This document shows, in pieces, positions 1-64,000 of a stretch of DNA of 64,000 nt. Source of the stretch: Phycisphaerae bacterium (GTDB taxonomy: Bacteria; Planctomycetota; Phycisphaerae; Sedimentisphaerales; Anaerobacaceae); the NCBI GenBank assembly GCA_012744475.1, contig JAAYBV010000096.1:1-64000 (forward strand), in the 5' to 3' direction. The notes beneath the pieces were generated by a model, which saw only the letters and a program-made list of their open reading frames with translations, was not told the origin of the DNA and did not search any database. Numbering within the stretch: the first letter of the stretch is position 1; every line of letters starts with the position of its first letter. A program made the position numbers and the translations under genes.

Positions 1-860
1 AATACGTCAAGGCCGGCGCGGTCGGCGACATCAAGGAGTTCCACACCTGGACGAACCGCCCGATTTGGCCGCAGGGCGGCGATCGTCCGCAAGGGTCGGA
101 TCCCGTCCCTGAGAACCTGGACTGGGAGGCCTGGATCGGACCGGCCCCGATGCGTCCGTACAAGGGCAACCGGGCCTACCACGATTTCAACTGGCGCGGC
201 GTGGTCGACTTCGGCTCCGGGGCCTTGGGCGATATGGCCTGCCACACGACCGATGGAATCTACTCGATCATGAATCCGGGTTACGCGGCCACGGCTGAAC
301 CATTCATTATGACCGGACCCGTCAAGGATCAGTGGCCGGCCGGGATGGTCGTCAAGAGCACTTATCGCGCCAAAGACGGCCGACCCGGGTTCAAGACCTT
401 CTGGTACGAGGGCGTGGACGGAAACGGCAGGCCCTTCATGCCGGATACCCCGGAGGAACTCGAAGTCGACGGACGCCAACTGCCGAGAACGGGCAATCTG
501 ATTATCGGCTCCAAGGGCAAGATGCTGGTCATTGGCGATTACTGGGAAACCCCGATGATCATTCCCGAGGCTCGGCGTAAGGAATTCGGTCGTCCGGCGC
601 AATTGCTCGAACGCTCGCCCGGCCATCACAAGGAGTTCTTCATGGCCTGCCGGGGCGAGAAGCCGCGCGAGTTCAGCCAGTCCAACTTCGGCTACTCCGG
701 GCCCATGGCTGCCAACATTCAGCTCGGCAATCTCTGCGCCCGCGCGGGCAAGAAGCTCGAGCTCAACGAAGCCGGCGAGATCACCAGCGATCCGAAGATC
801 AACGAGTTGGCCTGGCGCGAGCCGCGCGCGGGTTGGGGGCCGCTGGAAATGAAGGTGTAG
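1..860 (+). CDS. Gfo/Idh/MocA family oxidoreductase, 5' truncated by window
   Basis: The reading frame is already open at base 3, so the gene starts upstream and only about 285 C-terminal residues are visible. It belongs to the glucose-fructose oxidoreductase / inositol dehydrogenase family, NAD(P)-dependent sugar oxidoreductases. The visible part has the C-terminal substrate domain only, with TNRPIWPQG, LDWEAWIGPAP and the family block DFGSGALGDMACH, whose Asp and His are usually at the active site. The NAD-binding Rossmann half and any export signal lie outside the window. It heads a run of seven further paralogues on the same strand, 56 bases ahead of the next start, and is probably co-transcribed with it. 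The substrate cannot be read from sequence. Confidence 0.9.
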   Translation, partial: YVKAGAVGDIKEFHTWTNRPIWPQGGDRPQGSDPVPENLDWEAWIGPAPMRPYKGNRAYHDFNWRGVVDFGSGALGDMACHTTDGIYSIMNPGYAATAEPFIMTGPVKDQWPAGMVVKSTYRAKDGRPGFKTFWYEGVDGNGRPFMPDTPEELEVDGRQLPRTGNLIIGSKGKMLVIGDYWETPMIIPEARRKEFGRPAQLLERSPGHHKEFFMACRGEKPREFSQSNFGYSGPMAANIQLGNLCARAGKKLELNEAGEITSDPKINELAWREPRAGWGPLEMKV

Positions 861-916
861 GCGCACGTACGATCTCGACTGACGAAAACAGCTCTATTCG
901 ACAAAGGTAGACCATT

Positions 917-2302
<1,386 letters not shown>

Positions 2303-2388
2303 GCCGGTCCGGCACAGATGTCTTGTCACAACGGGTGCTGCACGTTGACACCGACGTGCAGCACCTTTGCCAAAATGCGAGGTGTTCC

Positions 2389-3795
<1,407 letters not shown>

Positions 3796-3822
3796 GCGAG
3801 CCGGTCGATTGGCAGCAAGACA

Positions 3823-3859
3823 CGGCCCCTGCACCGCAGCCGGCGCAGGGGCCGTTTTT
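3823..3859 (+). terminator. Rho-independent terminator inside the oxidoreductase array
   Basis: A perfect 10-bp stem (3823-3832 pairing with 3845-3854, left arm cggcccctgc) with a 12-base loop is followed at once by five T (3855-3859). It lies 28 bases after the stop of the upstream gene. The next gene's Shine-Dalgarno site (aaggag) starts right after the T tract. It therefore separates two transcripts, or acts as an attenuator within one. Confidence 0.88.
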
Positions 3860-3872
3860 AAGGAGATCGCGC

Positions 3873-5303
3873 GTGCGAAAGGCCACGACAATCGGCCGCA
3901 GGTGTCTCGATGGACAGCAAACCACCGAGACGGGTCCGAAGATGTCGCGCCGCCGAGCGCTCGGAGCGGCGGCGAGTCTCGCCGCATGGACGATCGTCCC
4001 TCGTCACGTTCTTGGCGGAGCGGGGTATATTCCTCCGAGCGAGAAGCTCAATATCGCCGGCATTGGTGTCGGGGGCCAGGGCGCTGGCGACATACAGAGT
4101 GTCAGCAGTGAGAACATCATCGCCCTGTGCGACGTCGATCGCGCTCATGCCGCGCAGACTTTCAAACGTCACCCAAACGCCAGAGCATACTCTGACTTTC
4201 GGGTCATGCTTGAGAAAGAAGACAAGAACATCGACGCAGTCGTCGTGGCCACGCCGGATCATACGCACGCGGTTGCCGCGATGATGGCGATCAAGATGGA
4301 CAAGCACGTATTCTGCGAGAAGCCTCTGACGCATTCGATGTACGAGGCGCGCGAAATCGCCAAGGCGGCGCGAGAAGCGGGCGTCGCCACGCAGATGGGC
4401 AATCAGGGCCATGCAGGCGAAGGCATCCGCTTGATCTGCGAATGGATCTGGGACGGCGCGATCGGGCCGGTCCGCGAGGTGCACGCATGGACCACACACG
4501 CCGTCTGGCCCCAGGGTCTCCAGCGACTCAGGGAGACGCCGCCCGTTCCCGAAACACTGGACTGGGACCTGTGGCTGGGTCCGGCGCCGTCGCGACCCTA
4601 TCACCCCGCCTACGCGCCGGCGCTGTGGCGCGGCTGGTGGGATTTCGGCACCGGCGGGCTTGGCGACATGGGCTGTCACAATCTCGATCCGGTCTTCTGG
4701 GCCCTGAAGCTCGGCGCGCCGACGAGCGTCGAAGCGAGCTGTTCGATCTTCGTCCCGACCATCACGTGGGACAAGCCCTTCAACACGGAAAGCTACCCGC
4801 AGGCCTCCATCGTGCGATATGAGTTCCCCGCGCGCGAAGGCATGCCGGCGCTGGACCTGGCCTGGTACGACGGGGGCCTGATGCCGCCGCGTCCGAGGGA
4901 GCTCGAAGACGGCAGGTCCATGGGGGACAAGCTGGGCGGTGTGATCTTCGTCGGTGACCGGGGCAGAATCATGTGCGGCAGCTACGGCAACACGCCTCGC
5001 CTGATTCCCGAGTCCAGGATGCGGGAATACCGACGACCCGAGAAGAGCATTCCGCGTTCGGTCGGGCACCACAAAGAGTGGATCGAGGCCTGCAAAGGGG
5101 GGCGTCCGGCCGGCTCGAATTTCGACTACGCTGGTCCGCTGACGGAGATGGTCCTGCTGGGCAATATCGCGGTGCGCATGAGCCTCCAGTTGCAGGCCAA
5201 GGGACTCAGGCTCTCCTATGACGGTGCGAGCATGAAGGTGACCAATCTGCCCGAGGCCAATGCGTACATGCGGCGGATCTATCGAGATGGATGGACTCTC
5301 TGA
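3873..5303 (+). CDS. Tat-exported Gfo/Idh/MocA family oxidoreductase
   Basis: A 476-residue paralogue. The start is set at GTG 3873 because AAGGAG lies just upstream with normal spacing; an earlier GTG at 3792 is in frame but would put the terminator hairpin inside the coding region. The N-terminus is long and basic before the Tat motif SRRRALGAAA (residues 25-34). The Rossmann loop is IGVGGQG (64-70) and the catalytic motif CEKPLTH (K150). The C-terminal block is DFGTGGLGDMGCHNLD. It has an extra loop with VPTITWDKPFN between the two halves of the substrate domain, absent from other members of the array. With the terminator upstream, this gene may begin a second transcription unit. Confidence 0.92.
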   Translation: MRKATTIGRRCLDGQQTTETGPKMSRRRALGAAASLAAWTIVPRHVLGGAGYIPPSEKLNIAGIGVGGQGAGDIQSVSSENIIALCDVDRAHAAQTFKRHPNARAYSDFRVMLEKEDKNIDAVVVATPDHTHAVAAMMAIKMDKHVFCEKPLTHSMYEAREIAKAAREAGVATQMGNQGHAGEGIRLICEWIWDGAIGPVREVHAWTTHAVWPQGLQRLRETPPVPETLDWDLWLGPAPSRPYHPAYAPALWRGWWDFGTGGLGDMGCHNLDPVFWALKLGAPTSVEASCSIFVPTITWDKPFNTESYPQASIVRYEFPAREGMPALDLAWYDGGLMPPRPRELEDGRSMGDKLGGVIFVGDRGRIMCGSYGNTPRLIPESRMREYRRPEKSIPRSVGHHKEWIEACKGGRPAGSNFDYAGPLTEMVLLGNIAVRMSLQLQAKGLRLSYDGASMKVTNLPEANAYMRRIYRDGWTL

Positions 5304-5335
5304 TTGACTATCGATTATTGATGATTGATTATTCG
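5304..5335. repeat. short AT-rich direct repeat in intergenic gap
   Basis: Straight after the stop codon lies a low-complexity AT-rich stretch with the words gattatt and gattgatt repeated. It is strikingly AT-rich in a GC-rich neighbourhood and resembles small interspersed intergenic repeats rather than coding or promoter sequence. No function is assigned. Confidence 0.4.
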
Positions 5336-5378
5336 TTTGGCCGGTAGTTCAACGAACCACCACAGTGGGGCTACGATC

Positions 5379-6749
5379 ATGAGAGTGGACAGCGAAGAAA
5401 GGCAGGACGTGTCGACGGATCGGTCGTCGCGGCGGCGGTTCATGCAGGAGGCGGCGGCTGTGGCGGCGTTCACAATCGTGCCGCGTCACGTGCTGGGAGG
5501 CGCGGGCCATACGCCGCCCAGCGAGAAGCTGAACATCGCCGGGATCGGCATTGGAGGCCGAGGCGAAGGCGATCTCGACGAGGTCGGCACTGAGAACATC
5601 GTGGCGTTGTGCGATGTGGATGAGGCCTATGCCGGGCGGGTCTTCAAGAAGTATCCGAACGCCAGAAAGTGGACGGACTTTCGCAAGATGCTCGACGAGC
5701 AGGAGGACATCGACGCCGTGGTGATCGCGACGCCCGACCACCTGCACGCCGTCATTGCGATGGCGGCGATCAAACGCGGCAAGCACGTCTACTGCGAGAA
5801 GCCGCTGGCGCACTCGATCTGGGAATGCCGACAGCTTGCCGAGGCGGCCCGCGAGGCCAAGGTCGCCACGCAGCTTGGAAACCAGGGCCAGGCCTCCGAG
5901 AGCAATCGCCTGGTCTCGGAGATCATCTGGGACGGCGCGATCGGCACAGTGCGCGAAGTGCACGCGTGGTGCAACCGGCCCATCTCCCCGCGCGGGATCG
6001 AGCGGCCGAAGGACACGCCTCCCGTGCCAGCGACCCTGGACTGGGACCTGTGGCTCGGCCCGGCCAAATCGCGACCCTATCACCCGTGCTATCTGCCGTT
6101 CAGTTGGCGCGGCTGGTGGGATTTCGGCACCGGAGTGCTCGGTGACATCGGCTGCCATCAGCTCGATCCGGTCTTCCGCGCGTTGAAGCTCGGCTATCCG
6201 ACGGCGGTGGAGGCCTGCTCCAGCAATATGGATGAAGGACCCGGCGTGAAGGAGGAAACCGCTCCAAAGGAGTCGATCGTCCGGTTCGAGTTCCCGGCGC
6301 GCGAGGGGTTCCCGCCGCTGGCTCTGACCTGGTACGACGGGGGCTTGATGCCCCAGAGACCGGTCGAGTTGGAGGAAGGACGCAAGTTCGGTGAGGCCGA
6401 CGACAACCTCTTCGTGGGCGACAAGGGCAAGATGCTGGGCTATCGCCTGATCCCGGAGGCACGGATGAAGGAGTACGGCAAGCCGCCGCAGCGGATCGAG
6501 CGTTCGCCCGGCCACCACAAGGAGTGGCTGATCGCGTGCAAGGGCGGTCCGGCGGCCCGGGCGAGCTTCGACTGGGCTGGCCCGCTGACCGAAGTGGTTC
6601 TCTACGGCAACATCGCCTTGCGAATGGAGAGGCAGTTGTATGAAAAAGGGCTGAAGCTTCACTGCGACGGCCCGAACATGCGGATCACCAACCTGCCGGA
6701 GGCCAACAGGTACATCCGCGACGAATATCGCGATGGATGGATGCTGTAG
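5379..6749 (+). CDS. Tat-exported Gfo/Idh/MocA family oxidoreductase
   Basis: A 456-residue paralogue. ATG 5379 is taken rather than the in-frame ATG at 5325, because the 18 residues in between are unlike any signal and fall in the repeat-bearing gap. The Tat motif SSRRRFMQEAAA begins at residue 16. The Rossmann loop is IGIGGRG (56-62), the catalytic motif CEKPLAH (K141), and the C-terminal block DFGTGVLGDIGCHQLD. Unlike its neighbours it reads GNQGQASESNR where most have GNQGH, a trait shared only with the next gene, so these two are probably the closest pair. It sits 62 bases before that gene. Confidence 0.92.
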   Translation: MRVDSEERQDVSTDRSSRRRFMQEAAAVAAFTIVPRHVLGGAGHTPPSEKLNIAGIGIGGRGEGDLDEVGTENIVALCDVDEAYAGRVFKKYPNARKWTDFRKMLDEQEDIDAVVIATPDHLHAVIAMAAIKRGKHVYCEKPLAHSIWECRQLAEAAREAKVATQLGNQGQASESNRLVSEIIWDGAIGTVREVHAWCNRPISPRGIERPKDTPPVPATLDWDLWLGPAKSRPYHPCYLPFSWRGWWDFGTGVLGDIGCHQLDPVFRALKLGYPTAVEACSSNMDEGPGVKEETAPKESIVRFEFPAREGFPPLALTWYDGGLMPQRPVELEEGRKFGEADDNLFVGDKGKMLGYRLIPEARMKEYGKPPQRIERSPGHHKEWLIACKGGPAARASFDWAGPLTEVVLYGNIALRMERQLYEKGLKLHCDGPNMRITNLPEANRYIRDEYRDGWML

Positions 6750-6811
6750 CCCCGACGGATCGCTGTAACAGAATCGTCTATGGCGCAATCATCAAAATGA
6801 GGAGTAGTACA

Positions 6812-8164
6812 GTGAAAGACAAAAGGCTATCTCGACGTGATTTCATGGGTGCCGCGGCGGCCATCGGGGCGTTCACAGTGGTTCCTCGACACGTGTTGGG
6901 CGGAGCGAACAACACGCCGCCCAGTGAAAAGCTCCGCATCGCCGGCGTCGGCATCGGCGGACAGGGCGGCGGCGATCTGAGGCAGATGGAAAGCGAGAAT
7001 ATCGTCGCGCTGTGCGACGTGGACTGGCAGAAGGCGGCCGGCACGTTCCGACGCTATCCCGATGCGAAGAAGTACCGCGACTTCCGCGAGATGCTCGACA
7101 AGGAGGACAAGAACATCGACGCGGTGGTGGTCGGGACGCCCGATCACATGCACGCGCCGGTCTCGATGGCCGCGATCAAACGGGGCAAGCACGTCTACTG
7201 TGAGAAGCCACTGACGCATACCGTGCTGGAGGCCAAGATGCTGGCCAAGGCTGCTCGCGAGGCCAAGGTCGCCACGCAGATGGGCAACCAGGGCCAGGCC
7301 TCTGAGGAGACGCGCCTGCTGTGCGAGACGATCTGGGACGGGGCGATCGGCCAGGTGCGCGAGGTACACATCTGGACGGACCGGCCTCTGAACGGGACCA
7401 ATAAGTGGTACTGGCCGCAGGGCGTGGACCGACCGCAGGGCGAGGACCCGATCCCCGAGACGCTCAGTTGGGACCTTCTGCTCGGTCCGGCCCCGATGCG
7501 CCCGTATGTGCGAGGGGTCTACCATCCGTTCGTCTGGCGGGGCTGGTGGGATTTCGGCACCGGCGCGCTCGGCGACATCGGCTGCCACAGCATCGATCCG
7601 GTGTTCCGCGCCTTGAAGCTCGGATATCCGACGAGCGTGGAGGCCTGCTGCACCCTCGTCAACGATGAGACCTACCCCGTCGCGTCTCGCGTGACGTGCG
7701 AGTTCCCCGCTCGGGGCGACCTGGTGCCGGTGACGCTGCACTGGTACGACGGCGGAATGAAGCCGCCTCGGCCGAAGGAGTTGGAGGGCGGCCGGCGGTG
7801 GGACACGAACGGAGCCCTCTACATCGGCGACAAGGGCAAGATTTACGGTGGTCGCCTGCTGCCGGAATCGCGACAGAAGGACTACGGCAAGCCGCCGCAG
7901 AAGCTGGAACGCTCGCCCGGCCACTACGTCGAGTGGATTCAGGCGTGCAAGGGCGGCAAGCCCGCCGGCTCGAACTTCCCGGACCACGCCGGCCTGCTGG
8001 CGCAGGTGGTTCTGATGGGCAACATCGCCCTTCGCCCGGAGCTGAAGCAGGAGAAGTACCTGGGAACGAAGCTGCTCTGGGACGCCGACAAGTTCGAGTT
8101 CAGCAACGTGCCTGAGGCGAATAGGTACCTGACCAAGAACTACCGCGAAGGCTGGGCGCTGTGA
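6812..8164 (+). CDS. Tat-exported Gfo/Idh/MocA family oxidoreductase
   Basis: A 450-residue paralogue. A GTG start at 6812 is preferred: AGGAG lies seven bases upstream, whereas the in-frame ATG at 6797 would contain that Shine-Dalgarno site. This gives VKDKRLSRRDFMGAAAA, a compact Tat signal. The Rossmann loop is VGIGGQG (46-52) and the catalytic motif CEKPLTH (K132). The C-terminal block is DFGTGALGDIGCHSID, and GNQGQASEETR matches the preceding paralogue. An insertion (LNGTNKWYWPQG) enlarges the loop after the central beta strand. Only ten bases separate its stop from the next start, so co-translation is likely. Confidence 0.92.
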   Translation: MKDKRLSRRDFMGAAAAIGAFTVVPRHVLGGANNTPPSEKLRIAGVGIGGQGGGDLRQMESENIVALCDVDWQKAAGTFRRYPDAKKYRDFREMLDKEDKNIDAVVVGTPDHMHAPVSMAAIKRGKHVYCEKPLTHTVLEAKMLAKAAREAKVATQMGNQGQASEETRLLCETIWDGAIGQVREVHIWTDRPLNGTNKWYWPQGVDRPQGEDPIPETLSWDLLLGPAPMRPYVRGVYHPFVWRGWWDFGTGALGDIGCHSIDPVFRALKLGYPTSVEACCTLVNDETYPVASRVTCEFPARGDLVPVTLHWYDGGMKPPRPKELEGGRRWDTNGALYIGDKGKIYGGRLLPESRQKDYGKPPQKLERSPGHYVEWIQACKGGKPAGSNFPDHAGLLAQVVLMGNIALRPELKQEKYLGTKLLWDADKFEFSNVPEANRYLTKNYREGWAL

Positions 8165-8174
8165 TCGGAGAACG

Positions 8175-9548
8175 ATGACGATGAGCAATTTCATCGACAG
8201 ACGCAAGTTCCTGGCCGGCACAGCGGGGACGCTCGCGGGCTTTACGTTCGTTCCGGGGCGCGTGCTCGGGCAGGGCGGCGGTCAGCCGGCCAGCGAGAAG
8301 CTCAACATCGCGGCCATCGGTGTCGGCGGCATGGGGGCTGCCAATCTCAGCGCTGTTGAGAATGAGAACGTTGTGGCCCTTTGTGACGTGCATCCGAACC
8401 ACGCGGCCGGGACGTTCAAGAAGTATCCGCAGGCGAAGACCTGCCAAGACTATCGCGTCATGCTCGACAAGGAAGACAGGAACATCGACGCGGTGATCAT
8501 CGCGACGCCCGACCACACGCACGCCGTCATCGGCATAGAATGCATCCGGCGGGGCAAGCACGTCTATCTCCAGAAGCCGCTGGCCCATTCGATCTACGAG
8601 ACGCGGATGTTGACGGAAGCCGCGCGAAAGCACAGGGTGCAGACGCAAATGGGCAACCAGGGCCACTCGTCGAACGAGATTCGCATGCTCTACGAGTGGA
8701 TTCAGGACGGCGCCATCGGGCCGGTGCGCGAGGTCTACGCCTGGAGCGACCGGCCGGTGGGCGGCGATCCGTGGTCGGACTTTCCGATCGTGGCGCGGCC
8801 GAAGGAAACGCCCGCGGTCCCGGAGACACTCGACTGGGATCTCTGGCTGGGACCGGCTGCGTACCGTCCCTATCATCCCATCTACCACCCGATGAGCTGG
8901 CGCGGCTTCTGGGACTTCGGGACGGGCGCCTTGGGTGACATGGGTTGTCACATCCTCGATCCGGCGTTCTGGACGCTCCAGCTCGGTCACCCGACGCGGG
9001 TCGAGGCCTCGACGACGCACTACGAGCCCGAGGTCGCGGCGGAGACCTATCCGCGCGCCTCGGTCGTTCGCTACGAGTTTCCGGCGCGTGGCGACATGCC
9101 GCCGGTGAAGCTGACGTGGTTTGACGGTCGGCTGCTTCCGCCCCGGCCGAAGGACCTGGAGCCCGGTCGCCGGCTCGGCACCAACGGGGCGCTGTTCATC
9201 GGTGACAAGGGCACCATCATGCACGACTCGCACGGGGCCGGCGGAGTCCGGATCATCCCCGAAAGCAAGATGCGCGCGTACAAGAGGCCGGCCGAGTCGC
9301 TGCCGCGGGTCAAAGACGGTTCCGGCGGGCACGAGCGCGACTGGGTCCGCGCCTGCAAGGACGGCAAGCCCGCCAGTTCCAGCTTCGAGTATGGCGGTCC
9401 GCTGACGGAGATGGTCCTGCTCGGTGTGCTGGCGATGCGGCTGAGGGACACGCCGCTCGAATGGGACGGCGCGAAGATGAAGGTCACGAACAACGACGAA
9501 GCGGACAAGTACATTCGTCCCGCCTTTCGGGAAGGCTGGGCTTTATAG
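8175..9548 (+). CDS. Tat-exported Gfo/Idh/MocA family oxidoreductase
   Basis: A 457-residue paralogue with a short N-terminus before the Tat motif IDRRKFLAGTAG (residues 7-18). An alternative ATG two codons later (8181) has slightly better spacing from the GGAG site and cannot be excluded. The Rossmann loop is IGVGGMG (48-54). The catalytic motif is LQKPLAH (K134), so the Glu of EKP is Gln, as in the gene at 917. It has CDVHPNHAAG where the others have an acidic residue after CDV, which could alter cofactor preference. The C-terminal block is DFGTGALGDMGCHILD. Confidence 0.92.
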   Translation: MTMSNFIDRRKFLAGTAGTLAGFTFVPGRVLGQGGGQPASEKLNIAAIGVGGMGAANLSAVENENVVALCDVHPNHAAGTFKKYPQAKTCQDYRVMLDKEDRNIDAVIIATPDHTHAVIGIECIRRGKHVYLQKPLAHSIYETRMLTEAARKHRVQTQMGNQGHSSNEIRMLYEWIQDGAIGPVREVYAWSDRPVGGDPWSDFPIVARPKETPAVPETLDWDLWLGPAAYRPYHPIYHPMSWRGFWDFGTGALGDMGCHILDPAFWTLQLGHPTRVEASTTHYEPEVAAETYPRASVVRYEFPARGDMPPVKLTWFDGRLLPPRPKDLEPGRRLGTNGALFIGDKGTIMHDSHGAGGVRIIPESKMRAYKRPAESLPRVKDGSGGHERDWVRACKDGKPASSSFEYGGPLTEMVLLGVLAMRLRDTPLEWDGAKMKVTNNDEADKYIRPAFREGWAL

Positions 9549-9589
9549 CGAAGTGACATACGATCAATCGCCAGGAGAAAAGGAAGACC

Positions 9590-10915
9590 ATGATGAGAGA
9601 TAGACGAATCACCAGACGGCAGTTCCTCAGGGGATCGGCGGCGGTAGCCGCGTTCACCTTCGTTCCGCGCCAAGTGCTGGGCGGTCCGAAGTTTGTCGCA
9701 CCCAGCGAGAAACTCAACATTGCCTGCATCGGCGTTGGTGGCATGGGGTCCAGCGACGTCAGCCAGTTTGCCGGCGAGAACATCGTCGCCCTGTGCGACG
9801 TGGACTGGCGGCACGCGGCCGGCACGTTCGAGAGGTTTCCCAACGCCAGAAAGTACCGCGACTTCCGCAAGATGCTCGACACCGAAGACAAGAACATCGA
9901 CGCGGTGAGCGTTTCGACGCCGGACAACATTCATGCCGTCGCGTCGATGGCGGCCATCAAGCGGAACAAGCACGTCTACTGCCAGAAGCCGCTTTGTCAC
10001 GACGTGTACGAAGTGCGGCAGTTGACGCTGGCGGCGCGCGAACACGGCGTGATGACTCAGATGGGCACGCAGCTTCACGCGACGACGGAAATGAAGACGA
10101 TGGTCGAGATCATCCAGTCGGGCGCCATCGGCAACGTACGCAAGGTGGACCTCTGGAGCGGGAAAAACTGGGGCGGCGGCACGCGTCCGACCGACACCCC
10201 GCCCGTGCCCGAAACGCTGGACTGGGATCTCTGGCTCGGACCGGCGCCCTACCGGCCCTATCATCCGACCTATCTGCCCGGCGAGTGGCGGCGCTGGTGG
10301 GATTTCGGCACGGGCACCCTCGGCGATATGGGATGCCATATCATCGACCCGGCGTGGTGGGCGTTGAAGCTCGATGCGCCGACGAGTATCGAAGCGCAGC
10401 CGGAACCGTTCAGCGACGAGACATATCCGACCAAGACGATCATCACCTGGGAGTTCCCCGCACGAGGAAACCTCCCGGCGGTGACGGTGCGCTGGTTCGA
10501 CGGGGACAACCGTCCGCCTCGCCCGGCCGAGCTGGAGGAAGGGCGCAAGCTGCCCGACCAGGGCGGTCTGTACTATGGCGACAAGGGCACGCTCCTGCTG
10601 CCGCACGGCAGTCGGCCGGAGCTGATTCCGTACGCGAAGATGAGAGAGTTCAAACCGCCGGAGCCTTTCCTGCCGCGGGAGAAAGAAGGCGACCGCGGCC
10701 ACTACCTGGAATGGATCCGCGCGTGCAAGGGCGGGCCGAAACCGCTGTCGAATTTCGACTACGCCGGCCCGCTGACCGAGGCGATCCTGCTGGGCAACAT
10801 CGCGGCCAAGGCCGGGCGCAAGATCATGTGGGACAGCGCCGCGCTGAAGGTTACGAACATGTCCGAAATGAATCAGCATTTGAGTCGGAAGTACCGTCAG
10901 GGCTGGACCCTGTAG
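9590..10915 (+). CDS. Tat-exported Gfo/Idh/MocA family oxidoreductase, divergent
   Basis: A 441-residue last oxidoreductase of the tandem array. The Tat motif ITRRQFLRGSAA spans residues 7-18, the Rossmann loop IGVGGMG 47-53, and the catalytic motif is CQKPLCH (K133). It is the most divergent of the array: the conserved GNQGH is GTQLH, TPDH is TPDN, and the TxRPxWPQ block is replaced by LWSGKNWGG. The C-terminal block DFGTGTLGDMGCHIID is normal. It lies 65 bases upstream of the TIM-barrel/DUF1080 fusion, so it may be the oxidoreductase most directly paired with that enzyme. Confidence 0.92.
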   Translation: MMRDRRITRRQFLRGSAAVAAFTFVPRQVLGGPKFVAPSEKLNIACIGVGGMGSSDVSQFAGENIVALCDVDWRHAAGTFERFPNARKYRDFRKMLDTEDKNIDAVSVSTPDNIHAVASMAAIKRNKHVYCQKPLCHDVYEVRQLTLAAREHGVMTQMGTQLHATTEMKTMVEIIQSGAIGNVRKVDLWSGKNWGGGTRPTDTPPVPETLDWDLWLGPAPYRPYHPTYLPGEWRRWWDFGTGTLGDMGCHIIDPAWWALKLDAPTSIEAQPEPFSDETYPTKTIITWEFPARGNLPAVTVRWFDGDNRPPRPAELEEGRKLPDQGGLYYGDKGTLLLPHGSRPELIPYAKMREFKPPEPFLPREKEGDRGHYLEWIRACKGGPKPLSNFDYAGPLTEAILLGNIAAKAGRKIMWDSAALKVTNMSEMNQHLSRKYRQGWTL

Positions 10916-10980
10916 GAACGATGGCGCGAGCGATCTGCGAAATGGACAGCAACCCAATTGTCAGTTCAGGAGAATGTCAG

Positions 10981-13137
10981 ATGAGCAAACGAATGAGAGT
11001 GGGGATCGCTCTGCTGGTGGCAGGGACGTGCATCAGCGTCGCCGGCGTGGCCCGGACGGAGGCGAAGGAGCAATGGCGCCTCGGGACGCAGGCGTACAGC
11101 TTCAATCGCTTCACGTTCTACGAAGCGGTGGCCAAGACCAAATCGGTGGGACTGAAGTACATCGAAGCCTATCCCGGCCAGAAGATCAGCAAGGAGCACG
11201 GTGACGCTACGCTCGATCACAACATGTTGCCCGAGCTGAGGCTCCAGGTTCTGGAGATGCTCAAGGAGCAGGGACTTAAGCTGGTCAACTACGGCGTGGT
11301 GGGCCTGCCGAACAACGAGGGCGAGTGCCGCAAGGTGTTCAATTTCGCGCGCGACATGGGCATCGAGACGATCGTGTCCGAGCCGCCGGAGGACGCCATC
11401 GCTCTGATCGACAGACTCTGCCAGGAGTACAAGATCGGCGTAGCGATCCACAATCACCCGAATCCCTCTCACTACTGGAACCCCGACACCGTGATGAAGG
11501 TCTGCGAGGGTCGCAGCCCGTGGATCGGCGCCTGCGCCGACACCGGGCACTGGAGCCGTTCGGGGGTCGATCCGGTCGAAGCGGTCAAGAAGCTCGGCCG
11601 GGCCGGCAGAATCCGCAGCCTGCACTTCAAGGACCTCAACGAGTTCGGCAACCGCAGCGCCCACGACGTGATCTGGGGCACGGGCGCCAGCAAGGCCGGC
11701 GCCGTCCTGGCGGAACTGGCCTTGCAGAAGTTCGACGGCGTGTTCTCTATCGAATACGAGTACAACTGGGACAATAGCGTGCCGGAAATCGCCGGCTGTG
11801 TGGACTGGTTCCATCGGACCGCCTCGGACCTCGGTGTCAGCAAATGGGACTATCTGTTCGACGGCAAGGGCCTCGGCGCCTGGGACGGCGATCTCCGCCT
11901 GTGGTCGGTCAAGGATGGGGTCATCCGAGGCGAGACGACGCCCGAGAACCCCGCACGGGGCAACACGTTCCTGGTCTATCGCGGCGGCGCGTTCGGCGAT
12001 TTTCACCTGAACCTGAAGTTTCGGATTCTCAGCGGCAATTCCGGCGTGCAGTACCGCAGCAAGGAGTTCGACAAATGGCGGATCAGCGGCTATCAGGCCG
12101 AGGTGGAGAACAATCCCGGTACGGTGGGCTTTCTGTACGACGAGGGCGGGCGTGCCTGGCTGGTCAACGTGGGCGATCTGATGGTGATCGATGAGGCCGG
12201 CGAGAAGGTCGTTCGCGGCCGGGTCAACGACCAGAAACAGCTCGTCGCAGATGGTTACTACAAGGAAAAGGATTGGAACGAATACGACATCATCTGCCAG
12301 GGCAACCACCTCCAGCACTTCCTCAACGGCTATCAGACGATGGAACTGCTCGACAACGACCGTTTGACGGCACCGGGCGATCCGCAGGACCGCAAGGGCG
12401 CCTCGCGCAAAGGGCTGCTAGCCCTACAACTCCACGCCGGCCCGCCGATGATCGTGGAGTTCAAGGACATCCGCGTCAAGCGTCTGTATCCGAAGTACGG
12501 CGACGCCCAACTGGTCTTCAACGGCCAGAACCTCGACGGCTGGGCGGCAAGCACCGGCTCGGGCAAGGCGAACCTGTGGACGGCCGGCAGGGCCAGGGTT
12601 GCTTCGACCGACCCGAAGCAGTTGGAGCAGACCGAAGGAATCGGCGAGCTGATCAATCTGTCGCCCAAGCATGGCGAGAGCCAGGACATCTACTCCAAGG
12701 CGAAATTCGGCGACTGCCGGATCGAGCTGGAGGTCATGGTGCCGCAGGGGTCCAACTCGGGTATCTATGTGATGGGCGAGTACGAGGTCCAGGTGCTGGA
12801 CAGCTACGGCAAGATGCGCATGGGCAACGGGGACATGGGCGCTATCTACGGCGGCTTCTCGCCCCCGGTCAACGCGTCGAAGAAGCCGGGCCAGTGGCAG
12901 CAGTACGTCATCGAGTTCCGAGCGCCGCGATTCGATGCCGATGGCAAGAAGACGCAGAACGCCGAGTTCGTGAAGGTCGAGCTCAACGGCTGTCTGCTTC
13001 ACAAGAACCTCGTCATGCCCCAGCAGACGCCCGGCGGTCTGACGGGTAAGGAATCTCCGGTCGGCCCGCTGATGTTCCAGGGCAACCATGGACCGGTGGC
13101 GTATCGCAACATCATCGTGAAGCCCTTGCTGAATTGA
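10981..13137 (+). CDS. Secreted sugar isomerase/epimerase-like TIM barrel fused to two DUF1080 domains
   Basis: A 718-residue protein; the start at 10981 follows a good AGGAG, although the frame is open far upstream. A Sec-type signal covers about residues 1-28. Residues 31-285 are a xylose-isomerase-like TIM barrel (sugar phosphate isomerase/epimerase family) with candidate metal or substrate residues in HNHP (157-160), DTGH (187-190), HFKD (215-218) and E258. Residues 289-501 and 508-717 are two DUF1080 domains, Pfam's 3-keto-disaccharide hydrolase, each with the FNG/DGxxLxxW start and NSGxxxR/NSGIYV core. Established work on Bacteroides assigns DUF1080 proteins as 3-keto-glucoside lyases and partner TIM barrels as hydratases. 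Here both activities would lie in one chain. The exact reaction is inferred. Confidence 0.88.
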   Translation: MSKRMRVGIALLVAGTCISVAGVARTEAKEQWRLGTQAYSFNRFTFYEAVAKTKSVGLKYIEAYPGQKISKEHGDATLDHNMLPELRLQVLEMLKEQGLKLVNYGVVGLPNNEGECRKVFNFARDMGIETIVSEPPEDAIALIDRLCQEYKIGVAIHNHPNPSHYWNPDTVMKVCEGRSPWIGACADTGHWSRSGVDPVEAVKKLGRAGRIRSLHFKDLNEFGNRSAHDVIWGTGASKAGAVLAELALQKFDGVFSIEYEYNWDNSVPEIAGCVDWFHRTASDLGVSKWDYLFDGKGLGAWDGDLRLWSVKDGVIRGETTPENPARGNTFLVYRGGAFGDFHLNLKFRILSGNSGVQYRSKEFDKWRISGYQAEVENNPGTVGFLYDEGGRAWLVNVGDLMVIDEAGEKVVRGRVNDQKQLVADGYYKEKDWNEYDIICQGNHLQHFLNGYQTMELLDNDRLTAPGDPQDRKGASRKGLLALQLHAGPPMIVEFKDIRVKRLYPKYGDAQLVFNGQNLDGWAASTGSGKANLWTAGRARVASTDPKQLEQTEGIGELINLSPKHGESQDIYSKAKFGDCRIELEVMVPQGSNSGIYVMGEYEVQVLDSYGKMRMGNGDMGAIYGGFSPPVNASKKPGQWQQYVIEFRAPRFDADGKKTQNAEFVKVELNGCLLHKNLVMPQQTPGGLTGKESPVGPLMFQGNHGPVAYRNIIVKPLLN

Positions 13138-13214
13138 GATCGGCGGGGCGGACGCGATGCCAGCGTGTCGGAGTTGGGGATTATAGGACGCGGGGGAAAA
13201 TCAGGGGAGTTTCC

Positions 13215-13243
13215 TTGACAATCCCGACGGCGACCCCCATAAT
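13215..13243 (+). promoter_or_regulatory. Sigma-70 type promoter
   Basis: TTGACA at 13215-13220, a 17-base spacer and CATAAT at 13238-13243, in the gap after the TIM-barrel/DUF1080 gene. The predicted start near 13250 gives a leader of about 60 bases before the gene at 13312. It marks a new transcription unit separate from the oxidoreductase array. Confidence 0.7.
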
Positions 13244-13311
13244 AACGGCCCAAAATTCCGACGGTTTGTCGTGAGTGGATGTGTTACCTTTTTGGAGCGA
13301 ATAAGAGCACA

Positions 13312-14664
13312 ATGAGCGACGAAAAGAAAAACGAAAGAATGGATCGACGCAGCTTCCTGCGGTCCACGGCCGCGGTCGGCGCCGGACTGGCGATCGCCCC
13401 GCGCGTTCTGGCCCAGGCCGGTGGCGCGAAGCCTGACGATATCAACGTGGCCTTGTTGGGCGCTGGCCAGCAAGGGCAGGCGCTGATGGAAGCCGCCCTC
13501 AAGATCCCGGGCGTGCGATTCAAAGCGGTCTGCGACATCTGGGAGGCCTACAATCAGAGGCGTATCTCTCGATATATGGCGCGTTACGGTCACGAGAACA
13601 ACACCTACGTTGACTACAAAGAGATGCTGGACAAGGAGAAGGGCAAGATCGACGCGGTGATCGTCGCGACGCCCGACTTCTGGCACGCCGAGCACGCCAT
13701 CGCCTGCATGGAAGCGGGTCTGCACGTCTACTGCGAGAAGGAAATGTCCAACGAGCTGGCCAAGGCCAAGCAGATGGTCGAGGCCTCGAAGCGGACGGGC
13801 AAGCTCCTGCAAATCGGTCATCAGCGTCGCAGCAATCCTCGCTACATCCACTGCTATGAGAAGCTAATCAAGCAGGCCAATATCCTGGGACGCATGACCA
13901 CGGTCAACGGGCAGTGGAACCGCTCCGCCAGCGAAGATCTGGGCTGGCCCGAGAAGGCCGCCATTCCGGATGACGTGCTCGCCAAGTACGGCTTCAAGAA
14001 CATGGCGCAGTTCCGCAACTGGCGGTGGTACAAGGGCCTCGGCGGCGGTCCGATCGTGGACCTCGGCTCCCACCAGATCGACATCTACAGTTGGTTCATC
14101 GGCTCCAATCCGCGTTCAGTCATGGCCAGCGGCGGGACCGACTACTACGACAAGGCGACGCACGAGTGGTACGACACGATCCTTTCGGTCTTCGAATATG
14201 ACACGCCCAAGGGAGTCGTGCGCGCGTTCTATCAGGTTCTGACGACCAACAGCGCCCAGGCCTACTACGAGCAGTTCATGGGCAACGAGGGCACGCTGGT
14301 GATCTCGGAGTCGGCCAGCCGCGGTCAGGTCTATCGCGAGCCGACGGCCCCCGAGTGGGACAAGTGGGTCAAGCTCGGGTTCGTGAACGAGCCCAAGAAA
14401 GAAGAGGTCAAAGCCGCGGCCGACGCCGTGCTGGATGTGCGCGAGACAGCGGCGCCGCCGGCGTACGAGATCCCGGTCACCATGGAAGGCAAGCCCTACC
14501 ACCAGCCGCACCTGGAGAATTTCTTCAACGCCATCCGCGGCAAAGAGAAGCTCAACTGCCCGGGCGAGATTGGCTATGAATGCGCGGTCACCGTCCTGAA
14601 GGTCAACGAGGCGGTCGAGGCGGCCTGCAAGCTCGAGTTCAAGCCGGAAGAGTTCCACGTTTAG
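13312..14664 (+). CDS. Tat-exported Gfo/Idh/MocA family oxidoreductase, second subfamily
   Basis: A 450-residue protein from a different subfamily than the eight upstream; its closest relative in the window is the gene at 28033. The ATG at 13312 is chosen over one at 13279 because the shorter N-terminus leads directly to the Tat motif MDRRSFLRSTAA (residues 10-21). The Rossmann loop is LGAGQQG (49-55). The EKP motif reads CEKEMSN, keeping lysine 143 but losing the proline. The C-terminal active-site block is GGGPIVDLGSHQID. It is the first gene after a consensus promoter and precedes the cytochrome pair by 69 bases, so electrons from its substrate might enter that chain; this is inference. 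Confidence 0.92.
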   Translation: MSDEKKNERMDRRSFLRSTAAVGAGLAIAPRVLAQAGGAKPDDINVALLGAGQQGQALMEAALKIPGVRFKAVCDIWEAYNQRRISRYMARYGHENNTYVDYKEMLDKEKGKIDAVIVATPDFWHAEHAIACMEAGLHVYCEKEMSNELAKAKQMVEASKRTGKLLQIGHQRRSNPRYIHCYEKLIKQANILGRMTTVNGQWNRSASEDLGWPEKAAIPDDVLAKYGFKNMAQFRNWRWYKGLGGGPIVDLGSHQIDIYSWFIGSNPRSVMASGGTDYYDKATHEWYDTILSVFEYDTPKGVVRAFYQVLTTNSAQAYYEQFMGNEGTLVISESASRGQVYREPTAPEWDKWVKLGFVNEPKKEEVKAAADAVLDVRETAAPPAYEIPVTMEGKPYHQPHLENFFNAIRGKEKLNCPGEIGYECAVTVLKVNEAVEAACKLEFKPEEFHV

Positions 14665-14733
14665 TCGGTGTTTGAGGATATCCGCCCAGTGGTCTGTCAT
14701 CGATGGCACAGCAAGAAAGGAACTGAGATAGCC

Positions 14734-16635
14734 TTGAGAAGAGAACCAATCTTAGCCGCTGTCTTGTTGCTCCTGTTGTCCCTGGCGACGGTTTGGGCGC
14801 AGGAAGCGCCGGAGGCAGAGAAAGCTCTGCTGGGCGACGAGAGCGACGGGAGCCGGGCGCATTCGGTCCATTTGATCCCTCTGATAGCCGAGAATGAAGA
14901 CGGGCAGAAGGGCGATCCGATCAAGCCCGATGCGGATCCTCTGCTGCCTTTCTCGACAAAGTTCACCTGTGGCGAATGCCACAGTTACGACCTGATCCAG
15001 CACGGGTGGCACTTCAACGCGGTCGACGGCAATGTGCCACCCGGCCGGCCGGGCGAACCCTGGATCTATGTGGATAGCAAGCTGGGAATCCAGGTTCCAC
15101 TTTCGTACCGTCCATGGGCCGGGACGATTCAACCGAGTGCGTTTGGGCTGTCGGAATTCGCGTTCACGAAGTTCTTCGGCCGGCACATGCCGGGCGGCGG
15201 ACCGGGCGAAGTCAAGTCGACCGATGTCAAGGACATCGGGCGACAATACGTTTCCGGCAAGCTTCCGATCAACTGCCTGGCCTGCCACAGCGGCCACTAC
15301 GGCCAGGACATGGGAGGCGTCAACGGCTGGGCGGTTCAGATCGCCGTCAAACAGAATTACCGCTGGGCGGCGGCCGGCGCCTGTGAGTTCGCTTCGGTCA
15401 AAGGGTCCGCTGCCGACATGAGCGAGGCGTTCGACCCGTTCATGCCCGAGGGCGACGAAAAAGAGCCGCATGTGGTGTACCACGAAGGCGCGTTCGACGC
15501 CGACAACCAGGTGCTTTTTGACATCGTCCGCGAGGCGCCGAACGAGCGGTGTTACTACTGCCATTCGGATGTCTACTTCAGCGGTGAGGAGAAGACCGAG
15601 AAGTGGTCGTCCGAGGAGGACGTCCATCTGAAGGCCGGCCTGACATGCGTCGACTGCCATCGCAACGCCATCGACCATAACATCGTGCGGGGCTATCCGG
15701 GTGAAGATGAGGTTTCCGACAATCCCCTCGTGGCGACGACAACGTGCGAGGGATGCCATCTGCCCGAGGGATCGGGCGTGCCTGAGGCGGCCCGCCTGGG
15801 TGCGCCGGTGCCTGTGCATGTGGGTTTGCCTCCGGTGCATTTCGAGCGTCTGACCTGCACCGCGTGCCATTCCGGCCCGTGGCCGGGCAATGAGGCGGTC
15901 TACACCAAAACGTCTCGTGCCCATCGCCTGGGCACACCCAACGTGAACAAGGCCGAAGAGATGGTGCCGCACATCTTCTCACCGGTCTTTGCCAAAGACG
16001 GCGAGAAGATCGCGCCGCACAAGACGACTTGGCCCGCCTTCTGGGGCAAGCGCGTCGCCGATGCGGTGACTCCGATCGAGCTGGCCGTGGTCGAGAAGGC
16101 TGTCGGCGGCGCTGTTGGTGAGATTGAGGGTACCGCCAGCGGGACCTGGCCGGGGCTGTCGAAGGAGCAGATCGCCGGCGCTCTGAAGGCGCTGTCGGAG
16201 GCGGCGGATGCCAACGCCGTTTACGTTGCGGGCGGCTCGCTGTACTCCTTGAACGAAGCGGGCCAGATCACAGAGCAGACGGATCATCCGGCCGCGCAGC
16301 CCTACATGTGGCCGCTGGCTCACGCGGTCCGTCCGGCCCCACAGTCGCTGGGAATCCGGTACTGCACCGACTGCCACGCGACCGACTCGCCGTTCTTCTT
16401 CGGCAAGCTGCTCGTCGACAGCCCGGTTGCATCGGAGATCGTCGCGACCAAGGAGATGGTCGGCTTCCAGGGGATCCGTCCGTTCTACGCATGGGCGTTC
16501 TCGGCCTCGTTCGTATTTCGGCCGTGGTTCAAGGTCGTGGCGCTCGGGGCGTCGGCCATCCTGGGCGTGGTGCTGTTGCTGTACGGGCTCAAGGCGCTGG
16601 GAGCCATTGCCAAGGTTCTGGCGGAAGACGAATAG
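14734..16635 (+). CDS. Multihaem c-type cytochrome (seven CXXCH) with C-terminal membrane anchor
   Basis: A 633-residue exported cytochrome. Seven haem-attachment sites are visible: CGECH, CLACH, CYYCH, CVDCH, CEGCH, CTACH and CTDCH. A signal peptide (LAAVLLLLLSLATVWAQ) follows a TTG start at 14734, preferred because it puts that peptide at the N-terminus with an AAAGG site upstream. A GTG at 14668 is the alternative. A single transmembrane helix near the C-terminus (VVALGASAILGVVLLLYGL) anchors it with the haem domain outside. The family resembles tetrathionate-reductase-like and other multihaem electron carriers, but the partner reaction is unknown. The next gene, 24 bases on, encodes a cytochrome-b-like membrane protein, so the two probably form a quinone-linked electron-transfer module. 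Confidence 0.88.
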   Translation: MRREPILAAVLLLLLSLATVWAQEAPEAEKALLGDESDGSRAHSVHLIPLIAENEDGQKGDPIKPDADPLLPFSTKFTCGECHSYDLIQHGWHFNAVDGNVPPGRPGEPWIYVDSKLGIQVPLSYRPWAGTIQPSAFGLSEFAFTKFFGRHMPGGGPGEVKSTDVKDIGRQYVSGKLPINCLACHSGHYGQDMGGVNGWAVQIAVKQNYRWAAAGACEFASVKGSAADMSEAFDPFMPEGDEKEPHVVYHEGAFDADNQVLFDIVREAPNERCYYCHSDVYFSGEEKTEKWSSEEDVHLKAGLTCVDCHRNAIDHNIVRGYPGEDEVSDNPLVATTTCEGCHLPEGSGVPEAARLGAPVPVHVGLPPVHFERLTCTACHSGPWPGNEAVYTKTSRAHRLGTPNVNKAEEMVPHIFSPVFAKDGEKIAPHKTTWPAFWGKRVADAVTPIELAVVEKAVGGAVGEIEGTASGTWPGLSKEQIAGALKALSEAADANAVYVAGGSLYSLNEAGQITEQTDHPAAQPYMWPLAHAVRPAPQSLGIRYCTDCHATDSPFFFGKLLVDSPVASEIVATKEMVGFQGIRPFYAWAFSASFVFRPWFKVVALGASAILGVVLLLYGLKALGAIAKVLAEDE

Positions 16636-16659
16636 ACTCTACTTGGACGAGTGATCAGG

Positions 16660-17319
16660 ATGTTTCAGACCATAGCGATTCTTGTGTTGTTGGCCACCTT
16701 TGTGGGTGTGGTCGTCCACTGGTTCGCCTTTCCGGCCAGTTCCGAGTGCCGGGGCGGTGGGGGCGTCGTTCGTGGAATCGTCCACGTCTTCAGTCTTCTG
16801 CTGATCGAGCAGCGCAACAGCCTGCTGGGGGCTCTCAAGAAGCTGTGCTACCTCCTGACGGTGGTGTGCTTTGTGGTCCTGGCCATCACGGGTTTCTGGC
16901 CGCTGCTGGTGCAAGGCGAGCCGCACATCTCCGGCTACCTCATGATGATCCACGCGACGTTCGCGCCGGTCTTCGCCATCTGTCTGGCGATTCTGGGTAT
17001 CACGTGGGCCAGCCGCTATCGTTTCGCCGGCGGCGACTGCCCTTGTCTGGAGCGGCTGCTGCGCCGCGTGACCCGGCTGCACATCCCGGAACCCCAGGAA
17101 CGCTGCAAATGCGCAACGACCGTCCAGAAGATCGCATTCTGGGCCGTCGTCGCTCTAGCGCTGCCCCTGATCCTTTCGATCGTGCTGAGCATGCTGCCGC
17201 TGTTCGGTACGCATTACCAGGAATTGGCCTTGACGATCCATCGCTGGACGTCCATCGTGTTCTTCGTTGCGGTGATCATTCTTACCTATCTGTCTGTACG
17301 GGTGCGAATCGCGCAGTAA
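16660..17319 (+). CDS. Cytochrome-b-like integral membrane protein
   Basis: A 219-residue protein with about five hydrophobic helices. Histidines lie in or near helices (VVVHWFAF, PHISGYLMMIH, LTIHRWTS), a pattern expected for haem b ligation in cytochrome b561 / formate-dehydrogenase-gamma-like proteins. A cytoplasmic or periplasmic loop carries a Cys cluster (GGDCPCLERLL ... ERCKCATT) that could bind metal. The start is uncertain: ATG 16660 is used, but GTG 16651 is in frame. It directly follows the seven-haem cytochrome. The inferred role is moving electrons between the quinone pool and the periplasmic haem protein. Confidence 0.7.
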   Translation: MFQTIAILVLLATFVGVVVHWFAFPASSECRGGGGVVRGIVHVFSLLLIEQRNSLLGALKKLCYLLTVVCFVVLAITGFWPLLVQGEPHISGYLMMIHATFAPVFAICLAILGITWASRYRFAGGDCPCLERLLRRVTRLHIPEPQERCKCATTVQKIAFWAVVALALPLILSIVLSMLPLFGTHYQELALTIHRWTSIVFFVAVIILTYLSVRVRIAQ

Positions 17320-17325
17320 GGTTTG

Positions 17326-17346
17326 TGCGGCGCGAGCCGCATTTTC
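17326..17346 (+). terminator. Possible weak intrinsic terminator
   Basis: A short hairpin (tgcggc paired with gccgca, loop gcga) followed by ttttc lies just after the cytochrome-b-like gene. The stem is only six base pairs and the T tract is short, so termination would be partial. The rest of the 282-base gap to the permease shows no clear promoter or coding frame. Confidence 0.35.
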
Positions 17347-17601
17347 AGGGCCGTGAGGCCCGTTTCTGAGTTCTTCACGCCCGACCGGCCGGAGCGGACC
17401 GGTGGGGGCGTGATTTTGGTCTGACGGCCGACGCGACGGCTCAGGGGCATGGGGAGAAAGCGCGTGCAGCAGAGGATCAGGTCTATGTCCGGCCCGGCTC
17501 TGGTGTCTATACCCCACTTTGCCTATTGCGGACGGTGTACGTGTGCCGATTCTATGTATGGACGTAAGTGAGTCGGGGTACTTGATTTAGGAGAGCCGAT
17601 C

Positions 17602-18978
17602 ATGAGCAACGGAGTATTACCAAGTTACCTGAGTATGGCCAAGGCCAACCCGCCCACGAACCGGGCGCCCTGGTACAAGAACACCGCGCCAACCTACGCG
17701 GGCATCTTCCTGTGGTTCGTCTTCTGGAGTGCGGTGGCCAGTGGCGGCGCCGGCGTGGCCGGAGGCATCCTGTCGCAGGGCATCGGCGTCGCGCTGCTGG
17801 GGTTGGTCATTTCAGCGCTGCTGTGCCACTTCCTGTTCTACCTGGTCCCCGGCATGTTGGGACTCCAGACGGGATTGCCGCTCTATGTCGTTGGCAGTTC
17901 GACCTATGGCACGCAGGGTGGACTCATCATGCCCGGTTTCCTCATGGGCATCCTGCAGTTTGGGTGGTTGGGCGTCAATGCGTATGCCTCCTCGATGGCC
18001 CTGGCGCCGCTGTTCAACAACAATCCCGTAGCGCAGAAGATCATTGCCGTCCTCTGGGCGGCCCTGGCTGCCTTTGTCGCCCTCAAGGGCATTCAGTACG
18101 TTGCCAAGGTGGCCACGTACCTGCCTCTGATCCCGGTGGTCATCCTCGTTCTTCTGCTGATCAAGGCGATGGGCGGCCTTGGCGATTTTGACGAAGCCAA
18201 GTTGATGGCGGCCGCTCCGGAGGGTTCCGGCGCCGGCCTGAGCGTGTTTGGCGTCATCGCACTGAGTATCAGCTACATCGTCGGGTTCTTTGCCACCGCT
18301 GGCGCGGCGGGTGTGGATTTCGGCACGAACAGCAGAGACGCCAAGGATGTTCAGATGGGCGGCCTGGTGGGAATTGCGCTGATCACCATTCTTGCCGGCG
18401 GGGCATCCGTCCTGATCGCTGCCGGTGCATTCGGGCTTCTGGGCACCTACGGCCTGAACACCGCAGACCCCGGCTTCATGAGCTCGGTGATGGGTTCTAC
18501 CACTGCCGGCAAGTGGATGGGCTTGCTGCTGGCGGTTGCCGCTTTCCCGTCGGCCTGCTTCTCGTCGTTCATCGCGGCCAACAGCTTCAAGACGACCATG
18601 CCCAAGGTGAACCCTTCGATCTCGGTCGGTATTGGTGCTGCGGTCAGCGCTTTGTTGGCCGTCACCGGTTGGGCGGGTGACCTGGCAAGCGTATTCGGGA
18701 TCATCGGCGCCTCGTTCGGTCCGATCTGCGGCGCGATGATGGTCGACTATTTCCTGGCGGGCAAGAAGTGGGCCGGTCCTCGCAAGGGCTGGAACCAGGC
18801 CGGCTGGATCTCATGGGCCGTCGGATTCATCGTGGGCATCGCACCGCTGGTGGGGCTGGCCAACATCCCGGCTGCGCCGCTGGTGGCCTTCGTCGTCGGT
18901 GCGGTCATCTACTTCGTTCTCGCCAAGGCGGGGCTTCAGCCGCCGGTGGTGCCGATGGCGGGCGCCGACGCGAAATAG
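17602..18978 (+). CDS. NCS1-family (cytosine/purine-type) permease
   Basis: A 458-residue protein with about twelve transmembrane helices. The N-terminal part, with APWYKNTAPTYAGIFLWFVF, the Gly-rich helix ASGGAGVAGG and the block LQFGWLGVNAY, matches the nucleobase:cation symporter-1 family (CodB and purine/cytosine permeases). It would import a nucleobase or a related small heterocycle across the inner membrane using an ion gradient; the substrate cannot be told from sequence. ATG 17602 follows a good TTAGGAGA site. It lies 282 bases after the cytochrome pair and is closed by a strong terminator, so it is probably its own unit or the last gene of the preceding one. Confidence 0.82.
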   Translation: MSNGVLPSYLSMAKANPPTNRAPWYKNTAPTYAGIFLWFVFWSAVASGGAGVAGGILSQGIGVALLGLVISALLCHFLFYLVPGMLGLQTGLPLYVVGSSTYGTQGGLIMPGFLMGILQFGWLGVNAYASSMALAPLFNNNPVAQKIIAVLWAALAAFVALKGIQYVAKVATYLPLIPVVILVLLLIKAMGGLGDFDEAKLMAAAPEGSGAGLSVFGVIALSISYIVGFFATAGAAGVDFGTNSRDAKDVQMGGLVGIALITILAGGASVLIAAGAFGLLGTYGLNTADPGFMSSVMGSTTAGKWMGLLLAVAAFPSACFSSFIAANSFKTTMPKVNPSISVGIGAAVSALLAVTGWAGDLASVFGIIGASFGPICGAMMVDYFLAGKKWAGPRKGWNQAGWISWAVGFIVGIAPLVGLANIPAAPLVAFVVGAVIYFVLAKAGLQPPVVPMAGADAK

Positions 18979-19032
18979 CTGCATAGACGATCCGCGATTC
19001 TGCCGCACCGCGGCGTGAGCATCGGAGCATCT

Positions 19033-19067
19033 CAGGGGTTTGATCTCGGTCAAACCCCTGTTCTTTT
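19033..19067 (+). terminator. Rho-independent terminator after the permease gene
   Basis: A perfect 11-bp stem (19033-19043 with 19050-19060, left arm caggggtttga) with a 6-base loop is followed by ttctttt. It lies 54 bases after the permease stop codon and ends that transcript. Confidence 0.88.
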
Positions 19068-19147
19068 GTCTCCATCCGCCGCTGAATCGGCAGCGGATCG
19101 CAGGAAGAAACAGCTCGGCGACGTAACAAAATCCTGGCCGGCGCAAC

Positions 19148-19176
19148 TTGACAGGGCACATACAGGCCGATACCAT
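19148..19176 (+). promoter_or_regulatory. Sigma-70 type promoter for the lipoprotein operon
   Basis: TTGACA at 19148-19153, a 17-base spacer and TACCAT at 19171-19176, between a terminator and the lipoprotein gene. A start near 19183 gives a leader of about 85 bases to ATG 19269. It probably drives the lipoprotein, Agl23-like and ApbE genes together. Confidence 0.68.
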
Positions 19177-19268
19177 GCTTGTTCTTAACCGTTGGGGCCG
19201 GCGCCAGTAGCGTGGGCCGAGTCAGCGAAGCAATGGCACGAAACTCTGGACTTGTTGAGGTCAAGGAA

Positions 19269-20153
19269 ATGGGAAAGAGGAATGTAGGTTCGATGATGAA
19301 GTCAATCTCTCTGGCGTTGCTCGTCGTGGCTCTGTGCTTCGGCCCGTCGTGCAAGAAGCAGGATCCGACCCCGGCACCAGCCCCACAGCAGTCGACGACC
19401 CAGACGCCTGCTCAGACGGACGCGCCCTCGACGGCGGCCCAGGTGGCCGATGCCGTGACCGAGAAGGCTACTGAGGTGGCTGCGGCGGCCAAGGAAGAAG
19501 TGAGGGCAGCGGTCGAGGAAGTCAAAGAGGCTGTCAAGCCGGCAGGCGACATGGCTCCCCTGGAGATCAAGCTGCCTAAGCCGATGTTCGTCGGAACGCC
19601 GCAGGATACGCGGGTGCCCAACCTGAGGAAGCCCACCGGCAAAGCCCGTCCGCCGTTCCTGGCGCCGGCCGGGTGCAAGCTCCTGTCGCTGAACAAGCCG
19701 GTCTCGGCCAGCGACGAAGAGCCCATCATCGGCGACATCGCGATGATCACCGACGGCGACAAGGAGGCCGCAGACGGCAGCTACGTCGAGCTGGGCCCGT
19801 TCGTGCAGCATGTGACGGTTGACCTCGAGCAGGAGGCGGAGATCGCCGCGATCATCGTATGGCACTATCACAAGCAGCCGCGAGTGTACTTCGACGTCGT
19901 GGTCCAGATCTCCAACGACAAGGACTTCATCACCGGCGTCACCACGGTGTTCAACAACGACCACGACAATTCGGCCGGTCTGGGCATCGGCAAGGACATG
20001 CACTATACCGAGACGTCCGAGGGCGAGCTGATCGACTGCGTCTCGCAGGGCATGCCCAAGGGCCGCTACGTTCGTCTCTATAGCAACGGCAACACCAGCA
20101 ACGACCTGAATCACTACATTGAGGTTGACGTCTACGGTAAGCCGGTCCAATGA
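19269..20153 (+). CDS. Lipoprotein with helical stalk and discoidin-like domain
   Basis: A 294-residue protein. ATG 19269 has GAGG eight bases upstream and lies downstream of the promoter; an ATG at 19293 is a second choice. A hydrophobic signal ends in GPSC, a plausible lipobox cysteine. A Pro/Gln/Thr linker follows, then an Ala/Glu/Lys amphipathic stretch (QVADAVTEKATEVAAAAKEE) that looks coiled-coil or apolipoprotein-like. The C-terminal ~170 residues resemble a galactose-binding (F5/8 type C) fold, with VTVDLEQEAEIAAIIVWHY and GRYVRLYSNGN. This suggests a membrane-anchored glycan-binding protein. Its stop overlaps the next start (ATGA), so it is translationally coupled to the Agl23-like gene. 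Confidence 0.75.
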   Translation: MGKRNVGSMMKSISLALLVVALCFGPSCKKQDPTPAPAPQQSTTQTPAQTDAPSTAAQVADAVTEKATEVAAAAKEEVRAAVEEVKEAVKPAGDMAPLEIKLPKPMFVGTPQDTRVPNLRKPTGKARPPFLAPAGCKLLSLNKPVSASDEEPIIGDIAMITDGDKEAADGSYVELGPFVQHVTVDLEQEAEIAAIIVWHYHKQPRVYFDVVVQISNDKDFITGVTTVFNNDHDNSAGLGIGKDMHYTETSEGELIDCVSQGMPKGRYVRLYSNGNTSNDLNHYIEVDVYGKPVQ

Positions 20154-21841
20154 GATGGCGGCACGAGGTCCTTTCTGACAGAGGGGCCGGGTATTATTGG
20201 TTGGTCATCATCGTCGTGGCACTCGGGGCAATGGCGACCCGAGTGCCACGGCTGCGAATGCGGCCCATGCACACCGATGAGGCCGTCCACGCGGATAAAT
20301 TCCGTGATCTGCTGGAAGCGGGCCATTACGAATACGATCTCGATGAGTACCACGGCCCGACGCTCAATTACCTCACACTGATCCCGGCCCGCGTCGCCGG
20401 GCAGCACAAGTACAGCGAGATCACAGAAGTCACCCTTCGCGTCGTTCCCGTCGCGGCGAGCGTGATTCTGATCGCGCTGACTGTGTTCCTTGTCGACGGC
20501 CTCGGGTCCGGGGCGATTATCGCGGCTCTGCTCGCAGCGATCTCGCCGGCGATGTTCTTTTACAGCCGCTATTACATTCAGGAAATGCTGCTGGTCTGTT
20601 TCACCTTCGGCCTGATCGTCTCGGGGTATCGCTATGCTCGGACGAGAAGCCTCGTGTGGATCGTGGCCGCCGGTGTCTTTGCGGGCCTGATGCACGCGAC
20701 GAAAGAAACGTGCGTCATCGCGTTCGGCTGCATGGGCCTCGCTGAAGCCGTTCTGGTTCTGCTGCGGATACGCAGGCAAGGCTCGTGGCGCGGCGCTGTC
20801 ACCGGCGTGCGGCTCGGGCATGTGGTTCTCGGTCTGCTTGCCGCCGTGTGCATCTCCGCTGTGTTCTATTCGTCGTTTTTCAGCCACCCCAAGGGCGTCG
20901 CGGACTCGTATCTGACCTATGCGACGTATCTCGGCCGGGCCGGCGGGCACGATACCACGCACGTTCATCCGTGGCCTTACTACCTTCAGATGCTCGCCTT
21001 CTCGAAGTACGAAGGCGGTCCGGCCTGGACGGAAGGTGCGATCGTGCTGCTGGCAGCCGTGGGGTTGGTCGTGGCCGCCAGAGGCAAACCCCTCCTGGGC
21101 GCCGATCCCGTCTTGCTGCGGTTCATCGCGCTCTACACGGTAGCCATGACGGCGGTCTATTCAGCGCTGCCCTACAAGACGCCGTGGTGCCTGCTCGGTT
21201 TTTTCCATGGCATGATCCTGTTGGCTGGGGTGGGCTCGGTCGCCTTGCTGACTTGGGCGCGGGAGCCTGCTGCACGAGCGATCGTCGCCGTTCTATTGAT
21301 CGTCCTGGCGGGACATCTAGCCTTCCAGGCCTATCGAGCCGGCTTCGTCTACGCCGCTGACAGCCGCAACCCTTACGTTTATGCCCACACGGCCGACGAT
21401 ATCTTCGCCGTGGTGGAACGCGTCAAGGACTTCGCGGGTCTGGACGGGCTGGGCGAATCCGTGCCGATCCAGGTCGCGTGCTCGGGCAAGGACTACTGGC
21501 CGTTGCCCTGGTATCTGCGGTCCTATGCTGTTGCCTGGTCGGTCGATCTTCCGGCGAAGATCGGACCTCTGATTATCATCTCGGAGGGTCTGGAAGGGGG
21601 CCTGGCCCATCGGCTCTACGTCGAGACGCCGACGCAGGATCGACGCATGTACATGTACCTGTTCGACGACCCCTATTACCTGTGGCTGCGTCCGCAGGTC
21701 AAGCTGCTGGGCTTTGTCCGCAAGGACATCTGGGAACTCTATCACCAACGGCCGGACCCGACGGAGCTGGTGGAGGGCATGCATGACCGGCAAACCGAAC
21801 AACCCGCCAGCGAATCCGGCGGGGACGTTTGTCCAGAGTGA
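20150..21841 (+). CDS. Agl23-like (TIGR03663) membrane glycosyltransferase-family protein
   Basis: A 563-residue polytopic protein with about ten to twelve helices. It matches the flippase-activity-associated protein Agl23 family, relatives of GT-C dolichyl/polyprenyl-phosphate-sugar transferases such as ArnT and PMT. The first external loop carries MHTDEAVHADK, whose Asp-Glu is the typical GT-C acidic motif, and YYIQEMLLVCF follows. The large C-terminal external domain ends with VKLLGFVRKDIWELY. Such proteins use lipid-linked sugars at the outer face of the membrane; the acceptor is unknown. Its start overlaps the lipoprotein stop by four bases and its end overlaps apbE by 59 bases. A surface-glycosylation role fits the neighbouring GT2 gene. 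Confidence 0.8.
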   Translation: MRWRHEVLSDRGAGYYWLVIIVVALGAMATRVPRLRMRPMHTDEAVHADKFRDLLEAGHYEYDLDEYHGPTLNYLTLIPARVAGQHKYSEITEVTLRVVPVAASVILIALTVFLVDGLGSGAIIAALLAAISPAMFFYSRYYIQEMLLVCFTFGLIVSGYRYARTRSLVWIVAAGVFAGLMHATKETCVIAFGCMGLAEAVLVLLRIRRQGSWRGAVTGVRLGHVVLGLLAAVCISAVFYSSFFSHPKGVADSYLTYATYLGRAGGHDTTHVHPWPYYLQMLAFSKYEGGPAWTEGAIVLLAAVGLVVAARGKPLLGADPVLLRFIALYTVAMTAVYSALPYKTPWCLLGFFHGMILLAGVGSVALLTWAREPAARAIVAVLLIVLAGHLAFQAYRAGFVYAADSRNPYVYAHTADDIFAVVERVKDFAGLDGLGESVPIQVACSGKDYWPLPWYLRSYAVAWSVDLPAKIGPLIIISEGLEGGLAHRLYVETPTQDRRMYMYLFDDPYYLWLRPQVKLLGFVRKDIWELYHQRPDPTELVEGMHDRQTEQPASESGGDVCPE

Positions 21842-22781
21842 CTGGGCTTCGGTCCCCGACGTGCATCGATTCGGCCATCAGGCGATGGCGACGACGTTCG
21901 AGATCATTGTCCAGCACGAGGACAAGGTCTACGCGCGACAGGCGGCCGATGCCGCATTCGACGAGCTGGATCGGATCGAACGCGAGCTGAGCCGGTATAT
22001 CGAGAATAGCGACATCGCCCGAATCAACAATCTCCCCGTAGGCACGCCCCTCCTGCTCGGCCTCGACACGTTCGAGTGTCTCCAGCTCTGTGCGGCTGTT
22101 TCCGCGGACACGGGCGGAGCCTTCGATGTGACGGTGGGCCTGCTCCTGGATTGCTGGCGCGACGCCGACAAGAAGCTCCGGACCCCGTCCCAGGAGGAAC
22201 TGGCGTTCGCACGAGAGCACACCGGCATGTCCCTGCTGCGTCTGGATGAGAGCCGGTACACCGTCGAGTTGGCATCCAGTCCGGTTCGCGTGGACCTCGG
22301 CGGCGTGGGCAAGGGCTATGGCGTGGACCGCATGGGCGATTCGCTTCGAGACTGGAGCATCGAGCGAGCGTTGATTCACGGCGGCTTCAGCTCCGTTCTG
22401 GCGCTGGAGGCGCCGCAAGGCGCCTCCGGATGGCCCGTGACACTGAGCGATCCAAGTCGGGATCGGGAGCGTCGAATCCTCGCGCGTCTGAATCTGACCA
22501 ACACCGCCGTCAGCGGGTCCGGCGTGCAGAAGGGCGGTCACATCATCGATCCGCGCGTTGCTCGGCCGATCGAAGGCAAGATCGCGGCCTGGTCTGTCAC
22601 GCCCGACGCGGCCACGGGCGATGCGCTCTCGACAGCGTTCATGGTCATGACCGTCGATGAGGTCCGCGACTACTGCGCTCTTCGCCCGGCGGTTGCCGGC
22701 CTGCTCATCGTACCGGCAGGTGGGACGTCCGAACGTGTTGTCGCCGTCGGCCCTTGGCGCCAGGAAGAGCTGGTGTATTAG
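21783..22781 (+). CDS. apbE: FAD:protein FMN transferase (ApbE)
   Basis: A 332-residue enzyme that uses Mg2+ and FAD to attach FMN to a Thr or Ser of exported or membrane proteins. Family motifs are visible: FDVTVGLLL, VDLGGVGKGYGVDRM, GGFSSVLAL, SGVQKGGHIIDPR and the metal-binding GDALSTAFMVM. ATG 21783 has GGAGG six bases upstream and lies inside the 3' end of the Agl23-like gene, in another frame. There is no clear lipobox or signal peptide, so it may be cytoplasmic or its N-terminus may be longer. No FMN-binding target is encoded in the window. Its last four bases overlap the convergent GT2 gene. Confidence 0.88.
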   Translation: MTGKPNNPPANPAGTFVQSDWASVPDVHRFGHQAMATTFEIIVQHEDKVYARQAADAAFDELDRIERELSRYIENSDIARINNLPVGTPLLLGLDTFECLQLCAAVSADTGGAFDVTVGLLLDCWRDADKKLRTPSQEELAFAREHTGMSLLRLDESRYTVELASSPVRVDLGGVGKGYGVDRMGDSLRDWSIERALIHGGFSSVLALEAPQGASGWPVTLSDPSRDRERRILARLNLTNTAVSGSGVQKGGHIIDPRVARPIEGKIAAWSVTPDAATGDALSTAFMVMTVDEVRDYCALRPAVAGLLIVPAGGTSERVVAVGPWRQEELVY

Positions 22782-23539
22782 CGCGACGTTTCCGGCTGGG
22801 GATGAGCGTTGCGTCGGTTCTCGCGAGCCATGGCTCGTTTCAGCTCGATCAGTTCCGCCAGCACGGGCCAGGGCGTCCGCGTGACCGAAAGCCGGCTGTC
22901 CAGATCGCAGGCCCACTCGACGGGAAACTCACAGATCCGATAGCCTTGGCGGATCGCCCGGAGGACAATCTCGATGTCGAACATGAATCCGTCGGTGATG
23001 CACTGGCTGTAGAGGATCCGGGCCACGTCGCCTTTGTACATCTTGAAGCCGCATTGCGTGTCGCTCAGTTGCCGAGGGACTCCCAGGAGGGCTCGGACCG
23101 TGGCCTTGAACGCCCGAGAGAACAGGCGGCGGTGCCAGGGCTGGTCGCGGAGGATATCGCTTTCGATCAGCCGCCTGGAGCCGTGTGCGATGTCGCACTG
23201 GTCCTGCTGGAGCATTTCGAGTCCCTGGAGGGCGTTCCCGTAGGGAATGCACAGCCCGCAATCGGCGAACATGACGTGCCGGCCCGTTGTGGCTTTCATC
23301 CCTGTTCGGACAGCGCAGCCCTTGCCGCGGTGCGGCTCGTACCGGATGACCTCCAGTCGGACATCGGACGGCACGTACACCTTCTTGGCTGTCTCCGCGG
23401 TGTCGTCCTGGCTGCAGTCGTCGACGACGATGATCTCGCCGGCCAGAGCGTTGGCCCTGAGAAACTGCGTGGCCGCCTTGATGTCGCGAGCGATCTTCTG
23501 GCTCTCTTCGTAGGCCGGTATGACGATGGATAAGTCCAT
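22778..23539 (-). CDS. Family 2 glycosyltransferase (ALG5/DPM-like)
   Basis: A 253-residue cytoplasmic glycosyltransferase like dolichyl-phosphate beta-glucosyltransferase, which loads a sugar from a nucleotide donor onto polyprenyl phosphate. ATG 23539 is chosen because it starts at MDLSIVIPAYEES and has AGGAA upstream; the in-frame extension to 23629 adds no recognisable sequence. Motifs: VVDDCSQDDT, GKGCAVRTGM and the acceptor-region QLSDTQCGFKMYKG. The usual DADG donor-metal motif reads FADCGLC, so the second acidic residue is missing. Its sugar-lipid product could feed the convergent Agl23-like transferase; this is inference. Confidence 0.82.
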   Translation of the reverse strand: MDLSIVIPAYEESQKIARDIKAATQFLRANALAGEIIVVDDCSQDDTAETAKKVYVPSDVRLEVIRYEPHRGKGCAVRTGMKATTGRHVMFADCGLCIPYGNALQGLEMLQQDQCDIAHGSRRLIESDILRDQPWHRRLFSRAFKATVRALLGVPRQLSDTQCGFKMYKGDVARILYSQCITDGFMFDIEIVLRAIRQGYRICEFPVEWACDLDSRLSVTRTPWPVLAELIELKRAMARENRRNAHPQPETSR

Positions 23540-23662
23540 TTCGTTCCTGTCGGGTGTGCAGCGCACACCGGGTTCTTCTCCTCGCGGCTCAAGAGGCACG
23601 TTTTCGACCGAGTCTGCAAAACAACCCATTATAGCCCGGAATCACCCGCAGGCAAGCGCCGC

Positions 23663-23692
23663 TTGACACAGGCCGGCCGGCGAAGGTATGAT
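23663..23692 (+). promoter_or_regulatory. Sigma-70 type promoter that fixes the downstream start codon
   Basis: TTGACA at 23663-23668, an 18-base spacer and TATGAT at 23687-23692. The predicted transcription start near 23699 lies beyond the in-frame ATGs at 23688-23694, so these cannot be translation starts from this promoter. The leader to ATG 23715 would be only about 16 bases but still holds an AAAGGA site. Confidence 0.68.
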
Positions 23693-23714
23693 GATGGCGA
23701 AAGGACGGTGCAGG

Positions 23715-25208
23715 ATGAGAGGGCTCGATCGTTTCGCGAATCACTTTGCGCGGTTCATTGCCTGCCTCGCGCTGGCTGTGGCCGTTGGAGTCTGCGGCGT
23801 CGGCGAAGCCCAGGAGGCGACATCGGATGCGATCGCAGCGGACTTGAACCGCGACGATATTGTCGGCTTTGCGGATTTCGCGGCGTTGGCCCAGCGTTGG
23901 CGGCAGGAAACCCTGCTGACGGATACCATCGTCGGCTTTCACGACTTGGCGATCCTGGCGGCGCACTGGCTGGAGGAAACCGCGCCCATCGTCTACATCC
24001 AGTGGCTCGGCCATGCCAGCGTGAAGGTGTGGTCCGAGGGACAGATTGTCTATGTCGATCCGCAGAATCTATCGATCTCGCCACACGATGCCACGCTCGT
24101 GCTCGTGACACACAGCCATAGCGATCACTACTCGCGCGCGGATATTTCCAGGGTTTCGAACGGCGATACGGCGTTCATTGGCCCCCCGGATGTAGTCAAT
24201 GCCTACGGAGGCGGCCAGGCGCTGGCGCCCGGTGAAACCATCGTCGTGGGCCCTCTCCGCATCACCGGCGTGTGGGCCTACAACATCAACAAGACGAACC
24301 ATCCCAAGAGCAACAACTGGCTCGGCTATGTCATCGAGATTGGCTCGAAACGCGTGTACTGCGCCGGCGACACCGACGTGACGGAAGAGATGAAAGCTCT
24401 GGAGGACATCGACGTCGCCTTCCTGCCGGCCGGAGGGACGTATACTGCAACCGCGCAGGAAGCCGCCGAGGCCACGAAGCACCTTCGCCCACGACTGGCG
24501 ATTCCGTACCATTGGGGCCAGATCGTTGGCAGCCGGAGCGATGCGGAACGCTTCGCGCGATTCGCTGCTTGTAATGCGAAGGCGATGACCGAAGACGAGA
24601 TTCTCAACTCGCGTCAGTGGGGCAAGGAGTATTCGCTTTTGTCTCATTGGACGCTTGACGCCTCGGAAGGTAATATGGCCGAAGATGTGATCGGTTCCCG
24701 CGACGGTGTTCTGCGAGGCAATCCAAAATGGCGACCTCGGGCCGGTGTCTTTGGCGGCGCCCTGGAGTTTGACGGCCAGAGCGACTGTGTCGAGATTCCT
24801 TTTGTGGTCAATCCGTCGCAAGGGCCGTTCAGCGTTTTCGCGTGGGCTGCGGGGGGAGCTCCGGGCGAGGTCCTGCTGTCTCAGGCAGACCAGGTGAACT
24901 GGCTTGCGGCTGACGCCTCCACGGGCGCTCTGGGCACGGAGATGCGAGGAGTGGGACGCAACAGCAAGCCGCTCTGGTCGCGGACGGCGATTGCCGATGG
25001 AAACTGGCATCGTGTCGGCCTCGTCTGGGATGGCGCCGACAGGGTCCTCTGCGTCGATGGTGTGGAAGTGGCCCGCGACGCCCAACCGGGCCTGGGTGGC
25101 TCGAACGACAGCCTGTACCTCGGGGCCGGCGCCGATCTGGCCCCGGACAGCTTCTGGTCCGGCCGCATCGATGACGTTCGAATCTATCTTTGCGCGATCG
25201 CACCGTAG
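23715..25208 (+). CDS. Secreted dockerin-like / metallo-beta-lactamase-fold / LamG protein
   Basis: A 497-residue exported protein; the start follows from the overlapping promoter. A signal peptide (CLALAVAVGVCGVGEAQ) is followed by two dockerin-like EF-hand repeats (DLNRDDIVGFADFAALAQRW and IVGFHDLAILAAHW). Then comes an UlaG-type metallo-beta-lactamase domain with WLGHASVKV, the metal motif THSHSDHY, CAGDTDVT and PYHWGQ, and finally a LamG/concanavalin-like C-terminal domain (WTLDASEG to GRIDDVRIY). The middle domain should be a metal-dependent hydrolase; its substrate is unknown. The first domain suggests attachment to a surface or partner, the last carbohydrate binding. A subtilisin gene follows after 94 bases. 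Confidence 0.82.
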   Translation: MRGLDRFANHFARFIACLALAVAVGVCGVGEAQEATSDAIAADLNRDDIVGFADFAALAQRWRQETLLTDTIVGFHDLAILAAHWLEETAPIVYIQWLGHASVKVWSEGQIVYVDPQNLSISPHDATLVLVTHSHSDHYSRADISRVSNGDTAFIGPPDVVNAYGGGQALAPGETIVVGPLRITGVWAYNINKTNHPKSNNWLGYVIEIGSKRVYCAGDTDVTEEMKALEDIDVAFLPAGGTYTATAQEAAEATKHLRPRLAIPYHWGQIVGSRSDAERFARFAACNAKAMTEDEILNSRQWGKEYSLLSHWTLDASEGNMAEDVIGSRDGVLRGNPKWRPRAGVFGGALEFDGQSDCVEIPFVVNPSQGPFSVFAWAAGGAPGEVLLSQADQVNWLAADASTGALGTEMRGVGRNSKPLWSRTAIADGNWHRVGLVWDGADRVLCVDGVEVARDAQPGLGGSNDSLYLGAGADLAPDSFWSGRIDDVRIYLCAIAP

Positions 25209-25302
25209 CTACACTCACCTCAGGCAACCTCCGGCGAACAGCAGGGCGACATGGCTCGTACGGGTCAGCAGAAGCCCATACGCATCCGAAAGGCACCCTG
25301 AT

Positions 25303-26646
25303 ATGTTCGGACGAATTCTGCTCGCCGTTGGCATCACATCGCTCACTGCGCCGTGCCAATCCAACGTGTGGGCTTACAGCCCTTCTCACCCCACCGTAAA
25401 GGTCTACGACACGTGGGTCATTCCGCCAAGCCTCGGTCAGGTCTCCGTCCAACCCCGGTACTGCTCCGGTAGTATCATCGTCAAGTTCATCGATGAATGT
25501 CCTGCGGAGGACAGGAATGAGATTGTGGCCCGGTATGGCTGCGCGATCGCTCAGACGTGCGAGGGGGACCGGTTCCATCGCGTGCGCATCCCGCCGGAGG
25601 AAACGCCTGATCGGATGGTGTCGCTTCTCGAAATGGAGGACGCGGTCGAATACGCGGAACTGAATTATTATGCGAGCATCTACTTCGTGCCGGACGATCC
25701 GTACTACTTCCCCTATCAGTGGGACCTCCAGAACGATGTGACCGGCGGGATCAACATGCAGGCGGCCTGGGACATCGAGACGGGCGACCCCAACGTGATC
25801 GTCGCGATTCTCGATACAGGAATCGCCTACGAGGACTATGGCGACTTCCAGCAGGCCCCGGACCTGGCGCAGACGCGGTTCGTGCCGGGCTACGATTTCG
25901 TCAACGACGACGCCCATCCCAACGACGATCGTGGTCACGGGACCCATATGGCCGGGACCATCGCCCAGAGCACCAACAACGATCGGGGCGTTGCCGGGAT
26001 TGCCTTCGGCTGTTCGATCATGCCGGTCAAGGTGCTGGCCGACGATGGGATTGGCGACTACTTCGACATCGCTCGCGGCATCTACTATGGAGCCGAAAAC
26101 GGCGCCCACGTGCTCAACATGAGCTTCGGCGGTCCCGATCGTTCCCGTACGATAGAGCAGGCGGTGGCTTTTGCCTATGGCAGCGGGGTGACCATCGTCT
26201 GTGCGGCCGGCAACGATTTCAAAGACGGCAATCCACCATCCTATCCCGCGGCGTACAACGATTATTGCATCGCGGTCGGAGCCGTGCGCTACGACGACAC
26301 CAGAGCCTATTACTCCAATACCGGCGCCTACCTCGACGTCGTTGCGCCGGGCGGCGATCTGCTGGTCGATCAGAACGAGGACGGGTATCCTGACGGCATC
26401 ATCCAGCAGACCTTCACGGCCGATCCCAGCACGTTCAACTACTACTTCTTCCAGGGTACTTCGTCGGCGGCCGCGCATGTCAGCGGTGTGGCCGCGCTTC
26501 TGATCTCTCAGGGCCTGACAGACCCCGATGCAGTCCGTGCCGCGATAGAGGGCGCCGCGCGGGACGTCGGCCCGACCGGCTGGGACGCACAATACGGATG
26601 GGGTGTGGTCGACGCGCACGCGGCCCTGCTGTACGGGGCCCCGTAG
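25303..26646 (+). CDS. Secreted subtilisin-like serine protease (S8 family)
   Basis: A 447-residue protease. ATG 25303 starts a short signal (GRILLAVGITSLTAPC); GAAAGG lies upstream. Residues ~50-130 resemble the fervidolysin/I9 propeptide (SGSIIVKFIDECPAED ... YAELNYY). The catalytic triad is visible: Asp in AILDTGIAYED, His in DRGHGTHMAGT and Ser in GTSSAAAHVSGVAALL, with the oxyanion Asn in CAAGNDF. The Ser motif has SSAAA instead of the usual SMAAP, a tolerated variant. It ends after the catalytic domain with no sorting signal, so it is probably freely secreted or periplasmic. Its role could be processing of the many secreted proteins around it. Confidence 0.9.
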   Translation: MFGRILLAVGITSLTAPCQSNVWAYSPSHPTVKVYDTWVIPPSLGQVSVQPRYCSGSIIVKFIDECPAEDRNEIVARYGCAIAQTCEGDRFHRVRIPPEETPDRMVSLLEMEDAVEYAELNYYASIYFVPDDPYYFPYQWDLQNDVTGGINMQAAWDIETGDPNVIVAILDTGIAYEDYGDFQQAPDLAQTRFVPGYDFVNDDAHPNDDRGHGTHMAGTIAQSTNNDRGVAGIAFGCSIMPVKVLADDGIGDYFDIARGIYYGAENGAHVLNMSFGGPDRSRTIEQAVAFAYGSGVTIVCAAGNDFKDGNPPSYPAAYNDYCIAVGAVRYDDTRAYYSNTGAYLDVVAPGGDLLVDQNEDGYPDGIIQQTFTADPSTFNYYFFQGTSSAAAHVSGVAALLISQGLTDPDAVRAAIEGAARDVGPTGWDAQYGWGVVDAHAALLYGAP

Positions 26647-26795
26647 GCGCCTTCTCGCCGGATCGCTTCCGCTGCACATGGCCCTTGTTTCCTGAGCCCT
26701 TTCCATGTACCATCGTATTATGTTTCTGTCCGCAGCGATGGGTGTCTGTGCAGACGTGGCCACACTGTGGGGTAGCCCATAAGGAGCGTCAGACT

Positions 26796-27851
26796 ATGGC
26801 ATGCAGAATCGATCGGCGGAGTTTCCTGGGCAAATCGATTGCGGCGGGCGCCGCGTATGCCGGCGTTCGCGGTTTGGAGGAGAAGAACCTGCTCGCCGCT
26901 ATCCAGGACGAGGGCCGCAAGACCCGCGAGTTGAAGAAGACCACCCGCGACGAGCCGAAGATCCCCACCGGGAGGATCGGGAATCTGGAGATCAGCCGGA
27001 TCATCGCCGGCGGAAACGTTATCAGCGGCTGGTGCCATAACCGGGACCTGCTCTATGTCTCCACCCTGGCTGGACACTACCTGACTGAAGAAAAGCAGTT
27101 CGACACGCTCGAACTGATGGAGGAGTATGGGATCAACACGATCTCGCCCGACCCGACCCAACTCGGCTTCATCAACAAGTACAAGCGGGAAAGAGGCGGG
27201 GAACTCCAGACGGTTGTCGGCGTCCGTCAGGACTGGGAGCACCTGAACAAGCCGTTCTGGAGCGGAATGAAAGAGTGGATCGACCGCAGCATCGACGAGG
27301 GCGCCACCACGATGTATACGCAGGGCGGCTTCACCGAGCACGCGATGAAGCAGGGCAAGCCCGAGATGATCGAGGTGATCGCCAAAGCGGTCGCCTACAT
27401 CAAGGAGCAGGGCTATCTGGCCGGTCTGGGCTGTCACGATGTCAAGGTGATCGAAATGGCCGATGAGTACGGCATCGAGCCGGACTACTATTTCAAGACC
27501 TTCCACCACGACAAATACTGGTCGGCCCATCCGCGGGAACACCGCAAGCACTGGTCCGTCGACTCGGACCGTTCCGACGACCACAACGAGTACCACGACA
27601 ACATGTACGATCTGTTTCCCGAGAAGACCGAAGCCCTGATGGCCGGGAAGAAGAAGCCGTGGATTGCATTCAAAACCCTGGCCGCCGGCGCGATCCATCC
27701 GGAATCGGCGTTCCAGTTCTGCTTCCAGGGCGGCGCGGACTTCCTGGCGGTGGGCATGTTCGATTTCCAGGTCATCGAGGACACGGTCATCGCCAACAGG
27801 ATTCTGGCGATGAACGAAGTCCGGAATCGCTCGCGGCCCTGGTGCGCCTGA
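26796..27851 (+). CDS. Tat-exported aldo/keto-reductase-like TIM-barrel protein
   Basis: A 351-residue protein. ATG 26796 has AAGGAG nine bases upstream; the longer frame from 26598 has no support and overlaps the protease gene. The Tat motif IDRRSFLGKSIAAGAAYAG is at the N-terminus. The block IPTGRIGNLEISRIIAGGN resembles the entry of aldo/keto reductases, and FDTLELMEEYGINTIS fits the first barrel strand-helix unit. The middle is rich in His (FKTFHHDKYWSAHPREHRKH), which could bind metal. A canonical AKR tetrad is not evident, so reductase activity is uncertain. A possible -10 element (tattat, 26716-26721) lies upstream without a clear -35. Confidence 0.65.
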   Translation: MACRIDRRSFLGKSIAAGAAYAGVRGLEEKNLLAAIQDEGRKTRELKKTTRDEPKIPTGRIGNLEISRIIAGGNVISGWCHNRDLLYVSTLAGHYLTEEKQFDTLELMEEYGINTISPDPTQLGFINKYKRERGGELQTVVGVRQDWEHLNKPFWSGMKEWIDRSIDEGATTMYTQGGFTEHAMKQGKPEMIEVIAKAVAYIKEQGYLAGLGCHDVKVIEMADEYGIEPDYYFKTFHHDKYWSAHPREHRKHWSVDSDRSDDHNEYHDNMYDLFPEKTEALMAGKKKPWIAFKTLAAGAIHPESAFQFCFQGGADFLAVGMFDFQVIEDTVIANRILAMNEVRNRSRPWCA

Positions 27852-27946
27852 CGTCGTACCGACGCCGCATCTTTTTGTCATGGTGAACAACGTGAACCAT
27901 CTGGCTTTCGAAAGAGAGGTTCCACGGTAGCGGACGGACGTCTCAT

Positions 27947-27983
27947 ACCTGACTTGGTTTTTCACTTCGTTCGGGGTGACAGG
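27947..27983. repeat. Small interspersed intergenic repeat
   Basis: On the minus strand this stretch reads TGTCACCCCGAACGAAGTGA followed by an AAACC-rich segment. It closely resembles a family of short repeats found between genes in many bacterial genomes, whose usual form contains TCATTCTGAGCGAAGC-like words. The family assignment is from memory of the pattern and needs a genome-wide count. Confidence 0.4.
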
Positions 27984-28032
27984 CGGAACCTGCGGTTAGA
28001 AGCCCATTGTGCTTGAGGAGAGAGTCTTCCCG

Positions 28033-29361
28033 ATGAACAGGCGGAGTTTTCTTCGTTCTACGGCGGCCGCCGGGACCGGTCTGGTCCTTTCTTCGTCGGT
28101 CAATCCTGTGGCAGGCAATGACAGCAGCGGCGACATCCGCGTTGCTCTGATCGGGGCCGGCACGCAGGGAGAGGTGCTGCTGAACGCCTGCGTCAAGATG
28201 GGGGCCGATTCCGGGATTCGTTTTGCGGCGGTCTGTGATGTCTGGGAGGACCTGAATCTCAAGCGTGTGGCGGGCCTGCTGAGCCGCTATGGCCACGAAG
28301 CCCGCAGCTACGTGGACTGCCGTGAGATGCTCGACCGGGAGAAGGACCTCCATGCGGTGTTGATCGCGACGCCTGATTTCTGCCACACCGAGCAGGCGGT
28401 CGCGTGTCTCGATGCAGGGTTGCACGTCTACTGCGAGACCCCGATGTCGAACACCATCGACGGAGCCCGCCGCATGGTTCAGGCGGCTTGCGAACGAGGC
28501 CGGCTCCTCCAGATCGGTCAGCAGCGGCGCAGTAATCCACGCTATCTCCATTGTCGCACGCAACTGCTGGAAATGGCCGGTCTGCTGGGCCGCCTGACGG
28601 CTGTCAACGGCCAGTGGCATCATCCCGCTCGCGCGGATCGTGGATGGTCGAAACGGTGGGCACTCGACGAGGCGACCCTCTCCAGGCATGGCTACGCCTC
28701 CATGCACCAGTTCAAGAACTGGATGTGGTACAAAGGCCTGGGTTCCGGTCCTGTGGTGGATCTCGGCGTGCATCAGATTGATGTGATCAACTGGTTCCTG
28801 GGCGGTCCGCCCAAAACGATCACCGCACGCGGCGGAACCTACTACTACGAGGCGAAGACGCACGAATGGCCCGACACCGCGATGGCTATCCTGGAGTACG
28901 AGACGGACAAGGGCGTCGTCGCCGTCTCGTATGAAGTGCTCTGCACCAACGGCTACGGCGGACACGCCGAGATCTTCATGGGCGACCAGGGAACGCTGGA
29001 GTTGTCCGAGTCGGCCAGTCGCGGAGGATTGTATCGAGACCCGGAGGCGCCGGACTGGCGCAAGTGGGTGCGCCTCGGTCTACTGAGCGAACCCGACAGC
29101 GAGGCCAAGCCGCAGGCGAGTTCTGCGAACATAGACGTGCAGGAGACCACACCGCCCGCCAGGTACGAAATCCCCATCGCGCTGGACGTCCCTTATCATC
29201 AGCCGCACCTGGCGAACTTTTTCGAGGCGATTCGCGGCCGGACGCGACTGAACTGCTCTGGGGAAGCCGCCTACTCTGGCAACGTCACAGCCCTCAAGAT
29301 TGCCGAGGCCGTCGAGAAGAAGCAGACCCTGGAACTCAGCCCCGACACCTTCCGCGTGTAA
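28033..29361 (+). CDS. Tat-exported Gfo/Idh/MocA family protein lacking the EKP lysine
   Basis: A 442-residue relative of the gene at 13312. ATG 28033 begins MNRRSFLRSTAAAGTG, a minimal Tat signal; a GTG at 28009 is in frame but adds only eight residues. The Rossmann loop is IGAGTQG (40-46). Where the family has EKP, this protein reads CETPMSN with Thr at 136 (codon ACC), so the lysine usually essential for hydride transfer chemistry is absent. The other active-site block, GSGPVVDLGVHQID, is intact. It may be catalytically altered, bind cofactor without turnover, or use another base. It faces a GH36-like gene ten bases away. Confidence 0.9.
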   Translation: MNRRSFLRSTAAAGTGLVLSSSVNPVAGNDSSGDIRVALIGAGTQGEVLLNACVKMGADSGIRFAAVCDVWEDLNLKRVAGLLSRYGHEARSYVDCREMLDREKDLHAVLIATPDFCHTEQAVACLDAGLHVYCETPMSNTIDGARRMVQAACERGRLLQIGQQRRSNPRYLHCRTQLLEMAGLLGRLTAVNGQWHHPARADRGWSKRWALDEATLSRHGYASMHQFKNWMWYKGLGSGPVVDLGVHQIDVINWFLGGPPKTITARGGTYYYEAKTHEWPDTAMAILEYETDKGVVAVSYEVLCTNGYGGHAEIFMGDQGTLELSESASRGGLYRDPEAPDWRKWVRLGLLSEPDSEAKPQASSANIDVQETTPPARYEIPIALDVPYHQPHLANFFEAIRGRTRLNCSGEAAYSGNVTALKIAEAVEKKQTLELSPDTFRV

Positions 29362-29370
29362 CGGGTGATC

Positions 29371-31398
29371 CTACTCCATCGGCAGGGCCTCGAACACAAG
29401 AGCTTCGAATGGATCGAGATCGAAGGTGTGCGGCTCGCCCGCCTCCAGCGTGATCTGTGAGGTCTCGTCGACGTTCTTCCATGGTTGCGTCAGGCGGTAA
29501 CGCGCAGGAGCATCCGGCGGCAGTTCGAACGCTGTCTGAGCGTCCACATCCAAGCGAGATCTCGCTTCACCTGGGTTGCGCAACACGAGTATGGCCTTAC
29601 GCGGCGACCACGACGCGTAGCCATAGGCCTCGCCTTTGCCCGGATCGCCGCCGATCCAGTGTACGTCGATCAGCACATCGGCATTCGCACGCGACCAGGC
29701 GGCGGCTTCGGCCAGGGCGTCCCACATCGGCGGCGTCATCATCCCCGGCGTAACGTACAGCTCCTGGAGCTGCGTTCCCGAGCTGAACAGCATGCGGATT
29801 TCGTCCACCAGATCGCCCAAGTCGTTGGCCATCTGTGTCGCGGTGCCGAGCTGGGCGTAGCAGATGCCCTGGACCATCAGCGAGTTGAGCGGATACAGCG
29901 GCGCCCGCTGGACGATCATGCGATACGTGATCATGTCGCGGTAGGTGATCCAACGCTGCCGCATCGTGCCGGCGCCGTGGAAGCCGCAATCCGCGCCGTT
30001 GCGCCAGATGGAATCGCCATAGAACAGCCAGTAGGGTGACGGCCAGGTGCCGGTGGTGATGCTCAGGTACACATCGGGCCGCAACGCGCGCAGCTCGGTG
30101 CACAGCGTCAGCAGCCCTTCGATGTCGGGCAGGAACTCCTCGTCGGCGCCGTCGCGGTCGTTGCCGATCCCTACGCCGTCGAATTTGAAGTAGTTGACGT
30201 CGTAGTCCTCGATCATCGCCGCGCAGACGTCGCGGAAGCGCGCGTAGTACTTCGGACCCGCCAGGGAGAAGCCGTTGCTATTGGTTTCGAAGCCCTGCGT
30301 TTGGCCGTACTTCATTCGTTCGTCCTTGGCTTGCCCATAGCCGCCCCAGGGAGAGAGCCAGACGCCGATCGCCGAGCGGTACTTCTTGGCCGGCGCCACG
30401 AGCGGGCCGAACCCATTCGGGAAGCCTGCGTGGAATTCCCACAGGGTCTTGTTGTCGTCCCAGCCGTCGTCGAACACGAACGAGTCCAGATTGACGCCGC
30501 GCTTCTGCGTTAGTTCCCGCCCGAAGAGGTCGATCACCTCCAGGCATTGCGCTTCGTTCATCTTGCGGTCGCCCCACGCGATGTCGTACCAGGAGTTATA
30601 GTGCAGGAAGGGCCGGTACGGTCGCGGACGCTCCAGCTCGAGGTATCGGCCATACGCCCGTCGCAGTTGCCCGTCCGGTGCGACGCCGATGACCGATGAC
30701 TGAACCAGCGGCCGGCCCGGATGCAGGGGCATGTTGCGCGTGAGACGGCACATCACATGTGTCGGTGGGCCGCCGAACGCGTCGGCGGTACGCACGATAC
30801 TCTCCGAATTCGGATGCTCATACGCGAAGAACATGCCTGAAGCCACCACGGGCGATCCAGCGACCGTGCCGATCACGCGGGCATCGCGGCAATCCAGATC
30901 GACAAGCGTGATGGTTTCGAGAGGAGGCGCCTCGCGGCTGATGCGCAGCGTGAGCGACTGTCGAACGTAATGTGTGTCGTCCCGCAGCACGGCCTGCCAT
31001 TGGATGCGAGGTCCATTGTCCACGCTTTGGAATCGCGCCGTCACCATCTGTCCGGCAAGGCGATCAGCCAGTCGCGGCGAATCAGGATGGCCCGGCAGGC
31101 TCCGGATCTGCGGTGCATCGGCCAACTCAAGCTGCGATGCCCGGATGCTCCGGCCGTCTGACAGGGTTACGATGAACGCCTCCCCGATTGCCTCGATGGC
31201 GCGGTTCGAGAGCTTGTCTCTCATCGCCAGCGGTTGCAGACACCCTGCGCCCATACTCCAAGTGACGGCCAGGGCGTCGTTCTCCAGCGTGAGAGTGTCG
31301 CCGGCAATCTCGGCTCGCGCCGGCCCGGCCGGCGCCGCCAGTGTGGTTGAAGGCAGAAGAGAAACGACGATCAGCGGAAGAATGAGTTCCCGGTCCAT
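29371..31398 (-). CDS. Secreted GH36/GH27-clan alpha-galactosidase-like glycoside hydrolase
   Basis: A 675-residue protein. ATG 31398 has GGGAGG six bases upstream; a TTG two codons earlier is less likely. A signal peptide (LILPLIVVSLLPSTTLAAP) leads to a beta-sandwich N-terminal domain (~30-260) and a TIM barrel with YNSWYDI, FVFDDGWDD, LSPWGGYG and NYFKFDGVG. By analogy with clan GH-D the Asp of KFDG (D407) is the nucleophile. The general acid is not obvious. It should release alpha-linked galactose or a related sugar, but specificity is unsure and the family number is tentative. The stop of the URO-D-like gene lies 33 bases upstream of its start, so the two form an operon. Confidence 0.75.
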   Translation of the reverse strand: MDRELILPLIVVSLLPSTTLAAPAGPARAEIAGDTLTLENDALAVTWSMGAGCLQPLAMRDKLSNRAIEAIGEAFIVTLSDGRSIRASQLELADAPQIRSLPGHPDSPRLADRLAGQMVTARFQSVDNGPRIQWQAVLRDDTHYVRQSLTLRISREAPPLETITLVDLDCRDARVIGTVAGSPVVASGMFFAYEHPNSESIVRTADAFGGPPTHVMCRLTRNMPLHPGRPLVQSSVIGVAPDGQLRRAYGRYLELERPRPYRPFLHYNSWYDIAWGDRKMNEAQCLEVIDLFGRELTQKRGVNLDSFVFDDGWDDNKTLWEFHAGFPNGFGPLVAPAKKYRSAIGVWLSPWGGYGQAKDERMKYGQTQGFETNSNGFSLAGPKYYARFRDVCAAMIEDYDVNYFKFDGVGIGNDRDGADEEFLPDIEGLLTLCTELRALRPDVYLSITTGTWPSPYWLFYGDSIWRNGADCGFHGAGTMRQRWITYRDMITYRMIVQRAPLYPLNSLMVQGICYAQLGTATQMANDLGDLVDEIRMLFSSGTQLQELYVTPGMMTPPMWDALAEAAAWSRANADVLIDVHWIGGDPGKGEAYGYASWSPRKAILVLRNPGEARSRLDVDAQTAFELPPDAPARYRLTQPWKNVDETSQITLEAGEPHTFDLDPFEALVFEALPME

Positions 31399-31431
31399 TT
31401 CCAACCTCCCGTTACTCTGTAAGCATCCACG

Positions 31432-32601
31432 TCAGAGTTCTTCGACACAGCGTATCATCGTTTCGTAGTTCCGCAAGGTCCGCGTGCTGACCGTGCGCCC
31501 ATAGGGACAGGCTGACGGCATCAGCACAAAGCCGCGACCATCGCCTTGGGTCCCGTCCGCAAGCGTCTTTCGCACGATCTTCTCGAACTGATCCGGCTCG
31601 GCGTTCTCGACGTCGGCGATTTCGAGGTTCCCGAACAGGACCAAGGCGTGGCCGTACTTCGCCCGGACGAAGGCCAGGTCCACGTCTCCCTGTGTCGGCG
31701 GCTCGATCGGGTCGATGGCATCGGCGCCCATTCGCACCACCGAATCCAGGACGTTGCGAATCCGGCCGTGAATGTGGATGCGAGCGAAGCCGCCCGTGCG
31801 GCGGATCGCCTCGACCATCGGACCGGTGTACCGGACGACATATTCGTCGAATAGGTGCGGTGGCAGGCATGGTTCCGTCGCGAACTCGGGGCCATAGATC
31901 CGCCAGAGGCGACCGGGGAACTGCCGAGCAACCACCTCGGTTCTGTGATGGATGACCCGGGCGCATTTCTTCAGCAGCTGATGGAACAGATTCCCCTGCG
32001 TCATGGCCACGATTGTGAAGTCCCCCATGCTGAACAGGGTAGCCGCCGCACAGAGCGGGTCTTCCGTATCGACCATAACGATGCCTCGCTCGCCCAGGCG
32101 CCTCTCCTCGTCGATCAGAGGCGAGACGTCGATCGTCTCGGCGAAGGCGTCGTCGGGCAACTGAAGGTAGGCCTCGACATCTTCATGGCTCTTGAGCAGA
32201 TGCTCGACGGTCCACACTGTGTCGACGTCGGGATCACGGCGCGTCAGGCTCGTCATGACCCGGCCTGCGATTCGCAGCGTCGTGCGAACCATTCGACATC
32301 CTTGGTCGAGATACTGCTCGGTTGTTAAGAACTCGCTGCGAGGCCCCTGAGAAGCGGCCTGCGGCGCATCCCACGCCTGATGCGACTGCGCGCGGACGGG
32401 ACTTCGCATGCGGATCAGGTCGGTCTGCTCCTCCGCCAGCGCCAGCAGGGGTCGCCAGGATGGGTCGCGGTAGATGTTGAACGGGTCGGGATCGGAAGGG
32501 TCCATCTTCAGGCCGCCGATTTCATAGAAACTGACGGCCGGGCGGTCGACGGGCCGGCCTTCCAGAGTCGCCATCAGTCGTTCTCTCGACGTCATTATCA
32601 T
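31432..32601 (-). CDS. Uroporphyrinogen decarboxylase-like protein (URO-D/MtaA superfamily)
   Basis: A 389-residue cytoplasmic TIM-barrel protein. It begins MIMTSRERLMATLEGRPVDR, the typical entry of URO-D-like proteins in catabolic loci, and has HIHGRIRNVLDSVVRMGADA, DPIEPPTQGDVDL and LFGNLEIADVE. The haem-pathway enzyme HemE is usually better conserved; this copy lies closer to the MtaA/CmuA methyltransferase-type branch, so haem synthesis is unlikely. ATG 32601 or 32595 could be the start; both lie downstream of the extended -10 promoter at 32653. It is the first gene of an operon with the GH36-like enzyme. A demethylation or C1-transfer role on sugars is speculation. Confidence 0.75.
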   Translation of the reverse strand: MIMTSRERLMATLEGRPVDRPAVSFYEIGGLKMDPSDPDPFNIYRDPSWRPLLALAEEQTDLIRMRSPVRAQSHQAWDAPQAASQGPRSEFLTTEQYLDQGCRMVRTTLRIAGRVMTSLTRRDPDVDTVWTVEHLLKSHEDVEAYLQLPDDAFAETIDVSPLIDEERRLGERGIVMVDTEDPLCAAATLFSMGDFTIVAMTQGNLFHQLLKKCARVIHHRTEVVARQFPGRLWRIYGPEFATEPCLPPHLFDEYVVRYTGPMVEAIRRTGGFARIHIHGRIRNVLDSVVRMGADAIDPIEPPTQGDVDLAFVRAKYGHALVLFGNLEIADVENAEPDQFEKIVRKTLADGTQGDGRGFVLMPSACPYGRTVSTRTLRNYETMIRCVEEL

Positions 32602-32652
32602 CACATCTGCCCACGACCGTTGCGGGAGATTGTCACTCGGAGGTTCTGCGAC

Positions 32653-32661
32653 AGTATACCA
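32653..32661 (-). promoter_or_regulatory. Extended -10 promoter for the URO-D-like/GH36-like operon
   Basis: Read on the minus strand the sequence is TGGTATACT, an extended -10 element (TGnTATAnT type). No good -35 hexamer is seen. The start would be near 32646, giving a 45-base leader and excluding start codons further upstream. Confidence 0.5.
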
Positions 32662-32693
32662 CAACCCCCGGTTGCAGGAACACCACGACGGCC

Positions 32694-32735
32694 TGGAAAA
32701 GCAGAGGCCTGGGCATCCATCATGGAGCCCAGGCC
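32694..32735 (-). terminator. Rho-independent terminator after the class V aminotransferase
   Basis: Nine perfect base pairs (32706-32714 with 32727-32735, ggcctgggc type) around a 12-base loop. On the minus strand they are followed by tctgcttttcc, a modest T-rich tail. It lies 38 bases after the aminotransferase stop. Confidence 0.65.
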
Positions 32736-32772
32736 CGTATCTACCGTGCTCTTTGGCGATTCGGCAGGCGGC

Positions 32773-33864
32773 TTAGCCGATCTCCTCCTCAATCCAGCCG
32801 CAAATCTCCTTCACTTCCGCCAGCGTGATATCGCCCATGTGTGCGATGCGGAAGGTCTTGTCCTTGAGCTGGCCGTAGCCGGCACTGAAGATCGTGTTGT
32901 GCTTGGCCTTGACGGCCTTGATGACGTCACCGACGTTGATGTTGCGAGTATTCTTGATCGTCGTCAGGGTGTTCGACGCGTACTTCTCCTCGCAGAACAG
33001 CTCGAAACCCTTGCCCTTGGCCCAGCCGCGGCAGAAGTCGCCCATCTTCTTGTGACGAGCCCAAACGTTTTCGATGCCTTCGTTGACGAGCTTCGTGCAC
33101 TGGTAGTGCAGGCCCATGATGTGCGGAATGCTCGGCGTCACGAGCGTCTGGTTCTTCTCGGCGGCCTTAGCCCACTGGATGAAGTCGAAGTAGTATCCCC
33201 GCGCGGGCACACTCTTGGCTTTCTCGACCGCCCGTTTGCTGACCGCGGCGACCGTAAATCCCGGCGGCAGGGCGAATGCCTTCTGCACCGAGGCGAACGC
33301 GACGTCCCAGCCGAGTTCGTCGAAATGGATCGGCTGGCCGATCATCCCGCTGACGGCGTCCACGAAGACCAGCACGTTCGGGTATTTGGCCTTCATCATC
33401 TTGCTGATTTCGTAGATCGGGTTCATCAGGCCGGTGCTGGTCTCGTTGTAGATCAGCGTGACCGCCGCGTACTTGCCGGAGGCGAGCTGGGCGTCGATCA
33501 GCTCGGGTGTGGTGGCCTTGCCCCACTCGACCTTGAGCAGATCCACGTTGCGGCCGCATTCCTTCACCACGTCCGCCCACTTGTCGCTGAACGCGCCGCA
33601 GCAGGTCGCCAGGACGGTCTCGTCGGGGTGGACGCAGTTGCGAATCGAAGCCTCCCATAGGCCCGATCCGCTCGAGGTCGACAGGAAGATGTACTGGTCG
33701 GTGAACAGCAGCTTCTTGAGCATGTCGACGACTTCGCCGTGAAGAACGCCGTACTCCTTGTCGCGATGGCCCAACGTACGCCGGGCAAGCTGCTGGAGGA
33801 CGTCGTCTTTGACCTGGACGGGGCCTGGGATGAAGAGTCTCGGGGGGGTCTTCCAATCTGCCAT
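32773..33864 (-). CDS. Class V PLP-dependent aminotransferase (serine-pyruvate/phosphoserine type)
   Basis: A 363-residue cytoplasmic enzyme. It begins PPRLFIPGPVQVKDDVLQQ, as in alanine-glyoxylate/serine-pyruvate aminotransferases, and has LSTSSGSGLWEASIRN (phosphate-binding turn), FVDAVSGMIGQP and FASVQKAFALPPG, in which the Lys of SVQKAF should form the PLP aldimine. ATG 33864 has GGAG seven bases upstream. It follows the DUF1015 gene by 21 bases, a pairing that in several phyla occurs with serine-pathway genes. It may act as a phosphoserine, serine or alanine:glyoxylate aminotransferase; sequence alone does not decide. The transcript ends at a hairpin downstream. Confidence 0.88.
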   Translation of the reverse strand: MADWKTPPRLFIPGPVQVKDDVLQQLARRTLGHRDKEYGVLHGEVVDMLKKLLFTDQYIFLSTSSGSGLWEASIRNCVHPDETVLATCCGAFSDKWADVVKECGRNVDLLKVEWGKATTPELIDAQLASGKYAAVTLIYNETSTGLMNPIYEISKMMKAKYPNVLVFVDAVSGMIGQPIHFDELGWDVAFASVQKAFALPPGFTVAAVSKRAVEKAKSVPARGYYFDFIQWAKAAEKNQTLVTPSIPHIMGLHYQCTKLVNEGIENVWARHKKMGDFCRGWAKGKGFELFCEEKYASNTLTTIKNTRNINVGDVIKAVKAKHNTIFSAGYGQLKDKTFRIAHMGDITLAEVKEICGWIEEEIG

Positions 33865-33885
33865 GTGCGCGCTCCAAAAGAGGAT

Positions 33886-35199
33886 TTAGAGTTTCTGAAT
33901 TGTCAAACCGGTATACATCTTGGGAAAGAAGTACGTGGACTTGTGCGGCATGCGTTCCCCGGCGTCGGTAACCGCGACGAGCTGACGCATCTTCACCGGG
34001 TTGGTGAAGAACGCGACCTGCTTAGCGCCGGCGTCGATCTGCGAGATGATTCCATCGATGGCGTTGGGCACATCCTTGATGTACTCGACGAAGTCGCTGT
34101 TGCCCATTCGCTCTTCATCGAGAGCGAGCAGTCCCTCCAGGATCAGTTTCTGGAGCACCGCGACATCCAGCGTCTGCCAGGCTTCGCTCTTATCCGGCGC
34201 CGCGGCTTTCATAAGGGACTTGTCCTTCAGCACGGCGACATGGAACGTGCCGTCTCCGGTGTAGATCCCCAGCGGGGTTTCGCCTCGATCGTGCACAGTC
34301 CTCATCGTGGCGAGCATCCGTTGTTTGGCGGATTCCTTGGACCTGGGATCCGAACGATCCGCGATCTTCATCAGAGTGAAGCCGGAAGTCAGACGCAGGA
34401 GGAACTCCCGCGGCTCGAAGCCTTCGATCCCGCCGACTACGCGGTGGGTCGCCAGGACCACGAGGCCCTGCTGTTTGAGGTTGGTGAAGGCCATCATTTG
34501 AAACGCCGCGGCCGGGTTGCCGCTTTCTCGCCAGTAGGTCAGGCCGGTCGTATAGCGGTGGTGCCCGTCGGCGATAATGCAGCTCTTGTCGCCCATCATC
34601 TGGCGGATGGCCTCAATCTCCCCTCTGGTGGTGATGGCGAAGAGCCGATGCCGCACATCCTGGTCGTCGACAAAATCGATGAGCGGCTTCTGGGCGACGG
34701 CCTTCTGGATGATTCGGTCGGCGACCCCCTGAGGGTCTTCGTAGAGCATGAACACCAGGCCGAACCGGGCGGAGGTGGCTCTCTTGAGGTTGAGCCGGTC
34801 GAGCATGGGCTTGGCGAACACCTGCTCGTGCGGTCTGACGGTTCGGCCGAAATCTTCGAGCTTGCCCAAGGCGATGAACGTCAGACGCTCGAACGCGACC
34901 CCGTCGATCTCGAAATCCTGTACGTAGCCGTAGATGGCCTCCCTCGTATCCGGCTTCAGGGCGCCTTGCTGGATCCACTGCATCAGGTATTCGGCGGCAC
35001 GGGTGTACTGGTTGTGCTGCTCGTCGTCGCAGGAGGTCGTCTTGCCTCTGGTGATCCGAACGATGTTGTAAGGGCTCTTCTCGTAAAGCTGCCTCTGCTG
35101 ATTCGCGTCGATGACATCGTATGGCGGGGCGATGCAGTCGCCGATGTCGCCCACGATGTGTGCATCGAATCGATATGCTCTGAACGATCTTATTTCCAT
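33886..35199 (-). CDS. DUF1015 family protein
   Basis: A 437-residue, probably cytoplasmic protein with the DUF1015 hallmarks IAPPYDVID near the N-terminus, YNIVRITRGK, PHEQVFAKPMLDR and the His-rich IADGHHRYTTGLTYW. The start is ATG 35199, with AAGG upstream; an open extension of 28 residues lacks homology. The biochemical role of the family is not firmly established, to my knowledge. The conserved His/Asp cluster suggests metal-dependent chemistry. It is the first gene of an operon with the class V aminotransferase, which points to serine or related amino-acid metabolism. Confidence 0.85.
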   Translation of the reverse strand: MEIRSFRAYRFDAHIVGDIGDCIAPPYDVIDANQQRQLYEKSPYNIVRITRGKTTSCDDEQHNQYTRAAEYLMQWIQQGALKPDTREAIYGYVQDFEIDGVAFERLTFIALGKLEDFGRTVRPHEQVFAKPMLDRLNLKRATSARFGLVFMLYEDPQGVADRIIQKAVAQKPLIDFVDDQDVRHRLFAITTRGEIEAIRQMMGDKSCIIADGHHRYTTGLTYWRESGNPAAAFQMMAFTNLKQQGLVVLATHRVVGGIEGFEPREFLLRLTSGFTLMKIADRSDPRSKESAKQRMLATMRTVHDRGETPLGIYTGDGTFHVAVLKDKSLMKAAAPDKSEAWQTLDVAVLQKLILEGLLALDEERMGNSDFVEYIKDVPNAIDGIISQIDAGAKQVAFFTNPVKMRQLVAVTDAGERMPHKSTYFFPKMYTGLTIQKL

Positions 35200-35333
35200 T
35201 AGCACCTTCTTGGCAGCCTTTCGATACCGCGAATCCCGCGGGCGTTCAACCCTCTCTCGGTCGAGGCCGGAATCTGGATCCATATCGAGGCCGGAAACCC
35301 TCGCGGTGTTTCTCCAGACCCCGAAGCGTCGGA

Positions 35334-35363
35334 ATCATACCCTAGGCCTTCTGTCTTTGTCAA
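35334..35363 (-). promoter_or_regulatory. Sigma-70 type promoter for the DUF1015-aminotransferase operon
   Basis: On the minus strand TTGACA (35363-35358), an 18-base spacer and TATGAT (35339-35334). The start near 35327 leaves a leader of about 128 bases before ATG 35199. Both hexamers are close to consensus. Confidence 0.7.
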
Positions 35364-35556
35364 GTCAGAACGTTGTGCAGCGCGGTTCTGAAGGCCGCCA
35401 AAGACTGCAGGCAGGTTTCATGCGCCATATCCGGATATGATCCGCAGGGACCCCAATTCAATCTCTATCGACACGGGTCAATTCAAACTGGTGAAGGACT
35501 TGTGTAGGTGTTAACGTTTAATGTTGGCCATGCCGGGCAGGCGGCGACATAGACGC
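35364..35556. other. Intergenic remainder, nothing recognised
   Basis: Together with the promoter and its leader this fills a 357-base gap between the DUF1015 start and the metallophosphoesterase stop. I see no coding frame with a ribosome site, no tRNA and no strong terminator hairpin. Confidence 0.4.
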
Positions 35557-36552
35557 TCAATATTGCACTTTTTGGCCGTTTTCGAGGCGGAGCCAGGTGG
35601 TAAAGGTGTCTTTGCCAGCCTCGACGAGGATGACGCGTCCGCCTCGGGGGAAGCCGTCGCGGCCATAGGCGTTGAAGCCGCTGCCCCGGCCGTAGATCAG
35701 ACGGATGCCGTGCAGGGTCCCCTCGTAGTCGTTGACGTGGTCGTGCCCGACGAAGGTGCCTTTGATGTCGCCGCATTCGAGCATGGCCGCAAGAAAGCCG
35801 GAGTTGATCTTCGGGCAGCACACGCTCTCATAGCGATAACCCGCCACGTTGGTGTTGGGAGCCGCCAGCACCTGCTCGTATTCGGGAAGCGGGATGTGAA
35901 AGAAGGCCAGCGCCGGATAGGGCCGTCCGCCGTTCTGAGCCGCCAGCTCCTTCGACGTCCGCCGGTACCAGTCGATCTGATCGGTGTGAATCCAATCGTA
36001 ACTGCCCAGCGATTTCTCGGGCGGGTAGGCGTTGGAGTCGAGGAAGTAGAGAATCCACTGCGTCTGCCCGCCGTCGGCCGCGACTACAGGCAGATAATAG
36101 TTGCTTACCCCGAAGATGTTCTTCGGGCCCTGCTGCGACACCGAGTACGGCATGGAGATCACGATGTCCATCACACCCCGGCGGTCCTTGGTCCCCTCGT
36201 CGTCGTGGTTCCCCATGGCTACCGACCAGGGGATGCGCCGCTCGGCCATGGGCTGCGAGCACAGCTTCATCATCTGTCGGGGCTGTTCGGACGACGCCAG
36301 AAAATCGCCCGTCAGCACCACGAGTTGCGGTTTCTCCGCATCCAGGACCCGTCCCATCAGCGCGATGGTCTTGTCGTCATTCTTGCTGTCCTCTCGAAGA
36401 TGCAGGTCCGTGAACTGGACGATCTTGAACTGTCCTCGGGCATCGAACTGCAGCACTGTCTTCCTCTCGGAAGTGGATTCGGCCTCGCCCATCGCGACGC
36501 CGAACAGAGCAAGAACCAACAACGAACTGAGGATCCTGACCGATGATTGCAT
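35557..36552 (-). CDS. Secreted calcineurin-like metallophosphoesterase
   Basis: A 331-residue exported phosphoesterase. ATG 36552 has AAGGAAG upstream and opens a signal peptide (ILSSLLVLALFGVAMGEA). The dinuclear-metal motifs are all present in order: FTDLHL, LTGDFL, GNHDDEG, FFHIPLPEY and VGHDHVND. The family resembles yeast Dcr2/Sia1-type and bacterial purple-acid-like phosphatases, so the likely substrate is a phosphomonoester or diester in the periplasm; the exact one is unknown. It ends with a small beta extension (VILVEAGKDTFTTWLRLENG). A promoter lies about 100 bases upstream, and it seems to be transcribed alone. Confidence 0.88.
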   Translation of the reverse strand: MQSSVRILSSLLVLALFGVAMGEAESTSERKTVLQFDARGQFKIVQFTDLHLREDSKNDDKTIALMGRVLDAEKPQLVVLTGDFLASSEQPRQMMKLCSQPMAERRIPWSVAMGNHDDEGTKDRRGVMDIVISMPYSVSQQGPKNIFGVSNYYLPVVAADGGQTQWILYFLDSNAYPPEKSLGSYDWIHTDQIDWYRRTSKELAAQNGGRPYPALAFFHIPLPEYEQVLAAPNTNVAGYRYESVCCPKINSGFLAAMLECGDIKGTFVGHDHVNDYEGTLHGIRLIYGRGSGFNAYGRDGFPRGGRVILVEAGKDTFTTWLRLENGQKVQY

Positions 36553-36649
36553 GGAAGCCTTCCTTTCCATAGGACGCATCTTGGGGAACAACACCAACAC
36601 AGGGGATCAGGCCCGATGACATCGAGCCAAGTCCTCCATACCGTCGCAA

Positions 36650-36678
36650 AAGCTAACATATCTTGCCCTACCCGTCAA
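36650..36678 (-). promoter_or_regulatory. Probable promoter for the metallophosphoesterase gene
   Basis: On the minus strand TTGACG (36678-36673), a 17-base spacer and TAGCTT (36655-36650). The -35 is near consensus, the -10 moderate. The predicted leader to ATG 36552 is about 90 bases. Confidence 0.5.
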
Positions 36679-36696
36679 ATCAGAACCCCGTCAGGT

Positions 36697-36885
36697 GGAG
36701 TGTGGTGTCTGTGCGAATTTCGCGGCAAGGCCCGTCTTCCAGCACGGAGCGCCATGTGTGGCAGCGGCAAGCGCAGGCTTGCCGATGATGGTACGCGCGC
36801 CGTCGAGGCCATCGGCAAACTCCGCCTTGCTCCGTTTGCCGCTGCCACACGCCTGCCAGGATATTTTCACAGACACGGAGTGTGG
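36697..36885. mobile_element. Possible MITE-like inverted-repeat element
   Basis: A non-coding ~170-base block has nested inverted repeats: gtgtctgtg (36705-36713) with cacagacac (36868-36876), and a perfect 15-bp pair (36756-36770 with 36836-36850). It is bordered by the 9-base direct repeat ggagtgtgg (36697-36705 and 36877-36885), which looks like a target-site duplication. A small internal hairpin (ggcaag/cttgcc) is also present. No transposase is encoded. The stretch could instead be a structured RNA; the gap between this block and the oxidoreductase stop at 37011 shows nothing else. Confidence 0.5.
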
Positions 36886-37010
36886 TTTCAACCGGTTCGG
36901 ATCAGACTTCTGTCGCTCGAATGCCACAATCGCGTGCCAACCGTGACTGAACCCCTCAGTCATCCGTCAATTCGGTGGCTGGTGGCGAGCGACGGGTCAC
37001 GGGTCACGGG

Positions 37011-38543
37011 CTACGGCTTCTTTGCGGCGAGGTCGGCGTTGATGGCGGCGGCGGCGATGCGGCCCTGGCCCATGGCGAGAATGACGGTGGCGGCGCCGAG
37101 GACGATATCACCGCCGGCGTAGACGCCGGGCATGGAGGTGTGGAGGTTCTCGTCGACGACGATGTTGCCCCACTTGTTGAATTCCAGACCCGGTGTGGTC
37201 TGGCGGATCAGGGGGTTGGCCTGATTGCCGATTGCGATGATGACGGTGTCAACGTCGATGCGAAACTCCGAGCCGGGGATCGCCATAGGTCTTCTGCGGC
37301 CCGAGTCATCGGGCTCGCCCAATTCGTATCGCAGGCACTCGATGGCTGTCGCGTGAGCGTCGTCGTTGCCGATGATGCGCTTGGGGCTTTGCAGCAGGTG
37401 GAACTCCACGCCCTCCTGTTTGGCGTGATGCACTTCTTCGACGCGGGCGGGCATCTCGCTCTCGGTGCGGCGATAGATCAGATAGACCTTCTCGGCGCCG
37501 AGGCGCACCGCCGTGCGGGCGGCGTCCATCGCGACGTTGCCGCCCCCGACGACCGCAACTCTCTTGGACAGGGCGATGGGCGTGTCGGCGCCTGATCCGA
37601 AACGGTAGGCCTTCATAAGGTTGGCCCGGGTCAGGTACTCGTTGGCGCTGTAGACGCCGACGAGCGATTCGCCCTCAATGCCCATGAAGCTGGGCAGGCC
37701 CGCGCCGACGCCGATGTACACAGCGTCGAAGCCGTCCTCGGTCATGAGCTGCTCGATGGTCCGCGTGCGGCCGACGACGACGTTCGTCACGATCTGCACG
37801 CCCATCTTCTTCAGTGTCTCGATTTCGTCTTGCACGATGGCCTTGGGGAGCCGGAATTCGGGGATGCCGTAGACCATGACGCCGCCGGGCTTGTGAAAGG
37901 CCTCGAAGACCGTGACCTTGTGGCCAGCCCTTCGTGTGTCGGCTGCCGCGACGATGCTGCCGGGACCGGAGCCGACGATGGCGACCTTTTTGCCCGTCGA
38001 TGGCGCGACGGCCGGCACCGTGACACGCGAGGGCGGGACGCCCTCGCCACGGGGCGCGCCCTTGTCTGGTTGGGCGACCGAGTCGGCCCGGTCGGCGACG
38101 AATCGTTCCAGCCGCCCGATAGAGACCGCCTTCGAGACGTCCTTGAATTTCAGGCCGACTGTGCACTTCTCCTGGCACTGCACCTCCTGCGGGCAGACGC
38201 GTCCGCAAACGGCCGGCAGAAGCGAGTTCTCTTTGATGATGTCGAGAGCCTGGTCGTACTGGCCTTTCGCGATGGCGCCCACGAAATCCGGGATCCGAAT
38301 GCGCACCGGGCAGCCCTGCACGCACGGAGCGGTCTTGCACTGGAGGCAGCGCATCGCCTCGATTCGGGCCTGCGTCTCGGTGTAGCCCAGCGCGACCTCG
38401 CTGACGTTGCGGCGTCGCGCGTTCGCATCCTGCTCGGGCATGTCCTGCGGCGGAATGTCGAACCGGTCCTTGGGCTTCAGACCGCCCGAGTTCTGTCTGT
38501 CCAGCAATTCGTTGAGAAGTTCTTGTCGTTCCTGGTCTGTCAC
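37011..38543 (-). CDS. nfnB: NADP-dependent oxidoreductase, NfnB / glutamate synthase small-subunit type
   Basis: A 510-residue cytoplasmic flavoprotein. The N-terminal domain carries Cys-rich [4Fe-4S] motifs (MRCLQCKTAPCVQGCPV and CGRVCPQEVQCQEKC). Two dinucleotide-binding sites follow: VAIVGSGPGSIVAAAD for FAD and VAVVGGGNVAMDAART for NADPH, ending with GVYAGGDIVLGAATVILAMG. On its own it could be called a GltD-type subunit, but the NfnA-type gene 59 bases upstream makes NfnB of the electron-bifurcating NADH-dependent ferredoxin:NADP oxidoreductase the better call. A ~35-residue Pro/Arg-rich insertion sits between the Fe-S and FAD domains (ADSVAQPDKGAPRGEG). Confidence 0.87.
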   Translation of the reverse strand: MTDQERQELLNELLDRQNSGGLKPKDRFDIPPQDMPEQDANARRRNVSEVALGYTETQARIEAMRCLQCKTAPCVQGCPVRIRIPDFVGAIAKGQYDQALDIIKENSLLPAVCGRVCPQEVQCQEKCTVGLKFKDVSKAVSIGRLERFVADRADSVAQPDKGAPRGEGVPPSRVTVPAVAPSTGKKVAIVGSGPGSIVAAADTRRAGHKVTVFEAFHKPGGVMVYGIPEFRLPKAIVQDEIETLKKMGVQIVTNVVVGRTRTIEQLMTEDGFDAVYIGVGAGLPSFMGIEGESLVGVYSANEYLTRANLMKAYRFGSGADTPIALSKRVAVVGGGNVAMDAARTAVRLGAEKVYLIYRRTESEMPARVEEVHHAKQEGVEFHLLQSPKRIIGNDDAHATAIECLRYELGEPDDSGRRRPMAIPGSEFRIDVDTVIIAIGNQANPLIRQTTPGLEFNKWGNIVVDENLHTSMPGVYAGGDIVLGAATVILAMGQGRIAAAAINADLAAKKP

Positions 38544-38602
38544 GGCAGGGATTTCCTCATATCATCAAAAGCAGGGACCGAGACGTCAGTGGGCGGGCCG
38601 AG

Positions 38603-39457
38603 CTACCCATCCAGCCCGATCCGGCATCGGTGCTGTCGGTATTGCTCGCGCGCCTGTTGCTCTTGCTGTTTGTAGGCGTTCATGCGCTTGATCATCAGGT
38701 CGAAATTGACGCGGTGCCCGTCGAATTCGGGCCCGTCAACGCAGACAAACCTGGGTTTGCCGTCGACCTCGACGCGGCATCCACCGCACATGCCGGTTCC
38801 GTCGATCATGATCGTGTTCAGCGAGACCTGGGTCGGCACCTCGAACTTCTTCGTCACGCCGCAGCAGAATTTCATCATGATCGTCGGACCGATAATGAAG
38901 GCATGCCCAAGCTTGGGATCGCGTCCGCAGACCTCCGCCAGCGGCTCGGTCACAAGGGCCTTGCGGGCGTAAGAGCCATCGTCGGTGGTCACGATCAGTT
39001 CATCGCTGATCCTGGCAAACTCCTCTTCGAGAATCAGCCGGTCCTTCGAGCGGAATCCGAGAATGCTGACGACCCTGTTGCCTGCGCTCTTCAGGGCGGT
39101 CGCGATCGGCAGCAGGGGGGCGGCCCCAATCCCGCCTCCGACGCAGACCACTGTTCCGAAGTTGGCGATGTACGTGGGTGTGCCGAGTGGTCCCGAGATG
39201 TTGGCGATCTCATCGCCCTCGTTGAGGCCCGCCAGTTCCGCGGTCGTCTTGCCGACGCGCTGCCAGATCAGCTCGATCGTGCCGCTTGCAGGGTTGGCTC
39301 CCGCGATGGTCAGCGGGATTCGTTCGGAATAGTCGTTATTGATGCTGAGGATGATGAATTGACCGGGCCGTCGGGCCTGTGCGATCAGAGGGGCTTCGAT
39401 GCGCGCCCAGAAGACGTCCGCGCCAAGCTCTCTCTTGCCTACGATTCGATGCGACAT
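38603..39457 (-). CDS. nfnA: FAD/NAD(P)-binding ferredoxin-NADP reductase-like subunit, NfnA type
   Basis: A 284-residue cytoplasmic subunit of the sulfide dehydrogenase / dihydroorotate dehydrogenase electron-transfer family. FAD-binding RRPGQFIILSIN and ERIPLTIA are followed by the NAD site VCVGGGIGAAPLLPIA and a C-terminal [2Fe-2S] cluster region (MCGGCRVEVDGKPRFVCVDG). With NfnB it would couple NADH, ferredoxin and NADPH by flavin-based electron bifurcation, typical of fermentative anaerobes. The C-terminus has a Gln/Arg-rich tail (KQQEQQAREQYRQHR). GGAGG lies upstream of ATG 39457. A thioredoxin gene ends 109 bases upstream. Confidence 0.88.
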   Translation of the reverse strand: MSHRIVGKRELGADVFWARIEAPLIAQARRPGQFIILSINNDYSERIPLTIAGANPASGTIELIWQRVGKTTAELAGLNEGDEIANISGPLGTPTYIANFGTVVCVGGGIGAAPLLPIATALKSAGNRVVSILGFRSKDRLILEEEFARISDELIVTTDDGSYARKALVTEPLAEVCGRDPKLGHAFIIGPTIMMKFCCGVTKKFEVPTQVSLNTIMIDGTGMCGGCRVEVDGKPRFVCVDGPEFDGHRVNFDLMIKRMNAYKQQEQQAREQYRQHRCRIGLDG

Positions 39458-39566
39458 TTGGTCGATGGTTTCCTCCGAAGATCGGTGCCTTGCACTACAG
39501 TGAGGCCGATCTCGTGTGATGGATGCGGCACCGTATCACGCGTGTCTACGCGACCGGCAGGTTGTC

Positions 39567-39893
39567 CTACAGCAGACCGTCAATGGCTTGGGCAAGATCC
39601 TTCTTCGCCGTCAGTCCGACCCACTTTTTCTGCACCTGCCCACCCTTGAACAGGATGATCGTTGGAATGGCGCTGATGCCAAACTCGACCGCGGTGTCGC
39701 GGGCGTCATCGGTGTTCAGCTTGCAGATCTTGGCCTTTCCGGCGTATTCATCAACAAGCTCCTGGATGACCGGTGTAATCATCTTGCAGGGCCCGCACCA
39801 GGGCGCCCAGAAATCCACCAGAACCGGGACCTCGGAACTGTGCACGATCTCGTCAAACGTGGCGTCCGTCAGTTCGATTGCGTTGCCCGCCAT
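39567..39893 (-). CDS. trxA: Thioredoxin
   Basis: A 108-residue cytoplasmic disulfide reductant. The active site is FWAPWCGPCKM with redox cysteines C33 and C36, and the cis-Pro loop is ISAIPTIILFKGG. The length is standard. ATG 39893 follows AGGAAGGACAGG; the frame stays open for 44 codons upstream but without homology. It lies between ScpA and NfnA on the same strand. Its likely electron donors and clients are general, including the thiol peroxidase Bcp encoded a few kilobases away. Confidence 0.95.
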   Translation of the reverse strand: MAGNAIELTDATFDEIVHSSEVPVLVDFWAPWCGPCKMITPVIQELVDEYAGKAKICKLNTDDARDTAVEFGISAIPTIILFKGGQVQKKWVGLTAKKDLAQAIDGLL

Positions 39894-40073
39894 GATCCTG
39901 TCCTTCCTACTATGCCCATTTGCGTTCAGAGCGGTTCGGTCGGTTGGTGCGGCCGGCCGGGGGTTCCACAACCGCGTGTTTTTCAGCCACGTGGATCGAC
40001 AGGCCCAAACGCCGCCGAGTCGCACCTGAGACGCGGTTCAAACGGCCTGGTTCGGTCCAAAAGCTGAGGTATT

Positions 40074-41213
40074 CTAAGGGGCCGGCGTGGGGTTGTCAAT
40101 TCCGAAACCCTCATCGGCCGGAGGCGGCGGGCTTTCGAGGGTGTGCGGCTCCTCCGCCGGGGCCGCCTTCGAACCCCTTTTGGGGGGCAATTCGAGGATT
40201 GGGATCGGCAGCTCATCGACGATCCCGTCCCCGGACTCTTCTTCGCGGAGGGAGGCCTCACGGTCGGCGGACTCGTCTTCCAGGTCCTGCGCATCCTCCC
40301 AATCCTCGATCTCGTCCGGCTGGAGAGCGGTATGCCTTACCCCGGCCGGCAGTTCCTGGATGGGGATCGCGAGTTCCGCGCCAAGCTCAGCAACCGACGG
40401 GGTCGGGCCTGCCTCGGGCGTCTCGGCCGGTTCTTCCGCGACGGAAAGAATGGCCTTCTGCACGGCCTGTTCGGCCGGCTCGTCAGTCAGTGCCCGCAGA
40501 TAGATCTGGCTCGGGGCGGTTTCGCTCTGCTCTGCCCAGATGAGTTTGTCGCGAATCAGCTCGAGCATCGCCAGGAACAGCCCGACCATGACGAGTCGGT
40601 TCGGCCGGCTGTCGAAGACGCGCTCGAATGTCATCGGGCCCTCGGTCTGGAGGCGGTGCAGGATCTCGATCTGATACAGGTCAATCGGGGTGTCGTCCTT
40701 GATGTGGCCCGTGTAGACAGTGTTGCCGATGGCCTTGCAGACGGTGTCGAATGCCTCCAGCAGGTCCCAGATGCTGACCTGATCCATATCCACCTCGGGC
40801 TCGGCGTCGGGCGCCAGCCGGTCGATGAGGCTGGTCGGGCGGCTGAACCGCTCCTGGTGCTGCTCGGCGGCCGCATCGAGCAGATTGGCCGCGTCCTTGA
40901 ACTTCTTGTATTCGAGAAGCTGGCGAATCAACTCGGCCCGTGGGTCGGTGGCCTCGTCCTGCGTTATCTCCTCCGGCGTGGCCTTCGGCAGCAGCATCGC
41001 CGACTTGATCTCCATCAGCGTCGCGGCCATGACCAGAAAATCGCCCGCCAGGTCGATGTCGAACTGTTTGAGCATCTCGACATACCGCAGATACTGGTCC
41101 GTGATCTTCGCCAGCGGGATGTCGTAGATATCGACCTCCTCCTTGCGGACCAGATACAGCAGAAGGTCCAGCGGGCCGGCGAAGATCTCCAAGTTGACAC
41201 GGTAATCAGCCAG
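40074..41213 (-). CDS. scpA: Segregation and condensation protein A (ScpA) with acidic C-terminal tail
   Basis: The kleisin subunit of the SMC-ScpAB chromosome-compaction complex. The family block YRVNLEIFAGPLDLLLYLVR is intact but begins before the first conventional start (TTG 41192). A CTG at 41213, six bases after GGGAG, fits both the Shine-Dalgarno site and the homology, so it is proposed as the start, giving 379 residues; an in-frame stop lies just upstream. Typical ScpA is about 250 residues. The extra ~115 residues are acidic and Pro-rich and repeat a motif (AIPIQELP and PIPILELP). The gene lies 12 bases after the DUF2007 stop, in a trpS-led operon. Confidence 0.85.
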   Translation of the reverse strand: MADYRVNLEIFAGPLDLLLYLVRKEEVDIYDIPLAKITDQYLRYVEMLKQFDIDLAGDFLVMAATLMEIKSAMLLPKATPEEITQDEATDPRAELIRQLLEYKKFKDAANLLDAAAEQHQERFSRPTSLIDRLAPDAEPEVDMDQVSIWDLLEAFDTVCKAIGNTVYTGHIKDDTPIDLYQIEILHRLQTEGPMTFERVFDSRPNRLVMVGLFLAMLELIRDKLIWAEQSETAPSQIYLRALTDEPAEQAVQKAILSVAEEPAETPEAGPTPSVAELGAELAIPIQELPAGVRHTALQPDEIEDWEDAQDLEDESADREASLREEESGDGIVDELPIPILELPPKRGSKAAPAEEPHTLESPPPPADEGFGIDNPTPAP

Positions 41214-41225
41214 GGGACGCTCCCG

Positions 41226-41441
41226 TCATACCTGCTCGCGCAGGATCTCATGGGCCTTTTCGGCATCGTGTTCGAGCGTCTGGAGTTCGATATCCTGCAC
41301 CACGGGCGCGCCGGCGTAAATGTTCCCGACGTTCTCGCCCATGACGACGGCCCGAATGCCGTTGTCGTCCAGTTGTTGTTTGGCCAGCTCGGCCTCGATG
41401 TAGTTCTCAAATCGGGCCACGGTGACGAGTCTCTCTTCCAT
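41226..41441 (-). CDS. DUF2007-type small protein
   Basis: A 71-residue protein that begins MEERLVTVARFENYIEAEL. It carries the DUF2007 pattern of an N-terminal beta strand, a helix with AELAKQQLDDNGI, a second strand (RAVVMGE) and a final helix. Pfam describes the family as a putative prokaryotic signal-transducing protein; no activity is proven. ATG 41441 is preferred because AGGAG sits seven bases upstream; the TTG at 41447 is less likely. It overlaps or abuts the trpS stop and precedes scpA, so all three are co-transcribed. Confidence 0.78.
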   Translation of the reverse strand: MEERLVTVARFENYIEAELAKQQLDDNGIRAVVMGENVGNIYAGAPVVQDIELQTLEHDAEKAHEILREQV

Positions 41442-41443
41442 GA

Positions 41444-42409
41444 TCAAGCTCCTAACCCAATGGCCTTGCGGGCCTCGACCAGGGTCTTTGCCGCGACGGC
41501 TTGCGCGCGGGCGGCGCCGTCTTTGAGCATCTTCCAGACGTCGCCGACGTTATTTTCGAGCTCGGCTCGCTTCTGGCGGTAAGGCTGGAAATACTCGATG
41601 ATCAGCTCGGCCAGCCGCTTCTTGGCTTCCCCATAGCCCATGCCTCCGTTGCGGTACCGGGCATCCCATTCGGCCAGTTCCTGCGGCGACGCGACCAGCT
41701 TCAAGAGGGCGAAGACGTTGCACTTGTCCGGGTCCTTGGGGTCTTCCACGGGCGTCGAGTCCGTGACGATCTTCATGATCTTCTTCTTGACGCTCTTCTC
41801 CGGCTCGAAGATCTCGATGGTGTTGCCGTAGCTCTTGCTCATCTTGCGCCCATCGGTCCCGGGCACGACCGCCACCGACTCGATGATATGCTCCTTGGGG
41901 ATCACGAAGACCTCCCCATAGGCGTTGTTGAACCGCATGGCGATGTCACGGGTCACCTCGATGTGCTGCTTCTGGTCGGCCCCGACGGGCACGAGGTGCG
42001 ATTTATAGATCAGGATGTCCGCGGCCTGAAGAACGGGGTAGGCGAAAAGCCCGTGGTTTGGCGCAAGTCCTTGAGCGACCTTGTCCTTGTAACTGACGCA
42101 CCGTTGAAGCAGCCCCAGCGGTGTAACGCAGCTCAGCAGCCAGGTTAGCTCCGTCACCTCGGGGACGTCGGATTGACGCCAGAAGACCGTCTTCTCCGTG
42201 TCGAGGCCCAGAGCGATGTAGTCCATCGCCACGTCAAGGGTGTGCCGGGCCAGGGCCTCCGGGGCCGGATTGCTGGTCAGAGCGTGGTAATCAGCGATGA
42301 AGTAGAAACCCTCATGCTCCGCCTGCAACTCGAGGTGCTGTCGCATCGCACCGAAGTAATTGCCGACGTGCAGCCGCCCCGAGGGCTGAATGCCTGATAG
42401 GACTCTCAA
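41444..42409 (-). CDS. trpS: Tryptophan--tRNA ligase
   Basis: A 321-residue class I aminoacyl-tRNA synthetase that charges tRNA-Trp. The HIGH-type motif is in GIQPSGRLHVGNYFGA, the KMSKS motif in GRKMSKSYGNTI, and the tryptophan-pocket region in HLVPVGADQKQHIE. The start is set at TTG 42409: GGAGG lies five bases upstream and the protein then begins LRVLSGIQPSG, as most TrpS do. A TTG eight codons earlier would place the Shine-Dalgarno site inside the gene. A consensus promoter lies about 55 bases upstream. It is first in the operon trpS-DUF2007-scpA. Confidence 0.95.
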   Translation of the reverse strand: MRVLSGIQPSGRLHVGNYFGAMRQHLELQAEHEGFYFIADYHALTSNPAPEALARHTLDVAMDYIALGLDTEKTVFWRQSDVPEVTELTWLLSCVTPLGLLQRCVSYKDKVAQGLAPNHGLFAYPVLQAADILIYKSHLVPVGADQKQHIEVTRDIAMRFNNAYGEVFVIPKEHIIESVAVVPGTDGRKMSKSYGNTIEIFEPEKSVKKKIMKIVTDSTPVEDPKDPDKCNVFALLKLVASPQELAEWDARYRNGGMGYGEAKKRLAELIIEYFQPYRQKRAELENNVGDVWKMLKDGAARAQAVAAKTLVEARKAIGLGA

Positions 42410-42462
42410 CGGCGCCTCCAAAAGCAAGAACAACAGGACAAAGTGAACAAGGGCATGGAGAA

Positions 42463-42491
42463 AGCATACCTCCGACAGGGGCCAGAGTCAA
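42463..42491 (-). promoter_or_regulatory. Sigma-70 type promoter for the trpS operon
   Basis: On the minus strand TTGACT (42491-42486), a 17-base spacer and TATGCT (42468-42463). Transcription would start near 42456, 47 bases ahead of the TTG start of trpS. The leader is too short for a T-box, and none is seen. Confidence 0.7.
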
Positions 42492-42855
42492 GGCCTTTGG
42501 GATTTGCGCCGCCCGGCATCCGGCTGGCCCGCTATGACGTCCGGGACGTCAAGTCGATCCGATGGGTGGATGCAACCCGCGTGCCCTGCCGGAGCGCAGA
42601 CCAAAACCGCAAGAGCAACCTTCCCCGGATTTGCTCAGCGGCATGTGACTGAGACCCCACCACGCAAAATCACCACCGCCGTAGGAAAGCACGAAGAAAC
42701 CGGTCCAGGAATGCGATAACCTGTCCCGTTTCTCCTCGGTTCCAACGCGCAGCCTGGTCTGAGACGGCGGTCACAGTGCCCGTCGACGCATTCGACCCGG
42801 CGTCGTTTCCCGGGACGCGCCACCCGGCAGGGGACCGAACGGGCGAAATCGAATC
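42492..42855. other. Intergenic region, nothing recognised
   Basis: About 360 bases between the trpS promoter and the 64-residue gene. Open frames here lack ribosome sites and protein-like composition. No tRNA, terminator with a T tract, or repeat was recognised. Confidence 0.4.
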
Positions 42856-43050
42856 TTACGATCTGCCCAGAGACTTCATGTACCTGCGGGCCTTCTTCAG
42901 TCCCATCCGCGAAGCTTTCTTTTTGACAGCTTCCGTCGGGCGGCCCAGATTCGATGCGACCTCTGCCGTGGCATGATTGGGGAACAGCTTCCGGAGTTGC
43001 CTGATGTCGTCCGTCGACCACATCCCTTTGACAAGGCTTTTCCTTGCCAT
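42856..43050 (-). CDS. Small putative DNA-binding (SANT/Myb-like) protein
   Basis: A 64-residue basic protein: MARKSLVKGMWSTDDIRQLR, then a Phe-Pro-Asn turn, EVASNLGRPTEAVKKKASRM and a lysine/arginine tail. The pattern of a tryptophan, a first helix, a turn and a recognition helix with GRPTEAVKKKA resembles Myb/SANT or GcrA-like helix-turn-helix proteins. A regulatory or nucleoid role is inferred only. ATG 43050 has GGAGG six bases upstream, and a consensus-like promoter lies about 55 bases further up, so this short gene is well supported as expressed. Confidence 0.75.
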   Translation of the reverse strand: MARKSLVKGMWSTDDIRQLRKLFPNHATAEVASNLGRPTEAVKKKASRMGLKKARRYMKSLGRS

Positions 43051-43104
43051 ATTGCGCCTCCTTTCAACGCACCGAACAAATGTACGTGAAGACATGCACC
43101 AGGA

Positions 43105-43134
43105 ATTCTACGGCGCTTCCGACGTCACAATCAA
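43105..43134 (-). promoter_or_regulatory. Sigma-70 type promoter for the 64-residue gene
   Basis: On the minus strand TTGATT (43134-43129), an 18-base spacer and TAGAAT (43110-43105). The leader to ATG 43050 is about 48 bases. The rest of the gap up to 43336 shows a run of seven T on the minus strand near 43150 but no clear hairpin. Confidence 0.6.
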
Positions 43135-43336
43135 GAACTTTTCCACACGCCGGGCAAAAAAACCGGCCGGCGACACGATCGCATCGGTCGGCACAATCTG
43201 GTACGAGGCGATCTCCGACCGGTTCGACATTCAGGCCGGAGCGGCCGGAGGTGACCTGTGAGGCTGCGATGTCGCGACGGCGACACGCCGGTATCGCCGC
43301 CGACGGCGCAAGTCGCGACATTCCGGGCCCAGCCGC

Positions 43337-43798
43337 TCAAACGATCGCCTTGCGGGCGTTTGGCACAGTGTCCTGGGGTTTGACCTTGTAGGAGACCTGA
43401 AGGATCTTGCCGGTCTCGTCGATCAGAAAGGACGAACGGATGATCCCCTGGTACTTCTTGCCGTACATGGATTTCTCCCCCCAGGCGCCGTAGGCCTGTG
43501 CGACCTTGTGGTCCGGATCGGACAGCAGGGGAAAACCCAGATCGTACTTGCCGTCGAACTTCTTCTGTCTGGCCGGCTCGTCGGGACTGATGCCGACGGG
43601 GACCGTTCCGGCCTCGGCCAGCTCTTCCATGGCGTCGCGAACGCCGCAGGCCTGGGCCGTGCAGCCGGGAGTGTCCGCCTTGGGGTAGAAGTACAGAAGG
43701 AGCTTGCGCGCCTTGAAGTCGGCCAGCGAGACGGTCCGGCCGTCCTGGTCCTTCAGTGCGAACGCCGGGGCCTTGTCCCCCACCTTGAGCTGTGCCAT
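43337..43798 (-). CDS. bcp: Thioredoxin-dependent thiol peroxidase (Bcp/PrxQ)
   Basis: A 153-residue cytoplasmic peroxiredoxin that reduces hydrogen and organic peroxides. The active-site block YFYPKADTPGCTAQACGVRD has the peroxidatic Cys46 and the nearby Cys51 expected for the atypical two-cysteine BCP type. GVRDAMEEL and FPLLSDPDHKVAQAYGAWGE are family-typical, as is the length. ATG 43798 has AAGGAG six bases upstream. It is transcribed alone or after an unseen promoter in the 172-base gap. Reduced thioredoxin (gene at 39567) is the expected electron donor. Confidence 0.93.
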   Translation of the reverse strand: MAQLKVGDKAPAFALKDQDGRTVSLADFKARKLLLYFYPKADTPGCTAQACGVRDAMEELAEAGTVPVGISPDEPARQKKFDGKYDLGFPLLSDPDHKVAQAYGAWGEKSMYGKKYQGIIRSSFLIDETGKILQVSYKVKPQDTVPNARKAIV

Positions 43799-43970
43799 TG
43801 TGAACTCCTTATTCCGATGCGATGCCGGTCAGCCACTGGTTCAGACTGCGAGCGACCACCGGAGAGGTCACGCTTGCTGGGAAATACGCTGCGATTGCCT
43901 GTTGGTTCTCGCGCCAGGCCCATTGTCCCCCAAAAAGCGGGTGTATTCTCACGGGGTGGGGGCAATGATC

Positions 43971-44972
43971 CTATTGGTCGTGTCTAATGCGGATGGTGTC
44001 ACCGGCGTCGATCAGCTCGAAGAGGCAGGCCCGTTCGTCCGGGCTGCGGTTGGGGCAGTGCAGCAGGAGCCTGAGGGTCCCGTCGAAGGCCCGGAAGATC
44101 ATCCCGTGACCGCCGTCGTCTCGGAAGAGTGGATCGGGCAGGTGGACCCAGGGACCCTGCACCCGACCTGACTTCGAGGCGGCGATGCCTGTGGTGTACC
44201 CGCTGTCGGTGAAGCTGGACCAGATCATCAGCAGCCTTCCCGTTCGGGTCCGGTAGAGACATGGCCCGTCGGTCACATACCGGTCCCGGCCTTCGGGGGT
44301 CCAGGGGGCGTCGCTGGCTTTGAACAGCATGATTGGCGGCCCGGCTACGTCGGACAAGTCGTCTCTGAGCCGGACCAGGTCGATTGTGCCGTCTCTAACC
44401 TGGACCCATTCATGACAGTAGATCATATAGGGGATGCCGTCCTCCACCCACAGGGTCCCGTCGAGGGCCATCAGGTTGGGATCAGTATGCGATCGATTGG
44501 CGAACGGCTGGAACGGGCCCATCGGCGAATCCGCGACGAGCACCTGCGTGCCCCGCGCGGTCTTTTCGGGCCAGTCGGGCCAGGGCTCATCGGGCAGCCT
44601 GCGACTGCCGTTCATCGTGGCGAACAGGTAGTGCTTGCCCCCGTAGCGGTGCATCTCAGGGGCCCAGATGTGGCCCTGCGCCCAGAAGTCGGGCCCGATC
44701 TCGAATATCGGGTATGGCCCGATCCACGTCCGCAGGTCCTTGCTGGTCAGCACGGAGACCCCATTCGCCGTCGAGTCGGCGGGTCTCACGGAGCTGGTGA
44801 CGAGGTGGTACGTCTGCGTCGCCTGGTCCGCGAGGATGAAGGGATCGCGCAGCCGCGTCTCGGCCAGCGTAAAGGTGCGGGTCTCATGGGCCGCCGGGGC
44901 CGGGATCGCTCCCGACCCGATGGCAAAGCACCAGACAAGCAGAATTGTGTGAGCGGGTGTTTGCGCCATCAT
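43971..44972 (-). CDS. Secreted GH43-like glycoside hydrolase
   Basis: A 333-residue five-bladed beta-propeller-type enzyme. It starts at ATG 44972, whose ATGA overlaps the GH27 stop, and has a signal peptide (ILLVWCFAIGSGAIPAPAA). Visible motifs are LRDPFILAD with the candidate catalytic base Asp43, GHIWAPEMHRYGGKHYLF (transition-state Asp/Glu region), HTDPNLMALDG and VTDGPCLYRTRTGRLLMIWSS. The usual general acid of GH43 lies in an EGP motif; here it reads DGP, so the subfamily is atypical. Likely substrates are arabinosyl or xylosyl linkages, but this is not certain. It forms an operon with the GH27 enzyme. Confidence 0.8.
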   Translation of the reverse strand: MMAQTPAHTILLVWCFAIGSGAIPAPAAHETRTFTLAETRLRDPFILADQATQTYHLVTSSVRPADSTANGVSVLTSKDLRTWIGPYPIFEIGPDFWAQGHIWAPEMHRYGGKHYLFATMNGSRRLPDEPWPDWPEKTARGTQVLVADSPMGPFQPFANRSHTDPNLMALDGTLWVEDGIPYMIYCHEWVQVRDGTIDLVRLRDDLSDVAGPPIMLFKASDAPWTPEGRDRYVTDGPCLYRTRTGRLLMIWSSFTDSGYTTGIAASKSGRVQGPWVHLPDPLFRDDGGHGMIFRAFDGTLRLLLHCPNRSPDERACLFELIDAGDTIRIRHDQ

Positions 44973-46954
44973 TGTCCCCCTTGGGCCGGGAAGAGGCGCA
45001 GGAGCATGACGCCGTGCCTGGGCACTTCCGCTCCGAACTGGTTGCGGAAGACGCCGATGTCCTTCTGCCGCCAGAGGTCCCTGACGCGCATCGGGCCGCT
45101 GAGCTTCAGATCCGACCACTCGGCGACGACGGTCTTGGGCGTTTCATCGCGGTTGAACAGGCCCACCGCGGTCGAGCCGTCTTCCATCGGCTTGGCCCAG
45201 ACCTCCAGCGAGCCGTCCTGGGCGATGCGTGCGGCCTGCCGGCCCAGCGGGTCCTGGTTGACCTCCAGCACCTCATCGTTCGTCAGCAGGTTCATCGTAA
45301 AGTCATCCAACTGGGTCAGGTCGCACCCGATCAGCAGCGGCGAGCACAGCAGACACCACAGGCTGATGTGCGTGTACTGCTCGTTCGGCGTCAGACGGCT
45401 TTCACGCAGGCTCGGACCCCAGCCGACCTTGCCTACGACCAGCATGTCCGGATCGTTCCAGTGGCCCGGCGACGCGTAGGGCGAACATTCCGCCTGGGCA
45501 AAGCCGATGCCGGCCATGCTGCCCCAGGAATCGGTGATGTCGCCCGTGGTGCGCCAGCAGTTGCCGCCGACCTCCGTGCCCCATTTCCAGACTTCGCCCA
45601 TCCCGTACTGGCACAGACTGTAGACGATGTCGCGATCGATGCGGTCCAGGCAGCCTCGCATGAAGATGTACGGCTCTTTCATCTGCTCCAGCGTGGGCCG
45701 GCCGACGATCTCGCTATAGCCGCACCAGTCGTATTTCAGATAGTCGAAGCCCCAGTCGGCAAAACTCTGCGCATCGTGCAGTTCATGCTGCCAGCTTCCC
45801 TCGTAGCGCTGGCACGTCGATGGGCCTGGCGAGATATAGACGCCGACTTTCAGGCCGAGATTATGGATGTAGTCCGTCAGCGCCTTCATGTCCGGAAATC
45901 TCGCGTTCGTCAGGATGCGGCCGCAATCGTCGCGCGTGGGCCCGCCGACGACGGGATCGTCGGAGCCGAGCTTCTTCATCCAGCAGTCGTCGATGTTGAT
46001 GTACTGCCAGCCGTGGTGGATCAGGCCGCTTGAGACCATCGCTTCGGCCGCGTGGCGGATCTTCTGCTCGTCAATCGCGCAGCCCCAGCAGTTCCAACTG
46101 TTCCAGCCCATCGGAGGTGTCAGCGCGATCGTGTTCCCGACGATGAGCCGCATCGTGCGTCGAGCCTCGCCGACATCGTTCCGCGCGATCAGCGTGATCG
46201 GATACTCGCCAGGCTGGGTCAGCCGACCCGTGATGCGTCCCGACTCCGCATTGACCGAGAGCCCGGCAGGCAAGCCCTCGGCGTGGAAGCCCATGGGACG
46301 CTGCCCGCTGGCGGCGATGGTGTAGAGGACCGGCGAGCCCGGCCGGACGCCGAACACCTTGGCGCTGTTGATTCGAGGCTCGGGTCCCGGCTTGGGCGTC
46401 AGGATGATCGCCTCCTCCTTCGGCCCGTCGATCGTTTCGGGCATCCTCCCGACGACGGTGAACGCCGCATTTGCCCAGTCGGCGTGGTCGAAGTTGATTC
46501 CGTCTTTGCCTCGGCCGACCAGAAGAATCAAGGTGTCCATGCCGGTGACGTCGATGTCCACTTCTTGCGCCGGCTGGCCCGCCTTCATCGTGTCGGTCTT
46601 TAAGATCTCCTTGCCGTCGCCCAGGATGCGGAACGTCACGGTTCCGAACCGCCCGGCCTCGTCGTCCAGGCCGACCATCGCGGTGAATCGCGTGCTTCCC
46701 CCCGCCAGCTTGACGTACAGAGCGCTGTCGGCATGGGTGCCCAGTCCGCGGTCGAAGGTCCGCCCCGCGATTCGCAGCGGGTTTCCGTCTACGGACTTGT
46801 CCTTTTGCGGCTCACCCCAGCCCTGCTGGGTCTTGCTGATATCCAGGTCGGAAAGCCAGACCTTCCTGCCCTGGGAAGAGGTTTCGGCGGCGGCAGCCCA
46901 ACTGGCGGCAACGATGCCCATGCACAGCAGGGCCGGTAGGTGACGGAGCTTCAT
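44969..46954 (-). CDS. Secreted GH27 alpha-galactosidase with NPCBM and putative-Ig domains
   Basis: A 661-residue exported enzyme releasing terminal alpha-D-galactose. ATG 46954 has GAAAGGA upstream. A signal peptide (~1-23) is followed by an NPCBM-type carbohydrate module (~30-168, with FDRGLGTHADSALYVKL), a putative-Ig domain (~195-272, with GLPAGLSVNAESGRITG) and the catalytic barrel from ~278 (ALTPPMGWNSWNCWG). The nucleophile is Asp409 in YLKYDWCGY; ITDSWG is near the expected acid/base, and NDPDML is the family block. It is first in an operon with the GH43-like gene and has its own promoter. Confidence 0.92.
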   Translation of the reverse strand: MKLRHLPALLCMGIVAASWAAAAETSSQGRKVWLSDLDISKTQQGWGEPQKDKSVDGNPLRIAGRTFDRGLGTHADSALYVKLAGGSTRFTAMVGLDDEAGRFGTVTFRILGDGKEILKTDTMKAGQPAQEVDIDVTGMDTLILLVGRGKDGINFDHADWANAAFTVVGRMPETIDGPKEEAIILTPKPGPEPRINSAKVFGVRPGSPVLYTIAASGQRPMGFHAEGLPAGLSVNAESGRITGRLTQPGEYPITLIARNDVGEARRTMRLIVGNTIALTPPMGWNSWNCWGCAIDEQKIRHAAEAMVSSGLIHHGWQYINIDDCWMKKLGSDDPVVGGPTRDDCGRILTNARFPDMKALTDYIHNLGLKVGVYISPGPSTCQRYEGSWQHELHDAQSFADWGFDYLKYDWCGYSEIVGRPTLEQMKEPYIFMRGCLDRIDRDIVYSLCQYGMGEVWKWGTEVGGNCWRTTGDITDSWGSMAGIGFAQAECSPYASPGHWNDPDMLVVGKVGWGPSLRESRLTPNEQYTHISLWCLLCSPLLIGCDLTQLDDFTMNLLTNDEVLEVNQDPLGRQAARIAQDGSLEVWAKPMEDGSTAVGLFNRDETPKTVVAEWSDLKLSGPMRVRDLWRQKDIGVFRNQFGAEVPRHGVMLLRLFPAQGGQ

Positions 46955-46993
46955 GGCGGGTCCTTTCAAAACCTTCCGTAACTCGATGGGGCA

Positions 46994-47023
46994 AGAATAT
47001 CCGCTCTGGAGGGGGTGTTTCAA
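46994..47023 (-). promoter_or_regulatory. Probable promoter for the GH27-GH43 operon
   Basis: On the minus strand TTGAAA (47023-47018), an 18-base spacer and TATTCT (46999-46994). Transcription near 46987 gives a leader of about 33 bases. The divergent gene at 47171 lies upstream, so the 216-base gap is a shared intergenic control region. Confidence 0.6.
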
Positions 47024-47170
47024 GGGTTTTCTGCCGGCGGGACAACGTACGCGGCCAGACGGTGGCCCGGTGTTTCTGCTGTCCTTTTTCACCTTCTTGT
47101 GCTTATCCGACGCGCCTGGAATGCCGAAGAACAAACGACATAGTCCCGATTCTCAGGGAGGTAAAACGCC

Positions 47171-47719
47171 ATGAGCCGTCATAATCTGATCGTCCCGAAG
47201 CTTGAAGAGGGCACGCGCCGCTGTGCGTGGCCGAGCCGCCCGGTCCTTGTGATTTCCGGCCTCTGCGTTGCCCTGGCCCTGGCGCTGACCAGCAGCTTCA
47301 GCCCCGCGCAGACGTCGATGGAGCTGACTCGCTGGAGGGAGTTCTCCTACGGCAAGGAGACCCGGGTCGTCGGCAGCCGGATGACCGCCCTCGAAGCGGT
47401 GAATCGCACCGGCTTCGTGGTGATCGGCGACGGGGATTTCGCCCGCCTGAACGGCTGGGTCGTCCACACCAACTCGCCCGACGGCAAGCAGTACTACCAG
47501 GGTTTCGTCGTGTACGACTTTGAGGATGGTTCAAGCATCCTGGCCAAGGTCGAGGCCTCCGGCCAGCCCGGCGCCAAGCAGATCGGCACCATCGTCTTCG
47601 TCGAAGGGACCAAACGCTTCAAGGGCATCACCGGCCGCGGAACCATCTCCTCCTGGATGCCCGTCCAGTGGGACATGTACACCGAGGTCGACGCCAGCTT
47701 CTCCGCCCCGAAAAGCTGA
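47171..47719 (+). CDS. Secreted protein of unknown function
   Basis: A 182-residue protein. ATG 47171 has a strong GGGAGGT eight bases upstream. The N-terminus is basic, then a hydrophobic segment (PVLVISGLCVALALALTSS) acts as a signal peptide or anchor. The mature part is beta-rich with repeated glycine turns (VVGSRMTALEAVNRTGFVVI, FVEGTKRFKGITGRG), reminiscent of small lipocalin-like or allene-oxide-cyclase-like barrels, where FKGITGRG-type motifs are common. The family is not assigned. It is divergent from the GH27 operon and followed by a repeat-rich gap. Confidence 0.72.
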   Translation: MSRHNLIVPKLEEGTRRCAWPSRPVLVISGLCVALALALTSSFSPAQTSMELTRWREFSYGKETRVVGSRMTALEAVNRTGFVVIGDGDFARLNGWVVHTNSPDGKQYYQGFVVYDFEDGSSILAKVEASGQPGAKQIGTIVFVEGTKRFKGITGRGTISSWMPVQWDMYTEVDASFSAPKS

Positions 47720-47736
47720 CCCGACCGGTCGGGCAA

Positions 47737-47830
47737 ATCAAAGATCAAACATCAAAATGTAAGATTGCGGAGGTCATCCCGATGGACATCGGGATTCCGC
47801 CATTTTGATCTTTGCTCTTTGATTTCTTCA
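47737..47830. repeat. Dispersed intergenic repeat, copy 1
   Basis: A palindromic AT-rich block with aaagatcaaacatcaaaat at one end and attttgatctttgctcttt at the other, around a perfect 9-bp hairpin (atcccgatg/catcgggat). The segment 47793-47822 is an exact 30-base inverted copy of 49433-49462. This marks a dispersed repeat family; no coding capacity. Confidence 0.7.
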
Positions 47831-47872
47831 TTTCGCGACTGGAAATCGCTCCCCAAACCCGCAAAAAGTCCG

Positions 47873-47902
47873 TTACCAAAGGCTCGCTGGGCGCACTATA
47901 TC
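47873..47902 (+). promoter_or_regulatory. Possible promoter for the 79-codon frame
   Basis: TTACCA (47873-47878), an 18-base spacer and TATATC (47897-47902). Neither hexamer is strong, but the position and AT-rich -10 fit. An AAAGGAG ribosome-type site follows at 47929-47935. Confidence 0.4.
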
Positions 47903-47935
47903 TATAGAGGGTCACGTTAAAGGAGTTGACGGTTC

Positions 47936-48003
47936 CCGGTTGACAGTTGCCAGCGAACCGCGAACTGACAACTGTGATCTGACAACTGCCAACTGACGAC
48001 TGT
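47936..48003. repeat. Tandem/inverted ACTGACAACTG-type repeat
   Basis: The word gacagttgcc, its inverse and several close variants of ctgacaactg occur six times in 68 bases. The block lies directly between an AAAGGAG site and the ATG at 48019. It looks like an inserted simple repeat rather than coding or regulatory sequence. Confidence 0.6.
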
Positions 48004-48018
48004 GAGCCGCGAATCACC

Positions 48019-48258
48019 ATGGACCTTTGTTTGAACCAGACCGATGCCGAGCACAAGGGGCGAGGCGATCGAGCGCCTGTGTCCCTCGTGACGCAGGACG
48101 ACTGGGTCCAGTTGTACACCAGCCGCATCCTGCGGGCCTGGTTCCACCAGGCAGCGCCGCTCGGTCTGGCATATACCTACGCCAACTGGATCCGTAGCGA
48201 CCTGGCGAAGGCCTACGGCCACCCTCTGACCCGAGCCTTCATCGAGGAAACCTATTGA
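48019..48258 (+). CDS. Small hypothetical protein, weakly supported
   Basis: A 79-residue frame. The C-terminal two thirds look protein-like (QDDWVQLYTSRILRAWFHQA and a Tyr/Trp-rich stretch ending LTRAFIEETY), predicted mostly helical. There is no Shine-Dalgarno site next to ATG 48019; the nearest, AAAGGAG, is 84 bases upstream across a repeat block, so the gene may be silenced or may start elsewhere. No family is recognised. A hairpin (48276-48296) without a T tract follows. Confidence 0.4.
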   Translation: MDLCLNQTDAEHKGRGDRAPVSLVTQDDWVQLYTSRILRAWFHQAAPLGLAYTYANWIRSDLAKAYGHPLTRAFIEETY

Positions 48259-48387
48259 GCCACAGCCAACAGAAGCGCAAACGCGGACCGTTTGCGTGCA
48301 CACACGCCCGGGCGTGATTTGACATAGACGGATCGTTTACCCAACCCAAAGACGGGGCGCCCCGTCGCATTACCGGTCAGCCACGGC

Positions 48388-48423
48388 ACGGAAGAAGAAA
48401 GGGCTGCGGCAATCCCGCAGCCC
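48388..48423 (-). terminator. Rho-independent terminator of the 165-residue secreted protein gene
   Basis: An 8-bp perfect stem (48401-48408 with 48416-48423, gggctgcg) is followed on the minus strand by tttcttcttcc. It lies 34 bases downstream of the stop at 48457. Confidence 0.7.
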
Positions 48424-48456
48424 AATTGCCTCACGTGACGTGCTTGGCCGATGCAG

Positions 48457-48954
48457 CTAATCATCGGTATCATCGAACGTGATCAGGTCGTACTCAAATA
48501 GATACTTGGTGGGGTTCCAGTCGATCATTTGTGTGACGCCCTCTGTATCGCAGTCGACATCGGCTGCCAGAACGAGCCAGATCTTGGCGTTTGTAAGGTC
48601 GCCTGTGTTGACACACGCCGCGATATGGACGTTGCCGCCGCCGTTGGCTGTAGCGCAGCCCAGGCAGATCAGCCCTTCGCCCGGCCAGGGATCGGGGTAA
48701 TAGATCAGGCAATACTCAACGCCTGCCTCCAGGCCGTGGCCGTTGAAGACGAACTCGAATTCCGCCCCGGAGAGGTTGTACGTCATCTTGCCCCAGGCGC
48801 CGCCCTCGATGATCTCCCACGTGGCAGGGTCCTTCTCGAAGAGACTCAGGTGGCCGACGTTCGATTTTCCAGCCGGTCCGGTCGGTCCCCCGGCGATCAT
48901 CGGCAGTGTGACCAGCAAGCTCAGTACGACGCTCCAGAATAGCAACTTTCTCAT
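48457..48954 (-). CDS. Small secreted protein of unknown function
   Basis: A 165-residue protein. ATG 48954 has GGAGG seven bases upstream; longer in-frame starts are not protein-like. A signal peptide (LLFWSVVLSLLVTLPMIAGG) precedes a conserved-looking core: SNVGHLSLFEKDPATWEIIE, GGAWGKMTYNLSG, FEFVFNGHGLE, YCLIYYPDPWPGEGLICLG and ANGGGNVHIAACVNTGDL. I recognise this pattern from hypothetical exported proteins of archaea and bacteria but know of no function. The acidic C-terminus (DLITFDDTDD) is short. It has its own terminator, so it is a single-gene unit. Confidence 0.78.
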   Translation of the reverse strand: MRKLLFWSVVLSLLVTLPMIAGGPTGPAGKSNVGHLSLFEKDPATWEIIEGGAWGKMTYNLSGAEFEFVFNGHGLEAGVEYCLIYYPDPWPGEGLICLGCATANGGGNVHIAACVNTGDLTNAKIWLVLAADVDCDTEGVTQMIDWNPTKYLFEYDLITFDDTDD

Positions 48955-49334
48955 GGCATGGCCTCCTTGCTTTTTGAGACTGTTCCTGTGGACATGTGTT
49001 GCCCTCTGTCTTGCAGAGGCTTGCGCGCAGGCTCGTGAATATGCCTCCTTTCTGGCCTCGACGGGAAAGTGGAAATACCATCGTTGTACACCGGGAACAC
49101 CGCAAGCGTGCCAACTGCGCAAGCCCGCGTAGGCCGGACGCGCACGTAGCATATGTGGACAGAATCAATCTCTGCCTGCCCGCTGGCAAGGGGCGCCTGG
49201 GTGCCAACGGTGTTCATGGCAGCAGTCCTTTGCTACACGACCACTCGCCTCAATCCCTCATCGGTTCCATCCATGCTGATTTGTCATCACGAACAACGAT
49301 ACGCACCAGCCTTCGTCGAGTGCGGACAATGTTC

Positions 49335-49354
49335 AATACGTAAAACTACGTATT
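49335..49354. other. Perfect palindrome, possible operator or weak terminator
   Basis: aatacgta, loop aaac, tacgtatt, followed by tcttt. The 8-bp arms are perfect and AT-rich, unlike nearby sequence. It could be a regulator-binding site or a bidirectional hairpin. The 635-base gap 48955-49589 otherwise holds only repeat copy 2 and no supported gene. Confidence 0.35.
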
Positions 49355-49420
49355 TCTTTCAGAGACGACCGCGTTTTGGCGAGATCTCTTCCGGGGCATC
49401 AGGTGTTGTGAGCAGGACGC

Positions 49421-49520
49421 AAAGATCAAAGATCAAAGAGCAAAGATCAAAATGGCGGAATCCGCCTTCGGCGGACGACTTCGTTAATTTTGCAGTTTGA
49501 GATTTGATCTTTGCACTGTT
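49421..49520. repeat. Dispersed intergenic repeat, copy 2 (inverted)
   Basis: Begins with tandem aaagatcaaagatcaaagag and includes 49433-49462, an exact inverted copy of 47793-47822. A hairpin (tccgcc/ggcgga) lies in the centre and gatttgatctttgcac at the far end. It lies downstream of the outer-membrane-barrel gene and upstream of the secreted 165-residue gene. Confidence 0.68.
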
Positions 49521-49589
49521 CTGATGGTTCGGCGGTTCGTTTGTGTGATCTGCGGCCATCGAGCGGACGTGGCAGAACAGTCGCCTGTC

Positions 49590-50807
49590 TCAGAAGTAGT
49601 AGGCCAGTTCGAGGCGGGCGAAGTCGTCGTCTCGCAGCTCGTGGATGACGCTGTCGTCCGCGCTGTCGAGGAAGAACCAGGCTTCGAGGATCAGTCGCCA
49701 GTTGGCGCCGAACCGCCGGCTGGCCTCGATGCTGAAGGCGTTCTCCGATTTCTCCGTGTCCTGGGCGAATCCCATGAGCAGGTGCGTGCTGGCCGCATCG
49801 TTCGGCGTCATGCGCATCCCGACGAACAGGTCATTCTGGAAGATGGTCTGTCCGCCGTCATCGCGGTCGTTATAGGCATACTCGCACAGCAGGCCCATGT
49901 CGGCGTTGCTGCCGCCGAGGCCGACGAAGGTGTACTCGAACCCGCCAGTGACGGCGAAGTAGTCCTGGAAGTACCCGTTTCGGAAATAGGCCTCGAGCTT
50001 CCAGAGCCAGTTTCCACTGGCGTACTGGACATCGGTCCCGAACTGGTTGATCTGCTCATAGAACGGGATCAGCTTGAAATCGTTGACATCCTCAGGGTCG
50101 ATCAGCTCCGGCGGCACCAGGTCGGGCGTCGCCAGCAGGGGGTCCCGGCTGGTTCCTCGAAAGACGTACACGCCGAAATCCAGGCCTCCGAAGGTGCGGC
50201 TGTAGCGTGCGGCCACGTCGATGTTCCTCTCCTCGGAGCTGCTCTCGTAGATGGTGTCGTCGAGGTCGACCACCCGGTTGGTGCGCAGGCGGCCGCCTCG
50301 GCCTGGGAACGTGCGCTCGCGAAAGTACGGCATGAGGAAGAAATCGAGGGTGCCCCAGCTCGGCGAGATCGAGAACTCGAGCATGGGCTGGCCCAGCTTG
50401 TCCTCGCCGTCGATGTGCTCGATCAGATCGGTCTGGTTGATGATGTCCACCAGGTGGACGAACTCCGTGGCGCCCCAGAAGACCTTGCCGACTCCCATGC
50501 GGACGAACCAGTTGTCCTGCCGGTAGAGGTAGTTCAGTTCGCGGATGTCCGCATGTGTGCGGCGGGAATCCGCGGTGTCGGCGCGCCCGAACGGCACGAA
50601 CGTGAAGCTCGATCCGTTCTCCCAGGCGTGGTAGTACTCCGGCTGCGCCGCGATCGAGGCGTTGTCCCGGTCCTGGCCTCGGTACAGAGGCTCGTTGAGA
50701 AAGCCCCGGCCTTCCACGGCAATCCAGCCGGACAGCTCCCCGGCGCCTCCTGCCGTCCAGGCCGACATCCCGATCGCCAGCGCCGCCATCCATGTCCTGA
50801 TGCGCAT
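49590..50807 (-). CDS. Outer-membrane beta-barrel protein (DUF1302-like)
   Basis: A 405-residue exported protein. A signal peptide (MAALAIGMSAWTAGGA) is followed by alternating beta strands rich in aromatic residues, with repeats such as FVRMGVGKVFWGATEF and NIDVAARYSRTFGGLDFGVY. It ends in LELAYYF, a classical C-terminal outer-membrane sorting signature with terminal Phe. ATG 50807 is used because GAGG lies eight bases upstream; a GTG at 50816 overlapping the upstream stop is possible. It is the last gene of an operon with a LolA-like protein and an RND exporter, a combination seen where lipids or hydrophobic compounds are exported across the envelope. Confidence 0.8.
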   Translation of the reverse strand: MRIRTWMAALAIGMSAWTAGGAGELSGWIAVEGRGFLNEPLYRGQDRDNASIAAQPEYYHAWENGSSFTFVPFGRADTADSRRTHADIRELNYLYRQDNWFVRMGVGKVFWGATEFVHLVDIINQTDLIEHIDGEDKLGQPMLEFSISPSWGTLDFFLMPYFRERTFPGRGGRLRTNRVVDLDDTIYESSSEERNIDVAARYSRTFGGLDFGVYVFRGTSRDPLLATPDLVPPELIDPEDVNDFKLIPFYEQINQFGTDVQYASGNWLWKLEAYFRNGYFQDYFAVTGGFEYTFVGLGGSNADMGLLCEYAYNDRDDGGQTIFQNDLFVGMRMTPNDAASTHLLMGFAQDTEKSENAFSIEASRRFGANWRLILEAWFFLDSADDSVIHELRDDDFARLELAYYF

Positions 50808-50812
50808 CCGTG

Positions 50813-51619
50813 TCACCTCAATAGCGTCAGACTGTGTCTGTCGAAATCGATTTCCTTCAGCCCCGTCCCGAAAGACAGATTCGACCAGACCAGGATCGTG
50901 CTCTTGCCCGTCTGATGGTTCACCATCTCCATCTGGCGGGGCCGCCAGAACCGGTCCAGATGCTTCTCGTAGCCCTTGAACGTCAGCGTCTTGAGAAGCT
51001 CGTTCTTGCGGTCGTAGTAATCAACTTTCCAGGTCCTGTAATGCTCCTTATCGAGCCACGCTAGCTGGCGCCAGTAGCCGGAGTTGGCCCGGTCTACCGG
51101 GACCCGCTCGATCACGTAGCAGTCGTTGCCGTCGTAAGCCTCGTCGCGCAGCCACCGGTGGGTATGCTTCTCCAGTTCCTGGGTGGCGATGTCTTCGTAG
51201 GAGAACTCGCTGCCCATGAACGAGCCGGACTTGTTCTGGGCGGCGATGCGCCGAATCCGGTTCAGGGCCGGCAGAAAGAGCCACTGGTCGTCGTCCGCCT
51301 GCTTGTGCGTGTGCGTCAGCAGGATCGTCCCCTTCACGTCGGCCGGCGTGTCGAAGATGCACAGACTTCGCGTGCCTTCGCCGGCGACTTCGAGCGTGCG
51401 GATGCGAATCTCCCGCTCGCTGGTCAGGCCCTGCCGGTTGCGAAGCACCATGCGGAGGTTCGCGACGCTGTCACCGTATCCGTTGCTGAGACGGTCCGCC
51501 TCTTTCGCGATGGCCAGCCCCCGCTCCTCAGGGGAGGGTTCTTCGCCGGCGGGATACGCCGCCCGTGCGATCATCATCGCGATGTACAGCGCGACCCGAA
51601 CATTGACTTTGTACTTCAT
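50813..51619 (-). CDS. Outer membrane lipoprotein-sorting protein (LolA-like)
   Basis: A 268-residue periplasmic protein with a signal peptide (YIAMMIARAAYPAGEE). The body matches the LolA-like outer membrane lipoprotein-sorting family found beside MMPL/RND genes: ILLTHTHKQADDDQWLFLPA, RRIAAQNKSGSFMGSEFSYE, YYDRKNELLKTLTFKGYE and RPRQMEMVNHQTGKSTILVW. It is thought to carry lipidic cargo through the periplasm. Its ATGA start overlaps the RND stop by four bases, and its stop lies five bases before the barrel start, so the three are translationally coupled. It is not the classical LolA of lipoprotein transport, which is shorter. Confidence 0.88.
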   Translation of the reverse strand: MKYKVNVRVALYIAMMIARAAYPAGEEPSPEERGLAIAKEADRLSNGYGDSVANLRMVLRNRQGLTSEREIRIRTLEVAGEGTRSLCIFDTPADVKGTILLTHTHKQADDDQWLFLPALNRIRRIAAQNKSGSFMGSEFSYEDIATQELEKHTHRWLRDEAYDGNDCYVIERVPVDRANSGYWRQLAWLDKEHYRTWKVDYYDRKNELLKTLTFKGYEKHLDRFWRPRQMEMVNHQTGKSTILVWSNLSFGTGLKEIDFDRHSLTLLR

Positions 51620-53964
51620 AGACAGCTCACCTGCTGATCCATCTGCGGTTCACGGACCGCGGCCAGCTTACCATCTTCGCGATCGAATCGCATCAACAAA
51701 GTCGGCGAAAGGAAGAAGTCCACCAGCAAGGCCAGGCCGATCACCATCGCGCACATCAGGCCCATCTCCTCGCTCAGCCGGTAGGGCGAGACGGCCATGA
51801 CGGCGAATCCCGCCACCAGGACGACCGTCGTGATGCCGATGGCCGAGCCCACCGTGTGGAACGCGCTGCGCACCGCCTCTTCCGGCGTCAGCCCATCCAC
51901 CTTGCGGGCCTGTAGGTACTTGATGAAGAAGTGGATCGTGTCATCGACGATGATCCCCAGCGTCATGGACAGCACGACCGACAGCGCCAGCCCCACCTGC
52001 CCCCTCGTCATTCCCCAGATTCCGAAGGCCAGGAACGGCGGCATCAGGTTGGGAATCAGGAACAGCACGACGAACTTGAGGCTTCGCAGCACGAACACCA
52101 TGATGCACGAGATCGTCAGGATTTCGCCCAGCGACGCCAGGAGCATGCTCCCGATGTTCCGTGCGGTGATGTGGGCCCAGGCCAGGGACAGGCCGGTGCC
52201 GGTCGTGACCATGTGCGCGGGAGCGTTCTCCGCGAGCCACCGGCCGGCGGCTTCGTCCATCGCCCGCAGCTCGGCCGCGCTCATGCTCTCGAACGTCACG
52301 GTGAATCGCGACGCGGCGCGGTCGACGTCGATCACGTTGTTCAGATCGTGCCCGAACGGCAGGGACAACTCGTAAAAAAGCAGATACTGGGCCGCCAGAT
52401 CGCTCTGCTCGGGCAGCCGGTAGAACCGCTCGTCGCCGCCGTTCATGTCGCGGTTGAGTCGCTTGAATGTGTCGACGAGCGTCGTGACATGGACCACCTT
52501 GGGCTGCTGGCGGTACCATGCGGCGAACCGGTCGACCGTCGCCATGTATTCGGGGTCGGTGATGCCGCCGGACCGGCCGGAGGGCAGGGAGTACTCGATC
52601 ACGTCCCAGCCCCGGAGGTTCTCGATCATGAAGTCGGTCGCCCGACGGAATGCGAAGCTGCGATCAAAGTACATCAGGAAGTTGTCGTCGAGCGTGATCC
52701 CGAACCAACCGAGGCTGCACACCGCTGTCACCGCGAGCATCGCATAGACCACCGGTTTCCGCCGGCGAATCACGAAATCCGCCAGCCGGTCCGGATTGAC
52801 CCATAGGGTTCGAGCCCGGCTCAGCCTCGTCGAGACGGGCAGCACCGCCATCATCGCAGGCAACAGGAGGATCGAATTGACCATGTCGATCAGCACGCCG
52901 ATCCCCACGATGTTGCCCAGGTCGCGGAACGGCGGCGACTCGGAGAAGTTCATCGTCAGGAAGCCGATGACGGTGGTGATGCTCGTCAGGCACACCGCCT
53001 TGAGATTCACCTGCACTGATTTGGCGACCGCCGCGTGTTTCGAGTACCCGTGACGAAGGTAGTGAAACATCGTCGTCAGCAGATGGATGTTGTCGGCGAC
53101 GGCCAGCGTGAGCATCAGCACGGGAGCGCCGACGGAGACGGCGTTCATCGGCACGCCCAGCCATCCAACCAGGCCCATCGCGGCCGCCAGAGACAGCACC
53201 GTGACGGAAACCGCCGAGAATGTCCCATAAGAGGACCGCAGCGAGATGCCGACCAGCGACGACATCACGAGGAATGCGATCGGGCCGAGGGTGAACAGGT
53301 CGCGCCGGCTGGCCTCGGCGAAGGCCTCGTCCATGATGACCGAACCCGTGAGGTAGATGTCGATATCGGGGTGACGCGTCCGGAAGTCATCGAGGATCCT
53401 GCGGGCGTGCGCGGCGATCTCCGACGTGGGCGTGGGACTATCCTGCGGCGCGACGAATCCGACGTACACGCCGGCCACATGTCCGCGCCGGGACAGCAGC
53501 AGGTCCACGATGCCCGTCTCGGACAGCGCCTTGCGTCGAATCCTCTCCAATTGCGCCTCGGTCAGCGTGTTCGGATCGGGCACCAGGTCTTCGACGATCA
53601 GGTCGTCGCCCTCGGCCCGCATACTCTGATAGTTGGTGATCGAGTGAACCGCGGCCGAACGGGGCAGTTGCCATCCGGCCTCGGTCAGCTCGGCTACCGC
53701 CGTGAGCGTCTCGCGCGTGAAGATGTTCCCATCCCGCGGGGCGACGAGAAAATCCACGGTTTGTTCCCGGCTGTAGGTGTGTTCCAGAGCCTTGAGTTTC
53801 TGGTAGTCTGGATTGTCTGCCCCGAAGAACACGCGCGTGTCGTTGCTGATCCGTATTCGCGTGATCCCTGCGGCGCAGACAAGGATCGTCGGCACCGTCA
53901 GCAGAATGATCCCCCAGCGGTGTCTGACCACCCATTCCCCCAGATGGTTCTCGATCCATGTCAT
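51616..53964 (-). CDS. RND/MMPL-family exporter
   Basis: A 782-residue inner-membrane transporter with twelve predicted helices in the two-halves layout of RND proteins. Helix 1 (WGIILLTVPTILVCAAGI) is followed by a large periplasmic loop, a five- to six-helix block (FLVMSSLVGISL, GAPVLMLTLAVADNIHLLT), a second periplasmic loop and a repeat block (MTLGIIVDDTIHFFIKY). The Asp residues of ADNIH and VDDTIH are the usual proton-relay positions. Like HpnN/MmpL proteins it probably exports lipids or other hydrophobic compounds. ATG 53964 starts directly before MTWIENHL; upstream codons lack homology. It is the first gene of the exporter operon. Confidence 0.9.
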   Translation of the reverse strand: MTWIENHLGEWVVRHRWGIILLTVPTILVCAAGITRIRISNDTRVFFGADNPDYQKLKALEHTYSREQTVDFLVAPRDGNIFTRETLTAVAELTEAGWQLPRSAAVHSITNYQSMRAEGDDLIVEDLVPDPNTLTEAQLERIRRKALSETGIVDLLLSRRGHVAGVYVGFVAPQDSPTPTSEIAAHARRILDDFRTRHPDIDIYLTGSVIMDEAFAEASRRDLFTLGPIAFLVMSSLVGISLRSSYGTFSAVSVTVLSLAAAMGLVGWLGVPMNAVSVGAPVLMLTLAVADNIHLLTTMFHYLRHGYSKHAAVAKSVQVNLKAVCLTSITTVIGFLTMNFSESPPFRDLGNIVGIGVLIDMVNSILLLPAMMAVLPVSTRLSRARTLWVNPDRLADFVIRRRKPVVYAMLAVTAVCSLGWFGITLDDNFLMYFDRSFAFRRATDFMIENLRGWDVIEYSLPSGRSGGITDPEYMATVDRFAAWYRQQPKVVHVTTLVDTFKRLNRDMNGGDERFYRLPEQSDLAAQYLLFYELSLPFGHDLNNVIDVDRAASRFTVTFESMSAAELRAMDEAAGRWLAENAPAHMVTTGTGLSLAWAHITARNIGSMLLASLGEILTISCIMVFVLRSLKFVVLFLIPNLMPPFLAFGIWGMTRGQVGLALSVVLSMTLGIIVDDTIHFFIKYLQARKVDGLTPEEAVRSAFHTVGSAIGITTVVLVAGFAVMAVSPYRLSEEMGLMCAMVIGLALLVDFFLSPTLLMRFDREDGKLAAVREPQMDQQVSCL

Positions 53965-54037
53965 GCTGTGCCCTGCCCTGCCACGGGACTTCCGTCGGAG
54001 TCGTTGCTGCCACCCACGGGGTGCTAATGAACCCCAC

Positions 54038-54066
54038 ACTGTAGCGGGACCCTGCTGATCCGACAA
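54038..54066 (-). promoter_or_regulatory. Probable promoter for the RND exporter operon
   Basis: On the minus strand TTGTCG (54066-54061), a 17-base spacer and TACAGT (54043-54038). The leader to ATG 53964 is about 68 bases. The -35 match is moderate. Confidence 0.45.
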
Positions 54067-54119
54067 GTCTTTTCGCGACGACCCAACGAGTCCGTCGGAA
54101 GGTGGTCCAGAGAAGTGTG

Positions 54120-57086
54120 TTACTGCGCTGCGGATACACGCAGTTGCTGGATCAATGGCGGCAGCAGGTCGTAGCGGCTCAGCCGCACTCCCAGGGCGCC
54201 TCCGCCCGGATGCAGTTCCACAAACGGCGGCTCGGGCGAGAGGCCGAACCGGCGATAGAACGCCGCGCCGAGAAACCGCTTGACCTCGCTTGGAGGAGCC
54301 TTCTGCGTGTCGATGTGAACTTGGAAGTAGTCACCCTGCCCAGCGGCGTTGACACGCACCGCGACCGCATCCGATCCAAAGGCGCGATGGAGCATCGCCT
54401 CGGCCAGGTCGATCAGCGCCAGTCCGCGAAAGAAGTTCGATCCCTCCAGCCGGCGGAATTCAGGCGGACTGTCGAGCGCCAGCGATGCGTCGTCCAGCTC
54501 CTGGTTGTAGTCGAACGGCGCGGCGCCGCCGTATTCCAGCCAGCGGTCCATCAGCTCGGCTCCGGCGGCGCCGTGTTCCCACGCCAGCGGCCCTTCCATC
54601 TCTTGCCGGCTGGGCAGGCGATCGGGGACGATGTCCACGCAACGATCCCCTCGTTGCGACCGCGTGACGTACTCGATCCACTGGTCCGGGTGGTGAATGA
54701 GAAAGAAGCATTTGGCGACCTCTCCGAAGAGGTAGGCGACCATCGCGCGCAAAGGAACGCCGGTCTCTTCTACAATGGTCCCGGCGGCAGTCGCACGCCG
54801 CAGCACGGGGTCCCGCCAACCGGCGAAGAGCGCCGCGAGCGTCGCGTCGGCCTTTCGCCTGGCGGCCTTCCGGTCGATGTGTTCAACTTCGATGAGCTGC
54901 TCAACGTACCAGTCACGATGGGTGGTGACCTTCTCGCGAAGCTCTTCCTGACGTGCCAAGAGCGGCAGCTCGCGCAGAACCGAGCAGATCCAGCGGCGAC
55001 TCTCATCAGACAACAGGCCGTCGTCGACCAGATCGTCCTCGATCTTCCGGAAGAAATCGGTGTCGAGCGGCAATCGTGTCAGCAGGGCGGCCAGCTCGGC
55101 GGCCTTGCCTGTCATCTTTCGCGCTTCTCCCGTGGTCGGAGGGCCGGGCCCGACGATCTCGGCGTACGCTCCCCACGACCATCGCCAGGCGCTGCGGTCG
55201 CGCTCGACGCTGTAGGGGAAGATGATCGCAAATCGCTCGGAGGGAACCGGATATGTCCCGATGATCCGATAGTTGTCCCTGGGATTGGAGGAGATCAGCG
55301 TTCCCTGTCCGGCGCGTCCTTTCTGCTCGGTGGCCTGGTCGAGCGAACCGGCGCGAACGCCGGTGCCGTATTCGGCCTGGCAGGCCAGATGCACGAGCAT
55401 GTCCGGCGGGATGCCGATCTCGTACAGCGCGTTGATCGCGTTCTTCGTCGCGACGGTTACGGCCGAGGAACTGGAAAAGCCCCCTTGCGGGATGTTCCCC
55501 GTGCAGACCAACCGCAGACCGGTGAAACGATCGCGACCGAGATGCTCGCGGACCTTGGCGCCCAGGTTGCCGCGCCGCAGCGTCCGCAGGGACGCAATGG
55601 CGTTGCCCACGAGGGCGAACGGGCGCCGCATGTTGCTGCTGACCCAACACGATGGCGGCGGCAACGGCAAACCTCTCTTGCGCCGTCGCTCCAGTTCCTC
55701 ATCGCTGAAATATCCCAGCGACAGCAGCAGCGTCTCGCTCATGTGCGTGCCGAAGGCCTCATAGGCGTGCAGATCCGAGATGCTTTCGTCGGGATACATG
55801 GCGCTGTTGTCCGAGGAAATGGCATTGACGTCCTCCCGATACTCGCGATTCGCAGGGAAGAGACATATCTGGCGATTTTCGGCGCGTTGCACGAGCAACG
55901 CGATCTGTTCGCCGCCGGCGGCAGCGCCGGCCCCGATGGGCATTTGCCAGGCGGGACCAAAGAAGCGGACCATGTCCGGGTGCATGAAGGCGATTCGCAG
56001 ACGGCCGCCGGAGATGCCGATCCCCACCGGACGGTCAGGCTTGAAGCCGAGCCGCTCTTCATGCGCGAGCGTCAGCAGTTCCTCCAGTTGCCGGGCGATG
56101 GATTCGGTCTGCTCGGCAGGGCGGTCCGCACGAATGGTGCCGGCCACCTCTTCGACCTCTTGTTCCCCTGGAAACGGCAGACGCCCGCTCGACGCCACGA
56201 TCGCCTCCAGGAGCGTCAGGTCCTCTGGTCGTGTCACATCCGAACACAGCAGATCGTACTCGGGATCGGTCACCGTGGTCGTGATCGTGCGGATCTCCCC
56301 GCGTTCTCGGCTGATCGCCTCGATCATGTCGGTCAGATAGTACTGGCCCTGCGCGTTGGCGTTGGTCAAGTCCTGGAGGTATCGCAGGAGGGTGGCCGCG
56401 CGGGCGACATAGAGCGGGCAGTTGCCTTCCGTCAGTTCCAGCAGGGCCTGACGCCGGACCTCGTCCGGCTCGGCGGCGATGTCCCTCTCCTCGATGATGC
56501 GGATGACCCGCCCGTATTCGTCTCTGAGCACACGGCCTTTGCCCCGGTTCTTGGGCGGCTCGTACTGCGCGGTCAGAAATGTCAGGTCGGCCTCCCGCCT
56601 TCCCGTCTGGTGTGTCTCCCACAGGCGGCGCAACACCGGCGACGGCACGATGCGGTCGCCCATCGTGATGACCAGCGGGGGATTGGCCTCCAGGAGGCCG
56701 GGCGTCATCAATGCCTCGAAGGCGGCCAGGGCAGTCCCTCCGGCCGGATCGCTCGAGAGGACGTACGTGTTGTCACCGCCCAGGGCGGAACAGACCTCCT
56801 CGTGCCGATAGCCGACCACGCAGATCACTGGTGACCGATGGAGCCGGCGAAACGCATCGATCGAGTGGCGCGCCAGCGGCGTCCCGTGGACCGGCTGGAT
56901 GCACTTGGGGGCCTGGCCGAATCGCGTCCCCTTGCCGGCCGCCAGAATCACCAGCACCGGCGCTCCGGACCGGAAGCCTCCAAGGCCCCTGAGACTGTCC
57001 GGGTTGAGCGTCCTGTCGGCACCGGGCTTGACAATATCCCGCAGCCGGCGAATCAACGCCCGCCCCGATCTTTCTCCGTCCGTCAT
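54120..57086 (-). CDS. Bifunctional sugar nucleotidyltransferase / GHMP kinase
   Basis: A 988-residue cytoplasmic fusion. Residues ~44-300 are a GlmU/RmlA-type nucleotidyltransferase (VILAAGKGTRFGQAPKCIQP, then TMGDRIVP and YYLTDMIEAI). Residues ~370-960 are a GHMP sugar kinase with the ATP-binding Gly/Ser loop GGFSSSSAVTVAT (535-547), GTGVRAGSLDQATEQKG and a C-terminal GQGDYFQVHID. By analogy with Fkp (fucokinase/GDP-fucose pyrophosphorylase) it could phosphorylate a free sugar and convert it to an NDP-sugar, but here the domain order is reversed and the transferase is of another type. ATG 57086 follows GGGGAAG. The gene lies between the RND operon and tmRNA. Confidence 0.85.
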   Translation of the reverse strand: MTDGERSGRALIRRLRDIVKPGADRTLNPDSLRGLGGFRSGAPVLVILAAGKGTRFGQAPKCIQPVHGTPLARHSIDAFRRLHRSPVICVVGYRHEEVCSALGGDNTYVLSSDPAGGTALAAFEALMTPGLLEANPPLVITMGDRIVPSPVLRRLWETHQTGRREADLTFLTAQYEPPKNRGKGRVLRDEYGRVIRIIEERDIAAEPDEVRRQALLELTEGNCPLYVARAATLLRYLQDLTNANAQGQYYLTDMIEAISRERGEIRTITTTVTDPEYDLLCSDVTRPEDLTLLEAIVASSGRLPFPGEQEVEEVAGTIRADRPAEQTESIARQLEELLTLAHEERLGFKPDRPVGIGISGGRLRIAFMHPDMVRFFGPAWQMPIGAGAAAGGEQIALLVQRAENRQICLFPANREYREDVNAISSDNSAMYPDESISDLHAYEAFGTHMSETLLLSLGYFSDEELERRRKRGLPLPPPSCWVSSNMRRPFALVGNAIASLRTLRRGNLGAKVREHLGRDRFTGLRLVCTGNIPQGGFSSSSAVTVATKNAINALYEIGIPPDMLVHLACQAEYGTGVRAGSLDQATEQKGRAGQGTLISSNPRDNYRIIGTYPVPSERFAIIFPYSVERDRSAWRWSWGAYAEIVGPGPPTTGEARKMTGKAAELAALLTRLPLDTDFFRKIEDDLVDDGLLSDESRRWICSVLRELPLLARQEELREKVTTHRDWYVEQLIEVEHIDRKAARRKADATLAALFAGWRDPVLRRATAAGTIVEETGVPLRAMVAYLFGEVAKCFFLIHHPDQWIEYVTRSQRGDRCVDIVPDRLPSRQEMEGPLAWEHGAAGAELMDRWLEYGGAAPFDYNQELDDASLALDSPPEFRRLEGSNFFRGLALIDLAEAMLHRAFGSDAVAVRVNAAGQGDYFQVHIDTQKAPPSEVKRFLGAAFYRRFGLSPEPPFVELHPGGGALGVRLSRYDLLPPLIQQLRVSAAQ

Positions 57087-57152
57087 GCACTTCCCCTGGA
57101 AAACCACAGAGCCGGCCTGTCCCGCCATCTGTCCGGGCCGCGCCGCGCAAAT

Positions 57153-57506
57153 TGGAGGCGGGGGGATTCGAACCCCCGTCCCGAGATGTTTCAAGCCAAG
57201 CGTCTACATGCGTAGTCGTTCTTTTGGGATTTCGCCTCGCCCAGCGCCGAGCGACAGGCTCTGGGATCGGCTATTCCGGTGCGACTTCGCCCTCGCGGCC
57301 CGGACGTCCGAAAGGGCTAAGCCTGCTTTTTGGCGCCCTTGCCAGGCTCACAGGCAAAGCCTGACAGGACGGGTGGCCTAATTAGGCCGCCATGCGCAAC
57401 TGAGAGTTGCCATTTAACATTTAGGTGCCGGATGATTAACCAGGCCAACCGGCGTCCTGGGCATGCAACTTGACCATCCGTCATCCGGTCGAAGCCATTC
57501 GCCCCC
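57153..57506 (-). ncRNA. ssrA: tmRNA (transfer-messenger RNA)
   Basis: One-piece tmRNA of about 354 bases. The 5' end GGGGGCG (57506-57500) pairs with CGCCTCC at the 3' end (57160-57154). The tRNA-like domain has GGTTCGAATCCCCC as T arm and loop. The next genomic bases do not encode CCA, so it must be added enzymatically. The resume codon is read as GGC, giving the tag GNSQLRMAA before TAA, added after an alanine from the charged tmRNA. The RNA rescues stalled ribosomes with SmpB, which is not encoded in the window. GC-rich helices between the tag and the 3' end fit the usual pseudoknots. Confidence 0.93.
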
Positions 57507-57582
57507 GTATTCACTTATCCCGGAGAACCTCTGCGTCGCCTCCATTCTATCGCGATTTGCGGAACGATGCCAGGGAAAGTTC

Positions 57583-59238
57583 TCAGCGGCGGACGTAGAC
57601 TTCGTAGACGTAGTTGACCCGTCTCTCGGCGGCCGGGGGTAGTTCGATGGTCCAGGTCAGTTTCGACAGGCCGTTCATGCGGCCCAGGCCCTTGGCCAGC
57701 TTCTCCTCCTTCGCGGCGGGGTCGGTCGACTTGACTTCGCCCGACAGAGTCTTGGTGATCTCCAGCGTGATGGCTTTGCTCTGCGTGTTGAGGATCGACA
57801 AGTCGCCTCGCACGGTGATCTGGTCGAAGGTGTCGCCGTACATGCGGATGGCCTCTCGCTTGCGGCTGGTTTCCAGTTCGATCTGCTCGGCCTTGACGCC
57901 CACCGCGCGGGTGATGCGCAGGATGGTGGTGCCGCCGGGAGGCGTGTACTTGAGCGTGTCCTGGCCGAGAATGGCGCCGCCCTTGACCGTCTGTCCCGGC
58001 GCGGTCGTCCACGGCACGGCGGTTGTGTTGGTCAGCCGCAGGTTGTGCCAGACCTCCTGCTCGTCTTCCGCCTGGGAGTCGCGATCACGACTGTAGAAGT
58101 AGCGCCCGGCTTCGTCGACATAGTCGGGCAAGTCCCACTGATAGATGTGTTCGCAGGGGACCGACTCGGTGAACAACGGGATGTACGCCACCTGGCCTCG
58201 GTCGAGATCGATCTTCCCGGCCGGGTAGAGGAACAGGTCCTCGGCCACCGCCCCGACCTCCGCCGCACCATACTCAGGTCCGGCCATTCCGGCGCCGCCG
58301 TACATGACGTTCTGAGTGACGACCGCCGCCGCACGGCCACGCGGCATGTCAGGCTGATTCAAGCTTTGCAGGAATTGGGCCAGAGTCTGTCGCAATCCGA
58401 TCGGGCTGAGGATATCAGCGAACTGCAGATGCGGAAAGCCGGTGACAAGTTGGGCCGCGACGTCCTTCAGCTCGCACGCGTCGTTGATAACCAGGGCCTT
58501 GGCCGAAATGCGCGCCTTGCCTTCCTCGGTGATGTCCACGAGGTAGCTCGGCGCCCACGTGACGCCCTTGGCGAGGAAGGTCACCGCGAGTTCGCGGCCG
58601 TCGGCCGCGCGATTCAGCCGCATGTCGAGCTCGGTTTGCCGGACCGGGCGAGGCACCTTCTGCTCGGCAGAGCATCCCGTAAATGTCACGCTGGTCACGG
58701 CTCGCGGATCGACTCCCACGAGGCCCGAGTCGGTTTGGATCGTCGCCAGAGCGGCCGGTTGCTGAGGCGCCCTGTAGTCATAACCTCTGGCCGGCCCGAT
58801 CGAAGGTCTGGGAGGATAGAGTTCGTCCTGGTTTGGTTGGCGGTCCTGGGCGAAGTAGGTGATGACTCCTGTGATCTCCCGGTCACCGCACGCGATTCGC
58901 GCGCTGCGCCCGACGTTGGCCTGGAGCAGCTCGGGGATCGTGATGGCGTCCTGCGTCTCGGTGGAGTCGACGTCCTTCGCCACGACAGAGGCCACGTCGA
59001 CCTGCGCCGGATACGAAATCCAGAGTGTGCCGTGTGCCGGCGCCGCTGGCAAGGCGATCCGCAACTGGGTCTGTCCGGCTGGACAGGTGACCTGTCCTGT
59101 GAAGAAGCCCAGGCCGTTCTTGAACAGGGCTACCTGCTCGATATTCAGCGACATCGCCGGTGGCGGGCTCTGGGCCAGCGTCTGAATCGTCAGACCGAGG
59201 GTGAGAAGAAGAGCCGACCGATGTGTGTTGCATCTCAT
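57583..59238 (-). CDS. Secreted DUF4139 domain-containing protein
   Basis: A 551-residue exported protein. ATG 59238 has AAAGGAG eight bases upstream; the signal peptide is SALLLTLGLTIQTLAQ. The N-terminal part (~30-170) is beta-rich with VALFKNGLGFFTGQV, as in DUF4139 proteins; the core has VTFLAKGVTWAPSYLVDI and LVINDACELKDVAAQLVTGF, and the C-terminus has TWTIELPPAAERRVNYVYEV. The function of DUF4139 is not known; it is common in planctomycetes and other envelope-rich bacteria and may be a structural or adhesive protein. It sits between tmRNA and a divergent Nudix gene. No lipobox is seen. Confidence 0.82.
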   Translation of the reverse strand: MRCNTHRSALLLTLGLTIQTLAQSPPPAMSLNIEQVALFKNGLGFFTGQVTCPAGQTQLRIALPAAPAHGTLWISYPAQVDVASVVAKDVDSTETQDAITIPELLQANVGRSARIACGDREITGVITYFAQDRQPNQDELYPPRPSIGPARGYDYRAPQQPAALATIQTDSGLVGVDPRAVTSVTFTGCSAEQKVPRPVRQTELDMRLNRAADGRELAVTFLAKGVTWAPSYLVDITEEGKARISAKALVINDACELKDVAAQLVTGFPHLQFADILSPIGLRQTLAQFLQSLNQPDMPRGRAAAVVTQNVMYGGAGMAGPEYGAAEVGAVAEDLFLYPAGKIDLDRGQVAYIPLFTESVPCEHIYQWDLPDYVDEAGRYFYSRDRDSQAEDEQEVWHNLRLTNTTAVPWTTAPGQTVKGGAILGQDTLKYTPPGGTTILRITRAVGVKAEQIELETSRKREAIRMYGDTFDQITVRGDLSILNTQSKAITLEITKTLSGEVKSTDPAAKEEKLAKGLGRMNGLSKLTWTIELPPAAERRVNYVYEVYVRR

Positions 59239-59473
59239 GGCATTGACTCCTTTCCGCCTGAAAAATGACATCTCGCCCGCGTCAGCGGGACCGCCGCACT
59301 TCACCTGACGCAGATGCTATGATGAGGCTTCGTGCGGGCAAAGCAAAATGTTCGCAAAAAGGCGATGGACGGACCGAGGGATTCCTCGCTATGGTCACCG
59401 GTTGTAGTCTCGTAGGATGGGCTTCAGCCCATGCTGACCTTTCAGATACCTGAGGCCTTGAGGAGAACGCGAC

Positions 59474-60013
59474 GTGGACGTCTGGAACGAACCTGGCGCA
59501 GTGCTGCGGCACTGCCTGAAGTGCGGTGCGGCGGCCCTGCGTCTGATCGGGAGCAAGCAGCTCTATTGTGACCATTGCGGCTTCGAATTCTACCTGAACC
59601 CCGCTGCGGCTGTGGCCGCGTTGATTCCCGATGTGGAGGGACGGCTCCTGATCGTCGAGCGGGCCCAGGAGCCCCGAAAGGGAACGTGGGATCTGCCGGG
59701 CGGGTTTGCCGACCCGGGGGAGTCGGCCGAGGAATCTCTGCGGCGGGAGGTCCGCGAGGAACTGGGACTGGAAATCACCCATTCGCGGTACCTGTGCTCG
59801 TTTCCGAACCGCTACGAGTATATGGGCGTGCGATACGCGACCATGGACTTGGGGTTTGTCTGCGATGTGGAGGACGCGGGTACGGCCCGCGTTGCGGAGG
59901 CGGAAGTCGCCCGGCTGTTGCGCATCCGGCCCGAGGAGATCGATCTGTCGCGATTCGGTTTCCGCTCGGTGGCCAGGATCGTCGAGCGATATCAAGCCGG
60001 CAGTGTCCGGTAG
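59474..60013 (+). CDS. Nudix hydrolase with N-terminal zinc ribbon
   Basis: A 179-residue cytoplasmic pyrophosphohydrolase. The Nudix box lies in residues 76-98 (GGFADPGESAEESLRREVRE then ELG), with the catalytic glutamates of REVREEL. Four cysteines (14, 17, 32, 35) form a zinc ribbon like that of NudC-type NADH pyrophosphatases, but the protein is shorter than NudC and lacks its SQPWPFPxS motif, so NAD(H) specificity is not shown. GTG 59474 has GAGGAG nine bases upstream. It stands alone, divergent from the DUF4139 gene. It may clean up nucleotide sugars or damaged nucleotides. Confidence 0.88.
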   Translation: MDVWNEPGAVLRHCLKCGAAALRLIGSKQLYCDHCGFEFYLNPAAAVAALIPDVEGRLLIVERAQEPRKGTWDLPGGFADPGESAEESLRREVREELGLEITHSRYLCSFPNRYEYMGVRYATMDLGFVCDVEDAGTARVAEAEVARLLRIRPEEIDLSRFGFRSVARIVERYQAGSVR

Positions 60014-60168
60014 CCCATTGGCTGCCGCGATACGACGTGCCCCAGCCCACGGCGAGCGGTGTTGCATGGCTCGCGGCAATATGGTATAAGAAGAGTCAGA
60101 GGAGTTCCGTTCACAGCCGACGGGGGGTAGGCCGTGATCTGAAAAGTGGCACGCCTTTAGTGTGCGGT

Positions 60169-60317
60169 TGAGTCTGGAATCACATCGAGGTCAGGGTCGC
60201 ACGGCCGGGACAGAGTGTGGGTGCTGTGCAAGGCGCTTCGACCCGCCCGATGTCCATCGGGGCACATCGGGTCAGTCGCAACGCCGCCGGACAGGTCTTA
60301 TTCGAAGGAGGATCATT
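60169..60317 (+). promoter_or_regulatory. Conserved 5' leader of the first LamG surface protein gene
   Basis: Two blocks, tgagtctggaatcaca (60169-60184) and gagtgtggg (60213-60221), recur with the same order and near-equal spacing (28 versus 29 bases) before the paralogous gene at 63212. The leader ends with AAGGAGG before ATG 60318. It is probably a shared control region, as promoter or structured RNA. The whole gap is 304 bases and holds no gene. Confidence 0.5.
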
Positions 60318-62672
60318 ATGGGCAGACGACTGACGTATCCATTGTGTTTCTTCTTGTGGTTCGCGGTGTTGTCGGCGGGCGCTGCACGAGCGGCCGACGC
60401 GACTCTTGTCGGCTACTGGATGCTGGATGAGGAGTCGGGCCTGATCGCGGCCGATTCGAGCGGCAATGGCAACGACGGGGCGTTGTCGGGAGACGTCCAG
60501 TGGCAGCCTGCCGGAGGCAAGTGGGCCGGTGCCCTGCTGTGGGGTGGAACGAACACCGCCCATGTCGAGGTCTCTGCGGCCGGGCTGTCCGCTTCGGCGG
60601 GGACCATCATGATGTGGGGCAACCTCAGCGAGCCGCAGCCCTCGCAGACCCGCTACTTCTTCGGACACACCACGCAGCCGTCATACAACAGCCGTATCCA
60701 GCTGTACATGGACGGCAGCAACACCGAACTGGACCTCGGGTTGGGTGGTGCCCACGCGGTCCGCAGCAACATCCAAGTCCTGGAGACGCAGAGGTGGTAT
60801 CACGTCGCGCTGACGTGGAACAACGGCAGCTACGTCGTGTACATCGACGGTGAAGAGGCGGCGGCCGGAAGCTATTCCGGGCTGAGTGCGATCCACGACT
60901 TCCTCTGGATCGGCAACGACGGCAACCCGGTGTCGGAAGGGACCGAGGCGTTTGGCGGCCTGCTCGACGAGGTGGCGATCTATGGCCGGGCGCTGCCGCT
61001 GGAGGAAGTCCAGTATGTGATGAACGGCGGCCTGCGGGAGAAGGCGACGGCGACCGAGCCTCAGCCGGAAGACGGCGCAGTGGACGTACGCCGCGATGTG
61101 ACGCTCGCCTGGGTCGCCGGCAAGTACGCCGCTGCGCACGACGTGTATTTCGGGACGGTCCAGGCCGACGTCGAAGCGGCGGACCGGGCCAACCCGATGG
61201 GAGTGCTCGTCAGCCGGGCCCAGAGCGATGCGGCCTATGCCCCTGCCGGACTGCTGGAGATTGGACAAACCTACTACTGGCGTATCGATGAAGTCAACGC
61301 CGCCCCAGACAACAGCATCTACAAAGGGGACATCTGGAGCTTCACCGCCGAACCGATGGCCTATCCGATTGTGGGTGTGATCGCTACCAGCAACATGACC
61401 TCTGTGGAAGGCGGTGTGCCGGACAACGTGGTCAACGGCTCGGGTCTGGACGCCGGCGACTTGCACTCGACACAGGCTAACGACATGTGGCTTGGCGCGC
61501 CCGGCGAGGACCCGGTGTGGATTCAGTTCGAGTTCGACAAGGTCTACAAGCTCCACGAGCTTCTGGTCTGGAACTACAACGTGATGTTCGAGCCGGTGCT
61601 GGGTTTCGGACTCAAGGAGGTGACGATCGAGCATTCGCTCGACGGCGCCGAGTGGGTGGTGCTGGGCGATGCGCAGTTCGCCCAGGCGACGGCCAAGGCA
61701 GGCTACGCGCACAACACCACGGTCGATCTGGGCGGAGCGGTCGCCAAATACGTCCGCTTGAGTGTCAACAGCGGGTGGGGCATGATGGGCCAGTACGGCC
61801 TGAGCGAAGTGCGGTTCACGTACATTCCTATCCAGGCCCGCGAGCCGGCGCCGGCCGACGGCGCGACGGAGGTCGAACCGGACGCTGTGCTGAGCTGGCG
61901 CGCCGGGCGCGAGGCGGTTTCCCATGATGTGTACTTCGGCGCCGGCCCGGATGGACTTTCCCTGGCCGCCAGCGCCGACCAGGTGACCTTTACGCCGGAC
62001 GCACTGGCCTTTGGCTCCGCGTACTATTGGAGAGTCGATGAGGTTGCAGACACCGTCTGGGCCGGTGACGTGTGGAGCTTCTCCACGAAGGAATACGAGC
62101 TGATCGACGGATTTGAGACCTACAACGACGACGTCGATGCGGCCACGACGATCTTCGACACGTGGCTCGACGGCTGGGTCAACGACACCGGCTCGACCGT
62201 GGGCTACCTCGAGGCTCCGTTTGCCGAACGGACGATCGTCCGCACCGGCAAGCAATCGATGCCGCTGCAATACGACAACACGGCCAGCCCGTTCTACTCC
62301 GAGGCCGAGCGGACGTTCGAAGGCGCGCAGAACTGGACGGTTCACGGCGCCGATTCTGTCGTGCTGTATGTCCAGGGTGTGGCGCCGGCCGCTGACGGAA
62401 CCGCCGCAGGCAATGCTCCCGCGCCGCTGTATTTGACGATCAAGGACGCCGCCGGAAAGGTCGCAACGGCAGCGAATCCGGACACGGCCATTACGACGAC
62501 CGCCGAATGGCAGCAGTGGCGGATTCCGTACGGCGACCTGGCCGGCGTCGATCTGAGCCGCGTCGAGGGGATAGTGGTCGGGGTCGGCAGCCGCACCAGT
62601 CCGACGCCGGGCGGCACCGGCATCCTCTACATCGACGATATCTCCTGCGGAAAGCCTGCCTCGGGCCAGTAG
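60318..62672 (+). CDS. Large secreted LamG / discoidin / Fn3-like surface protein
   Basis: A 784-residue exported protein. ATG 60318 has AAGGAGG upstream; the signal peptide is PLCFFLWFAVLSAGAARA. A LamG domain (~30-240, GYWMLDEESGLIAADSSGNG) is followed by a Fn3-like planctomycete repeat (PEDGAVDVRRDVTLAW ... YYWRIDEVN). An F5/8 type C discoidin domain comes next (VPDNVVNGSGLDAGDLHSTQ), then a second Fn3-like repeat (AHDVYFG in the first, SHDVYFG in the second) and a C-terminal beta-sandwich (YELIDGFETYNDD) that may bind carbohydrate. No catalytic domain is seen. A role in binding polysaccharide or other cells at the surface is likely. The next gene is a paralogue. Confidence 0.85.
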   Translation: MGRRLTYPLCFFLWFAVLSAGAARAADATLVGYWMLDEESGLIAADSSGNGNDGALSGDVQWQPAGGKWAGALLWGGTNTAHVEVSAAGLSASAGTIMMWGNLSEPQPSQTRYFFGHTTQPSYNSRIQLYMDGSNTELDLGLGGAHAVRSNIQVLETQRWYHVALTWNNGSYVVYIDGEEAAAGSYSGLSAIHDFLWIGNDGNPVSEGTEAFGGLLDEVAIYGRALPLEEVQYVMNGGLREKATATEPQPEDGAVDVRRDVTLAWVAGKYAAAHDVYFGTVQADVEAADRANPMGVLVSRAQSDAAYAPAGLLEIGQTYYWRIDEVNAAPDNSIYKGDIWSFTAEPMAYPIVGVIATSNMTSVEGGVPDNVVNGSGLDAGDLHSTQANDMWLGAPGEDPVWIQFEFDKVYKLHELLVWNYNVMFEPVLGFGLKEVTIEHSLDGAEWVVLGDAQFAQATAKAGYAHNTTVDLGGAVAKYVRLSVNSGWGMMGQYGLSEVRFTYIPIQAREPAPADGATEVEPDAVLSWRAGREAVSHDVYFGAGPDGLSLAASADQVTFTPDALAFGSAYYWRVDEVADTVWAGDVWSFSTKEYELIDGFETYNDDVDAATTIFDTWLDGWVNDTGSTVGYLEAPFAERTIVRTGKQSMPLQYDNTASPFYSEAERTFEGAQNWTVHGADSVVLYVQGVAPAADGTAAGNAPAPLYLTIKDAAGKVATAANPDTAITTTAEWQQWRIPYGDLAGVDLSRVEGIVVGVGSRTSPTPGGTGILYIDDISCGKPASGQ

Positions 62673-62758
62673 AGCCGTCAGCCGATTGTGCTGTTCTGTA
62701 CAGGATGGGGAGAATCGCCGCCGCGAGGTTGACCTGAGCCTGACGCGATCCGATGCTC

Positions 62759-62786
62759 GCAGGGGCGAGGCATGCCTCGCCCCTGC
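62759..62786. repeat. 28-bp perfect palindrome (REP-like)
   Basis: gcaggggcgaggca followed by its exact reverse complement. It lies 86 bases after the LamG gene stop, with no T tract. Palindromes with this GGGCGAGGC/GCCTCGCCC core are frequent small repeats in several bacterial phyla. It may protect the 3' end or weaken transcription; the rest of the gap up to 63006 shows nothing coding. Confidence 0.65.
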
Positions 62787-63006
62787 CACAATATCTCAGG
62801 CACACCTGACGTCGCGGGGGGGGGGCGGCGGGGTGCGGTTGCGACGCTGCATCTGCTGGCGAATACCGTTGCATCTGTCGCCAAGATATGCTACAAATAG
62901 AGACAAACGGGGGGATGTTCGCCGGCCGGAGTGTGCCCGTAAGGGCATGCTCAAATGAGATAACGCCTGGCGGCGTCGCTACAGATGCCGTCGCAGTGCC
63001 GGTGGC

Positions 63007-63211
63007 TGAGTCTGGAATCACACGAAGCAGACGGATCGGAGGTCGTAGACGGAGTGTGGGCTGTGGACACGTGGCAGGCTGCACGGCATTTGGAGCGGGG
63101 TTTCTCTTCATTTCGACAGGCGTTCTGCGCCTGCGCACGCCAATACGCATGGTGTTTGGGCCGGAGAGGCCGGCGCCAGACCGTGTCGATCTGGTATGAA
63201 GGAGGACAGTC
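63007..63211 (+). promoter_or_regulatory. Conserved 5' leader of the second LamG surface protein gene
   Basis: Contains the same two blocks as the leader at 60169: tgagtctggaatcaca (63007-63022) and gagtgtggg (63052-63060). It is 55 bases longer downstream and ends with AAGGAGG before ATG 63212. It shares no obvious frame with a protein. A common regulator or RNA structure is suggested. Confidence 0.5.
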
Positions 63212-64000
63212 ATGTTCAAGAATGTGGTGTTAAGTACCTGTATCTTCGTGCTCCTGGTCGCCGCCGTGGCGCCGGCGCCGGGCGGCATCAACGACGGGCT
63301 GGTGGCCTTCTTCAAGCTCGATGAGACGGAAGGGACGGTTGCGGCCGACGCCTCCGGCAACGGCAACGACGGCACTCTGCTTGGAGCGGGTCTGTCATGG
63401 GTGGAGGGACGCGATGCCGGCGCCCTGATGTACACAGGTGTGGACACCGATGGGCGTCTGGAGTTCTCCACGGCCGGGATGTCCATCAACGCCGGAACGT
63501 TTGCCACCTGGGGATACCTGTCCGATCCACAGCCCGAGACGGACGGCCGGTACTTCTTCGGCCATACGAGTCAGCCCCAGTTCAGCAACCGCATCCAGCT
63601 CTACCTGCAGGAAGGAACCACGCCGTCAAGACTGCTCGATGTCGGGTTAGGCGGCTCGCACACCACCAGGACCGACATCGTGGAGCTGCCGATGGAGGAA
63701 TGGCTCCACGTGGCGATGACCTGGGACAACGGAGCCTACGGCGTCTACTACAACGGCGAGCAAGTGGCCAATGGGTCCTACTCGGGTCTGACGGGCCTCC
63801 ACACCGTGGCCAATGTCGGCAACGATGGAAGCAGCGCGCCGTATGAGGCGTTCGGCGGCATGCTCGACGACGCGCGGATCTACAACCGGGCGCTCACCGC
63901 GGCGGAGGTCAGCACGATCTTCCGTATGCCTCCCGTCTCTCTGTTCTTGGCGCAAGACCCCAGTCCGGCAGATGGGATGGTGGAGGTGCCTGTAGACGCG
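63212..64000 (+). CDS. Secreted LamG surface protein, 3' truncated by window
   Basis: 263 codons are visible with no stop; the gene continues beyond the window. ATG 63212 follows GAAGGAGGACAGTC. The signal peptide is VLSTCIFVLLVAAVAPAPGG, then a LamG domain (GLVAFFKLDETEGTVAADAS ... FGGMLDDARIYNRALTAAEV). The last visible residues (DPSPADGMVEVPVDA) start the same Fn3-like repeat as in the gene at 60318. The two are paralogues by domain order, LamG motifs (RYFFGHT, NRIQLY, LDVGLGG/LDLGLGG) and leader, and were probably produced by tandem duplication. Confidence 0.85.
   Translation, partial: MFKNVVLSTCIFVLLVAAVAPAPGGINDGLVAFFKLDETEGTVAADASGNGNDGTLLGAGLSWVEGRDAGALMYTGVDTDGRLEFSTAGMSINAGTFATWGYLSDPQPETDGRYFFGHTSQPQFSNRIQLYLQEGTTPSRLLDVGLGGSHTTRTDIVELPMEEWLHVAMTWDNGAYGVYYNGEQVANGSYSGLTGLHTVANVGNDGSSAPYEAFGGMLDDARIYNRALTAAEVSTIFRMPPVSLFLAQDPSPADGMVEVPVDA

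Follow-up and report, generated by a model that had tools for sequence, protein, structure and literature searches.

A conserved, lineage-restricted fusion of a TIM barrel with two diverged DUF1080 domains in a putative planctomycete glycoside locus

An oxidation-elimination-hydration-reduction route has recently been recognised as an alternative to glycoside hydrolases, and the assignment of protein domains to its steps is still being worked out. Eliminase/hydratases of the BT2157 type contain a Ca2+ site. Among DUF1080 entries in the PDB, 8tda and 8v31 are titled '3-Keto-2-hydroxy-glucal-hydratase' and 8rr2 and 9fbe 'eliminase/hydratase'; 8tda, 8rr2 and 9fbe are taken here, from sequence matches and numbering, as the same protein as BT2157/3osd, which is given as 290 residues long (PMC11003636). 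A laboratory H275N variant of a lyase is described as having lost hydration, and PDB entries and numbering suggest that this lyase is BT2157; three putative DUF1080 active-site positions are marked in a figure of PMC9765024 and left unnamed in the accessible text. The barrel eliminase AtOGE, described as specific for beta-glucosides, binds Mn2+ through His132 (beta5), Asp163 (beta6), His189 (beta7) and, weakly, Glu233 (beta8), with His134 on beta5 as catalytic residue (PMC10628242). DUF1080 is reportedly abundant in Planctomycetes (PMC5673643), and for lactose use in Caulobacter one proposal includes a DUF1080 step in the periplasm (PMC9007349). Two further reports have no direct bearing on the present case: the levoglucosan pathway comprises an eliminase and a hydratase, with LgdB2 said to do both (PMC10066097), and BT2157 and BT2158 deletions are described as growing normally on raffinose-family sugars (PMC11501099).

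The window, that is, the whole 64,000-nucleotide stretch of the Phycisphaerae bacterium contig JAAYBV010000096.1 that was analysed, encodes a single chain in which a barrel and two DUF1080 domains are joined, preceded and followed by genes of the Gfo/Idh/MocA family. NF058561 is the NCBIfam model of the BT_2158 glycoside 3-dehydrogenase, with a cut-off of 750 bits.

3-857: eighth dehydrogenase-like gene, truncated by the contig start
917..2302, forward strand: Gfo/Idh/MocA, twin-arginine motif, glycoside 3-dehydrogenase-like (NF058561 591 bits against 750)
2284..3795, forward strand: Gfo/Idh/MocA, glycoside 3-dehydrogenase-like (NF058561 452 bits)
3792..5303, forward strand: Gfo/Idh/MocA, glycoside 3-dehydrogenase-like (NF058561 552 bits)
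5325..6749, forward strand: Gfo/Idh/MocA, glycoside 3-dehydrogenase-like (NF058561 506 bits)
6737..8164, forward strand: Gfo/Idh/MocA, glycoside 3-dehydrogenase-like (NF058561 486 bits)
8175..9548, forward strand: Gfo/Idh/MocA, glycoside 3-dehydrogenase-like (NF058561 526 bits)
9590..10915, forward strand: Gfo/Idh/MocA, glycoside 3-dehydrogenase-like (NF058561 449 bits)
10968..10972, forward strand: Shine-Dalgarno-like AGGAG, read directly, with the ATG 8 nt downstream
10981..13137, forward strand: fused TIM barrel-DUF1080-DUF1080 protein, 718 aa (translation and Pfam)
11059..11844, forward strand: AP_endonuc_2 TIM barrel, about aa 27-288 (ligand set H157, D187, H215, E258; catalytic-type H159)
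11845..12489, forward strand: D1, the first DUF1080/PF06439 domain, aa 289-503 (Q372/E374, H485)
12490..13134, forward strand: D2, the second DUF1080/PF06439 domain, aa 504-718 (E602/Q604, N702-H703)
13279..14664, forward strand: second-type Gfo/Idh/MocA, twin-arginine motif, 25-30% identical to the seven whole upstream proteins

The fused frame opens with the ATG at 10981, closes with a stop at 13135-13137, and begins with a Sec-type signal-like N-terminus, MSKRMRVGIALLVAGTCISVAGVARTEA (approximately residues 1-27, judged by eye); the enzyme is apparently exported. A preliminary description had proposed a 718-residue chain of one TIM barrel and two DUF1080 domains, and Pfam indeed places all three above their curated cut-offs. 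Over the whole protein AP_endonuc_2 is found at 51-263 (E 3.8e-15) and PF06439 in two stretches (E 7.5e-70); scanned singly, the barrel gives E 1.9e-16 (PF01261, 60.9 bits against a cut-off of 31.1), and D1 and D2 give E 2e-36 and 2e-33 (PF06439, 3-keto-disaccharide hydrolase, 126.2 and 116.4 bits against 26.8). The AlphaFold2 model, built on a 54-row alignment, has a mean pLDDT of 88.9 and a pTM of 0.82, with residues 1-28 below 50.

In a model comparison the barrel matches 3p6l with Z 38.6 and rmsd 1.2 across 252 residues at 44% identity. Its residues H157, H159, D187, H215 and E258 sit at the ends of strands 5-8 in the AlphaFold2 model and are invariant in all 42 rows of an alignment that combines 36 of 66 barrel stretches with six fused proteins. 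They reproduce the pattern of AtOGE/CGE-like Mn2+ beta-eliminase barrels, in which strand 5 carries His-x-His, strand 6 Asp, strand 7 His and strand 8 Glu, the residue correspondence with AtOGE being drawn by strand order rather than superposition. This ligand set says that the barrel is probably a metalloenzyme, and it fits an eliminase or a hydratase alike. AtHYD (8ro4), a hydratase barrel of the same pathway, was a Foldseek match; AtOGE and AtHYD were both absent from the six sequences matched by the barrel profile at E <= 0.001, and AtOGE was absent from the best 50 structural matches listed in each of two comparisons. This barrel belongs to a broad superfamily, its matches in Foldseek and VIA include epimerases and IolE, and the fused protein has a weak match to TIGR04379, from which a role in another pathway, for example sugar or inositol epimerisation or dehydration, could be read. 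Such a role is improbable, given that the barrel stands in a conserved cassette of BT_2158-like dehydrogenases and DUF1080.

The two DUF1080 copies had been called clearly diverged on the strength of NSGVQYR in D1 (353-359) against NSGIYVM in D2 (592-598), and a direct profile comparison of the two bears this out (probability 71.5, E 3.6e-5). Among PDB entries, the profile of D1 matches the first domain of 4jqt (BT3469) best. Since the whole-model structure comparison covered the barrel only, D2 was folded separately (pLDDT 93.3). It matches the uncharacterised 4qhz with Z 22.1; proteins of the BT2157 kind lie close by (9fbe Z 21.1, 3osd 19.7, 8rr2 19.2, 8tda 19.0), and further off are the CBM66 binding module 4azz (Z 15.1) and GH16 glucanases (Z 13-14). 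The GH16 neighbours, together with a Thermogutta DUF1080 protein described as an endo-glucanase active on xanthan (xanthan/lichenan activity 0.12-1.48 U/mg, PMC10881899; also mentioned in PMC9007349), would fit DUF1080 domains that act as ordinary endo-glycoside hydrolases on a polysaccharide, leaving the released sugar to the barrel. This we consider very improbable, as the BT2157-type entries are closer (Z 19-21) and the cassette's many Gfo/Idh/MocA dehydrogenases are unneeded for hydrolysis.

Two conserved positions allow a finer comparison. His275 of BT2157 was identified as the histidine of QDHG because 3osd reads QDHG and 9fbe QDNG at that site, and because the final aligned residue is 290, equal to the protein's length. 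The equivalent in D1 is H485, histidine in 18 of 18 rows, and in D2 it is N702, asparagine in 14 of 14 rows and followed by H703, which might substitute for the missing histidine. The last pair in the D2 structural alignment is model residue 214 (aa 717) with residue 290, so that aa 702 falls on 275 (VIA range), a register that presumes a gap-free run over the last 16 residues. At the second position, the Glu of PEYQ/YEVQ, D1 has Q372 with E374 two residues later, and D2 has E602. The preliminary description had named the loss of DUF1080 catalytic residues together with that of the barrel's metal ligands as fatal to its proposal; what is found is a barrel with its ligands and two DUF1080 copies that each keep one of the two residues examined.

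Among 176 DUF1080 stretches of the collected loci (distinct in letters with near-copies kept, those that scored below 60 bits or did not span the whole profile being removed) 60 carry Glu and His, 66 Gln and His, and 50 Glu and another residue, counts that shared ancestry inflates; Gln with another residue occurs in none of the 176, so Glu and His are never both lost. In all 34 D1-D2 tandem frames D1 carries Gln and His, and D2 carries Glu; the partner of this Glu is Asn in 32 frames, Asp in L159 (loci are numbered with L throughout) and His in L158. The tandem proteins L093, L096 and L099 pair Gln+His with Glu+Glu, and four further tandem proteins and one triple have other combinations in which every copy retains His. 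The D1/D2 divergence is thus complementary and not mere decay. A sugar-binding role for D1 and/or D2, which would hold the glycan for a barrel acting as the sole enzyme, draws on the CBM66 match of D2, on the overlap of DUF1080 and CBM66 annotations noted in a Thermogutta paper (PMC5673643), and on the absence of the hydration His from D2 and of the common Glu from D1. It is nonetheless unlikely: the Z scores to entries titled hydratase or eliminase/hydratase are higher (19.0-21.1), the aligned DUF1080 rows show no variation at NSG, one Trp, one Tyr, His485, Glu602, Asn702 and His703, and no stretch has lost both residues.

Seven whole genes stand in tandem ahead of the fused gene (917-10915), spaced by -19 to +41 nt, and the fused gene begins 65 nt after the last of them; their proteins are 51-61% identical in pairs. 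All seven fall short of the NF058561 cut-off (449-591 against 750 bits), and their substrate and reaction are therefore inferred from likeness; NF058561 is by far their best NCBIfam model, so that a protein that works like BT_2158 is tenable and family membership is not claimed. The gene at 13279-14664, 141 nt beyond the fused gene, is from its position a candidate 3-keto-sugar reductase. A twin-arginine motif was found by pattern in all eight whole Gfo/Idh/MocA genes, as far as residue 52 of the listed frame; by the Pfam TAT model 9590-10915 passes, 13279-14664 narrowly misses and the other six have no match. A periplasmic pathway is therefore likely.

The genome has 90 NF058561 matches at E <= 0.001 (and 38 to PF06439), so that adjacency in a single genome would mean little. 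Gene order was compared in 16 fused loci, the window's included, with the window's two neighbours as queries. A strong dehydrogenase relative (>500 bits) lies directly upstream in 14 of the 16, the exceptions being L186 and the N-gapped L199. In each of the 14 fused loci whose sequence continues downstream (L186 and L188 end there at the contig end), the next scored gene is of the second Gfo/Idh/MocA type, separated from the fused gene by 1.7 kb in L190, and a single DUF1080 gene heads the array in seven of the 16 (L187, L189, L190, L192, L195, L197, L198). In the set L061-L065, upstream dehydrogenases are present in L061, L062, L064 and L065; in the fused locus L063 the second Gfo/Idh/MocA type is absent from the 6 kb downstream, and the upstream scope is 0.9 kb. 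Barrels without DUF1080 have a >500-bit dehydrogenase directly upstream in five of 49 loci (L117, L118, L124, L126, L128), and the barrel-dehydrogenase link is therefore loose beyond fused and split loci; the dehydrogenases beside the stand-alone barrels of L118, L126 and L128 pass the BT_2158 cut-off (835, 821 and 846 against 750). Relatives of all parts of a putative four-step glycoside utilisation locus (oxidoreductases, lyase and hydratase) lie together in the window and in its relatives, with the dehydrogenase cut-off unreached in the window.

The three-domain order recurs in other genomes. Of 161 genomes from the taxonomic order, 108 have a match at E <= 1e-60, and the complete three-domain frame is present in 19, the window's own among them, all 19 within the window's family. 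A phylum sample gives matches in 72 of 199 genomes at E <= 1e-20, and among the matches listed, with at most five candidates scored per genome, only the window's own is full-length. A scan of genome contigs found complete three-domain frames in five (L061-L065) of 80 matches kept out of 186, and 25 plasmid records included none matching more than 80% of the query. L068 is N-gapped. A report of a barrel-DUF1080 fusion was not found among the titles and abstract openings listed from one open-licence library. The titles of many relatives mark them as metagenome assemblies, and N gaps occur in L068, L199, L202 and L203, which invites the thought that the fusion is an assembly chimera; with the same single frame in these 19 genomes and the same linker in the 26 junction rows listed, this can practically be dismissed. 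The claim that such domains are normally encoded by separate genes stands in part: they are separate in the Parabacteroides locus L141, and within the window's own family the three-domain frame is common.

In the split relatives L066, L067, L069, L072, L075 and L076 the parts form two adjacent genes: one encodes a barrel that carries a DUF1080 of its own, of a third type, and the other is a separate D1-D2 gene with a signal-like start. The barrel with the third type also occurs without an adjacent D1-D2 gene (e.g., L079, L092, L101), and one genome (G216, L200) has the barrel with D2 alone. Trees do not place the fused proteins in one group. The barrel tree (32 rows) rejects a branch that sets the fused rows apart on one side (AU p 0.005), the bootstrap being unsettled. 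A 14-row D1-D2 tree, with L071 and L073 scored as split though cut by a contig end, rejects the same grouping (AU p 9e-47). An earlier 34-row tree gave nine state changes, including the uncertain-state rows L071, L073 and L162 (a region with N gaps); with these three dropped, the cleaned 31-row D1-D2 tree, made up of 20 fused and 11 split rows, gave AU p 1e-134 for the split rows and five state changes, with a bootstrap range of 3-6 and at least three forced by starred branches. The barrel of L063 groups with the window (100/98), and its D1-D2 part groups with split genes in the 14-row tree (94/96) and falls in no resolved group in the 31-row tree.

The junction tells a different story. A three-residue gap separates the two profile ends in all 26 fused rows listed (a set that takes in duplicates and the gapped L068/L167 but not the row of the window itself), and D1 starts with W-x-[WYR]-[IL]-F in fused rows as against W-x-[SVRP]-[LP]-F in split genes. 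The likeness of the junctions in the fused rows points to a single fusion, after which fission, exchange or differential loss would have taken place; the argument is modest, since the profile ends almost touch by construction and Arg is found on both sides. Several separate fusions would explain the trees, and trees and junction disagree on the number of origins.

We propose, with a probability of about 65%, that the fused gene encodes a periplasmic three-domain enzyme for the middle two steps of a non-hydrolytic glycoside pathway. The upstream dehydrogenase array would oxidise glycosides at C3 to 3-keto-glycosides, the fused enzyme would eliminate the aglycone and then hydrate the glycal, and reduction of the 3-keto sugar would fall to the Gfo/Idh/MocA protein encoded downstream. 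This placement is favoured by the domains, their folds, the barrel ligands, gene order, and the adjacency of the parts in split relatives and in Parabacteroides. Counting against it are the below-cut-off dehydrogenases, the single pass of the TAT model among the eight Gfo/Idh/MocA genes, the residue by which each DUF1080 copy differs from BT2157 at one of the two conserved sites, L063 without the second Gfo/Idh/MocA type, L186 without a strong upstream dehydrogenase, the loose barrel-dehydrogenase link beyond fused and split loci, and the Thermogutta report of a DUF1080 hydrolase. The preliminary idea of a combined elimination and hydration enzyme thus fits the cassette and the intact barrel ligands, and its division into a barrel hydratase and a DUF1080 lyase finds no support in that form: the titles of DUF1080 entries read hydratase or eliminase/hydratase, and barrels are known for either step, so that this division is one option of several.

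Most likely the barrel and D2 would eliminate, and D1, which keeps its His, and/or the barrel would hydrate. BT2157 reportedly prefers alpha, and BT2156 is said to be a barrel. Taken with the DUF1080 titles, with the beta-glucoside specificity of the AtOGE barrel (PMC10628242), and with a review stating that BT2158 plus BT2156 or BT2157 converts glucosinolates in vitro (PMC12385236), this would fit a division by anomer, in which the barrel is a beta-glycoside eliminase, one or both DUF1080 domains are an alpha-glycoside eliminase plus hydratase, and the fusion broadens the substrate range with no intermediate passed. We regard it as possible, if on the unlikely side, in view of the departure of both D1 and D2 from BT2157 at a conserved position. 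Also unlikely is the idea that the tandem pair is an ancestral bifunctional eliminase/hydratase split into complementary half-functions, D2, as a natural equivalent of H275N, only eliminating and D1 or the barrel hydrating the released 2-hydroxy-3-keto-glycal in a one-chain exported relay that would serve the entire dehydrogenase array. If D2 acts like H275N, the glycal would be released for D1 or the barrel to hydrate, giving a reason for the fusion.

The fusion is conserved and restricted to one lineage, it combines familiar parts in what is probably a pathway of a known type, and its interest lies in the joining and in the divergence of D1 and D2. It would be a natural case in which the pathway's middle steps are physically linked, and the D1/D2 pair a natural experiment in how elimination and hydration can be pulled apart. 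Seven whole and one truncated dehydrogenase-like paralogues ahead of one fused enzyme suggest many entry enzymes feeding a shared cleavage enzyme.

Each of the closest known systems shares some of these parts. Proteins of the BT2157 kind from Bacteroides thetaiotaomicron (3osd, 8tda, 8rr2, 9fbe) have the PF06439 fold in common with D2 (Z 19.0-21.1), the His275-equivalent with D1 and the Glu of PEYQ with D2; they have a single DUF1080 in the chain, whereas the fused protein adds a barrel, has Asn at 275 in D2 and Gln for Glu in D1. The uncharacterised BT3469 (4jqt) carries tandem PF06439 domains in one chain, as here, although its solved chain is without a barrel and its second copy reads QDHG against QGNHG in the fused protein. 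BDI_1903 (3p6l) of Parabacteroides distasonis, also uncharacterised, is 44% identical to the barrel and stands alone. AtOGE and AtHYD of Agrobacterium tumefaciens share the barrel fold, and AtOGE the same ligand types (PMC10628242), as separate proteins in contrast to the fused chain. In Parabacteroides distasonis NZ_OY725812.1 (L141), genes for DUF1080-DUF1080, Gfo/Idh/MocA and a barrel (isomerase) adjoin, but the parts are unfused and the tandem copies read (EQ,H)+(QE,H).

The array of glycoside-3-dehydrogenase-like genes that precedes the fused gene extends to the very start of the contig, where its eighth, truncated member lies, and the tandem array therefore comprises at least eight genes. 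Downstream of the fused gene, the spacer before the next Gfo/Idh/MocA gene holds a promoter-like match; the overall promoter scan that includes it returned three matches where 2.8 were expected by chance. Features of the window are as follows.

3-857, +: truncated glycoside-3-dehydrogenase-like gene, eighth of the array, at the contig start
13215-13243, +: promoter-like TTGACA-17-CATAAT (11/12 match), between the fused gene and the following Gfo/Idh/MocA gene
14668-17319, +: multihaem cytochrome c-like protein, then cytochrome b561-like protein, immediately after the cassette
17602-18978, +: NCS1-type transporter relative (49.5 bits, far below the family cut-off of 353)
28009-29361, +: second gene related to the Gfo/Idh/MocA type that follows the fused gene (551 bits), apart from the cassette
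44969-47134, -: alpha-galactosidase-like protein that also contains NPCBM and Ig-like domains

The cytochrome-like genes possibly serve in electron transfer, either linked to the cassette or unrelated to it, and the transporter relative had no match in the Pfam scan.

Other loci present the barrel and DUF1080 domains in further arrangements.

L200:983-2506: barrel joined straight to a D2-type DUF1080 domain, without D1
L100:5032-8442: 1137-residue frame holding two barrel domains
L017:973-3543: frame with three consecutive DUF1080 copies, in the window's own genome

The barrel-D2 gene sits in its own cassette, in a genome that also carries (at L201) the split pair, a barrel gene with its own third DUF1080 type beside a separate D1-D2 gene, and the double-barrel frame is surrounded by seven Gfo/Idh/MocA frames. 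All three copies of the triple-DUF1080 frame have both the Glu of the PEYQ-type position and the His matching BT2157 His275, the hydration His; L093, L096 and L099 form a separate DUF1080 tandem family, the second copy of which has Glu (QSEG/QAEG) at the His275-equivalent.
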